This document shows positions 1 to 34,125 of a stretch of 34,125 nucleotides of DNA, in pieces. Numbering within the stretch: the first letter of the stretch is position 1; every line of letters starts with the position of its first letter. Source of the stretch: Candidatus Gastranaerophilales bacterium. GTDB lineage: Bacteria > Cyanobacteriota > Vampirovibrionia > Gastranaerophilales > Gastranaerophilaceae. The stretch covers positions 1 to 34,125 of the forward strand of contig CALUPO010000017.1 in NCBI GenBank assembly GCA_944322675.1, read 5' to 3'. Both the position numbers and the translations under genes were made by a program. Under the pieces are notes generated by a model. It saw only the letters and a program-made list of their open reading frames with translations, ran no database searches and was not told where the DNA came from.

Positions 1-178
1 TTGGGGCGAAACTAGGTTTACTTTTTTCTTTTATCCAAAGATATTTTGTTTCGCCAAAGAGAAGATATGCAAGGGGCTTTGCCCCTTGCCACCCCTTTTA
101 AAACTGCTTGTTTTTATTAGATTAATATTCTCTTATTTTTTTGTTTTCCTCTTTCTGTTAAAAAAAACGGGGCGAAAA
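1..178. repeat. Composite repeat element with REP-like hairpin (left edge)
   Basis: This gene-free stretch carries a TTTCGCCCC core at both ends, read on the minus strand (1-13 and 169-178). It also has a GTTTCGCC/AAAGAGA block (48-60) and a perfect 9-bp hairpin with TTT loop (69-89, GCAAGGGGC/GCCCCTTGC). On the minus strand the block AGCAGTTTTAAAAGGGGT also occurs at 16055-16072, and an AT-rich block around TATTAATCTAATAAAAA recurs at 16277-16295. The same hairpin-plus-GTTTCGCC arrangement recurs at 25715-25830. I read it as one copy of a dispersed repeat family; its right end, in minus-strand sense, probably runs past the window start. Confidence 0.7.
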
Positions 179-288
179 TGAATTAGTACTTATGGAAAAA
201 AAATTAAGGAATTGCCCCGTATGCCTTTACTACATAGGATAATGTCATTCGACCGGTGTATTATTTGTTTTTATTTTTTGCAATATTT

Positions 289-540
289 TCAAACTTCTTG
301 CAATAAAGACTTCGCCTTTAAACCTACCTTTAAGTTGCACAATATCACCTTGTTCCAACTTTGTTTTTCCCCAAAAAATACACATAACACCGTCTTTCTT
401 TTTCTTGGATTCACACACAAAAACTGTTTTAAATTTTTCATTAATAAGCGTGTTTTTTCTTTTACCTCCTGTATTTTCACTCGGGGAACAAGTATATAAG
501 CTTCTTGATATTCTTTTTTATAATTTACTTTCGTCATCAT
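289..540 (-). CDS. Small basic protein of unknown function
   Basis: An 83-residue, Lys/Arg-rich protein with no signal peptide or membrane segment and no family I recognise. The start is supported by AAGGAAG about 8 nt upstream of the ATG on the minus strand. It is the leftmost gene seen in the leftward early operon that begins near 2536, and it follows the 571-948 gene by 30 nt. The basic composition would suit nucleic-acid binding, but that is only inference. Confidence 0.55.
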   Translation of the reverse strand: MMTKVNYKKEYQEAYILVPRVKIQEVKEKTRLLMKNLKQFLCVNPRKRKTVLCVFFGEKQSWNKVILCNLKVGLKAKSLLQEV

Positions 541-570
541 TTTTTTAACTTCCTTTTTTGTTAATCAACC

Positions 571-948
571 TTAAACTTTTTCATATCCTTTTTCTATAAG
601 TTCTTTAAAGTCAGTTTCTTCGCCTTCCGGCACTGCAAATTGATATGTTGCTGTTTTTGCAAGATTGCCGTTTTTGTCATAAATTTTTTTCCTCAATGTG
701 ACAGTTGTGTACTTTTTTTCTTTTTTTGCAAACTCATATCTACATTTTTTCCTAAACTCTTTGACCAATGCGATTGGTGGCAATTCAAAAGCACGATATT
801 CGTTGAGTATAAGGTTATAGCATTTTTCATAATCCCAAATTGAGGAATTTCCCAAAAGCCTGCTATAGTCTTCTAAACGAAGGGCATCATTTTCACATTT
901 AAAATGTGTGAACAATTTCACTAAAAAATCACCTTTACTGTATCCCAT
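571..948 (-). CDS. Hypothetical early phage protein
   Basis: A 125-residue soluble protein of unknown family. The N-terminal half looks helical; the second half is rich in Lys/Glu with a beta-like VTLRKKIYDKNG segment near residues 83-94. A GGGAGT ribosome site sits 8-9 nt before the ATG. It lies 13 nt downstream of the 962-1336 gene in the same leftward operon, so a role in early phage functions is likely by position only. Confidence 0.6.
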   Translation of the reverse strand: MGYSKGDFLVKLFTHFKCENDALRLEDYSRLLGNSSIWDYEKCYNLILNEYRAFELPPIALVKEFRKKCRYEFAKKEKKYTTVTLRKKIYDKNGNLAKTATYQFAVPEGEETDFKELIEKGYEKV

Positions 949-961
949 TTGTTTTTACTCC

Positions 962-1336
962 CTACAAACTGTTTAACCACTCTATCCGTTCTTGTTCAGT
1001 CATTTTGCCGACTTCTATTGTTAGTTCATTATCTGTTGGTGCCGCACGATTGTCATAAACCCCGTTTCTTAAGTCGGAATAGTTTTTGTCCTTAAGCAAA
1101 AAACTTACTGATGGTTTATAACTGTTGCCGTCCTTGCCTTTGAACTCACCTATGTTTTTCATTTTTTGAAGCACATCATCTAAAGTTTCAAAAAAATCGG
1201 GCGAGGACAAAACCAACTCTTGCAATTGGTGACACTGCATTGAACTTAAATACGGTTCAACTCCAAAATGAACTTTGTAACAAGCTTTGAATTTTTTCAC
1301 ATCTTCACCAAAATATGGGTCCTGATTTGTTGTCAA
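962..1336 (-). CDS. Hypothetical early phage protein
   Basis: A 124-residue soluble protein, unrecognised. The middle, LLKDKNYSDLRNGVYDNR (about residues 80-97), is compatible with the C-terminal part of phage replisome-organiser or helicase-loader proteins, but I cannot show that. Its start overlaps the end of the upstream DUF6291-type gene by 4 nt (ATGA), so the two are translationally coupled and may work together. Confidence 0.6.
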   Translation of the reverse strand: MTTNQDPYFGEDVKKFKACYKVHFGVEPYLSSMQCHQLQELVLSSPDFFETLDDVLQKMKNIGEFKGKDGNSYKPSVSFLLKDKNYSDLRNGVYDNRAAPTDNELTIEVGKMTEQERIEWLNSL

Positions 1337-1734
1337 TTTGTTGTAATTTTGAAAATGTTTAGTTTCTTTTTTTCTTTTTTTTCTACATTTTCATTAACAT
1401 TAACATTAACATTAACATTTTCATTTTCATTTTCATTTTCATTTTCATTTTCATTTACATTTACATTTTCATTAGGTTTTTTTTCAGAAAAACCACTGGT
1501 TTTTATTTTTTTAGGTCGACCGCCTTTTTTGCCGTCCTCGTATCGCTTGTTATTTGCGGATAATTGAGGTTTTATCAATGTAAAAAGTTGGTTGCAAATT
1601 TCATATTTTGGGTCAATTTCTTCGTCATTTAATGCAAAATTTAAGATTAAATCATACATTTTTAATCGTTTTTTCTCGTCCAAATTCTTAATTGCTTCAA
1701 AAAAACTTCTATAAAATACAAAACTTTCTCTCAT
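1333..1734 (-). CDS. DUF6291-type phage protein with Asn-Glu/Val repeat tail
   Basis: A 133-residue protein. Residues 1-75 (MRESFVFYRSFFEAI..., LYDL/MYDLILNFALN, then GKKGGRPKK) match the pattern of DUF6291 proteins, which sit in replication modules of low-GC phages. Residues about 85-115 are an alternating Asn-Val/Asn-Glu tract encoded by a hexanucleotide tandem repeat (1386-1474), followed by a Lys-rich end. The repeat unit is 6 bp, so slippage would change tract length without breaking the frame. It is coupled to the downstream gene by a 4-nt overlap. Confidence 0.7.
   Translation of the reverse strand: MRESFVFYRSFFEAIKNLDEKKRLKMYDLILNFALNDEEIDPKYEICNQLFTLIKPQLSANNKRYEDGKKGGRPKKIKTSGFSEKKPNENVNVNENENENENENENVNVNVNVNENVEKKEKKKLNIFKITTN
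1386..1474. repeat. Hexanucleotide microsatellite (CATTTT/CATTAA family)
   Basis: About 15 tandem 6-bp units, mostly CATTTT, CATTAA and CATTTA. All lie inside the DUF6291-type gene and encode an alternating Asn-Glu/Asn-Val linker. Blocks of identical neighbouring units (four CATTAA, then at least six CATTTT) suggest recent expansion by replication slippage. Confidence 0.9.
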
Positions 1735-1738
1735 TTTT

Positions 1739-1969
1739 TTACTTTCCTGATATTAAAACTAATCTGTTTAAATTGTCGTACAAGCCCATTTGTTTTAATT
1801 TTTGAAACCGTTCGCAAGCACGAGCAAGAATATTTTCTTTTGTTGGAAATAAATCGATTTCCTCTCCGTTTGTCATCTCAAGTGCCACGGTTTTAATAAT
1901 TCCGGACATAATTTTTGAATAATTGTTAAATTTTTCTTTTTCCAAATTTCTAATTTTTGTTTTTGTCAT
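1739..1969 (-). CDS. Hypothetical small early protein
   Basis: A 76-residue mostly helical, charged protein of unknown family in the leftward operon, 4 nt upstream of the DUF6291-type gene. An AAAGGAGT ribosome site lies upstream of the ATG (minus strand). It has no signal peptide or membrane segment. It could be a small DNA-binding or regulatory protein; nothing in the sequence settles this. Confidence 0.55.
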   Translation of the reverse strand: MTKTKIRNLEKEKFNNYSKIMSGIIKTVALEMTNGEEIDLFPTKENILARACERFQKLKQMGLYDNLNRLVLISGK

Positions 1970-2014
1970 TTTTTTATACTCCTTTGTAATATTTTTTAAA
2001 AATAGATTTTACTT

Positions 2015-2209
2015 TTATATTCCAATACCTGTAATAGTTTCTAAATTATGAGTTTTGACATATTCCGTTAATACCAAATTAACAAATCGTGAACGTGAAT
2101 AATTTTTCATTATTCGATATTTTTCAATGCATTTAAATAATGGAATATCAAACCCGACTGTTTTGACCATTTGCCCGCTAAGTTCCTCCGTGGTTTTTAT
2201 TTGGTTCAT
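2015..2209 (-). CDS. Ribbon-helix-helix-like small regulator
   Basis: A 64-residue protein. The stretch VKTVGFDIPLFKCIEKY followed by SRSRFVNLVLTEYV (residues 16-51) has the strand-helix-helix layout of MetJ/Arc-type proteins: a short strand, a helix, a Ser/Arg turn and a second helix. A strong AGAAAGGAG site precedes the ATG. It is the second gene of the leftward operon and probably binds DNA, perhaps as an early regulator. Family assignment is by pattern only. Confidence 0.6.
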   Translation of the reverse strand: MNQIKTTEELSGQMVKTVGFDIPLFKCIEKYRIMKNYSRSRFVNLVLTEYVKTHNLETITGIGI

Positions 2210-2243
2210 TTTTTCTCCTTTCTAAATTAAAATCTTTATATAG

Positions 2244-2273
2244 TTATTCAATTTTCAATGTGTAATTTTTTAT
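2244..2273. repeat. 30-bp direct repeat, copy 1 (immunity module flank)
   Basis: This block matches 3899-3928 at 29 of 30 positions (core TTCAATTTTCAATGTG). A second shared block, TGTGTTTTTGATAT, follows each copy (2307-2320 and 3974-3987). The pair brackets the small repressor, first ORF6N gene and first membrane-protein pair. Confidence 0.85.
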
Positions 2274-2341
2274 TACAAAAACTACGCCCATAGTTTGACA
2301 CAAGGATGTGTTTTTGATATCTTTTTGTTAAAGAGTTAAAT

Positions 2342-2485
2342 TTATGCCTTTATATCAAGCTCTTTAATCAACAAACTGCGAAGCAATTCCGTGAAATTAT
2401 CCACTTTACGTTCCTTTAACGCAAGGTTGATTTTTTCCCATAATGCATATTCAAATACTATATGCTTGTGTACGTATTGTTTCAA
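2342..2485 (-). CDS. 47-residue RHH-like protein, TTG start, first gene of leftward operon
   Basis: This small ORF begins with TTG and is preceded by AAGGAG with a 7-nt spacer. It encodes MKQYVHKHIVFEYALWEKIN... ending in NFTELLRSLLIKELDIKA, 47 residues. The N-terminal strand, a helix and then NFTELLRSLLIKEL resemble ribbon-helix-helix antitoxin or copy-control proteins. It is the first gene after the leftward promoter (-35 at 2531-2536, -10 at 2508-2513) and starts 22 nt from the presumed operator, so it may be an early regulator facing the XRE repressor gene. Confidence 0.65.
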   Translation of the reverse strand: MKQYVHKHIVFEYALWEKINLALKERKVDNFTELLRSLLIKELDIKA

Positions 2486-2506
2486 TTTTGTTCTCCTTAT
2501 ATTATG

Positions 2507-2518
2507 TATTGTACAATA
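2507..2518. promoter_or_regulatory. Candidate repressor operator TATTGTACAATA
   Basis: A perfect 12-bp palindrome in the divergent intergenic region. It covers the -10 box (TACAAT, 2508-2513) of the leftward early promoter and lies just upstream of a TATAAT (2524-2529) facing the XRE gene. This is where a lysogeny repressor would be expected to bind to shut off the early operon. Confidence 0.55.
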
Positions 2519-2536
2519 TTATTTATAATTTGTCAA
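2508..2536 (-). promoter_or_regulatory. Leftward early promoter
   Basis: On the minus strand, TTGACA (2531-2536) is followed by a 17-nt spacer and TACAAT (2508-2513), a near-consensus sigma-70 type promoter. Transcription would begin about 2501 and read the AAGGAG/TTG start of the 47-residue gene. Confidence 0.7.
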
Positions 2537-2557
2537 GAGATGTGGACAAAAATATCT

Positions 2558-2848
2558 ATGGATTACAATAAAAATTTACAACGGATTTTATTAGAACTTA
2601 AAATAACTCAAACTGATATGGCTAAAATCCTTGGAATATCTCGTCAACAGTTCAATAACATTATTAATGGTAGAAGTAGTTTAACTGACAAAAACATTCT
2701 AACTTTAATGACGAGTTATAATGTAAATTCAAATTATCTTCTTACTGGCAAAGGTCCAATGTTTCTGTCCTCAAGCAATCAAGATGATGATGTGATGGTT
2801 ATCAAGCTTAAAAAAGGTCAATCCGTTAAGATTGTTTATGAGGAATAA
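2558..2848 (+). CDS. Small XRE-family repressor-like protein
   Basis: A 96-residue protein if begun at ATG 2558; a start at 2540 would add six residues. Residues 5-63 form an XRE helix-turn-helix (TQTDMAKILGISRQQFNNII about 17-36), followed by the LLTGKGPMF tail often seen in phage CI-like proteins. The C-terminal 25 residues are short and basic; there is no peptidase domain. It diverges from the early operon across the palindrome at 2507-2518 and precedes the ORF6N gene by 3 nt. Candidate lysogeny regulator; a second repressor lies at 4089. Confidence 0.75.
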   Translation: MDYNKNLQRILLELKITQTDMAKILGISRQQFNNIINGRSSLTDKNILTLMTSYNVNSNYLLTGKGPMFLSSSNQDDDVMVIKLKKGQSVKIVYEE

Positions 2849-2851
2849 AGT

Positions 2852-3394
2852 ATGGATGAATTGATACCTATTCAAAATTTAATTTATGAAATTCGCGGGC
2901 ATAAGGTTATGCTTGATAGTGACCTTGCCAGGCTTTATGGTGTCGAAACTAAAAGATTAAATGAAGCTGTAAAACGAAATATTAAGCGTTTTCCTATAAA
3001 CTTTATGTTTCAACTTAATAAAGAAGAATTTAAAAACTTGAAGTCGCAAATTGCGACTTCAAGTTGGGGTGGTGTTAGAAAGTTACCGTATGCGTTTACC
3101 GAGCACGGGATTACAATGCTTGCCAGCGTTTTAAATAGTGATAAAGCGATTGAAATTAGTATAAAAGTAGTTGAAACATTTATTGCATTAAGAAAATACG
3201 CACTATCGCAAACATCCAAAAATTCAGAAATTGACGAGTTAAGAAAAATGCTTATGCTTCATATCGATAATACTGATAATAGATTTAATGAAAACGAAGC
3301 TACCATCAGACAAATAATAAATGTACTTAATAACCTTATCGAAAAACCTAGAGAAACCAAGCAAATTGGGTTTAATGTCAGTTGTGAGGATTGA
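2852..3394 (+). CDS. ORF6N domain protein (phage antirepressor-like), copy 1
   Basis: A 180-residue protein. Residues 5-90 match the ORF6N domain: IPIQNLIYEIRGHKVMLDSD, then RLYGVETKRLNEAVKRN, then the PYAFTEHGITMLASVL block. A helical, probably coiled-coil, C-terminus follows. ORF6N proteins are common in phages beside repressors, and a DNA-binding or antirepressor role is usually inferred. GAGGAA precedes the start, 3 nt after the XRE stop, so the two genes are one unit. It contains a perfect 15-bp inverted repeat (3035-3065), and a paralogue lies at 29608-30120. Confidence 0.85.
   Translation: MDELIPIQNLIYEIRGHKVMLDSDLARLYGVETKRLNEAVKRNIKRFPINFMFQLNKEEFKNLKSQIATSSWGGVRKLPYAFTEHGITMLASVLNSDKAIEISIKVVETFIALRKYALSQTSKNSEIDELRKMLMLHIDNTDNRFNENEATIRQIINVLNNLIEKPRETKQIGFNVSCED
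3035..3065. repeat. Perfect 15-bp inverted repeat inside ORF6N gene, copy 1
   Basis: Arms 3035-3049 and 3051-3065 pair fully around a single A; the core is GTCGCAA-A-TTGCGAC. The palindrome encodes the residues LKSQIATS and uses the GC-ended codons TCG and GCG in an AT-rich gene. The second ORF6N gene has the same feature at the same codons (29909-29929). Confidence 0.95.
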
Positions 3395-3419
3395 TTAAGT
3401 TTGTATAAAAAGGTATAAT
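3391..3419 (+). promoter_or_regulatory. Promoter for leaderless mRNA of membrane-protein pair 1
   Basis: TTGATT (3391-3396), a 17-nt spacer and TATAAT (3414-3419) are followed by exactly 6 nt and the ATG at 3426. The -35 box overlaps the ORF6N stop codon. The first transcribed base should be at or next to the start codon. Confidence 0.75.
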
Positions 3420-3425
3420 ATAAGC

Positions 3426-3650
3426 ATGGAAAAATTTTATTGTGAAAAAATAAATTACTATAAATTATTGTTTACAGCTGCGATAACTGCTTTTTATGGT
3501 TGTTGTGGTTGGTTTTATATAAATAGATTTTCATTAAGTAGTTTAGACTTGGTAATAATTATTATACTTCTTATTTTATTGCCAATGTCTATAATTGCTG
3601 TAATTTGTAAAATGCGTTACTATATTGAGAAATTAAAAATAAAGGATTAA
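3426..3650 (+). CDS. Small two-helix membrane protein (pair 1, first)
   Basis: A 74-residue protein with two hydrophobic helices (about 13-31 and 41-62) and a charged C-terminus, YIEKLKIKD. It is not recognised as a known family. It has its own promoter with the ATG 6 nt after TATAAT, hence probably a leaderless message. The partner gene begins 4 nt after its stop. The same arrangement, a two-helix protein followed by a 35-residue one-helix protein, occurs on the minus strand at 26354-26699. A role in superinfection exclusion or as a membrane toxin is possible but not shown. Confidence 0.65.
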   Translation: MEKFYCEKINYYKLLFTAAITAFYGCCGWFYINRFSLSSLDLVIIIILLILLPMSIIAVICKMRYYIEKLKIKD

Positions 3651-3653
3651 TAA

Positions 3654-3761
3654 ATGTTATACAATATTGCTTATGCTGTTGTTTCAATGTCTTTAATAGT
3701 TGTATGCCTCACTTTTCTATGGGCGGCAATTGATATAAAGCCTAAAAAAACATCTAAATAA
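3654..3761 (+). CDS. 35-residue one-helix membrane peptide (pair 1, second)
   Basis: The ORF starts at ATG 3654, 4 nt after the stop of the two-helix protein, with AAAGGA upstream. It encodes MLYNIAYAVVSMSLIVVCLT... ending in KPKKTSK: one transmembrane segment and a Lys-rich tail. Length and layout match the peptide at 26354-26461, also 35 residues. Too short for most gene finders but well supported by its ribosome site and by that parallel. Confidence 0.6.
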   Translation: MLYNIAYAVVSMSLIVVCLTFLWAAIDIKPKKTSK

Positions 3762-3774
3762 CCCCTTATGAAAA

Positions 3775-3896
3775 CCCGCCAAAGTTCTGACGGGCTAATA
3801 TAAAAAGTTAGAAACCCTGCGCAATATCCCTGCCGGTTCGACTGCCCTGGTTAGGTTTCATTTTAACCAACGTCGCGGCTCGGTTGTCGTCTTACG
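3775..3896. other. GC-rich structured island, possible non-coding RNA
   Basis: This island is far richer in G+C than its surroundings and has no ORF. CCCGCCAA/CTGACGGG (3775-3794) forms a hairpin; on the minus strand it pairs better (8 bp with G-U pairs, loop AACT) and is followed by TTTT, as in a short intrinsic terminator. GAAACC (3811-3816) pairs with GGTTTC (3854-3859) around a GC-rich interior. A leftward RNA ending near 3770 or a structured 3' UTR of the membrane-protein pair are both possible. Confidence 0.4.
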
Positions 3897-3898
3897 TA

Positions 3899-3928
3899 TT
3901 ATTCAATTTTCAATGTGCAATTTTTTAT
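3899..3928. repeat. 30-bp direct repeat, copy 2 (immunity module flank)
   Basis: The partner of 2244-2273 with one mismatch, again followed by TGTGTTTTTGATAT (3974-3987). The remaining bases up to the S24 repressor gene are AT-rich and hold the palindromes at 4035-4058. Confidence 0.85.
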
Positions 3929-4034
3929 ACCTCAAAGCACCACAAAATGAACACTTGCCTCTTGCCATTTTTGTGTGTTTTTGATATTAATAAATAAATA
4001 AATTATTAAATAAGTTTATATATTAATTATACAC

Positions 4035-4058
4035 AAAAGTAAACTTTTGTTAACAAAA
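4035..4058. promoter_or_regulatory. Overlapping palindromes upstream of S24 repressor
   Basis: AAAAGTAAACTTTT (6-bp arms, 4035-4048) overlaps the perfect palindrome TTTTGTTAACAAAA (4045-4058). They lie 31 nt before the repressor start and are suitable as binding sites for an XRE dimer, so autoregulation is the simple reading. No clear -35/-10 pair could be fixed here. Confidence 0.45.
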
Positions 4059-4088
4059 TTATTTATGCGTACACAAAAAGGTATTGAT

Positions 4089-4700
4089 ATGTTAATACAA
4101 GAAGCTATTAAAAAATTAGAACTTTTAACAAAAAAAAATATAACATATGATATACTTGCAGAAGCTTTGGGGATTTCAAAGCAAGCAATAAGTAATAGAA
4201 TTGCAAGAAAAAGTTCTTTAAAGGACTTTGAATATCAGAAAATTAAAAATTTTTTATGCTTAGATAATGATATGCCTAATATAAAGGAGCATTATATTAA
4301 TATAAATTATTATCCTGATGTATTTGGTTCATGTGGTTCGGGTACTTTTGCCTTATCAGAAAACAAAGAAGAAATGACAATATCTCAACAGTTATTGAAT
4401 TCTTATTCCAAATCAAGAATTTATAGTGCAATTAATGCACGTGGTGACAGCATGGAACCATATATTCAAGATAAAGATAAATTAATAGTTGAACACTATG
4501 AAGGTGAGCAAATAGTAGACAACAACGTATACATTTTTAGATTTTATGAAGAATTGTTTATTAAAAGATTAGCTAAAAATTTAGACCAAATTGTTGTAAA
4601 ATCTGATAATTCTATATACCCTATAAGATTTATTGAAAAACAAGAATTTGAACATTTTCAAATTATAGGCAAAATTGTAGGTGTAATTAGAAATTTATAA
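4089..4700 (+). CDS. LexA/CI-like phage repressor with S24 self-cleavage domain
   Basis: A 203-residue protein from ATG 4089, which has AAAAGG upstream; longer starts at 4065 or 4047 are possible. Residues 15-42 form a helix-turn-helix (ILAEALGISKQAISNRIARK). Residues 80-203 are a LexA/UmuD-type S24 peptidase domain: candidate cleavage dipeptide Cys82-Gly83 (UmuD also uses Cys-Gly), catalytic Ser121 in GDSMEP and Lys159 in FIKRL. It should hold the prophage silent and be inactivated through RecA after DNA damage. It is followed 30 nt later by the nuclease gene, which may share its transcript. Confidence 0.88.
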   Translation: MLIQEAIKKLELLTKKNITYDILAEALGISKQAISNRIARKSSLKDFEYQKIKNFLCLDNDMPNIKEHYININYYPDVFGSCGSGTFALSENKEEMTISQQLLNSYSKSRIYSAINARGDSMEPYIQDKDKLIVEHYEGEQIVDNNVYIFRFYEELFIKRLAKNLDQIVVKSDNSIYPIRFIEKQEFEHFQIIGKIVGVIRNL

Positions 4701-4730
4701 TTGATATTTTTAATCAAAGGAGAAAAAACA

Positions 4731-5813
4731 ATGGAATTTGTAGAAAAAATTAAGCAATTGCAAGAACGAGCAAATGGACTTATTGATAATTTACAAACTG
4801 AAGAAGCAACAAAAAATGCTTTAATTATGCCTTTTTTGAATGCTTTAGGATATGATGTTTTTAATCCTTTAGAAGTTGTGCCTGAATATATAGCGGACTG
4901 TCGGCTAAAAAAAGATGAAAAAGTTGACTATGCAATAATGAAAGATAATAAACCGATTATTTTATTGGAATGCAAGAAAGTTGAAAATGAAAAACTGGAT
5001 GTTAAACAACATGCAGGACAATTGTTTAAATATTTTACTGCGAGTAAAGCAAAATTTATTATTTTAACTAATGGAATTGTGTATAAATTCTTTTCGGACA
5101 TTGAAGAGCCAAATATTTTGGACAAAGAGCCTTTCTTTACTTTTAATCTTTTGGCTTTTAAAGAAAATCATATTGAAACACTTTCTGAATTTTGTAAAGA
5201 AAATTTTGATTTAGAAAAGGCATATTTAAATGCAGGTAATTTAAAATATATCAGACAATTTGAAGAAGTTTTAGAACAAGAATATCGTAATCCATCTGAT
5301 GATTTTGTAAGATATTTACTCGACAAGTCAAACATATATGATGGTGTAAAAACTGCAAAAGTTATAGAAAAACATAGAAAAACAACAATAGAAGCTTTTA
5401 ATCTTTTTATGTCAAAAATTATGAAAACATCATTAGATTTTAACTTAACATCAAAAGTTGAAGAAATAGATAAAAATACAGATAAAAATACTGTAGTTAC
5501 AACACTTGAAGAACTTGAGGGTTATGCAATTATAAAAGCAATATTAGCTGAAAATTTTGATATAAATAGAATTGCCTATAGAGATAATTTAAGCTATTTT
5601 AACATATTACTTGATGACAATATTTTAAAAACTATTTGTCGTTTGTATTTAAATAAATCAAATAAATATATTGCTTTCTTAGTTACAAAAGAAGGCGAAA
5701 AACGTTCTACAGAAGAAAAAATATTAATAAATTCGATTACCGATATTTTTAATTTCAAAGATAGAATTATTGATAGAGTTAATGAACTAGAAACAAATTA
5801 TGCTAAAAAATAA
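4731..5813 (+). CDS. Stand-alone HsdR N-terminal-type (PD-(D/E)XK) nuclease-like protein
   Basis: 360 residues from ATG 4731, with AAAGGAG before it. Residues 1-165 resemble the N-terminal nuclease domain of type I restriction HsdR subunits (HSDR_N): EEATKNALIMPFLNALGYDV, then the catalytic pattern D(Y)AI...ILLECKK (KVDYAIM and LLECKKVEN around residues 66-86), then FKYFTASKAKFIILTNG. There is no helicase part and no HsdM or HsdS nearby. Such short proteins are frequent in prophages, and a defence role is often proposed but not established. It lies between the repressor and a terminator, so it may be expressed in the lysogen. Confidence 0.75.
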   Translation: MEFVEKIKQLQERANGLIDNLQTEEATKNALIMPFLNALGYDVFNPLEVVPEYIADCRLKKDEKVDYAIMKDNKPIILLECKKVENEKLDVKQHAGQLFKYFTASKAKFIILTNGIVYKFFSDIEEPNILDKEPFFTFNLLAFKENHIETLSEFCKENFDLEKAYLNAGNLKYIRQFEEVLEQEYRNPSDDFVRYLLDKSNIYDGVKTAKVIEKHRKTTIEAFNLFMSKIMKTSLDFNLTSKVEEIDKNTDKNTVVTTLEELEGYAIIKAILAENFDINRIAYRDNLSYFNILLDDNILKTICRLYLNKSNKYIAFLVTKEGEKRSTEEKILINSITDIFNFKDRIIDRVNELETNYAKK

Positions 5814-5848
5814 AGCAGGTTTATAAAAACCTTATACTGCTTTCTTTT
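5812..5848 (+). terminator. Intrinsic terminator after nuclease gene
   Basis: AAAGCAG (5812-5818) pairs with CTGCTTT (5837-5843), and an inner GGTTT/AAACC stem reinforces it. The tail is CTTTT. The hairpin starts inside the TAA stop codon. It separates the repressor-nuclease unit from the channel genes. Confidence 0.65.
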
Positions 5849-5952
5849 GGAAGTTATTGTTATTTCAAAGCTTTATTATTTTAGTTAAGTTTCTGTATTA
5901 TAAAAAATGTAAAAAAATAAGTTTATGAGTTTAATATTGTTAGGTTTAATAA

Positions 5953-6684
5953 GTGCTTGAATTAAAAAATAAAATAAATCTATTTTTACATAGTATATTT
6001 TTTGAAAAATTTATAATATTTTTAATTTTGATAAATTTAATTGTTTTTGTGTTACAAACAGATAGCTTTATTTGCAAATTCATAGGTAAATATCTAAACG
6101 TTATAGAATACATTTCAATGATTATATTCTCAGTAGAGTATATTTTGCGAGTTGTTGCATTAAAAAAATTTAAAGATATATTTTCAATATATATGATTAT
6201 CGACTTATTAGCTATTTTACCTTTTTACCTGTCATTTATACCAATTAATACAGTATTTTTACGTTTATTGCGTTTAATGCGATTGTTTAGAATTGCAAAA
6301 ATTACAAGATATGTAAATGCTATCAGTAATATAAAACAAGCATTTGTTACACGAAAAAATGAGTTAATCATAACATCTGTTATATTTTTAATTGCTGTTT
6401 TTCTTTCATCAACATTTATATATTTTGCAGAACATAAAACCGGCAACTTAGCCTTTAGAAGTATACCCAGTTCTTTTTGGTGGGCGATTGTCACAATTAC
6501 AACTGTTGGATATGGTGATGCTTATCCTATAACTTTTTTAGGAAAATTTATTGCAAGTTTTACAGCTATTTTTGGTGTTGGTTTACACGGATTAGTTATA
6601 GGAGTTATTTCAAGTGCTTTAATAGATGTTGTTAATATTCAAATAAAAGATAGTAAAACATATAAGTTAAAGGAGAAAAAATGA
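5953..6684 (+). CDS. Six-helix voltage-gated K+ channel-like protein
   Basis: A 243-residue inner-membrane protein. Four helices form a voltage-sensor-like unit (about 18-36, 50-68, 78-96, 101-118); S4 carries Arg at 104, 107, 110 and 113, then Lys116 and Arg119. A pore unit follows, with S5 (137-158), pore helix (173-183), selectivity filter TVGYGD (184-189) and S6 (198-225). This is the layout of KvAP-like voltage-gated potassium channels. The start is GTG with only weak upstream AGG. Its stop overlaps the next gene by 4 nt. An ion channel is unusual prophage cargo; it could affect membrane potential in the lysogen or during infection. Confidence 0.85.
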   Translation: MLELKNKINLFLHSIFFEKFIIFLILINLIVFVLQTDSFICKFIGKYLNVIEYISMIIFSVEYILRVVALKKFKDIFSIYMIIDLLAILPFYLSFIPINTVFLRLLRLMRLFRIAKITRYVNAISNIKQAFVTRKNELIITSVIFLIAVFLSSTFIYFAEHKTGNLAFRSIPSSFWWAIVTITTVGYGDAYPITFLGKFIASFTAIFGVGLHGLVIGVISSALIDVVNIQIKDSKTYKLKEKK

Positions 6685-6896
6685 AAAAAGTTTTTTTGAT
6701 ATTTTGTTTTCTATTTTTTATAGTATTTGATTTAAATGTTGCAAATGCTAAAATAGTTGTATTTAATACAAAAACATTAAAGTATCATAATGTTTATTGT
6801 AAATATGCTCAAAAATGCACAGTTAATTGCATTAAACTTGAGCAAGAAAAAGCTATTAAAAGAGGCGGAAAAGCTTGCAAAGTTTGTGGCGGATAA
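6681..6896 (+). CDS. Secreted Cys-rich small protein coupled to the channel
   Basis: 71 residues. Residues 1-23 form a Sec signal peptide with cleavage expected after ANA. The mature 48 residues hold KYHNVYC, five cysteines (40, 46, 50, 66, 69), His36 and the end GGKACKVCGG. That pattern resembles the small metal-binding domain found at the ends of some secreted nucleases (KYH-x-C ... GxxPCxxC). AAGGAG precedes the ATG, which overlaps the channel stop, so the two proteins are made together. The function is unknown; it may bind metal in the periplasm or act with the channel. Confidence 0.7.
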   Translation: MKKVFLIFCFLFFIVFDLNVANAKIVVFNTKTLKYHNVYCKYAQKCTVNCIKLEQEKAIKRGGKACKVCGG

Positions 6897-6931
6897 ATTA
6901 TTGTAAATGCTATCAATAAAATGAAATTGCA

Positions 6932-6952
6932 ACAAATTATGCTAAGAAATAA
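6932..6952 (+). repeat. Relic of the nuclease gene 3' end
   Basis: This 21-nt block (ACAAATTATGCTAA plus the stop region) matches the last 21 nt of the nuclease gene (5793-5813) at 20 positions. The 5' extension (from about 6920) would encode NEIATNYAKK-stop against NELETNYAKK-stop. It is a diverged copy of the gene end, left behind the channel-peptide cassette. Confidence 0.75.
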
Positions 6953-6978
6953 TTTAGTTTGATGTGTTTTGAAAAACG

Positions 6979-7007
6979 TTGACATAAATCAAATATAATG
7001 CTATAAT
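6979..7007 (+). promoter_or_regulatory. Promoter of RelE-type toxin-antitoxin operon (leaderless)
   Basis: TTGACA (6979-6984), a 17-nt spacer and TATAAT (7002-7007): both boxes are perfect. The ATG at 7015 follows after 7 nt, so the message should have almost no 5' leader. Confidence 0.85.
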
Positions 7008-7014
7008 AATTAAT

Positions 7015-7341
7015 ATGAGCAAACAATTTATAGCAAAATACACACCGGAAGCAGAACAAGAATTAAGAAATCTTGATAAGCAAGATATAAAAAGGGTGTT
7101 TCGTACTGTAGCTATATTTGAGCAATTAGGAAAAGAGTCCGGATTTACAAGACCATTAAATAAACAAGGTCTATTTGAAATGAAATGTGATAAGATACGT
7201 ATTTATTTTATGTATCACCAAAATAATATAATAATAATTGGTCTTGTCGTTCTAAAGAAAACACAAAAAGCACCTGAAAGATACAAAATTCAAGCTATGA
7301 CTAATATCGAAAAATATATAAGGAGTGATATTAATGAATAA
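7015..7341 (+). CDS. RelE/ParE-family toxin
   Basis: A 108-residue basic protein of the RelE/ParE/HigB fold: FIAKYTPEAEQELRNLDKQD, then RPLNKQGLFEMKCDKIRIYFMYHQNN, then IIIIGLVVLKKTQKAPERYKI. RelE-type members cleave mRNA at the ribosome; the sequence does not settle whether this one is an mRNase or a gyrase poison. It overlaps the antitoxin gene by 8 nt and has a consensus promoter with a leaderless start. It probably stabilises the prophage or acts in defence. Confidence 0.85.
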   Translation: MSKQFIAKYTPEAEQELRNLDKQDIKRVFRTVAIFEQLGKESGFTRPLNKQGLFEMKCDKIRIYFMYHQNNIIIIGLVVLKKTQKAPERYKIQAMTNIEKYIRSDINE

Positions 7342-7585
7342 TTTTAAAACAAATGATGATTTAATAAAGGAATTATTATCTCTTGATGAACAAAAAGAGT
7401 TACAAGAAGAAATTGAAAAAGAAGTAAAATCTATTCGTGGTGGTGCACGTATAGGAGCAGGTCGTAAAAAAAAAGATAGCGACAATATATTGCAATTTCA
7501 AGTTAGAGTTTCAAAACGTGAAAAAGAGTTTTTAAAATATGCACGGGCTCACAATTTAAACTATGATGATTTGATGCAAGGCTAG
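7334..7585 (+). CDS. Antitoxin partner with C-terminal RHH-like segment
   Basis: 83 residues from ATG 7334 with AAGGAG upstream, overlapping the toxin gene by 8 nt. An acidic N-terminal helical part (residues 8-33) could wrap the toxin. The basic patch RGGARIGAGRKKK (35-47) and the strand-helix segment NILQFQVRVSKREKEFLKYA follow and look like a DNA-binding ribbon-helix-helix. The order is toxin first, antitoxin second, as in HigBA. Confidence 0.75.
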   Translation: MNNFKTNDDLIKELLSLDEQKELQEEIEKEVKSIRGGARIGAGRKKKDSDNILQFQVRVSKREKEFLKYARAHNLNYDDLMQG

Positions 7586-7611
7586 ACTTTTATACAAAAT
7601 TGTTATATAAT
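7583..7611 (+). promoter_or_regulatory. Promoter of antisense RNA
   Basis: TAGACT (7583-7588), a 17-nt spacer and a perfect TATAAT (7606-7611) place the transcription start at about 7618. No ORF follows on this strand; a terminator does, about 80 nt on. Confidence 0.65.
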
Positions 7612-7617
7612 AATACC

Positions 7618-7698
7618 ATAGGGTGACAGCTTGAGAAACTGTCGATAGCCTTTAGAGATCTAAATGGTTCTTATTCTTTTGAATTAGAGCCATTTTTT
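7618..7698 (+). ncRNA. Candidate antisense RNA (type I antitoxin)
   Basis: About 80 nt from the predicted start to the terminator T-run. It has a 5-bp hairpin with a 9-nt loop (GACAG 7625-7629 / CTGTC 7639-7643), a small TTTAG/CTAAA hairpin (7651-7664), and the terminator stem 7662-7695. It is fully complementary to the 3' part of the message for the 26-residue peptide, covering its last nine or so codons and 3' UTR. It should pair with and silence or destroy that message. Confidence 0.5.
7662..7698 (+). terminator. Terminator of antisense RNA
   Basis: AAATGG (7662-7667) through CCATTT (7690-7695) forms a 15-position stem with one mismatch, one G-U pair and a TTTT loop, followed by a run of six T (7693-7698). 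Its opposite strand encodes the last codons of the 26-residue peptide. Confidence 0.75.
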
Positions 7699-7751
7699 AA
7701 TATGCATAAAATCAAAAAACTCAAAAATAAAGTTAGATTGAAATCACTCAT
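7671..7751 (-). CDS. Candidate type I toxin peptide (26 residues, hydrophobic)
   Basis: On the minus strand AGAGAGG, a 5-nt spacer and ATG (7749-7751) start a 26-residue ORF. Residues 5-18 (NLTLFLSFLILCIL) are a single membrane-spanning stretch, followed by a short polar tail with two Lys. This is the size and shape of Fst/Ldr/AapA-type membrane toxins. The ribosome site lies next to a 5' hairpin (TCGGG/CCCGA, 7770-7785). The message would start from the extended -10 at 7873-7881, and its 5' part (7838-7846) is perfectly complementary to its 3' part (7616-7624). No leftward terminator was found. Confidence 0.45.
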   Translation of the reverse strand: MSDFNLTLFLSFLILCILKNGSNSKE

Positions 7752-7872
7752 ACAGACCTCTCTTTCTAGTCGGGAACCAACCCGAAAGTCTACGATAATA
7801 TTTGTCAGCAGGTTTCCTTTTGAAACGAGTATCTTTTACCCTATGGCTATAATTTTCAATGTTCGATAATTA

Positions 7873-7881
7873 AGTATATCA
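7873..7881 (-). promoter_or_regulatory. Extended -10 promoter for toxin message
   Basis: On the minus strand TGATATACT fits the TGn-TATAAT extended -10 pattern, giving a start near 7866. No good -35 is present. The 5' UTR would then be about 115 nt, long as in other type I toxin messages. Confidence 0.35.
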
Positions 7882-7953
7882 TAAACGGTCAAAAAATTAA
7901 TTGTTTGTTTGGTAATGACAAAATGAAAAATTTTGTTTAAACTATAAAACGTA

Positions 7954-8050
7954 AATTGAATAATCTAAATTATTCAATTGCTCCCAATGAGGACACTGGG
8001 ACTTAGTGGTCGTGCGAAAGCAATGGAAATCTTGGGGAAGAAACACAGGA
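7954..8050 (+). other. Structured leader before late genes
   Basis: A perfect 11-bp hairpin (7954-7964 with 7969-7979, loop CTAA) is followed by a more GC-rich stretch containing TGC-GAAA-GCA (8013-8022), a GNRA-type hairpin. A reading frame runs through it into the 8056 gene (TTG at 7978), but its composition and the good ribosome site at 8047-8051 suggest leader RNA instead. Confidence 0.35.
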
Positions 8051-8055
8051 GTGCT

Positions 8056-8475
8056 ATGTCCAATAAAATAAAATTAGTATGTTGTAACAATAAAATAAAC
8101 GTGGCTGAACTATGGTTTTTAGATGATTTTAAAGGTTATACCAAAAGAAAATTGCTTATTGGTAAATGTAAAGTTTGTGGTGATGATGCCGCACTTCAAA
8201 TTATGACAAATATTAATAGTGGCAAAACATATTATAATCTTTACCACGGACTTGAAGCTGTCAAAATTATTTATCGAGAAAAAAAGAGAAAACTTGTTGT
8301 TTTTCCAAATATAAAAACAAATTCTCTTTATGGTTGGATTTACGGTGTGAATGTTGAAATTAAAAATAAAAAAGGTGATGTAACCCAAATCAGACAATAT
8401 GCTAAAAATTTTGAGGGCAACAAACAGCTTGTGAAACAACTTACACCTCAACAAATGACAAAGAAAAGTGGATAA
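8056..8475 (+). CDS. Hypothetical phage protein with CxxC motif
   Basis: 139 residues from ATG 8056, with AGGAG 4-5 nt upstream. It carries CCNNK near residue 8 and a CKVCGDD motif near residue 41 that could hold a metal. The C-terminal part is basic, with a Gln/Lys-rich end, and I do not recognise the family. It sits 6 nt before the HNH gene, at the start of the packaging cluster, so a role in early late-gene expression or packaging is possible. Confidence 0.6.
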   Translation: MSNKIKLVCCNNKINVAELWFLDDFKGYTKRKLLIGKCKVCGDDAALQIMTNINSGKTYYNLYHGLEAVKIIYREKKRKLVVFPNIKTNSLYGWIYGVNVEIKNKKGDVTQIRQYAKNFEGNKQLVKQLTPQQMTKKSG

Positions 8476-8481
8476 AAACAA

Positions 8482-8778
8482 ATGGCAAGATTATTTGCAA
8501 AATCTTTTTACAACTCCAAAGCTTGGAAAAATGCACGAAAGGCATATATAGCATTAAAATTTGGTATATGTGAGCGTTGTGGCAAGCCCGATGCAAAACA
8601 AGTACATCATAAAATATGGTTGAATGAAACAAATATAAGTCATCCTGAAATATCTTTGGATTTTAAAAATTTTGAACTGCTTTGTGATTTATGTCATCAA
8701 AAAGAACATAACGAAAAATATTCACCGATTAATTTAGACTTAAAATTTGATGATAATGGCAATTTAATAAAGCGTTAA
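8482..8778 (+). CDS. HNH endonuclease next to terminase
   Basis: A 98-residue protein. Zinc pairs C30-x2-C33 and C68-x2-C71 frame the HNH core (VHHK at 41-44, then LLCDLCHQKEH at 66-76). In many HK97-type phages an HNH protein encoded beside the terminase genes is needed for terminase cleavage at cos. Here it precedes the small terminase gene, separated by a 346-nt gap. The position supports that role over a homing endonuclease. Confidence 0.9.
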   Translation: MARLFAKSFYNSKAWKNARKAYIALKFGICERCGKPDAKQVHHKIWLNETNISHPEISLDFKNFELLCDLCHQKEHNEKYSPINLDLKFDDNGNLIKR

Positions 8779-9124
8779 GAGTATTAAAAACAAACATATT
8801 ACATTTTTTTTGTAAAGAGGTAAAAAAATAAGTTTAACTAGCTAGAAATGCTTATACAATAAGCTTTTTAACTTGATTTATATTTTTTATCAATATTTTA
8901 AATTTAACCACACCCCCTATAGTTTTACAAATTTATTATACGAATGTTGGGTATGCGGTCTTTTGAGTAGGGGTTAGAGAAAAAGAAACGGGGGGATTGC
9001 TAGAAATGCTTAGTTGTATTGGTTTTTGGCGAAAATAATTTTTCAAAAAAACTATTTTAGAGAAGAAAAAAAATTTTTTTGCTGTTTCTAATAGAACTAA
9101 ATTAAAAACAAAGGATTAAAAACA
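8779..9124. other. Gene-free gap before small terminase, possible cos/pac region
   Basis: No ORF is seen. The 14-nt sequence GCTAGAAATGCTTA occurs twice (8841-8854 and 8999-9012); the first copy runs into a GCTTA/TAAGC hairpin. Between them lie CCCCCTATAG (8915-8924) and a GTAGGGG stretch (8967-8973) that can pair. Paired short repeats next to HNH and terminase genes are what a terminase recognition site would look like. Confidence 0.35.
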
Positions 9125-9583
9125 ATGAATGAAAATTTAACAAAAGAATTAAAACACCAGTCAAAGACCGAACAGCAGCATCAAATTGAACGTGAACGAT
9201 TGATGCTTGATACTAAAGTTAATTTTTTCACAAAGACCGAAAAGCAAATAATGTTCCGAGCAAAACTAAAGCAACTGCGACACATATTTTCAGAAGTAGA
9301 AGATGATAAAAAAGAAATAATCGACAATATAATTCAATCAGTTGCATTTATGACAGTTGAATTGAAGAATTTGGAAGAGGTCATAAAATTAAACGGACAA
9401 GTTGAGCGATATAAAAACGGAAGTTGTCAAAGCGGATACAAAAAAAGTGCTGCTTCAGATGCATATAATTCAATGAAAAAAACTTTTGTAGCTGATGTGA
9501 AACTGCTTACGGAACAGTTAAACTCAAATAGCACACAGACTACAACAAATGATGAATTATTAGAATTTATAAAATCAAAATAA
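9125..9583 (+). CDS. terS: Terminase small subunit (P27-like)
   Basis: A 152-residue helical protein. It has a basic N-terminal region and, at about 85-120, KLNGQVERYKNGSCQSGYKK followed by SAASDAYNSMKK. These are close to the conserved block of P27-type small terminases (NG..E.YQNG.N..G.KKS....YN.MIK). It recognises phage DNA and loads the large subunit. AAAGGAT precedes the start. The large subunit gene follows 14 nt later. Confidence 0.85.
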   Translation: MNENLTKELKHQSKTEQQHQIERERLMLDTKVNFFTKTEKQIMFRAKLKQLRHIFSEVEDDKKEIIDNIIQSVAFMTVELKNLEEVIKLNGQVERYKNGSCQSGYKKSAASDAYNSMKKTFVADVKLLTEQLNSNSTQTTTNDELLEFIKSK

Positions 9584-9597
9584 GGGTTGAAAAGCTT

Positions 9598-11265
9598 GTG
9601 AATTATATAGAAGAATACAATAACAAAATACAAAGTGGAGAAATAATAACAAGTAAAAAAGTAAAATTGACATACAAAGCCTTAATTGAAGATTTAAACG
9701 ACCCCCAATCGAAATATGAATTTAGCGAACGCAAAGCCCAACACGCAATATTTTTTATAGAACATTTTTGCAAACATTCCAAAGGGAAATGGGCGGATAA
9801 ACCAGTATTATTGGAGCTATGGCAAAAGGCATATATAAGTTCATTATTTGGAGTTGTAAAGAAGGAAAATGGCAAACGTCGATTTAGAGAAACATTGTTG
9901 ATAGTTGGTAAAAAGAATGGTAAATCATTACTGGCTTCAGCGATAAGCTTATATATGCTAATAGCAGATGGTGAAGGTGGTGCAGAGTGTTATAGTGTAG
10001 CGACGAAGCGAGAACAAGCCAAAATTATTTTTACCGAAGCTGAACGAATGGTTAAAAAAAGTCCATTGTTGCGAAAATTTGTAAAATGCAGAGTAAATTT
10101 ACTAAGTTTTGAAGCTACAAATAGTGTTTTTAGACCTCTTTCAAGTGATAGCAATACAGAAGACGGTTTAAATATATCTTGTGCGGATTGCGACGAAATC
10201 CACGCCTGGCAGACACAAGAGCTTTATAAAATAGTGGCTGATGGTGTTTCAGCACGAGAAGAACCATTGATATTGTTAACAACAACCGCAGGGTTTATTC
10301 GTGAAGGTTTGTATGACGATAAATATGAAGAAGCTGAAAAAGTTTTAAATGGATATTTCGACAAGGATGGTTATAAAGATGATGCTTTTTTTCCCGTAAT
10401 ATATGAACTTGATAGACGTGACGAGTGGCAAGATGAAAAATGTTGGATAAAAGCCAACCCTAACTTGAATATATCTAAAAGTATTGAATATTTGCGTCGT
10501 AATGTCGAAATAGCAAAAGAATTACCAATAAATTTAAAAAATGTATTAACAAAAGAATTTAACATACGAGAAACGTCAAGTGAGGTTTGGTTAACATTTG
10601 AAGAAATAGATAATACCGCAACTTTTGATATAAGCCAATTAAAGCCACGTTATGCATTTGGCGGAGTGGATTTATCAAAAACAACAGACTTAACAAGTGC
10701 TTGTTTAATGTTTATGATGCCAGAGGATAAAACAATATATGTTCAATCTATGTTTTGGCTGCCTTCAGAATTGTTTGAAAAACGTATAAAAGATGACAAG
10801 ATGAAATATGAGATATGGTATGAACGTGGTTTGTTACGTAAAAGCAATGGAAATAAAGTTGATTATGATGATGTTATAGACTGGTTTTGTGAAATGCAAC
10901 GGGATTATGGTGTTTATTTATATCAAAACTGTTATGACTCCTGGAGTTCAACAGCATTTATAAAATCAATGGATGATACATTTGGTAAAATATCAAGACC
11001 GGTTATTCAAGGTAAAAAAACATTGTCATTGCCGATGCATCAATTGGGAGAAGAATTAAAAAGTAAAAATGTAAATTATAACAACAACCCGATATTGAAA
11101 TGGAATATGACAAATGTAAGAGCCGATATAGACAAAAATGGCAATATACAACCTGCAAAAACAATGAATCCCACAAGAAGAATAGACGGATTTGCAGCAA
11201 TGCTGAATGCTTATGTTGGTTTAATGGATGAAAAAAGTGACTATATAAGGTTAATAAGCAGATGA
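9598..11265 (+). CDS. terL: Terminase large subunit
   Basis: A 555-residue packaging motor of the Terminase_1 family. The ATPase domain has a Walker A-like GKKNGKS (104-110), Walker B ending in CDE (198-200) and coupling motif LLTTTA (227-231). The RNase-H-like nuclease has acidic residues Asp358 (GGVDLS), Asp447 (CYDSWS) and Asp530 (RRIDGF). The start is GTG at 9598; no ATG is better placed. Its end overlaps the portal start by 4 nt. Confidence 0.95.
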   Translation: MNYIEEYNNKIQSGEIITSKKVKLTYKALIEDLNDPQSKYEFSERKAQHAIFFIEHFCKHSKGKWADKPVLLELWQKAYISSLFGVVKKENGKRRFRETLLIVGKKNGKSLLASAISLYMLIADGEGGAECYSVATKREQAKIIFTEAERMVKKSPLLRKFVKCRVNLLSFEATNSVFRPLSSDSNTEDGLNISCADCDEIHAWQTQELYKIVADGVSAREEPLILLTTTAGFIREGLYDDKYEEAEKVLNGYFDKDGYKDDAFFPVIYELDRRDEWQDEKCWIKANPNLNISKSIEYLRRNVEIAKELPINLKNVLTKEFNIRETSSEVWLTFEEIDNTATFDISQLKPRYAFGGVDLSKTTDLTSACLMFMMPEDKTIYVQSMFWLPSELFEKRIKDDKMKYEIWYERGLLRKSNGNKVDYDDVIDWFCEMQRDYGVYLYQNCYDSWSSTAFIKSMDDTFGKISRPVIQGKKTLSLPMHQLGEELKSKNVNYNNNPILKWNMTNVRADIDKNGNIQPAKTMNPTRRIDGFAAMLNAYVGLMDEKSDYIRLISR

Positions 11266-12509
11266 TAGGGACTAAAATAAAAAGTTTTTTTAAAAATATA
11301 TTTAATAAAACAACAAAAATACATCAAGGTTTCACGACATTAAAAATGTTAAATTCTTGGAGTCCTAAATTTTTTAATTATAACCATAAAGAATACAATA
11401 ATGTTGTTTATAGAGCTTGCATAGATAGGATATCAAGCCAAATGGCAAAATTAACACCAAATGTTGATTTAAATGGAATAAAATCAGATATTTTATATTA
11501 TTCAAATTTAGAATATTTGTTGAAGAATAAACCGAATGAATATATGAACAAATATGATTTTTTTTACAAACTGACCTCAATGTTGTTGGATAAAAATAAT
11601 GTATTCGTGTACAAAAGGGTTGAAGACAATAAAATAAGTGGTTTATATCCAATAGATTATTCAGAAATTGAATTTATGGAATATGAAGGTGAGATATATG
11701 CAAAATTCAGTTTTAAAAATTCAAGTTTCAATGTTTATATTCCATATGACGAGTTAATACATTTAAGACGTCATTACAACGACAATGATTTATTTGGAAG
11801 TTCACAGCAAGAATTATTAACCCCAATATTTGAAGTGTTAAGTGCAGTCGATAGCGGAATGATAAATGCAGTCAATGCAAGCTCACAATTAAGAGGTTTA
11901 ATAAAATATTCAGGCAATTTAAACCCGGATGATTTAAAGCGATTTAAAGAGCAATTTGTTGAAGATTATATGGGATTAAACGGAAGCGGCATTGGAACAT
12001 TGGACAGCAAAGCAGATTTTATTCCAATAAATCTAACCCCATACACAATAAACGCAGAACAACAAAAAACCGTGCTTGAATATTTTTCAATGCATTTTGG
12101 AGTTTCAGACCGAATATTACAAGGTCTGGCAAACGAAGAGGAATATAACGCATTTTATGAGTTAACCATAGAACCTATGTTGGTTCAATTAAGTGCAGAA
12201 TTTACAAATAAAATTTTTAGCAAAATTGAAATAATGAATGGGTGCAAAATAACATTAACAGCAAATAAATTACTTTTTGCGAACAATGCAACAAAAACAA
12301 CAATAGCGACACAAATGACACAAATAGGAGTGTTTAGTTTAAATGAAGTGCGTGAAATTTATGGTTATGGACCAATTAAAGATGGGGATAGACATATAAT
12401 AAGTTTAAATTATGTAGATTTAAAAAACGCAAACAAATATCAAATAGGTGAAAATAAAGAGGAGTTAAATAATGAAAATAAAACCGGAAATACAAAGTCG
12501 TTGTATTGA
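11262..12509 (+). CDS. Portal protein (HK97 family)
   Basis: A 415-residue portal protein that forms the dodecameric ring at the head vertex. It shows family features: NVVYRACIDRIS near 46-57, LLDKNNVFVYK near 107-117, and the C-terminal LNEVREIYGYGPIKDGD block (about 365-381). It overlaps the terminase stop by 4 nt, and its 3' end overlaps the protease gene by 38 nt, a compact head-gene order typical of this class. Confidence 0.93.
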   Translation: MIGTKIKSFFKNIFNKTTKIHQGFTTLKMLNSWSPKFFNYNHKEYNNVVYRACIDRISSQMAKLTPNVDLNGIKSDILYYSNLEYLLKNKPNEYMNKYDFFYKLTSMLLDKNNVFVYKRVEDNKISGLYPIDYSEIEFMEYEGEIYAKFSFKNSSFNVYIPYDELIHLRRHYNDNDLFGSSQQELLTPIFEVLSAVDSGMINAVNASSQLRGLIKYSGNLNPDDLKRFKEQFVEDYMGLNGSGIGTLDSKADFIPINLTPYTINAEQQKTVLEYFSMHFGVSDRILQGLANEEEYNAFYELTIEPMLVQLSAEFTNKIFSKIEIMNGCKITLTANKLLFANNATKTTIATQMTQIGVFSLNEVREIYGYGPIKDGDRHIISLNYVDLKNANKYQIGENKEELNNENKTGNTKSLY

Positions 12510-13065
12510 ATTACGAAACCAGACATCAAATGAATCTGACAATCAAATGCGAATAAGTGGTGTTGCCGTTGTATTTGAAAGTCCAACGGTATTATATGAA
12601 TATAACGGTGTAAAATATAAAGAAATAATAGACAGAAAAGCATTAAACAATGCAGATTTTTCAAAATGTTGTTTAAAATACAATCATACAGACATAGTAC
12701 CGGTATTGGCAAGGACAAGAAACGGAAGCCTAAAAACAAGTATAAAAGATCATGGATTAGAATTTGAAGCTCAGTTGTTTAACACAACAGCAGGAAAGGA
12801 TGTTTATACATTGATAAAAGAGGGTGGACTTGACAAATGTTCTTTTGCTTTCACAACAAAACGCTCAGAATATGATGTAAAAACCCACACGAGAAAAATA
12901 CTTGAGATAGACAAAGTGTTTGATATTTCTATAGTTGATAATCCTGCATATGATGACACAAGCGTTGAAGCAAGAAGTTTTTTTGAACTTCAGAATCAAA
13001 AAGAAAAGCAAGCGTTGGAAAATGTTGTGCGTAAACGTAAATTACTCCTTATCGCAACATATTAA
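12472..13065 (+). CDS. Prohead maturation protease (HK97 family)
   Basis: A 197-residue serine protease that removes the capsid scaffold domain. KYNHTDIVPVLART (residues about 69-82) carries the catalytic-type His, and LDKCSFAFTTKRSEYD (about 120-135) the Ser. The IDKVFDISIVDNPAYDDT block (about 145-162) is also diagnostic. GAGGAG precedes the ATG. It lies between portal and capsid genes, as in HK97. Confidence 0.93.
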   Translation: MKIKPEIQSRCIELRNQTSNESDNQMRISGVAVVFESPTVLYEYNGVKYKEIIDRKALNNADFSKCCLKYNHTDIVPVLARTRNGSLKTSIKDHGLEFEAQLFNTTAGKDVYTLIKEGGLDKCSFAFTTKRSEYDVKTHTRKILEIDKVFDISIVDNPAYDDTSVEARSFFELQNQKEKQALENVVRKRKLLLIATY

Positions 13066-13129
13066 CCAATAATTAATTACAAAAAAGTAGTATTAAGAGA
13101 TTAATAACAAAAGAAAGGAAAACAAAAAA

Positions 13130-14269
13130 ATGGAAAAAAGGTTATTAGAAATCAAAGCACGTAAATCACAATTAAGAGGTATTGCAAATGATTTAAGCTC
13201 GGAGCAAATTGATGCGGCATTAGAAGAGCTTAAAGACTTAGACAAGGAAGAAAAAGATCTTGAAAAACGTTCACAAATATGTTCCTTGCTATCAGATGGT
13301 CAGATAAACGGTACAAAATATGAGAAACCGACCGATAAAGTTTTGGAAAATATAACCAAACCGGATTCAAAAGAATATAGAAATGCATATTTAAAAAAAT
13401 TAATGGGTCAAGACTTAAATGAAATTGAAAAAAGAGCAATGACAAGTGCAACAAATTCAGTTGGTGCAGTAATCCCAACTCAAACAATAAACAAAATAAT
13501 TGAAAAGCTAAAACAAGAAAGTGTAATATTGCCACTTGTCACACGTCTTAATATCCCATCAAATGTAATTATCCCGATAGAGGGCACAACAAATGATGTA
13601 GCCTGGGTTTCAGAAGGCGGCACAAATGAAAAGGACGATACAATCGGTAAAATTGAACTCGGTTCAAGACAATTGATTAAAACAATAGAAATAACAGCAC
13701 AAGTTGAAAAGATGAGTATAGATGCATTTGAAGATTTTATAACAGCGGAACTTGTAAAAAAAGCAAAAGCAGCTATAGACAATGCAATTATTAACGGCAC
13801 AGGAACAAACAATACTCCAAATGGAATTTTAAAAGCATTAACAGCTTTAAAAACAGGAGTTTCAACAGGTTATGAATACAACGATATAATGAAAATATTG
13901 GCAAGTGTACCGGCAGGATATAAACAAGGTGCAATTTTTGTTATGAGTACAAAAACATTATATGAACAAATAGCCATAATAAAAGATGATATGGGACATC
14001 CTATATTTAAATTAGAGACAGACGAACGTTTTGAAGGTCGTTTGTGTGGATATCCCATTGTTGTTTATGACAATTTGGCAGATGGAAAAGTGTTATTTGG
14101 CAATTTTGAATATTATTATTTTAACTTTGTTGAACAATTTCAAATCGCAAAAGATACATCTATCGGATTTAAAAGTGGAAAAACTTGTTATCGAGTTTTG
14201 GCATTGGCTGATGGCAGCGTTGCATTGGCAGAAGCATTTGCGGTTATGGAATTGAATCAAACAGAATAA
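13130..14269 (+). CDS. Major capsid protein (HK97 fold)
   Basis: A 379-residue protein. Residues 1-about 75 form a charged coiled-coil delta (scaffold) domain (KARKSQLRGI..., EELKDLDKEEKDLEKR) that the upstream protease should remove. The shell domain follows: VGAVIPTQTINKIIEKLK, EGTTNDVAWVSEGG, the NGTGTNNTPNGIL loop and the GYPIVVYDNLADGKVLFGNF strand region. AGAAAGGA precedes the ATG. A strong terminator follows the gene, which would set capsid expression apart from that of the tail. Confidence 0.95.
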   Translation: MEKRLLEIKARKSQLRGIANDLSSEQIDAALEELKDLDKEEKDLEKRSQICSLLSDGQINGTKYEKPTDKVLENITKPDSKEYRNAYLKKLMGQDLNEIEKRAMTSATNSVGAVIPTQTINKIIEKLKQESVILPLVTRLNIPSNVIIPIEGTTNDVAWVSEGGTNEKDDTIGKIELGSRQLIKTIEITAQVEKMSIDAFEDFITAELVKKAKAAIDNAIINGTGTNNTPNGILKALTALKTGVSTGYEYNDIMKILASVPAGYKQGAIFVMSTKTLYEQIAIIKDDMGHPIFKLETDERFEGRLCGYPIVVYDNLADGKVLFGNFEYYYFNFVEQFQIAKDTSIGFKSGKTCYRVLALADGSVALAEAFAVMELNQTE

Positions 14270-14296
14270 CATACATATCTTGACTCTATACTTAAT

Positions 14297-14335
14297 GGAT
14301 AGGTTAAAAAATACATTTTAACTTATCCTTTTTTT
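14297..14335 (+). terminator. Strong intrinsic terminator after capsid gene
   Basis: A 13-bp stem (14297-14309 with 14316-14328, one G-U pair) with a short A/T loop is followed by seven T. This should end or attenuate the head transcript, so the tail operon needs read-through or a separate promoter, which I could not identify in 14336-14371. Confidence 0.85.
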
Positions 14336-14371
14336 AAATAGGACAATGAATTAAGAAGAAAGAAAAAATAA

Positions 14372-14659
14372 ATGGAATTGACACTGGATAACATTAAATC
14401 ATATTTAAGAATAACGCATAATGTGGATGACTCTTATCTGACAAGCTTAATACAGTTGGCAAAGCATTTTATCAAAGAACAAACAGGAGTTGAATATATA
14501 GAAGGTGATGAAGTTTATTGTCAAGCAATAATGCTTATGGTTGGTTTTTATTATGACAACCGTCAAGCAATAAGTGACAAATCAATGGTTAATGTTCCTT
14601 TTTCGCTGGATTGCATGATAAAACATATTGGCATAAGAGGAGAGTTTAAAGTTGAATAG
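14372..14659 (+). CDS. Head-tail connector (gp6-like)
   Basis: A 95-residue helical protein of the phage connector 1 type: LDNIKSYLRITHNVDDSYL, LIQLAKHFIKEQTG and AIMLMVGFYYDNR follow the family pattern. It extends the portal ring as the first adaptor. It overlaps the next gene by 8 nt. Confidence 0.85.
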   Translation: MELTLDNIKSYLRITHNVDDSYLTSLIQLAKHFIKEQTGVEYIEGDEVYCQAIMLMVGFYYDNRQAISDKSMVNVPFSLDCMIKHIGIRGEFKVE

Positions 14660-14990
14660 AGGTGAATATAGGCATTATATTGAAATATGGGAAAAATCGA
14701 CAATGGAAACCACAAACGAGCTTGGAGAGTGTGATACTGAATATATATATAAAAAAAGTGTATTTGCCAAAATAGAAACAAGAGTCGGGAGCTTGTTGAC
14801 AGGTCGGGCTGCGGATACTATTTTATCAACGGTAACACATAAAATTACTTATCCATACAATGAATATCCACAAATAAAAAGCGATGCAAATATAATAAAA
14901 TATCGAAACAAAATTTTTGATGTCAATTATGCATTAAATGAAAATTTTGAAGATATTGAACAACAAGTGTTTGTGACAGAAAGGTGTTAA
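14652..14990 (+). CDS. Head closure / head-tail joining protein
   Basis: A 112-residue beta-rich protein resembling the Phage_H_T_join family (SPP1 gp16-like): EYRHYIEIWEKS, YIYKKSVFAKIE and the ...FDVNYALNENFE end. It starts at TTG 14652 inside the preceding gene; an AGGAGAG lies about 10 nt upstream and no in-frame ATG is near. It plugs the connector until DNA ejection. Confidence 0.8.
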   Translation: MNRGEYRHYIEIWEKSTMETTNELGECDTEYIYKKSVFAKIETRVGSLLTGRAADTILSTVTHKITYPYNEYPQIKSDANIIKYRNKIFDVNYALNENFEDIEQQVFVTERC

Positions 14991-14993
14991 TTT

Positions 14994-15467
14994 ATGGGTT
15001 TGCAAGAAGATTTGGACTTTTCAATAACATTAAGCGATATGAAATTAAGCGAATTTGCACAAAATATGCTAAGAAAAGCAACGGTGCTTTATCCTGAGCA
15101 TTTGAAAGATTTTATAATAGAAAATGCAAATGAACTCAATTTACGTGCTAAAAACTACGCAAAGCAAGAGTATAAGAAAAAAACAGGGCTTTACTTTAAA
15201 AAATTCAAGGTATCAAAGGCATACGTTGGTGATGGTCGATTTTTTATCAAAGTTTATAACAGCTCACCTCATGCACATCTGTTGGAAAAGGGACACAGAA
15301 AAGTGCCTCGTGGCAAAAAAGGCAAAAGCAACAAAGGCAGTAATGAAATTGGTTTTAAACGTGGCAGATACCCGCTTGCAAGAGGAACAAGAAATTTTAG
15401 ACCCATATATTATAAAAAAATAGAAAAATTTATAGATGAATATTTTATTAAAGGGATAATAAAATGA
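14994..15467 (+). CDS. HK97 gp10-like tail completion protein
   Basis: A 157-residue protein. ENANELNLRAKNYAKQEYKK and the SSPHAHLLEKGHRKVPRGKK segment (about 90-108), followed by a basic loop, are typical of the HK97 gp10 family of tail-completion proteins. It begins 3 nt after the joining protein gene, and its end overlaps the next start by 4 nt. Confidence 0.85.
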   Translation: MGLQEDLDFSITLSDMKLSEFAQNMLRKATVLYPEHLKDFIIENANELNLRAKNYAKQEYKKKTGLYFKKFKVSKAYVGDGRFFIKVYNSSPHAHLLEKGHRKVPRGKKGKSNKGSNEIGFKRGRYPLARGTRNFRPIYYKKIEKFIDEYFIKGIIK

Positions 15468-15997
15468 TAACAGCGGCGAATATTTATAAAGCCATAAAAA
15501 TAAGACTTGAGCGTTTTTTTAGTGATATAAAATTGCAAATAAAAGATATAAAAACCATAAACCCGCCTTGTGTTTATATAGAACTTGCAAACAGCAGCAG
15601 AAAAGAAATAGCAAACGAAACATTTGAAGCAGATTATGGTTTTAATATTGTTTATTTTTCAAAAGATGAAACATTAAAAGACTTAATCCAAAAGCAAAAC
15701 ATAATAAATAAGACTTTTAAAAACCCATTAAAAGTAGTTTATTATTCAAGCTTTAATGAAGAATTAAGCACTTTTGTTAAACACCTTGACATAACGAGTT
15801 TGAGTTTTGAAATGGATGAAATAAATTATATTTTAACCTGTAGTTTAAAATTCAACTTTATAGAGCCTCAAGAAATTTATACAAACAATGAAAAATTAGA
15901 AGAAAACAATAACCCATACGAAGATGAAGCTTTATTAAATAAAGATAATATGACACAAATAGAAAGTTATAAATATTCTCCATTGTATAGACACTGA
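15464..15997 (+). CDS. Tail terminator-like protein (DUF6838-type)
   Basis: A 177-residue protein. MITAANIYKAIKIRLERFF, then PPCVYIELANSSRKEI and YGFNIVYFSKD fit the DUF6838/tail-terminator group found before the sheath gene in PBSX-like clusters. The last 30 residues are polar and look extended. It would cap the finished tail. It is followed by a 314-nt gap full of repeats. Confidence 0.75.
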   Translation: MITAANIYKAIKIRLERFFSDIKLQIKDIKTINPPCVYIELANSSRKEIANETFEADYGFNIVYFSKDETLKDLIQKQNIINKTFKNPLKVVYYSSFNEELSTFVKHLDITSLSFEMDEINYILTCSLKFNFIEPQEIYTNNEKLEENNNPYEDEALLNKDNMTQIESYKYSPLYRH

Positions 15998-16311
15998 AAC
16001 ACACAAAAAAACACCTAGTTTCGCCCCAACAAACGGTAAAAACTAATAAAAATAAGCAGTTTTAAAAGGGGTCGCAAGGGTCAAATTTTTGGTAGGGCGG
16101 AGTCGAGCGTATGCGAACGAGCCCGTAACAAAAAGCAATCCGCTGGAGTGTAGGTCTGAAAGACCGAAACGGAATGCAAGGATTGCACTAAGCCAAATAA
16201 TTTGATACAAACGAACTGCAACCATACCTAGTTTCGCCCCAACAAACGGTAAGAAAAATAAAAAAATAAGAAAATATTAATCTAATAAAAAACAGAAAGG
16301 AGAAACCAAAA
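15998..16311. repeat. Inserted element between identical 27-bp direct repeats
   Basis: Two perfect 27-bp copies (16013-16039 and 16226-16252; core ACCTAGTTTCGCCCCAAC) flank about 186 nt of GC-rich sequence without an ORF. The insert has the shared block AGCAGTTTTAAAAGGGGT, a hairpin GGTCT-GAA-AGACC (16160-16172) and an outer stem GCAATCC/GGATTGC (16135-16141 with 16179-16185). The arrangement suggests an inserted or recombined repeat element upstream of the sheath gene. Confidence 0.8.
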
Positions 16312-17373
16312 ATGACAACAATAGAATTAAACGATTTAAAAACTGATATAATTGTAATTTTCAAACAAATAGTAGCAAATAAGATAACCGCAGGTGACAA
16401 AGGTCGTGCATTATTTTTATACAAAAATGAAAATTTAGAAACAAATCATCAAATAACGACTTATAAATCGGCGATACTAAGTTTGGAAGATGAAAAATTA
16501 GAAGGTTATATAAAGCAATTATTCAAGGGCGGATGCAAGAAGGTCATAGCTTGTGAATATAAAACAGAATTGGCAGATATTAAAGCATCAATAGATGAGA
16601 TTTTGCCCGAATTTGATTGGATAATGTCAACGGATGCTGATATACAGACAGACATAAAGACTTATGCCATTGAAAATAACAAATTTGCAATGGTATATAA
16701 TATAAAAGCAGACTCAATAAAGATATGTTCAATTTCAAACCCAAAAGCGACAATAAAAAATGATGATGGTTCGACAAAAGATATAACAGGATTGGAGTTA
16801 ATCCCAATAGTAGGTGGTGTAGCTTGTGGATGTCCGTATAATATGTCAATTTCATACAAGGTTTTTGATGAGCTTTCGACGGTTCAACAACCGGATGAAT
16901 ATAACTATGGTCAGTTGACTTTATATCCGGAAGAAGAAGGCATACGATTGGCGAATGCTTGCAACACGTTGCAAACATTAAACAGTAATTATACTGAAGA
17001 TATGAAATCATTGGCAATAGCGGAAGGTATGGCAAGAGTTGAAACTGATATTGTAAAAGCTTTCAGAACAGGCTACAAAGGCAAATATAAAAACAGTTAT
17101 GACAATCAATGTTTGTTTTATGCAGCAATAAAACATGGATATTTTAAGGAACTGGAAGCACTTGGTATACTAGACCCAAATTACAACAATAATGTTTATA
17201 CAGACATAGAAGCACAAAGGAACGCTTGGCTTGCAGCAGGCAAGGCAGAAGCAGAAGACTGGACAGATGAAGAGGTTTGTAAATATACATATAAAAATAT
17301 GCTTTATGTAACAATGGATGTAAAATTTTTAGATGCCATTGAAGGTATGAAAATGACAGTTGAAATGTTTTAA
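16312..17373 (+). CDS. Tail sheath protein
   Basis: A 353-residue protein of the Phage_sheath_1 type (XkdK-like, short form). The ends carry the family signals: KITAGDKGRALFLYKNE near the N-terminus, and GYKGKYKNSYDNQCLFYAAI with RNAWLAAGKAEAEDWTDEE near the C-terminus. It surrounds the tail tube and contracts on infection, so the phage is a myovirus. AGAAAGGAG precedes the ATG. Confidence 0.92.
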   Translation: MTTIELNDLKTDIIVIFKQIVANKITAGDKGRALFLYKNENLETNHQITTYKSAILSLEDEKLEGYIKQLFKGGCKKVIACEYKTELADIKASIDEILPEFDWIMSTDADIQTDIKTYAIENNKFAMVYNIKADSIKICSISNPKATIKNDDGSTKDITGLELIPIVGGVACGCPYNMSISYKVFDELSTVQQPDEYNYGQLTLYPEEEGIRLANACNTLQTLNSNYTEDMKSLAIAEGMARVETDIVKAFRTGYKGKYKNSYDNQCLFYAAIKHGYFKELEALGILDPNYNNNVYTDIEAQRNAWLAAGKAEAEDWTDEEVCKYTYKNMLYVTMDVKFLDAIEGMKMTVEMF

Positions 17374-17417
17374 AGGTTAGAAATAAGTTTTATAAAAAAA
17401 AGGAAGGAATATAAAAA

Positions 17418-17834
17418 ATGAAAACAAAGATAACAAATGTATGGACCGGTTCAAGTGGTGAATTGTGGTTGAACAATACAGAGCGATTATTAAGGGTGCA
17501 AAAATTCAGCTTCAAGCAAACAAACAAATATGAACAAATAGACGACACAGACAATTTCTCAACTCAAGAGAGACTTGTAGGAGTGGAATTGTCAGGAGAA
17601 ATAACCAAATTTAAAGTTGATTTTGGCATAAATGACATATTTGAAAAGAACAAAAATAAACAACAAGTTGACTTAACTTTAACAGGTAAAATAGAAAACC
17701 CTGACACCGGAGAAACAAAACGCATATCAATAACAGGTGTAACCTTACAGGATTTTGAACTATTTGGTTTTGAAAAGGGAAAAGTCAACCAGGACACAAT
17801 TACATTTAATGCAACTGATTATAGTTACTTGTAA
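17418..17834 (+). CDS. Tail tube protein (XkdM-like)
   Basis: A 138-residue beta-rich protein matching the XkdM/DUF2001 tube family: WTGSSGELWLNNTERLLRVQ, ERLVGVELSGEITKFKVDFG and RISITGVTLQDFELFGFEKG. It polymerises into the inner tube under the sheath. AAAGGAAGG lies upstream, and it follows the sheath gene by 44 nt. Confidence 0.92.
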   Translation: MKTKITNVWTGSSGELWLNNTERLLRVQKFSFKQTNKYEQIDDTDNFSTQERLVGVELSGEITKFKVDFGINDIFEKNKNKQQVDLTLTGKIENPDTGETKRISITGVTLQDFELFGFEKGKVNQDTITFNATDYSYL

Positions 17835-18290
17835 ATACACAAAAAACCACACCTAATGGCATCCCAACAAGTGCAAATAAATATATTATTTTGCTTTTTA
17901 ATCCAATGAATTTAATGAACAGTTCCCTAGGGTTGCAAAAGTATGAAAATAAAAGGCTAGGAATGAATGCAATAATGGCAACCCATATGCAGCTGCGAAC
18001 AATTATCACTTGACGAAACATTGATAAGCAGCCGTCTGTTTGAGTACGAAGTACGAGTTAAGGCTGCATAGGTTGAGTCTAGTGAGAATGTGAGCAGCAA
18101 ATCGGGTTGCGGTTTTGTGCAACTTTGTCCACACAAAGTTGCCCTGTCCGGAGGACTTAAATATATAATTTTAACGGTATAAAAATATATTTATGTTTAT
18201 TGTGGGGAATAACTGCTTTAAAAAAAAATACAAAAAACACACCTAATGTCGCCCCAACCAACGATAAAATTTAATATTACAAACAAAAGA
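17835..18290. repeat. GC-rich repeat element between degenerate TTTCGCCCC-type repeats
   Basis: A gap of about 450 nt bordered by a degenerate copy (17850-17876) and a better copy (18241-18267) of the dispersed late-operon repeat. Inside are a perfect 10-bp hairpin (18119-18128 with 18133-18142, loop CCAC), a GTAC-GAA-GTAC hairpin (18042-18052) and GTCC-GGA-GGAC (18146-18156). About 22 of 24 bases around ACAAAG-TGCCC-GTCCGGAGGAC match the host-flank repeats at 33844-33867 (opposite strand). Confidence 0.7.
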
Positions 18291-18314
18291 AAGGACAAAA
18301 GAAAGGACAAAAAA

Positions 18315-18829
18315 ATGGAAAATAAAGAAATATTGACAGCAGAAGCATTACTAAAAAAGAAAGATATAATAAGCGGTATTAATAACACAGAATATTATAG
18401 CAATTTTTTAAACGGAGTTATAAAAATAGACCGCTTGCCCTCTGAACAAGTGTGTGAAATAATGCAGAATGAAGATAAAACATACTTTGAGCGTCAATGC
18501 GAACTTATTTATATGTCTTGTCCTTGTTTTCGGGATGAAAACTTGATAAAAGGGTATGATGCCACAATGCCTTATAATGTTGTTGATGAGATTTTTAAAT
18601 CACATTTAAATGAGCTTGCTGAACTTTGTGAAATAGTGTTGGGGTTATATGGATTTTCGAATGCAGGTGAAGAAATAAAAAAGCAATAGAAAATGATGAT
18701 GATTTTGCACTTATTCATCATTATTTGCAACGTGGGCACAATTTGAAAGATTTGCTCAATCTTGATTATTACGAAAAAGAAATTTATAAAGCAAGTGCAA
18801 TTGTTGAGCTTAAGCGAAAGGAACTATAA
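18315..18829 (+). CDS. Tail assembly chaperone, short and -1 frameshifted long forms
   Basis: Zero frame: ATG 18315 (AGAAAGGA upstream) to TAG 18689, 124 residues, like XkdN-type chaperones placed between tube and tape measure. Just before the stop lies A AAA AAG (18677-18683), the dnaX-type slippery heptamer. An 8-bp stem (AATGATGA 18692-18699 / TCATCATT 18715-18722) follows 8 nt later. Slipping -1 continues 49 more codons (AIENDDDFALIHHYLQRGHN...) to TAA 18827-18829, right before the tape measure start. This is the gpG/gpGT arrangement: the long form binds the tape measure protein while the short form stays in excess. Confidence 0.82.
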
Positions 18830-18831
18830 AA

Positions 18832-20400
18832 ATGGCAGATGACGCAAAAAAATCAATAGAAGTGACATTCAAAATAATGAATAAAAACTTTGGAGCAATA
18901 ACAAAACTTGCCCAAGCTTTTGGTGTGGCAGAAAAAGAAGCTATAAAGATGCAGAAGGGGTTCAACACAGCTTTTAAAGACTTAAAAAAAGAATTTAAAT
19001 CAACCCAACAAGCAGTAAAAGGCTTTATAACCCCTATTGCAGCAGCATCGACTGCAGCTACAGCAAGTTTTGTTGCTTGCGTCAACAAAACTCGAGAATA
19101 TGCCGACCGAGTTGATGATTTTGGAAAAAAAATGGGATTATCTAAAAAAGGATTCCAAGAATGGGATTATATAATAAAACAAAATGGTGGGAATATAGAA
19201 AGTTTGCAAATGGGAATGAAAACCCTTGTAAATCAAACGGCAGGTGTTTTAACAGGAAACAAAAATGCTATAAAAAATTTCAATCAATTAGGAATATCGA
19301 TAAAAGGGTCAAATGGACAATTAAAAAACCAAGAAACATTATTCAAAGAAGTCACCGCAAAACTTCAAAAAATGCCAGACGGTATTAAAAAAGCAAAACT
19401 AGTCAATGATATGTTTGGTCGTTCAGGAAGTGAATTTATGCCATTGTTTAAAGAAAGTGCACAAAGCATTGAATCCTTGTATAAAGAAATGGATAAATTA
19501 GGGATTATAATGACAGATGACCAAATAGATGCCGCGAATACTTGTTCGGATAACATTTACGCACTACAACGTGGTTTTGGTGCTTTGGGACAACAAGTTG
19601 GAAATATTTTTATTCCAAAACTTAACCAATTTATGCAAATTGTTATAAATAAAATGCCTCAGATAAGAGCAAAAGTAATTCCTACAATAGAACAAATAAG
19701 CCAAAATGCAATACCTGTGTTCAAAAGAATTGGTAATACTTTATTATGGTGCATAGAACATATAGAGGAAATAACTCGAGCTATAAAAATTTTTGGTGTG
19801 ACATTTTTAGCGATAAAGGGTATTCAAGCTGCGACAGCAACAATAAAAACAGTCAGCTACTCTTGGCAATTAATGTCTCAATTTGTGAATTTATGTACTC
19901 AAGCATATAAAGCGAATGTCCTTTGGTCTGGTTTGGCCACAGTTGGCACAAAAGCACTTGGTGTTGCCTTAAGAAATTTGGGCTTCATAGCTATTATAAC
20001 CGCAGCTATAACTGCAATAGCTGCACTTGAGAAAAGGTTTCATCTTCTAGAAAAGACAGCAAAAGCAACCTGGAAAACACTTAAAAAAGGAAAAGACTTT
20101 TTTACAAATAAAAATAAAGATGAAAAAGCCGTGTCAACTGCAACCAGCATACCTAAACATGCAACGGGCACAACTTTTGCTCCGGGCGGATTATCACTTG
20201 TGGGTGAAAATGGTCCCGAACTTGTCAATTTAAGACGTGGTTCGACTGTCATTAACAACAAAGAAACACAAAAAATTATAGGCTCAAAAGACATAACAAT
20301 AAATATAAATGTTGCAGGCAACATGATTGGCAACGGTGAGTTTATAAACCAAATCAAGCAAGTCCTGGGCAAGGAGCTAAAAACAGCATTGGCGGTATAA
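18832..20400 (+). CDS. Tail tape measure protein
   Basis: A 522-residue protein, short for this family, implying a fairly short tail. It has a helical N-terminus (about 15-60), alanine-rich hydrophobic segments (about 63-82, 320-335 and 378-395), long amphipathic helices, and the common C-terminal motif GGLSLVGENGPELVNLRRGS (about 454-473). It sets tail length and is bound by the frameshifted chaperone made just upstream. AAAGGA lies before the ATG. Confidence 0.93.
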   Translation: MADDAKKSIEVTFKIMNKNFGAITKLAQAFGVAEKEAIKMQKGFNTAFKDLKKEFKSTQQAVKGFITPIAAASTAATASFVACVNKTREYADRVDDFGKKMGLSKKGFQEWDYIIKQNGGNIESLQMGMKTLVNQTAGVLTGNKNAIKNFNQLGISIKGSNGQLKNQETLFKEVTAKLQKMPDGIKKAKLVNDMFGRSGSEFMPLFKESAQSIESLYKEMDKLGIIMTDDQIDAANTCSDNIYALQRGFGALGQQVGNIFIPKLNQFMQIVINKMPQIRAKVIPTIEQISQNAIPVFKRIGNTLLWCIEHIEEITRAIKIFGVTFLAIKGIQAATATIKTVSYSWQLMSQFVNLCTQAYKANVLWSGLATVGTKALGVALRNLGFIAIITAAITAIAALEKRFHLLEKTAKATWKTLKKGKDFFTNKNKDEKAVSTATSIPKHATGTTFAPGGLSLVGENGPELVNLRRGSTVINNKETQKIIGSKDITININVAGNMIGNGEFINQIKQVLGKELKTALAV

Positions 20401-20427
20401 AGTTAGTTTCGCCCCAACAAATAATAA
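20401..20427 (+). repeat. Late-operon repeat copy (tape measure/baseplate junction)
   Basis: AGTTAGTTTCGCCCCAACAA matches the perfect repeats at 16013 and 16226 through the TTAGTTTCGCCCCAACAA part. It sits directly after the tape measure stop codon and 22 nt before the next ATG, without any inserted element. Confidence 0.8.
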
Positions 20428-20448
20428 AAAAACAAATAGGACATAAAA

Positions 20449-21105
20449 ATGGATATAATATTTGTAAGAGAAAAACAAACAGGACAAAATATTTTAAGTC
20501 AAATAAACAATAATATTATTGACAGAATACAAAAAGCATTCAATGTGACAGACAACGAAACAGAAAGCCTTTTTTTACCAATTGTTCCCAAAGACATTCC
20601 ATTTGCAAAAACAAGCGACACAAGTGGCTATAAAGGCATAAATGAAGCGTTTAACTTGCCTTCGTATCAAAACCTTGAGCAATTTTCTTGGAGTGGTATT
20701 TTTCCTGTATATAAAAACTACAAATCTATACGTATTTTAAGCAATGCCAATGGATACGATTATGTCGAATTTTTGGACGAACGACAAAAAAACAGGCTGC
20801 CTTTAAGACTTATTGCGTTTGACTATAACAAACTAAACGAAACCGCAACAAACATATACCAATCAAACGACTTAAGCTTGAATAATATAACGACATCAGC
20901 AATAAATATTTTGTTTGACGATTTTGTGCTTGTAAGTGAATTTAGATATAGCATAGATACCGCAAAAGATATTATGTACAGCTTGACACTAGACCGCTTT
21001 AACGCAAACATTGTTGATTATTCTATAAACTTGACACAAACATCAATAAACACAGCAAAAAATATAACAACAAGATACGCTTTAAAAACTTTAGGATTAA
21101 TATAA
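20449..21105 (+). CDS. Tail hub/XkdP-position protein
   Basis: A 218-residue protein located where PBSX-like clusters have the XkdP-type tail protein. SWSGIFPVYKNYKSIRILSN and DYVEFLDERQKNRLPLRLIAFD fit the N-terminal domain of such proteins, which bind the tube end. No LysM domain is seen, unlike in longer relatives. It ends 7 nt before the hub gene. Confidence 0.7.
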   Translation: MDIIFVREKQTGQNILSQINNNIIDRIQKAFNVTDNETESLFLPIVPKDIPFAKTSDTSGYKGINEAFNLPSYQNLEQFSWSGIFPVYKNYKSIRILSNANGYDYVEFLDERQKNRLPLRLIAFDYNKLNETATNIYQSNDLSLNNITTSAINILFDDFVLVSEFRYSIDTAKDIMYSLTLDRFNANIVDYSINLTQTSINTAKNITTRYALKTLGLI

Positions 21106-21112
21106 AACAGTT

Positions 21113-22090
21113 ATGATATATGATTTTTATATAAATAACAAACAAATTAATGACATTTTGACTATTAATTATAATAAAAGTCTTGATGATGTCGCAAGTT
21201 CTTTTAATTTTAATTCATTAAGCGATTTTGGTATAACATCAAATGAAAACAATAAAACATCTTTAAATTCATTCAAAATATGTGAGAAAGGCAAAAAGCA
21301 ACCGTTTTATTTTGGACATATAACAGATTGCGAACATACAACCGACAAATATATATATAATTATTCCGGTTTTGACGTAGGTTTTTACTTAAATAAAAAT
21401 GAAATTGTGAAGCAATTCAGGAAAGCAAATATTGGTGAAGCAATAAAATCAATGTGTCGTGATCATCAAATAGATATAAACTTAACTGCAAAGTTCAAAA
21501 ATTCAGTATCTAAAATATATAAAGATGAAGTTTTTGCAGATGTGCTAAAAGAACTCATTGAATTTGAAAAATTGCAAGGTGGATTGAATAATTTATATAT
21601 TGACTGCAAATCAGGCAAGCTTAACATTTTAGAATACAAACTTGAAGAAAATTTAAGTGCAACTATAAGCAATGGAATATTAATTGACTCACACAAAACA
21701 ATTAACAATATAAATATCAAACATTCCATTCAAGAATTGAAAAACAAAATTATCATAGTTGACAATAATGAACAAAGTATAAAAACTATTTCCAAACAAA
21801 ACGACAACAGTATATCCACCTATGGGCTTTTGGCAAGTGTTGAAAGCGTGGATACCAAAAAAACAAACAATTTAAATTTGCTTGCACAAGAAAAGCTAGA
21901 AGAGCTGAACCGCCCACAAGAAGATATAAACTTGACATTATTGGGTGATTATCGAGTGGGGAAAGGGAAGATAATCAACCTAAATATTGAAGAATACAAA
22001 CTTGAGGGTTTATATTTGATAAAATCCGCAAATCATAAAATTGATAAAGAAAAAGATGAGATTGATATATCAATAGAAAGATTTACTTAA
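21113..22090 (+). CDS. Baseplate hub protein (XkdQ-like)
   Basis: A 325-residue protein, the usual XkdQ length. FDVGFYLNKNEIVKQFRKAN followed by IGEAIKSMCRDHQIDI, and the C-terminal NLTLLGDYRVGKGKIINLNI block, correspond to the gpD/gp27-like hub fold. It links tube and spike. The start has no strong ribosome site and probably relies on coupling to the preceding stop. The 3' end overlaps by 8 nt the end of the opposite-strand gene 22083-22397. Confidence 0.82.
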   Translation: MIYDFYINNKQINDILTINYNKSLDDVASSFNFNSLSDFGITSNENNKTSLNSFKICEKGKKQPFYFGHITDCEHTTDKYIYNYSGFDVGFYLNKNEIVKQFRKANIGEAIKSMCRDHQIDINLTAKFKNSVSKIYKDEVFADVLKELIEFEKLQGGLNNLYIDCKSGKLNILEYKLEENLSATISNGILIDSHKTINNINIKHSIQELKNKIIIVDNNEQSIKTISKQNDNSISTYGLLASVESVDTKKTNNLNLLAQEKLEELNRPQEDINLTLLGDYRVGKGKIINLNIEEYKLEGLYLIKSANHKIDKEKDEIDISIERFT

Positions 22091-22397
22091 TCCGTTTTCC
22101 ATATTGATAATGAGGTAATTCGTCATAATTTTTCTTTTGAAGGATATATGGTTCCATAACTTCTTTTTGTAAAGCTCCCATAGGCGAAGTATCATTATAT
22201 GCTTTTTCATTTGGAGTATCTTTTATTAAAACAACAGGATATTTTTTACGAAAATCGCTATAAAGTTTTTGATAAAGTTTGTGATTATAATCATAATCAA
22301 CAACAATTGGTTCAGTGCCTTCATAATTTGGAGCAGCAAAAGAATACGAAGCAACAATAAAAATAATAAAAACCGATATAAAAAATTTATTAATCAT
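22083..22397 (-). CDS. Secreted protein of unknown function inserted in tail operon
   Basis: A 104-residue protein on the strand opposite to the tail genes. Residues 1-21 form a Sec signal peptide with cleavage expected after SFA. The mature part is Tyr/Lys/Asp-rich with no cysteine and matches no family I know. It has its own consensus promoter with the ATG 6 nt after TATAAT, so it should be transcribed in the lysogen. It is a typical extra gene ('moron'), possibly a lysogenic-conversion factor acting in the envelope. Confidence 0.75.
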   Translation of the reverse strand: MINKFFISVFIIFIVASYSFAAPNYEGTEPIVVDYDYNHKLYQKLYSDFRKKYPVVLIKDTPNEKAYNDTSPMGALQKEVMEPYILQKKNYDELPHYQYGKRIK

Positions 22398-22403
22398 ACT
22401 TAA

Positions 22404-22432
22404 ATTATAGCATTTTAAAAGAAGGAAATCAA
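22404..22432 (-). promoter_or_regulatory. Leaderless promoter of secreted moron gene
   Basis: On the minus strand TTGATT (22427-22432), a 17-nt spacer and TATAAT (22404-22409) are followed by 6 nt and ATG (22397). The -35 box overlaps the AAGGAA ribosome site of the opposite tail gene (22422-22427). Confidence 0.8.
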
Positions 22433-22437
22433 TTAAA

Positions 22438-22911
22438 ATGACAACATATAACGAAAAAAACGATATAACCCATATATTAAAAATAGCTTTAAAAACACGA
22501 ACAAACCCAAAAGATTTAAAAGCAATTCATATAGGCAAGGTTGTTTTGTTGTCGCCATTGATGGTGTCAATGCATGAAGGCAAAACGCTTTTAGAAGAAG
22601 GTGTAGAGTTATTTATTTCAGAATGGTTTAGGCTACGCTGTAATATAGACTCAACAAATGTGTTAAGTTCAGGTGTTTTGGAAGATTTGAACAATGCAAA
22701 ATCTATTGTTGAAACACATTCAAACGGCGGTGCAGCTTGTCAAATGCCAAAAGCGATAGAACATCTTGCAAATGCCATAAAAAAAATAGATGATGAAATT
22801 TTAAGCTTAAAATGTGTTTTAAATATTGATGATTTAGTCATCATCGGGTCGTGCGAACAGACTGACAAATATGTGCTTCTTGATAAATTACTTATAAACA
22901 AAGAGGTTTAA
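22438..22911 (+). CDS. Baseplate protein (XkdR/DUF2577-like)
   Basis: A 157-residue protein with an N-terminal IHIGKVVLLSPLMVSMHEGK strand region and a C-terminal DDLVIIGSCEQTDKYVLLDK end. Both fit the DUF2577 pattern of an OB-like fold ending in a 'GD.V.L....KY.VLD' motif. The middle (residues 80-125) is longer than usual and helical, with a Gly/Ala/Cys loop. AAGGAA lies upstream. Confidence 0.75.
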   Translation: MTTYNEKNDITHILKIALKTRTNPKDLKAIHIGKVVLLSPLMVSMHEGKTLLEEGVELFISEWFRLRCNIDSTNVLSSGVLEDLNNAKSIVETHSNGGAACQMPKAIEHLANAIKKIDDEILSLKCVLNIDDLVIIGSCEQTDKYVLLDKLLINKEV

Positions 22912-22912
22912 T

Positions 22913-23389
22913 ATGTTTCCAAACAATATTAATGATGAAACAATAGATTCAAATATTGAAAGTCAAAACAACAAATATAAAACAATATCAGACAATGTAA
23001 AAATATATAAAACCCCCGGCTGGAACTTTGAAACCCAAAATACAACACTTATAAATGGTGATATATTGCTTCTTGACGATTATCAAAATGTGCGAAATTG
23101 GATAATATTATTTCTAAAAACTCCCATTGATATATACAAAATATACGAGGGAACAGGTTTTGGCACATCAATATATAAATTAAAAGGATATAAAAATATA
23201 AGTGGTATTTTATATGCTCAAATAAAAAAGGAAATTGAAGATGGTTTTTTACTTAATCCAAACATAAAAAATGTTGAAAGTGTTGAACTAACAAAAGAAA
23301 AAAACACATTATCCATATATGTCAAAGTTAAACTTGCAGATGGTTATATTTTGGAAGAAAAAACAGAGGTTTACAATATAAAGGAATAA
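22913..23389 (+). CDS. Baseplate wedge protein (XkdS/DUF2634, gp25-like)
   Basis: A 158-residue protein: VKIYKTPGWNFETQN, the DYQNVRNWIILFLKTPIDIY helix and IYEGTGFGTSIYKLKG are the DUF2634 signature, related to T4 gp25. It initiates sheath assembly at the baseplate. It starts 1 nt after the preceding stop, and the baseplate J gene follows. Confidence 0.88.
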   Translation: MFPNNINDETIDSNIESQNNKYKTISDNVKIYKTPGWNFETQNTTLINGDILLLDDYQNVRNWIILFLKTPIDIYKIYEGTGFGTSIYKLKGYKNISGILYAQIKKEIEDGFLLNPNIKNVESVELTKEKNTLSIYVKVKLADGYILEEKTEVYNIKE

Positions 23390-23393
23390 AACA

Positions 23394-24518
23394 ATGACAA
23401 TAGGCATAGAAGAAAAAACAAACGAAGAAATAACAGTTGAGTTGCTTGAACAAATGCCTGATACGTATCAAAAAAATGTTGGATATTTTATATGGGATTT
23501 CTTTCGAGCAATATCTATATTTTTTGAACAATGCTTTGAAAAAATATGTTATCTTGCAGGATTTTTTGATATAACAAAGCTTGAATATGAAGATTTAGTA
23601 TTGTTTGTAAAACAACGACGCGGTATTATTGCAAAGACAGAAACATATGCAACAGGTGAAATAACAGTAACATCCGGAAGCGGCACTATAAATATAGGAG
23701 ATATATTTGAAACATCATCAGGACTTCGTTTTTCATCACAAGAAACAAAAGAAATTTTAGAGGGTGAAGGCTTTAAAGCACAGTGTCAAACCGCAGGGAG
23801 CATTGGAAACGTTCCCAAAGGGGTTATTAATATAATTCCTAACACAATACCCGGAATAAGTAGTATAACAAATTTAGAAGCCTTTTCAGGCGGATATGAA
23901 AAAGAATCAAAAGAAAGTATTATTGAACGATATTTAAACGATTTACAAAAGCCAGTGACAAGTGGCAACATATATCATTATGAAAAATGGGCCCTTGAAT
24001 GTCCGGGCGTCGGAAAAGCAAAAGTAAAGCCATTATGGGATGGTGACAACACCGTGAAAGTGATTATTGCAGATAGTAATAATCAAATAGCCTCAAATGA
24101 ACTTGTAAAAAGTGTTCAAACATATATAGACCCTTACACATTGGATGAAAACAATAATAAAATAGGTTGGGGATGCGGCAATGGACAAGCACCAATTGGA
24201 GCATATTGCACAGTTGAAAGTGCAAATGCATTAACAATCAACATAAAATTTTCAGTTAGCCTAAAAGCTCAAGCAAATTTTGAAACAACAAAAACAAATG
24301 CTGAAGAAAATATTTTAACATACCTAAAAAGTACTGTTTTTAATGATACTTATGTATCTTATGCAAGAATAGGGGCTTGTATATTGTCATCTGATGGTGT
24401 TATGGATTATAAAGATTTAAAAATAAATGAAACGACTGACAATATACCTATAAACGAAACTGATACCGATTGCGAAATGGCAGTGTTAGGAAGTTTGGAT
24501 ATAACACTTATGGAGTAA
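23394..24518 (+). CDS. Baseplate J-like protein (XkdT)
   Basis: A 374-residue baseplate wedge protein. It has an N-terminal helical region, a beta domain EITVTSGSGTINIGDIFETS (about 84-103), FKAQCQTAGSIGNVPKGVI (about 123-141) and the ESIIERYLNDLQKPVTSGNI block (about 179-198), all characteristic of the Baseplate_J family. With XkdS and XkdU it forms the wedge around the hub. Confidence 0.92.
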   Translation: MTIGIEEKTNEEITVELLEQMPDTYQKNVGYFIWDFFRAISIFFEQCFEKICYLAGFFDITKLEYEDLVLFVKQRRGIIAKTETYATGEITVTSGSGTINIGDIFETSSGLRFSSQETKEILEGEGFKAQCQTAGSIGNVPKGVINIIPNTIPGISSITNLEAFSGGYEKESKESIIERYLNDLQKPVTSGNIYHYEKWALECPGVGKAKVKPLWDGDNTVKVIIADSNNQIASNELVKSVQTYIDPYTLDENNNKIGWGCGNGQAPIGAYCTVESANALTINIKFSVSLKAQANFETTKTNAEENILTYLKSTVFNDTYVSYARIGACILSSDGVMDYKDLKINETTDNIPINETDTDCEMAVLGSLDITLME

Positions 24519-24529
24519 TAAAAGTAAAA

Positions 24530-25081
24530 ATGGAAATATATAAAATAATATTGTCCTACCTTAATAAAAATTATAGGACCGACAACTTGACAATAGATAT
24601 TGCAAAATCACTACAAACAAAATTTGAAGCTTTGAACGAAGCAATAAATAATTTAAAAAATAATTTTTATTTTGATAAATTAACGTTAGACGGAATAGAA
24701 TATTTTGAAGCACTTCTTAAAATTACCCCGACAAATAAACAAACACAAGATGACAGACGAGCTGCAATTCAAGCAAAATGGCAATCAAACAACCATAATT
24801 ACCTTCAACTTATTCAAAATATTTGTAATGCTTGGAAAAATGGCGAAATTGAAGCGAATTTTATTAATGGAAAAATAAAACTCATTTTTGTTGGTGAATA
24901 TGGTGTGCCTGATGATCTAGAAGGACTTTTAAAAGCGATAAACGATATAAAACCTGCACATATTGGATATGAAACATTATTTAAATATTTACTTATAGAA
25001 GATATACATGAAGTTAAAACAATAGAACAAATGGAAGATCTAACCCTTGAAATGTTCGCATTTGGAAAAGAGGAGATATAA
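24530..25081 (+). CDS. Tail protein (XkdU/YmfQ-like)
   Basis: 183 residues from ATG 24530, the start that agrees with family length; a frame-open extension begins inside the previous gene. The helical N-terminus, DGIEYFEALLKITPTNKQTQ followed by DDRRAAIQAKW, and the C-terminal DIKPAHIGYETLF end are typical of DUF2313/YmfQ-type proteins that bridge baseplate wedge and fibres. Confidence 0.82.
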   Translation: MEIYKIILSYLNKNYRTDNLTIDIAKSLQTKFEALNEAINNLKNNFYFDKLTLDGIEYFEALLKITPTNKQTQDDRRAAIQAKWQSNNHNYLQLIQNICNAWKNGEIEANFINGKIKLIFVGEYGVPDDLEGLLKAINDIKPAHIGYETLFKYLLIEDIHEVKTIEQMEDLTLEMFAFGKEEI

Positions 25082-25083
25082 AA

Positions 25084-25650
25084 ATGTCAATAACAACAGA
25101 AAATTTAAACTTATTTAAATACGACCCGATACAAGATGCAAAAAAAACTTTCAATATCCAACAGGCTTTAAATAACAATTGGGATAAAATAGATAACATG
25201 ACACCAACCAAAGCCAACACATCATTAAACAACTTGACTGATGAAGGCAAAGTAAAATTTGACGGACAATGGGTAAAGGGTGGAGGTTATATATTCCAAA
25301 ACAGAACTTTGAGCACATCAACGTCACCTGTACAATTTACAATTAGTTTTTTGCCAGATAATGATATTTATGAATTATTACTATATTCATACATTACTAA
25401 TATTAGTAATAGTACGTTTGATGGCATAATAAATGTCAACACTGATATTGTAAGTGGTGTAGTCGTAGGACATATATGGCAAAACACTCAAGGTGCTCTT
25501 GGTTGCTCAACCATAGTCCCTGTTTCAAACAAAAGACTTTATCTTGTAGGTGCGTCATTCAATAGTAATGCAAGAGGAAGTTTATCTTGTATTGGTTATC
25601 GCAAAGTTGGAATCGGATTTGAAGCAACAACACAAAATGAGGAAACATAA
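25084..25650 (+). CDS. Tail fibre-like protein
   Basis: A 188-residue protein. The start NLNLFKYDPIQDAKKTFNIQ, with ALNNNWDKID at residues 28-37, is a common N-terminal fibre attachment sequence. The rest is beta-rich and Ser/Asn-rich, as in receptor-binding tips. GAGGAG precedes the ATG. It is short for a fibre; more fibre-like genes follow at 28269-29358. Confidence 0.75.
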   Translation: MSITTENLNLFKYDPIQDAKKTFNIQQALNNNWDKIDNMTPTKANTSLNNLTDEGKVKFDGQWVKGGGYIFQNRTLSTSTSPVQFTISFLPDNDIYELLLYSYITNISNSTFDGIINVNTDIVSGVVVGHIWQNTQGALGCSTIVPVSNKRLYLVGASFNSNARGSLSCIGYRKVGIGFEATTQNEET

Positions 25651-25651
25651 G

Positions 25652-25705
25652 ATGAATAACTGTTTAAATTGCGAATGGGAAAATGATGGTGTTTGTGTAT
25701 GTTGA
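25652..25705 (+). pseudogene. 17-codon Cys-rich remnant gene
   Basis: GAGGAA and ATG 25652 open a 17-residue ORF (MNNCLNCEWENDGVCVC) that ends at TGA where repeat sequence begins. Paired cysteines and Trp/Asp-Gly resemble the start of small Cys-rich phage proteins, so this is probably the front of a gene cut by the repeat element. A genuine 17-residue peptide cannot be excluded. Confidence 0.4.
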
Positions 25706-25860
25706 AAAGAAAGGTCTTAAAGGGGGTTGTAAGGGGGCAAAGCCCCCTTACATAACCTCTCTTTGGCGAAACAAAAGATTGTTGAATAAAAACAAATGTT
25801 AAACATTGTTTCGCCCCAACCAACGACAAAAAATTAAAACTTTAAACAAAAGGAGAAAAA
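25706..25860. repeat. REP-like hairpin element with late-operon repeat copy
   Basis: A perfect 11-bp hairpin with AAA loop (25728-25738 with 25742-25752) is followed by CTCTCTTTGGCGAAACAAAA (inverted GTTTCGCC, 25758-25777) and a GTTTCGCCCCAAC copy (25804-25830), 31 nt before the next ATG. The same order of parts occurs, on the opposite strand, at 1-115; the hairpin arms differ by paired changes. Confidence 0.8.
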
Positions 25861-26352
25861 ATGTACTATATTTATATTGAAAATAATAAAATAAACGGCT
25901 GCGGACAATGCCAATGCTCACATGCTATAAATGTTGAAGTTAGTGAAGAAATTTATAACGATTTTATTGAAAATCCCGATAAATATATCAATCAAGATGA
26001 AAAAATAATCATCAACCCGAACTATGAAACACAACAACAAAAAAAGCTTGAAAAAGAGTTTAACTCTCAATTTTTTGAGATACCACCCTTTGGTTACTTT
26101 AGACGTATTCCGAAGGGCTACAATTCAGCAGTTGAAAGCTTAAACACAGTCTGTTCAGCAGTTACATTTATGAAATCACTCCCTCAAGGCACTTTGACCT
26201 TTTATCGCAAACCAGACTTCACAAAACCTGAACAATGCACCGAAGAATGGATTATAAACAATTCATATAAAAATGAAGCAATGACACTTGAAGAATTTGC
26301 TTTATTTTATACAACATTCATCACCGCTTGGAATACACAAGAACATTTGTAA
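25861..26352 (+). CDS. Hypothetical phage tail-region protein
   Basis: A 163-residue protein. The N-terminus MYYIYIENNKINGCGQCQCS holds three cysteines. A Gln/Lys-rich helical linker (about 60-76) follows, then FFEIPPFGYFRRIPKGYNSA and a helical C-terminus. It resembles the small proteins that follow fibre genes and may assist fibre assembly. AAAGGAG precedes the ATG. Confidence 0.65.
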   Translation: MYYIYIENNKINGCGQCQCSHAINVEVSEEIYNDFIENPDKYINQDEKIIINPNYETQQQKKLEKEFNSQFFEIPPFGYFRRIPKGYNSAVESLNTVCSAVTFMKSLPQGTLTFYRKPDFTKPEQCTEEWIINNSYKNEAMTLEEFALFYTTFITAWNTQEHL

Positions 26353-26353
26353 A

Positions 26354-26461
26354 CTATGTTTTATTTCTTGAATTATTTTTATCTACTCTTGAAATTACTG
26401 TTAAAGCAAATGAAACCATTGCCAATACAGCAAAAAACAATATATTACTCAATATTTCCAT
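26354..26461 (-). CDS. 35-residue one-helix membrane peptide (pair 2, second)
   Basis: The minus-strand ORF MEILSNILFFAVLAMVSFAL... ends in a basic tail, KNNSRNKT. It has one transmembrane segment. AAAAAAGGG lies upstream, and the start overlaps the end of the two-helix gene's reading frame (ATGGAAATATTGAGTAA). Length (35 residues), membrane layout and position after a two-helix gene equal those of 3654-3761. Confidence 0.55.
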   Translation of the reverse strand: MEILSNILFFAVLAMVSFALTVISRVDKNNSRNKT

Positions 26462-26699
26462 ATTCACCCTTTTTTAAATAATTATTTATTTTTTCTTCTA
26501 TATTCATACAATTTAACGAAAATTTAAAAGTAAAGTACAATCCTGCTATTAATAAAAAAATAGTTTGAAAAGTGATTTATATAAATAATAAACCAATTAT
26601 TCCAGTTACTATTAAGTAAATACCTTGTATTAATGATGTACGTTTTGCAACTAAATTACTAATATTTAACTTTATTAATTCAAAATTTTGATTATGCAT
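26445..26699 (-). pseudogene. Two-helix membrane protein gene with internal stop (pair 2, first)
   Basis: From ATG 26697-26699 the frame runs 40 codons (MHNQNFELIKLNISNL..., first membrane helix IYLIVTGIIGLLFI). It meets TAA at 26577-26579 and then stays open for 43 more codons (second helix TIFLLIAGLYFTF, then a charged tail) to TAA 26445-26447. The continuous sense of the second half argues for a nonsense mutation. Promoter and partner gene are intact. The layout parallels 3426-3650. Confidence 0.6.
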
Positions 26700-26705
26700 A
26701 TGCTA

Positions 26706-26733
26706 ATTATACCTGATTTATTATAGAAGTCAA
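26706..26733 (-). promoter_or_regulatory. Leaderless promoter of membrane-protein pair 2
   Basis: On the minus strand TTGACT (26728-26733), a 16-nt spacer and TATAAT (26706-26711), then 6 nt to ATG 26699. The same geometry is found upstream of pair 1. Confidence 0.75.
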
Positions 26734-26754
26734 ATTTATAAAGGATTAAATATT

Positions 26755-27279
26755 ATGGGGTATTTTATCACAGGCAACACAATAAACATCCAAACAGACA
26801 AGCCGCTTATTCATAAAGCATTGAACAATCAGCTATATATGGATGATGACAACACAATATACTTATGTCCTAAAAAACAAGAATATGACGGTTATACAAT
26901 CCCCAAATGGCTTGCTTGGCTTGGTGGAAGTAATTTTGAATGGGATTTAAGGTGTGCTCGTGAACACGACTTAAATTGCAAATACCATCAAGAAATTGTT
27001 GTCAATCTCACATTAAGCAAACTTAAAGCTTTAAACCTTTTAAGGACAATAAACAACAAAGTTTATTGTTTAAACATCCCAAAAGAATACCTTTTAGTTC
27101 GTAATGTTTCATTCAATAGTGCAAATGATAAGTTCAAGCGGATGATGTTATCAGCCACTAATATACAACCTTGGCGGGTAAAAATAATGAGATTGGCTGT
27201 TAATTTAAACATCCATTGGTTCATTTCTTGGGATGAAAAACATATCGACTTAGACAAAATTTATTATGAAGTTGTGTGA
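26755..27279 (+). CDS. DUF1353-like phage protein
   Basis: A 174-residue protein. YDGYTIPKWLAWLGGSNFEW followed by DLRCAREHDLNCKYHQ (residues about 43-79) fits the DUF1353 pattern (DG.TIP..LW...G......A..HD), with a His-Asp pair that could bind metal. Its function in phage is not established. AAAGGAT lies upstream. Confidence 0.65.
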   Translation: MGYFITGNTINIQTDKPLIHKALNNQLYMDDDNTIYLCPKKQEYDGYTIPKWLAWLGGSNFEWDLRCAREHDLNCKYHQEIVVNLTLSKLKALNLLRTINNKVYCLNIPKEYLLVRNVSFNSANDKFKRMMLSATNIQPWRVKIMRLAVNLNIHWFISWDEKHIDLDKIYYEVV

Positions 27280-27307
27280 TTAGTTAGTTAAAGAAAGGAG
27301 AACAAAA

Positions 27308-27592
27308 ATGCACATAGCAGAAATTAAAGTGACAAACCAATGGCAAAAGCTTGAAGATATTATAAAACAAAAAATTTCAAACTTTGTATTTGAAAACGGC
27401 AAAAAATACACCATACAAAATATAGGAAACTCAAGTGCAAATTTTATCGAAAAATCAAATATACCAACGGATGAAACAGGTTTTATTAAACAACCAAACG
27501 AATCACCAATTGTTTACACAAAAACAATTGGCACTTTGTATGTCAAAAGCTGTGTCATTAACACGTTTTTAACCGTGTCAGATGACAATTAA
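27308..27592 (+). CDS. Small beta-rich virion-like protein
   Basis: A 94-residue protein: IKVTNQWQKLEDIIKQKISN, then KKYTIQNIGNSSANFIEKSN, then GTLYVKS. This fits the short structural proteins that carry an Ig-like or decoration fold near phage fibre genes. AGAAAGGAG precedes the ATG. Its stop codon overlaps, tail to tail, the stop of the HigA gene. Confidence 0.6.
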   Translation: MHIAEIKVTNQWQKLEDIIKQKISNFVFENGKKYTIQNIGNSSANFIEKSNIPTDETGFIKQPNESPIVYTKTIGTLYVKSCVINTFLTVSDDN

Positions 27593-27873
27593 ATTGCAAT
27601 AACTTGAACATTATCAAGATTAACTCGCTGGCGTGCTTGCCATAAGTCATATTGTGTCTGAAGGTCTGTCCAAAACTGTGCAGATACTTTAAAAGCTTTT
27701 TCAAGTTTTAATGCCATTTCAGCACTAATACCACTGTGACAATTAACAAGCTCTGAGGCAGTATTCCTTGAAATACCAAGTTTTAAAGCAAAGGCTGTAA
27801 CTGATAAATTGTATTCTGGTAAATAAGTATTTTTCAATATTTCACCGGGATGAGCAGGATTGAACATTTCCAT
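27589..27873 (-). CDS. higA: HigA-type antitoxin (XRE)
   Basis: A 94-residue protein. NPAHPGEILKNTYLPEYNLS is the HigA signature; the helix-turn-helix TAFALKLGISRNTASELVN spans about residues 26-44. It is followed by ISAEMALKLEKAF and a tail WTDLQTQYDLWQARQ. It should neutralise the upstream-encoded toxin and repress their shared promoter. It is the second gene of the operon, AGGAGG lies before the ATG, and the pair runs against the tail operon. Confidence 0.92.
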   Translation of the reverse strand: MEMFNPAHPGEILKNTYLPEYNLSVTAFALKLGISRNTASELVNCHSGISAEMALKLEKAFKVSAQFWTDLQTQYDLWQARQRVNLDNVQVIAI

Positions 27874-27889
27874 AATTTAAACCTCCTTT

Positions 27890-28174
27890 TTAGTGGTAAT
27901 CCAAGTAATCAACAATATATACATCATTTGTTTTTTCATCAAATTCAAAAGTTATCCGCCAATTGGCTTGAACAGTTACTGACCATAAATTTTTTAAATC
28001 ACCTTTTAAAGGATGCAATTTATATGACTTCAAGCTCAATGGTTCTAAATTTTTCATTACATTTAAAATAGTTAATATTTCTTTTAATTTTGTTTTATGA
28101 ATAACCTGAATTCCCTTTGTTGAACCTGTTTTGTAAAACTTTTCAAGTCCTTTGTGTTTGAAACTTTTTATCAT
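27890..28174 (-). CDS. higB: HigB-type toxin (RelE superfamily)
   Basis: A 94-residue protein: MIKSFKHKGLEKFYKTGSTK, KLKEILTILN, LKSYKLHPLKGDLKNLWSVT and VQANWRITFEFDEKTNDVYI match the HigB group. These toxins cut mRNA on the ribosome. It is first in the toxin-antitoxin operon, with ATG 6 nt after a perfect TATAAT, so the message is probably leaderless. As in other HigBA loci the toxin precedes the antitoxin. Confidence 0.92.
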   Translation of the reverse strand: MIKSFKHKGLEKFYKTGSTKGIQVIHKTKLKEILTILNVMKNLEPLSLKSYKLHPLKGDLKNLWSVTVQANWRITFEFDEKTNDVYIVDYLDYH

Positions 28175-28180
28175 ATTTAT

Positions 28181-28209
28181 ATTATAACCTGTAAGTATAC
28201 AGTTGTCAA
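28181..28209 (-). promoter_or_regulatory. higBA promoter with internal operator
   Basis: On the minus strand TTGACA (28204-28209), a 17-nt spacer and TATAAT (28181-28186), then 6 nt to the higB ATG. The spacer holds an inverted repeat CTGTA-AGTA-TACAG (28189-28202), a fitting HigA operator for autorepression. Confidence 0.85.
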
Positions 28210-28268
28210 TCGTAAAATAACAAATATTAATAATTTAAACATATTAATGAAAGGAGAAAAACAACCCA

Positions 28269-28607
28269 ATGACCCTAAAATTTACAAATAGTATTAACTT
28301 TGGCGGTGGAAATACTTCTCGGACAGAAAATCAAACACCGCTTATTGAAATGACTGAAACCACTGCAACACTTGAATCCGGCAAATTCTATAAATGGGGT
28401 GAAGTTGCAAGTTTAAATATTTCTTTTCAAACACCACAAAGTGGAGAATTGCCTATATATTCCTTTAAATTTATTTCAGGCGAAACAGCTACGACATTGA
28501 TTATAAATGGAACTGTAACATGGATTTCAGGCACAACAACACTTGAAGCCAATAAAACTTATGAAGTAAATATTTGTGATGGTTTGGGGGTGATGTCTTG
28601 TGTCTAA
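28269..28607 (+). CDS. Hypothetical tail-fibre-region protein
   Basis: A 112-residue Thr/Ser/Gly-rich, beta-type protein (TATLESGKFYKWGEVASLNI, ETATTLIINGTVTWISGTTT, LEANKTYEVNI). The ending NKTYEVNICDGLGVMS is common in small Ig- or jelly-roll-like fibre-associated proteins. It overlaps the next gene by 8 nt, so they are coupled. AAAGGAG lies 13 nt before the ATG. Confidence 0.65.
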   Translation: MTLKFTNSINFGGGNTSRTENQTPLIEMTETTATLESGKFYKWGEVASLNISFQTPQSGELPIYSFKFISGETATTLIINGTVTWISGTTTLEANKTYEVNICDGLGVMSCV

Positions 28608-29358
28608 TTTGTTACTTAGAAGACGACTATTATTAAATCAAAACAAAAAACAGGATGGAACTTTTGAAAACCCATTTTTAATTTCAAATTCCGATGATTT
28701 GGAAGTTTTTCAAACTCTTGACTCTTCCTATTCTGACAAATGGTTTCGGCTTACAAATGACATTGAGATTATTAACTTTGCAACTACAACAATGGATACT
28801 CACGCAAATCTTGATGGTGATGGGTATACTATTTATGGCTCAAGGTTAAGCTCAACAACATTTCAAGGGGCTGTTTTTGGAAACACCTATGGTAAGATAA
28901 TAAATACAACCTTCACAACAAATATTCAAGGAAGTAACATTGCAGCAATTGCAAGAAGAAATAGAGGGCAAATTGCCAATTGTCAAGCTCTTAATTGTAT
29001 TCAAAATAGTTCGTCTCGCACAAGCTTTTGCGGAGGTGATGCAAGCGGCAACACAAGAGTTATGAATTTTGTTGTAAATGGCGGTGAAAGGCCCCTTACA
29101 CCTTCATATGTTAATGTAGATGTGTCATATACTAGCATTGACCAATCTAAGATATTGAATACATTTGTTGATAATTCTATTGGCATTGAAACTTACTATG
29201 GCACACCTACAGACCCTCATATTATTAATTCACAAACAACAGCAGACACTTTAAACAATTCACGCTCAAGTGTCGAAACAAATTTAAACTTACCTGTAAA
29301 TTCTTTAAAACAATGGGTATTAGTAAATAACAAGTTAAGTTTACAAAGAAATGAGTAA
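28600..29358 (+). CDS. Putative tail fibre / adhesin with beta-helix-like repeats
   Basis: A 252-residue protein. A short Arg/Leu-rich start (LLLRRRLLLNQ) is followed by GTFENPFLISNSDDLEVFQ and DKWFRLTNDIEI. Loosely repeated turns come next (NLDGDGYTIYG, FGNTYGKIINTTF, RNRGQIANCQAL), like GLUG or right-handed beta-helix repeats of surface-binding proteins. A likely host-recognition component. It overlaps the preceding gene by 8 nt. Confidence 0.7.
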   Translation: MSNLLLRRRLLLNQNKKQDGTFENPFLISNSDDLEVFQTLDSSYSDKWFRLTNDIEIINFATTTMDTHANLDGDGYTIYGSRLSSTTFQGAVFGNTYGKIINTTFTTNIQGSNIAAIARRNRGQIANCQALNCIQNSSSRTSFCGGDASGNTRVMNFVVNGGERPLTPSYVNVDVSYTSIDQSKILNTFVDNSIGIETYYGTPTDPHIINSQTTADTLNNSRSSVETNLNLPVNSLKQWVLVNNKLSLQRNE

Positions 29359-29366
29359 TAAAAAAA

Positions 29367-29621
29367 ATGAAATATGTAAAAATTATTAATAAAAATACAA
29401 TAAAATATGGAAATAAAAAGTATTTAAAATTAGAAAATAAGCAAATATTTAATCCTACAGAAGCAGACCTTATATCAAATGGCTATTTTCCTTTTATCGA
29501 AAGTGAAATACCGCATATTGTTTTAAAAGAAAATCAATCCTGGAGTCCTCTATTCATTTTAAAAAACAACAAAATTATTCAATCTTGGGAGGTGATAGAA
29601 AATGTATCTATTCAGTCTTGA
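29367..29621 (+). CDS. Small protein following the fibre gene
   Basis: An 84-residue protein: NTIKYGNKKYLKLENKQIFN, then TEADLISNGYFPFIESEIP, then SWEVIE near the end. It resembles the small tail-region proteins with an N.Y....G segment found after fibre genes, and may be a fibre chaperone. It is the last gene of the tail operon and converges with the second ORF6N gene, overlapping it by 14 nt. Confidence 0.6.
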   Translation: MKYVKIINKNTIKYGNKKYLKLENKQIFNPTEADLISNGYFPFIESEIPHIVLKENQSWSPLFILKNNKIIQSWEVIENVSIQS

Positions 29622-30120
29622 AGCCGATTTTAGCTGGTTTTGTAATATCAATCAAGTAATTTAATGCTTGATTAATACGTTCTATTTCTTGATTGTTTTC
29701 TTTGGTATAGGTCATGATATAGTTTTCCAGTTCATCAATACGTTGCGATAAGTCTTTGTGCTCGATTGCGACTCGTCGTAATGCCACAAATGTGTCTATA
29801 ATATACATATTTATTTGTATTGCTTTTTCACTATTTAATACACTTGATAACATAGCAACACCTTGTTCTGTAAATGCATATGGCATGTATTTTCTTTTGT
29901 CATTTTCAAAGGTCGCAATTTGCGACCTTAAAATATTCCATTCATTTTTTGTTAGCTGAAATCTATAATGTTGTGGAAAACGAGATATATTTCGCTTAAC
30001 CGCTTCATTTAATCGTTTTGTTGGTACTTCATATAGTAACGCAAGGTCACTATCAAGCATAACCTTATGCCCACGAATTTCATAAATTAAGTTTTGAATG
30101 GGGATTAAATTATTTTCCAT
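29608..30120 (-). CDS. ORF6N domain protein, copy 2
   Basis: 170 residues from ATG 30120. IPIQNLIYEIRGHKVMLDSD is identical to copy 1 over that stretch; LNEAVKRNISRFPQHYRFQL and MPYAFTEQGVAMLSSVLNSE complete the domain, and a coiled-coil end follows (about 110-160). A TTG start five codons upstream would fall in the promoter. It reads against the tail operon from its own leaderless promoter. It carries the second copy of the palindrome (29909-29929). Confidence 0.87.
   Translation of the reverse strand: MENNLIPIQNLIYEIRGHKVMLDSDLALLYEVPTKRLNEAVKRNISRFPQHYRFQLTKNEWNILRSQIATFENDKRKYMPYAFTEQGVAMLSSVLNSEKAIQINMYIIDTFVALRRVAIEHKDLSQRIDELENYIMTYTKENNQEIERINQALNYLIDITKPAKIGFKTE
29909..29929. repeat. 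Perfect 10-bp inverted repeat inside ORF6N gene, copy 2
   Basis: Arms 29909-29918 and 29920-29929 around one base. On the coding strand the core is GGTCGCAA-A-TTGCGACC, at the same LRSQIAT codons as the copy at 3035-3065; the A-T pair of copy 1 is replaced by a G-C pair here. Confidence 0.95.
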
Positions 30121-30126
30121 AAAATT

Positions 30127-30132
30127 ATTATA
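30127..30132 (-). promoter_or_regulatory. -10 box of second ORF6N gene (leaderless)
   Basis: TATAAT on the minus strand lies exactly 6 nt before ATG 30120. A weak TTGTAT is 16 nt further upstream. Confidence 0.6.
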
Positions 30133-30187
30133 CAAAAATTAAACCAAAATACAAAATTAATTTATCAAAAACAAAAGGAGTTTTTAT

Positions 30188-30256
30188 ATGACGGATTTTA
30201 CTTGCAAAATTATAGTTAATATTCACCAACGTGAATTGACTTTAGATTTATTTTAG
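30188..30256 (+). CDS. Possible 22-residue peptide
   Basis: AAAAGGAG and ATG 30188 open a 22-codon ORF (MTDFTCKIIVNIHQRELTLD...) ending at TAG. It is short, and nothing is recognised. It may be a leader peptide or the remnant of a gene ahead of the lysis cassette. Confidence 0.3.
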   Translation: MTDFTCKIIVNIHQRELTLDLF

Positions 30257-30310
30257 CGTTGAAGTCCAACAGTTATTCTACACTACAAGTTAAACGAAAG
30301 GAGTTTTTTA

Positions 30311-30586
30311 ATGTTCAAATTTATCTTAAAAACCCACGAGTCAAAAATATACGAGCTTGCAAGTCAAGCGGTTAAAGAAGCTGAAATGTTTTTAGGCAGC
30401 AAAAAAGGAAAAGAGAAAAAAGAAATGGCTATTAATTTTGTCCTAAAATACTTACCTTTACCTTTATGGCTTAAATGGTTAAAACCATTGATTAATAATG
30501 CGTTAAATAAGCTTATTGACAAAGCCATTGAAGAATGTGTCGAAAAAATGAATGAAGCTATAGAACGCTTAAAAGAAGGAACTTAA
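30311..30586 (+). CDS. Holin-like protein (LLH-type)
   Basis: A 91-residue protein: ESKIYELASQAVKEAEMFLG, the Gly/Lys linker SKKGKEKKEMA, NFVLKYLPLPLWLKWLKPLI and the helical IDKAIEECVEKMNE end. This is the shape of LLH-type (superfamily 6) holins, although a classical transmembrane segment is weak. It stands at the head of the lysis cassette, 4 nt before the XhlA-like gene. Confidence 0.65.
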   Translation: MFKFILKTHESKIYELASQAVKEAEMFLGSKKGKEKKEMAINFVLKYLPLPLWLKWLKPLINNALNKLIDKAIEECVEKMNEAIERLKEGT

Positions 30587-30590
30587 AAAA

Positions 30591-30821
30591 ATGACAATAA
30601 CCATTGAATTTCTACTTGTCATAGTTATCAATGTTTTAACCGCAGGGGTTTTTATTGGCGGGCTTGCAATGTCAATCAAATTTATTGAAGCACAAATAAA
30701 ACGACTTGAAGAAAAACAAGATAAGCACAACAACCTTATCGAACGTATGGTTAAAGTCGAAGAGTCTACAAAATCAGCACATCATAGGATTGATAGTATA
30801 AAAGGAGAATCAAAAAAATGA
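30591..30821 (+). CDS. XhlA-like / holin accessory membrane protein
   Basis: A 76-residue protein with one N-terminal transmembrane helix (about 4-27) and a long charged helix (KFIEAQIKRLEEKQDKHNNL...), a coiled coil. This is the reverse of the usual XhlA order but similar in size and place. It overlaps the amidase start by 4 nt and may be the actual holin or its regulator. Confidence 0.6.
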   Translation: MTITIEFLLVIVINVLTAGVFIGGLAMSIKFIEAQIKRLEEKQDKHNNLIERMVKVEESTKSAHHRIDSIKGESKK

Positions 30822-31300
30822 AAAGAATAATAATTCACTGGACCGCAGGCGGATGGTTTCCAAATGCTACAGATAAGGAACACTATCACCTTTTGATAGA
30901 CAAAAACGGCAAAACAATAAACGGCAAGTATAAAGTTGAAGACAACGAAAACTGTTATGATGGCAAATATGCCGCTCATTGTGGCGGTGGCAATACTGGC
31001 TCAATTGGTGTATCTATGTGTGGAATGTTTAATTTCAAAAACAAAAAAAATGTTGGCTCGTATCCTTTAACAAAAGTTCAATGTGAAGCGTGTTTCAAGC
31101 TTGTTGCTCAATTGTGTAAAAAATATTTAATAAATGTAAACAATGTTTTAACACACTATGAATTTGGTTTAGCTCACCCGAAAACAACAAGTGCGGGCAA
31201 AATCGACATAATTTATTTACCGCCATATCCAGAAATTAAACAAAGTCAAGTTGGTGATTTTATTCGTGATAAAGTTAAGTGGTATTTGGATAAAGTTTAA
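30818..31300 (+). CDS. Endolysin: N-acetylmuramoyl-L-alanine amidase
   Basis: A 160-residue Amidase_2/PGRP-type enzyme. The zinc site is His7 (IIIHWTAGG), His113 (VLTHYEFG) and Asp130 (GKIDI). NTGSIGVSMCGMFN (about 59-72) is the central strand region. It cuts the bond between muramic acid and the peptide stem to release progeny. There is no signal peptide, so it needs the upstream holin. It has no separate cell-wall-binding domain. It is the last phage gene before the attachment site. Confidence 0.92.
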   Translation: MKRIIIHWTAGGWFPNATDKEHYHLLIDKNGKTINGKYKVEDNENCYDGKYAAHCGGGNTGSIGVSMCGMFNFKNKKNVGSYPLTKVQCEACFKLVAQLCKKYLINVNNVLTHYEFGLAHPKTTSAGKIDIIYLPPYPEIKQSQVGDFIRDKVKWYLDKV

Positions 31301-31491
31301 TTTTTCTTTTTCTTACTTTTTTACTCCTAAACTTTATAACTACTTATAAACAATATTAAATAAAATTTTTCCCGATTATTTCCCGACCTAGTTATTTAAA
31401 ATATATAAATATAGGACAACATCATATAACATCAAACAAGGTTAAAAAATAAATATAATAAGCTTTTGCAGTAATAAAACGGGTAATTTTG

Positions 31492-31538
31492 TTTGGCTAC
31501 GAACCAAAAGGTCGGGGGTTCGAATCCCTCCAGGCACG
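31492..31538 (+). other. Attachment site: 3' part of tRNA-Arg(ACG)
   Basis: The segment holds a complete anticodon arm (5-bp stem 31492-31496/31504-31508, loop CTACGAA with anticodon ACG), a 5-nt variable loop, a T arm (GGGGG-TTCGAAT-CCCTC), the 3' acceptor strand CAGGCAC and discriminator G. The 5' half is absent; upstream is AT-rich phage DNA. This is the duplicated att core left at one end of a phage integrated in the 3' part of a tRNA gene. The intact gene should lie at the left end outside the window. Confidence 0.88.
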
Positions 31539-31545
31539 AGTTTAT

Positions 31546-31583
31546 AACAAAGGCTTTTAGGACGTTTTCTAAAGGTCTTTGTT
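31546..31583 (+). other. Hairpin just beyond the attachment site
   Basis: AACAAAG (31546-31552) pairs with CTTTGTT (31577-31583) around an inner TTTAG/CTAAA stem. It directly follows the tRNA end, where a host tRNA terminator would be, but it lacks a T-run. Confidence 0.5.
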
Positions 31584-31838
31584 ACATATCTAGTTTATTA
31601 TTGATAAATATCGATTGGGTATATTTATTGACAATACTAATTTGCAGCCATCAGAAGTTATTCAATACTATATTCTTAAACTAGCTTAAACTAAATTAGT
31701 TGGATATAAAATTACAAATGTATTATTAATTCAATTACATTTTTATCTTTGATTTTAACATAGCTATAACTTTAGAGTTAAAAAATACTATATCAGGACA
31801 AATTTTATTCAATTATTAAATAAGACATAGTGCTAAAT

Positions 31839-32075
31839 TTATTGATGCACAAGCAATTTTAATCCAATAACATCGCTTATGAAAAGTACAATAAAGACTA
31901 GTCTCATTGCAGTAATCGACTCTTTAAGTAATATAATTCCTAAAACGCGGTTCCTATAGTTCCGATATCTGTCCAAATTGCATAAACAGTGCCTAATGGC
32001 AGATGTTTAAGTGCCATTGCAAGAAAAATAAATTGATACTGCTATTAGTTTTACAAACCGATTTTTTCACAAATA
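31839..32075 (-). pseudogene. Decayed SMR-family multidrug efflux gene
   Basis: Reading the minus strand across at least two frameshifts gives [10 protein letters not shown], then [29 protein letters not shown], then [20 protein letters not shown] and VIGLKLLV before TAA (31839-31841). This is the C-terminal half of EmrE/SugE-like four-helix exporters. The N-terminal half (to about 32150) is not readable. It is host DNA outside the prophage. Confidence 0.75.
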
Positions 32076-32159
32076 TAGAAAAAATTTTTATAACGATCTT
32101 AATTCTTATGTCTTTGATTTTATCCATTAATTTTTTTCTTTTCCCTTTCTAGTGTAAAA

Positions 32160-32680
32160 GTAGAAGAAAATTGTCAATATTGTGAACATTAACTAATCAA
32201 TCGCTTTTCAAAATCACAAACTCACCGGAATTTCTAACACTTGTTTTTTTAAAACTCATATTGAAATTAAATAATTATATATAAAATGAACTCCATTATA
32301 AAAATTATCTTAAATAGGCTAAAAACTTTGAAACTTACTTTAATCTATAATAATACCTATATTAAACTTTTATTAAACTTTTTAAATATATATTAAAATA
32401 TAAAAACTTTAATAATTACTATAGTTTATTTACAAAATTGTTATTTTTTAATTTTTTTCATTTATTTATTAATTTCGTTTAAAATCAAGTATTTATTGAG
32501 TTTAAAGTTATTTTTTAACTGTAAAAAAAAATTTTCTAATGAAACTAAAATATTATTTAAAACTATTCAATTTTTAAATACGTCTAATAAAATGTAGCAA
32601 GAATGTATCAATTATTATAAATCGACATTATACTTAAGAAATAAGAACTTATAAAATACTTACAAAGAACATACGGATTA
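32160..32680. other. AT-rich gene-free host stretch
   Basis: This region is almost entirely A/T with short oligo-A and oligo-T runs. I see no ORF of note, no RNA gene and no clear repeat. Confidence 0.5.
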
Positions 32681-32683
32681 TCT

Positions 32684-33013
32684 ATGAAAAAACAATTAAA
32701 ATCAAGTGGTAATGGCTGGGAATTGTATTTTTCAAAATCATTTTTAAAGTTATTAGGATACAATCCAGAAACTATAAAAGTTTTAATAACCTATAAAAAT
32801 AAAACATTATATATTGAGCCTTTATCCCCTGAAGATACAATAAAATATAAAGATAATATGATTCGCGGGTTTCAAAAAAGCGGTTCTAGTCATAGTTTAT
32901 ATTTTCCAAATACAATTATTGAAGTTTTAGAACTTAACCCATCTATTGACTTTATTGATATTGAAGTTGATGGAGAAATTTTAAAAATTAAAAAATTTAT
33001 AAATGAAAGTTAA
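32684..33013 (+). CDS. Tandem AbrB/SpoVT-like small protein
   Basis: 109 residues made of two similar halves: KSSGNGWELYFSKSFLKLLG...NPETIKVLI (about 5-40) and KSGSSHSLYFPNTIIEVLEL...NPSIDFIDIEV (about 66-96). Each looks like one swapped-hairpin AbrB unit, so a single chain may fold as a pseudo-dimer that binds DNA or acts as an antitoxin-like regulator. It is host DNA; the next gene converges with it 8 nt later. Confidence 0.6.
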   Translation: MKKQLKSSGNGWELYFSKSFLKLLGYNPETIKVLITYKNKTLYIEPLSPEDTIKYKDNMIRGFQKSGSSHSLYFPNTIIEVLELNPSIDFIDIEVDGEILKIKKFINES

Positions 33014-33021
33014 AAGATTTT

Positions 33022-33705
33022 TTAACTAAAGAAATGTCCGCGTTTTGAATTTAATGTTATATTGTCAAAAGAATATAATCTGGCAGGTCTTTTTGAGGTG
33101 GATTTTGTATATTCATCAAGTTCTTTAACAATTTTAGAAGATAAAACTTTTTTACGAAAGTTACGTTTATCAAGTTTTTTCCCCATTATAAGTTCATAGG
33201 AATATTGAAGTTCTGTTAGGGTAAACTTTTTAGGAAGAAGTTGAAAAGCTATAGGACATAATTCAAGTCTTTCACGCATACGTTTTAAAGAATATTCAAT
33301 AATTTCCCTGTGATCAAAAGCAAGAGATGGAAGCTGATTAACTTTATGCCACTGAACATCTGTTATTTGACTTTTATCTTCAAATGAAAGTTCAAGATCA
33401 TCCGAACGAATTAACGCAAAATAAGCACAGGTTATAACACGAGAATTTGGATAACGCAAAGGATCTCCAAATGTATAAAGTTGTTCAAGATAAATATTTT
33501 GAACATTGGTTTTTTCTTTTAAAATACGCAAAGCAGCTGCATCAAGATCTTCAGATAATCTTATAAAACCACCAGGGATAGCCCACTTACCTTTAAATGG
33601 CTCATTTGCACGACGTACCAGAAGTACCATAAGTTTACCATTTTTGATAGTAAATATTACAACGTCCGTTGTGACTTCGTGTGTTTTTGTTTCCTTAATC
33701 AGCAT
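33022..33705 (-). CDS. NrtR-like Nudix-fold transcription regulator
   Basis: A 227-residue protein. Residues 10-140 form a Nudix domain (LLVRRANEPFKGKWAIPGGF). The Nudix box (46-68) is degenerate: Gly46, Glu52, Arg60 and Glu64 remain, but Ile61, Lys65 and Asn67 replace the usual Glu, Glu and Gly. It has probably lost hydrolysis and senses a nucleotide ligand instead. The C-terminal winged helix (KKFTLTELQYSYELIMGKKL, then DKRNFRKKVL) is typical of NrtR regulators of NAD or sugar metabolism. Host gene with a leaderless promoter. Confidence 0.85.
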   Translation of the reverse strand: MLIKETKTHEVTTDVVIFTIKNGKLMVLLVRRANEPFKGKWAIPGGFIRLSEDLDAAALRILKEKTNVQNIYLEQLYTFGDPLRYPNSRVITCAYFALIRSDDLELSFEDKSQITDVQWHKVNQLPSLAFDHREIIEYSLKRMRERLELCPIAFQLLPKKFTLTELQYSYELIMGKKLDKRNFRKKVLSSKIVKELDEYTKSTSKRPARLYSFDNITLNSKRGHFFS

Positions 33706-33711
33706 AACATT

Positions 33712-33717
33712 ATTATA
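33712..33717 (-). promoter_or_regulatory. -10 box of Nudix regulator (leaderless)
   Basis: TATAAT on the minus strand lies exactly 6 nt before ATG 33705; TTGCAT stands 16 nt upstream. It has the same geometry as the prophage accessory promoters. Confidence 0.6.
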
Positions 33718-33840
33718 TGTAAAAAATACACTAATGCAACAACTTATTATATATTATTTAAATAACATAATAATATTTGGGATTTATATATCAGTTTACA
33801 CCAAGTTTTGTGTAAAGTTGTATATAAGTTTTAATATTTT

Positions 33841-34057
33841 AATGTCCTCCGGACGGGGCAGCTTTGTTTAACTTCTCCTATCGCACTTCGTGCTGTCGGT
33901 TTTGGCTTTTTTTCCGCCTGAGGTATCCGCCCTCATTTCATTCGGGCGTCTTTCCTACGGCGGGAATTAGTATTTATGGGGGGGGGAGGCGAAGCCTCCC
34001 CCCCCCATATCCCCCCACACGAAAGTTAATGTTCTCCGGACGGGGCAGCTTTGTTTC
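33841..34057. repeat. Host GC-rich repeat pair with long G/C hairpin
   Basis: A block of about 26 nt (CTCCGGACGGGGCAGCTTTG core) occurs at 33844-33869 and 34031-34056. Between the copies are a GCAC-TTC-GTGC hairpin (33886-33896) and a long hairpin of nine G, AGGC-GAA-GCCT and eight C (33978-34005). Related sequence occurs inside the prophage at 18119-18156. No ORF in this region looks genuine. Confidence 0.8.
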
Positions 34058-34125
34058 ACGATTTTTTAAAAATACTAAACAGTCGTAGAATAAAGTCAGC
34101 AAATGTAACCCATACGCAGGCACGA

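What the first reader, a model, noticed from the sequence alone, without database searches (positions are those of the whole stretch)
5953..6896. Prophage-borne voltage-gated K+ channel coupled to a secreted Cys-rich peptide
A complete six-helix channel (S4 Arg at 104, 107, 110, 113; filter TVGYGD) overlaps by 4 nt a gene for a signal-peptide protein with five cysteines. It lies between a repressor-nuclease unit and toxin-antitoxin genes, where lysogeny-expressed defence or conversion genes are usual. A channel plus a secreted partner could collapse or sense membrane potential on infection, or tune the channel from the periplasm. I know of no described phage system with this pair.
Basis: partly seen in the sequence, partly recalled or inferred. 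Interest (0 to 1): 0.68.

Follow-up and report, generated by a model that had tools for sequence, protein, structure and literature searches.

The report
Prophage potassium channel with defence links
A virus dormant in a gut bacterium carries a nerve-type voltage-gated potassium channel gene next to a small secreted metal-binding-like protein gene, and relatives of this channel turn up repeatedly in the immunity regions of other dormant phages and inside bacterial anti-phage operons, which suggests a role in protecting the cell from infection.

Summary
Window 5953-6684 encodes an intact Kv-type six-helix K+ channel, and 6681-6896 (4-nt overlap, own Shine-Dalgarno) encodes a secreted protein with five mature cysteines. 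The window is a myophage-like prophage contig of a Gastranaerophilales MAG.

The pair recurs in five loci: two prophages and three chromosomal contigs. All five channels fall in one supported clade, but gene order is reversed in three, and the partner is usually solitary (53 stand-alone copies in 191 genomes). So the partner is an optional accessory with an Ada-like zinc-binding fold, not an established channel toxin or subunit.

The stronger signal is the channel itself. Relatives sit in the repressor-integrase slot of many temperate phages, and one shows repressor-nuclease-channel as here. In Gastranaerophilales the channel is the fourth gene in 9 of 9 resolvable Shango operons (0 of 30 in other Cyanobacteriota), though two copies are broken and most are close relatives. 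It also follows 5 of 17 PDC-S37 genes.

Best reading: a lysogenic-conversion, defence-associated K+ channel whose gating or K+ flux helps block infection. Channel and location are shown; antiviral function is inferred. No paper found describes its function.

The parts
5953..6684 (+). Kv-type six-helix potassium channel gene (243 aa, GTG start)
   Evidence: PF00520 2e-27; phrog_7872 7e-43; AF2 model and Kv1.2/Kv2.1 Foldseek hits
6250..6312 (+). S4 voltage-sensor segment of the channel (residues 100-120; R104, R107, R110, R113, then K116 and R119)
   Evidence: positions by script; invariant in alignment A2
6502..6519 (+). selectivity filter TVGYGD (residues 184-189)
   Evidence: sequence, script, invariant or nearly invariant in A2 and A4
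6670..6675 (+). AAGGAG Shine-Dalgarno for the partner, inside the channel's last codons
   Evidence: read directly from the sequence
6681..6896 (+). secreted partner, 71 aa, HxxxC...CxxxC...CxxC, Ada-like zinc-binding-type fold predicted
   Evidence: family alignment A1; AF2 pLDDT 88; four best structural hits all N-Ada
4047..4700 (+). S24-type phage repressor upstream
   Evidence: PF00717 1.1e-18; phrog_4 1.1e-31
4701..5813 (+). HSDR_N / phrog_4225 endonuclease upstream (likely start ATG 4731); the same nuclease family precedes a channel in L156 and replaces the channel cassette in a prophage related to L107 (L277)
   Evidence: PF04313 5.1e-16; phrog_4225 9.7e-108
6979..7007 (+). promoter matching the consensus 12/12, placed to drive the toxin-antitoxin genes downstream, separating them from the channel pair
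   Evidence: pattern scan; consensus match only
7015..7585 (+). Gp49/RelE-like toxin (7015-7341) and overlapping putative antitoxin (7325-7585)
   Evidence: PF05973 4.4e-7 for the toxin; antitoxin assigned by position only
9598..31300 (+). terminase, portal, protease, capsid, tail sheath, tape measure, baseplate and endolysin genes: myophage-like prophage body
   Evidence: PHROGs

Best explanation
A lysogenic-conversion cassette carried by a Gastranaerophilales prophage. Its core is a voltage-gated-type K+ channel from a family that phages and anti-phage operons recurrently recruit. The lysogen would make the channel at a low level and keep it closed at resting potential. When an incoming phage perturbs the membrane, or an upstream sensor fires, the channel would open and move K+ and the membrane potential towards the K+ equilibrium value, stopping infection or sparing the lysogen. 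The small partner would be an optional periplasmic accessory, probably binding zinc through an Ada-like HxxxC/CxxC site. Shown: channel anatomy, prophage location, recurrence of the pair, recurrence in repressor-integrase slots, and the operonic link to Shango and PDC-S37 genes. Inferred: K+ selectivity, voltage gating, expression in the lysogen, antiviral effect, and the role of the partner.
For: Channel identity. Prophage body. Pair in a second prophage between repressor and integrase; pair on chromosomal contigs; all five paired channels in one supported clade (97/92). Phage slot: of 40 channel clusters drawn from the 80 best IMG/VR loci, 22 have a repressor and 16 have both repressor and integrase within 2.5 kb. 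L156 has repressor - metalloprotease - phrog_4225 nuclease - channel - integrase, as here. Annotated phages PLE2 and Dulem virus 33 show the same slot. Defence link: SngA-SngB-SngC-channel with about 10 nt spacing in 8 of 8 resolvable Shango loci of the family and in a ninth from another family of the order, against 0 of 30 in other Cyanobacteriota. Channel directly after 5 of 17 PDC-S37 (DUF4011 helicase-nuclease) genes. Cargo exchange: a nuclease 76% identical to the window's occupies, in prophage L277, the slot that holds a channel cassette in related prophages L107 and L104.
Against: No functional data. Shango works elsewhere as three genes, and two of the Shango-linked channel copies are broken by stops, so the channel is not essential there. 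The Shango-linked channels are close relatives (short branches), so 9 of 9 is far fewer than nine independent events. Linkage to repressor and integrase marks conversion genes in general, not defence genes in particular. The window genome has no Shango. No strong promoter was found for the pair. About half of the family's channels lie in other contexts.
Confidence: 0.5

Rival explanations
1. General host-fitness conversion gene: the channel lets the lysogen handle K+, osmotic or membrane-potential stress in the gut and has nothing to do with phages. The partner is a periplasmic metal-site protein that happens to be co-expressed.
For: Pairs on ordinary chromosomal contigs; the window genome holds no other Ion_trans gene; the partner is widespread and solitary; prokaryotic Kv homologues outside phages are known (NCBIfam K_channel_Meth hit).
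Against: Patchy distribution (25 of 383 genomes) and recurrent placement in Shango/PDC-S37 operons and phage immunity regions fit a mobile, phage-related role better.
Confidence: 0.25
2. Phage life-cycle gene: the channel reports membrane potential or tunes induction or lysis timing for the prophage itself.
For: Sits beside the repressor here and in many phages; a voltage sensor could link membrane collapse to induction.
Against: Found without any phage in Shango and PDC-S37 operons and on chromosomes; exchanged for a nuclease in related prophages, so it is probably dispensable.
Confidence: 0.1
3. The channel and the small secreted protein form a dedicated two-component system in which the partner gates or blocks the channel from the periplasm.
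For: Adjacent, overlapping or nearly so, in five loci of one channel clade, in both gene orders, in two prophages and three chromosomes; partner has a conserved Cys/His core.
Against: Most channels lack it and most partners lack a channel; in L105 the partner has lost its last Cys; no partner near Shango or PDC-S37 channels.
Confidence: 0.15

Closest known systems
Voltage-gated K+ channels (Kv family, Ion_trans PF00520; nearest solved relatives Kv2.1, Kv1.2, Kv4.2)
   Same: Six helices, S4 with Arg at every third position, TVGYGD filter, same predicted fold
   Different: Minimal: no T1 or other cytoplasmic domain; prophage-borne; function untested
'Ion transporter' genes of temperate phages (Lactobacillus phage PLE2, Dulem virus 33, Listeria-type phages) and the KQT-like gene of the Oenococcus sicerae prophage (PMC9867325)
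   Same: Kv-like channel gene in a temperate phage; in PLE2, Dulem virus 33 and the Listeria-type phages it lies between repressor and integrase, the usual conversion slot
   Different: Only about 29-37% identical over the aligned part in the annotated phages; no secreted partner seen there; the window contig shows no integrase (probably truncated at its left end)
Shango anti-phage system (SngABC)
   Same: A homologous channel (about 39% identical) is the fourth gene of Shango operons in Gastranaerophilales
   Different: The window genome has no SngC, and no Sng gene flanks the channel
Lambda RexAB superinfection exclusion
   Same: Prophage-expressed membrane ion-channel defence placed by the repressor (functional analogy; review PMC11436027)
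   Different: RexB is a different membrane protein and the outcome is depolarisation; here the pore is K+-type, and no RexA-like sensor was noticed
Ada N-terminal zinc-binding domain (PF02805)
   Same: Top four structure hits of the partner are N-Ada; HxxxC...CxxC could stand in for Ada's CxxxC...CxxC (own knowledge of Ada)
   Different: Secreted, 71 aa, no DNA-repair context, two extra Cys, weak scores (Z 5.1; Pfam E 0.26 in one member only)

Membership tests
Kv-type voltage-gated K+ channel (Ion_trans, PF00520) | Profile match above the curated cut-off | tested here: met
   96.4 bits against a cut-off of 25
Kv-type voltage-gated K+ channel (Ion_trans, PF00520) | Six transmembrane helices with pore helix | tested here: met
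   AF2 helices S1-S6 plus pore helix, pLDDT 89.9; hydropathy
Kv-type voltage-gated K+ channel (Ion_trans, PF00520) | S4 with regularly spaced Arg | tested here: met
   R104, R107, R110, R113, K116, R119
Kv-type voltage-gated K+ channel (Ion_trans, PF00520) | TVGYGD K+ filter | tested here: met
   residues 184-189
Kv-type voltage-gated K+ channel (Ion_trans, PF00520) | Measured K+ selectivity and voltage gating; tetramer | not testable with these tools
   needs electrophysiology and a structure of the complex
Lysogenic-conversion (moron) gene | Lies in a temperate phage genome beside lysogeny genes | tested here: met
   S24 repressor upstream, full myophage-like gene set
Lysogenic-conversion (moron) gene | Dispensable: absent from, or exchanged in, related phages | tested here: inconclusive
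   Exchange seen in the L107/L277 prophage family, not shown for the window's own phage lineage
Lysogenic-conversion (moron) gene | Expressed in the lysogen and alters the host | not testable with these tools
   no expression data
Shango (SngABC) | SngA, SngB and SngC present with the channel | tested here: not met
   no SngC in the window genome at E 1e-100 and no Sng gene beside the channel; met in relatives
Ada-type zinc-binding domain (PF02805) for the partner | Profile match above cut-off | tested here: not met
   no PF02805 hit for the window protein; 1 of 21 members at E 0.26
Ada-type zinc-binding domain (PF02805) for the partner | Ada-like fold with four metal ligands | tested here: inconclusive
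   best Foldseek/VIA hits are N-Ada but weak (prob 0.82; Z 5.1 with 1.9 A over 48 residues); candidate ligands H36, C40, C66, C69 conserved; metal not tested
RexAB-type exclusion system | RexA sensor plus RexB membrane channel | not tested
   no dedicated search; the channel here matches Ion_trans and no RexA-like neighbour was noticed

The most novel reading that the evidence does not exclude
Kv-type K+ channels are a shared, exchangeable membrane module of phage-immunity systems. They are recruited by temperate phages next to the repressor, by a four-gene Shango variant (SngABC + channel) and by PDC-S37 operons, so bacteria and phages would use a nerve-like voltage-gated channel as an antiviral effector or accessory. 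In one clade it is further paired with a secreted Ada-like zinc-binding protein acting on the periplasmic side.
Probability: 0.35. Interest if true: 0.85.

Novelty: new variant of a known kind. Interest (0 to 1): 0.6.

Why it matters
Membrane-potential effects are a common endpoint of anti-phage defence, but I found no paper in the library showing a genuine voltage-gated K+ channel acting in one. If the link with Shango, PDC-S37 and prophage immunity regions is functional, it gives simple testable systems, and it would explain the many 'ion transporter' genes that sit unexplained between repressor and integrase in temperate phages. It would also suggest one reason why Kv-like channels spread so patchily in bacteria.

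Tried and rejected
Channel alone as a viral-contig query: nothing; the alignment query found many. Known defence match for channel or partner: none in PADLOC (only a chance-level JetA hit to the channel, E 0.028). Partner as a known Pfam/NCBIfam/PHROG family: none; the best PDB sequence hit (lactococcin, E 0.45) judged chance. General rule 'phage channel plus small Cys-rich secreted neighbour': rejected, since among neighbours of 78 viral channels only L114 has a convincing one; L107 carries an unrelated Cys-rich secreted neighbour. Conserved operon of the solitary partner: none apparent among some 20 loci. Rho-independent terminator before the channel: not supported. Circular or terminally redundant window contig: no exact terminal repeat. 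Literature on phage or prophage potassium channels, channel effectors, Shango and DUF4236: only the Oenococcus remark was directly relevant. Two phage-collection records: MT836734 looks like Bacteroidetes chromosomal content, and in MT836653 the partner-like ORF is interrupted by a stop.

Full report
WHAT IS THERE. The window is a complete 34,125-base contig (C17) of a 2.1 Mb MAG. Named relatives of its genes come from Candidatus Gastranaerophilales, Cyanobacteriota-related gut bacteria. The contig carries terminase, portal, head protease, capsid, tail sheath, tape measure, baseplate and endolysin genes, so it is a myophage-like prophage. No tyrosine-type integrase lies on it; the genome's integrase hits are on other contigs, so the left end is probably truncated. 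The right end carries a NUDIX gene that may be host flank.

THE CHANNEL. ORF 5953-6684 is an intact Kv-type channel. PF00520 2e-27; profile match to Kv2.1 4.9e-44; AlphaFold2 pLDDT 89.9 with S1-S6 and pore helix; Foldseek best hits Kv1.2 and Kv2.1. It is the only Ion_trans gene of its genome.

THE PARTNER. ORF 6681-6896 overlaps the channel stop by 4 nt, with AAGGAG at 6670-6675. Aligned with 20 relatives it shows a signal peptide and the invariant core H36, C40, C46, C50, C66, C69. No library names it. Its model (pLDDT 88) has only one coherent set of structural neighbours, the zinc-binding N-terminal domain of Ada (Foldseek prob 0.82; VIA Z 5.1 over 48 residues at 1.9 A). These scores are weak but consistent. 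The same domain occurs inside roughly 600-residue periplasmic-looking proteins with PLD nuclease domains. I read it as a small periplasmic metal-site protein; zinc binding is inferred. In the first family sample 53 stand-alone copies were found (my count of the rows), and the neighbours of some 20 such loci are mostly unrelated to each other.

THE PAIR ELSEWHERE. Channel and partner are adjacent in five loci: the window; G059:C81 and G094:C26, both at contig ends with chromosomal genes on the other side; G229:C176, where the partner has lost its last Cys; and IMG/VR contig L114. In L114 the order is S24 repressor, bPH/SHOCT protein, partner, channel, integrase, so it is a second prophage. In the window and G229 the channel comes first; in the other three the partner comes first. 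In the tree all five paired channels lie in one clade (97/92) of 11 rows, six of them unpaired. The window groups with G059 and L114 with G094. The bootstrap had not fully settled. The simplest reading is an old but loose association with losses and inversions, and at least two passages between phage and chromosome.

THE CHANNEL IN PHAGES. Searching IMG/VR with the channel alignment gave 186 confirmed relatives, of which the best 80 were kept. From these I made 40 clusters. Twenty-two clusters have a repressor within 2.5 kb, and 16 have both repressor and integrase (homology search with sample queries, so a lower bound). PHROG and Pfam scans of neighbours are dominated by repressors, HTH proteins and integrases. 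L156 has repressor - metalloprotease - phrog_4225 nuclease - channel - integrase, the same nuclease-channel order as the window. Lactobacillus phage PLE2 and Dulem virus 33 show the slot in annotated genomes. An Oenococcus sicerae prophage Kv gene has been noted without function (PMC9867325). In Gastranaerophilales prophages of the L107 type, a channel cassette occupies the slot that holds, in the related prophage L277, a nuclease 76% identical to the window's. Nuclease and channel therefore behave as exchangeable cargo, and in the window they stand side by side.

THE CHANNEL IN DEFENCE OPERONS. In 383 genomes of the family, 25 carry a homologue, 28 copies in all. Eight copies follow SngC at about 10 nt, with SngA and SngB also seen wherever the contig or the fetched stretch reaches that far; these are all the Shango loci of the family whose 3' end is resolved (the ninth, G288, is cut at a contig end). 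A further one lies in another family of the order (G578). None of 30 Shango loci read from other Cyanobacteriota has it, nor do three annotated plasmid Shango-like loci examined. Five copies follow, with about 30 nt overlap, a PDC-S37-type DUF4011 helicase-nuclease, which has 17 hits in the family. Two of the Shango-linked channels are broken by stops, and the linked copies are close relatives, so the independent number of events is small.

HOW IT PROBABLY WORKS. Shown: a complete channel of a mobile, patchily distributed family; its placement next to phage immunity genes; operonic linkage to candidate and known anti-phage genes. Inferred: the lysogen makes the channel; infection-linked depolarisation or a partner sensor opens it; K+ flux clamps the membrane at the K+ equilibrium potential, which in a strongly polarised bacterium in K+-rich gut may itself be a large depolarisation, and this halts phage development or protects the lysogen. 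The partner's role is open: tuning from the periplasm is possible, but most channels do without it. I put about 0.85 on 'mobile conversion cargo' and 0.5 on the whole statement including an anti-phage role.

NOVELTY. Phage-borne Kv genes exist in databases but appear functionally undescribed; the library holds no paper that I found tying them to defence (open-access papers only). The four-gene Shango arrangement, the PDC-S37 link and the Ada-like secreted partner are, as far as I could check, undescribed. I file it as a new variant of a known kind, not as a member of Shango: the window lacks Sng genes.

Noticed in passing
L081, L093, L095, L096, L101, L102, L110, L113, L280 (Gastranaerophilales): Shango operons whose SngC gene is followed about 10 nt later by a Kv-type channel gene; 9 of 9 resolvable cases in the order, 0 of 30 in other Cyanobacteriota; channel broken by stops in L101 and L102.
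   Followed up: partly
L078:9723-15901, L079:9988-16146, L106:795-6038, L109:8020-9544, L091:9-2055: PDC-S37-type DUF4011 helicase-nuclease whose 3' end overlaps a Kv-type channel gene by about 30 nt, with a DUF4236 gene upstream where the sequence reaches that far.
   Followed up: partly
L077:8710-10505, L115:3825-5520, L125:2225-4197, L100:372-2104, L107:1268-2509: DUF4236 or DUF4236-like proteins recur next to Kv-type channels in prophages and chromosomes of different hosts; function unknown.
   Followed up: no
L107:1617-2509: Another prophage channel is preceded, with 1 nt overlap, by an unrelated 71-aa Cys-rich secreted peptide (QCVAGRGCCSGHGGVCGC...).
   Followed up: no
L107:21-4155 and L277:2867-7260: Same cargo slot between tape-measure and conserved small genes in related prophages: channel cassette in one, phrog_4225 nuclease (76% identical to the window's) in the other.
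   Followed up: yes
L197:82-1884, L198:2055-3839, L199:2183-4063, L200:1550-3277: Roughly 600-aa proteins with an N-terminal membrane segment and PLD nuclease domains carry an internal copy of the partner's HxxxC...CxxC domain; widespread in the family.
   Followed up: partly
window 6979-7007: A promoter matching the sigma-70 consensus at 12 of 12 positions (with extended TG) just before the toxin-antitoxin genes.
   Followed up: no
window 1333-1734 (minus strand): Early phage gene with a long run of NVNENENE-type repeats encoded by near-tandem codons.
   Followed up: no
window 2852-3394 and 29608-30135: Two related ORF6N antirepressor-like genes at opposite ends of the same prophage; the first hits the PADLOC candidate family PDC-S05 (1.9e-57).
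   Followed up: no
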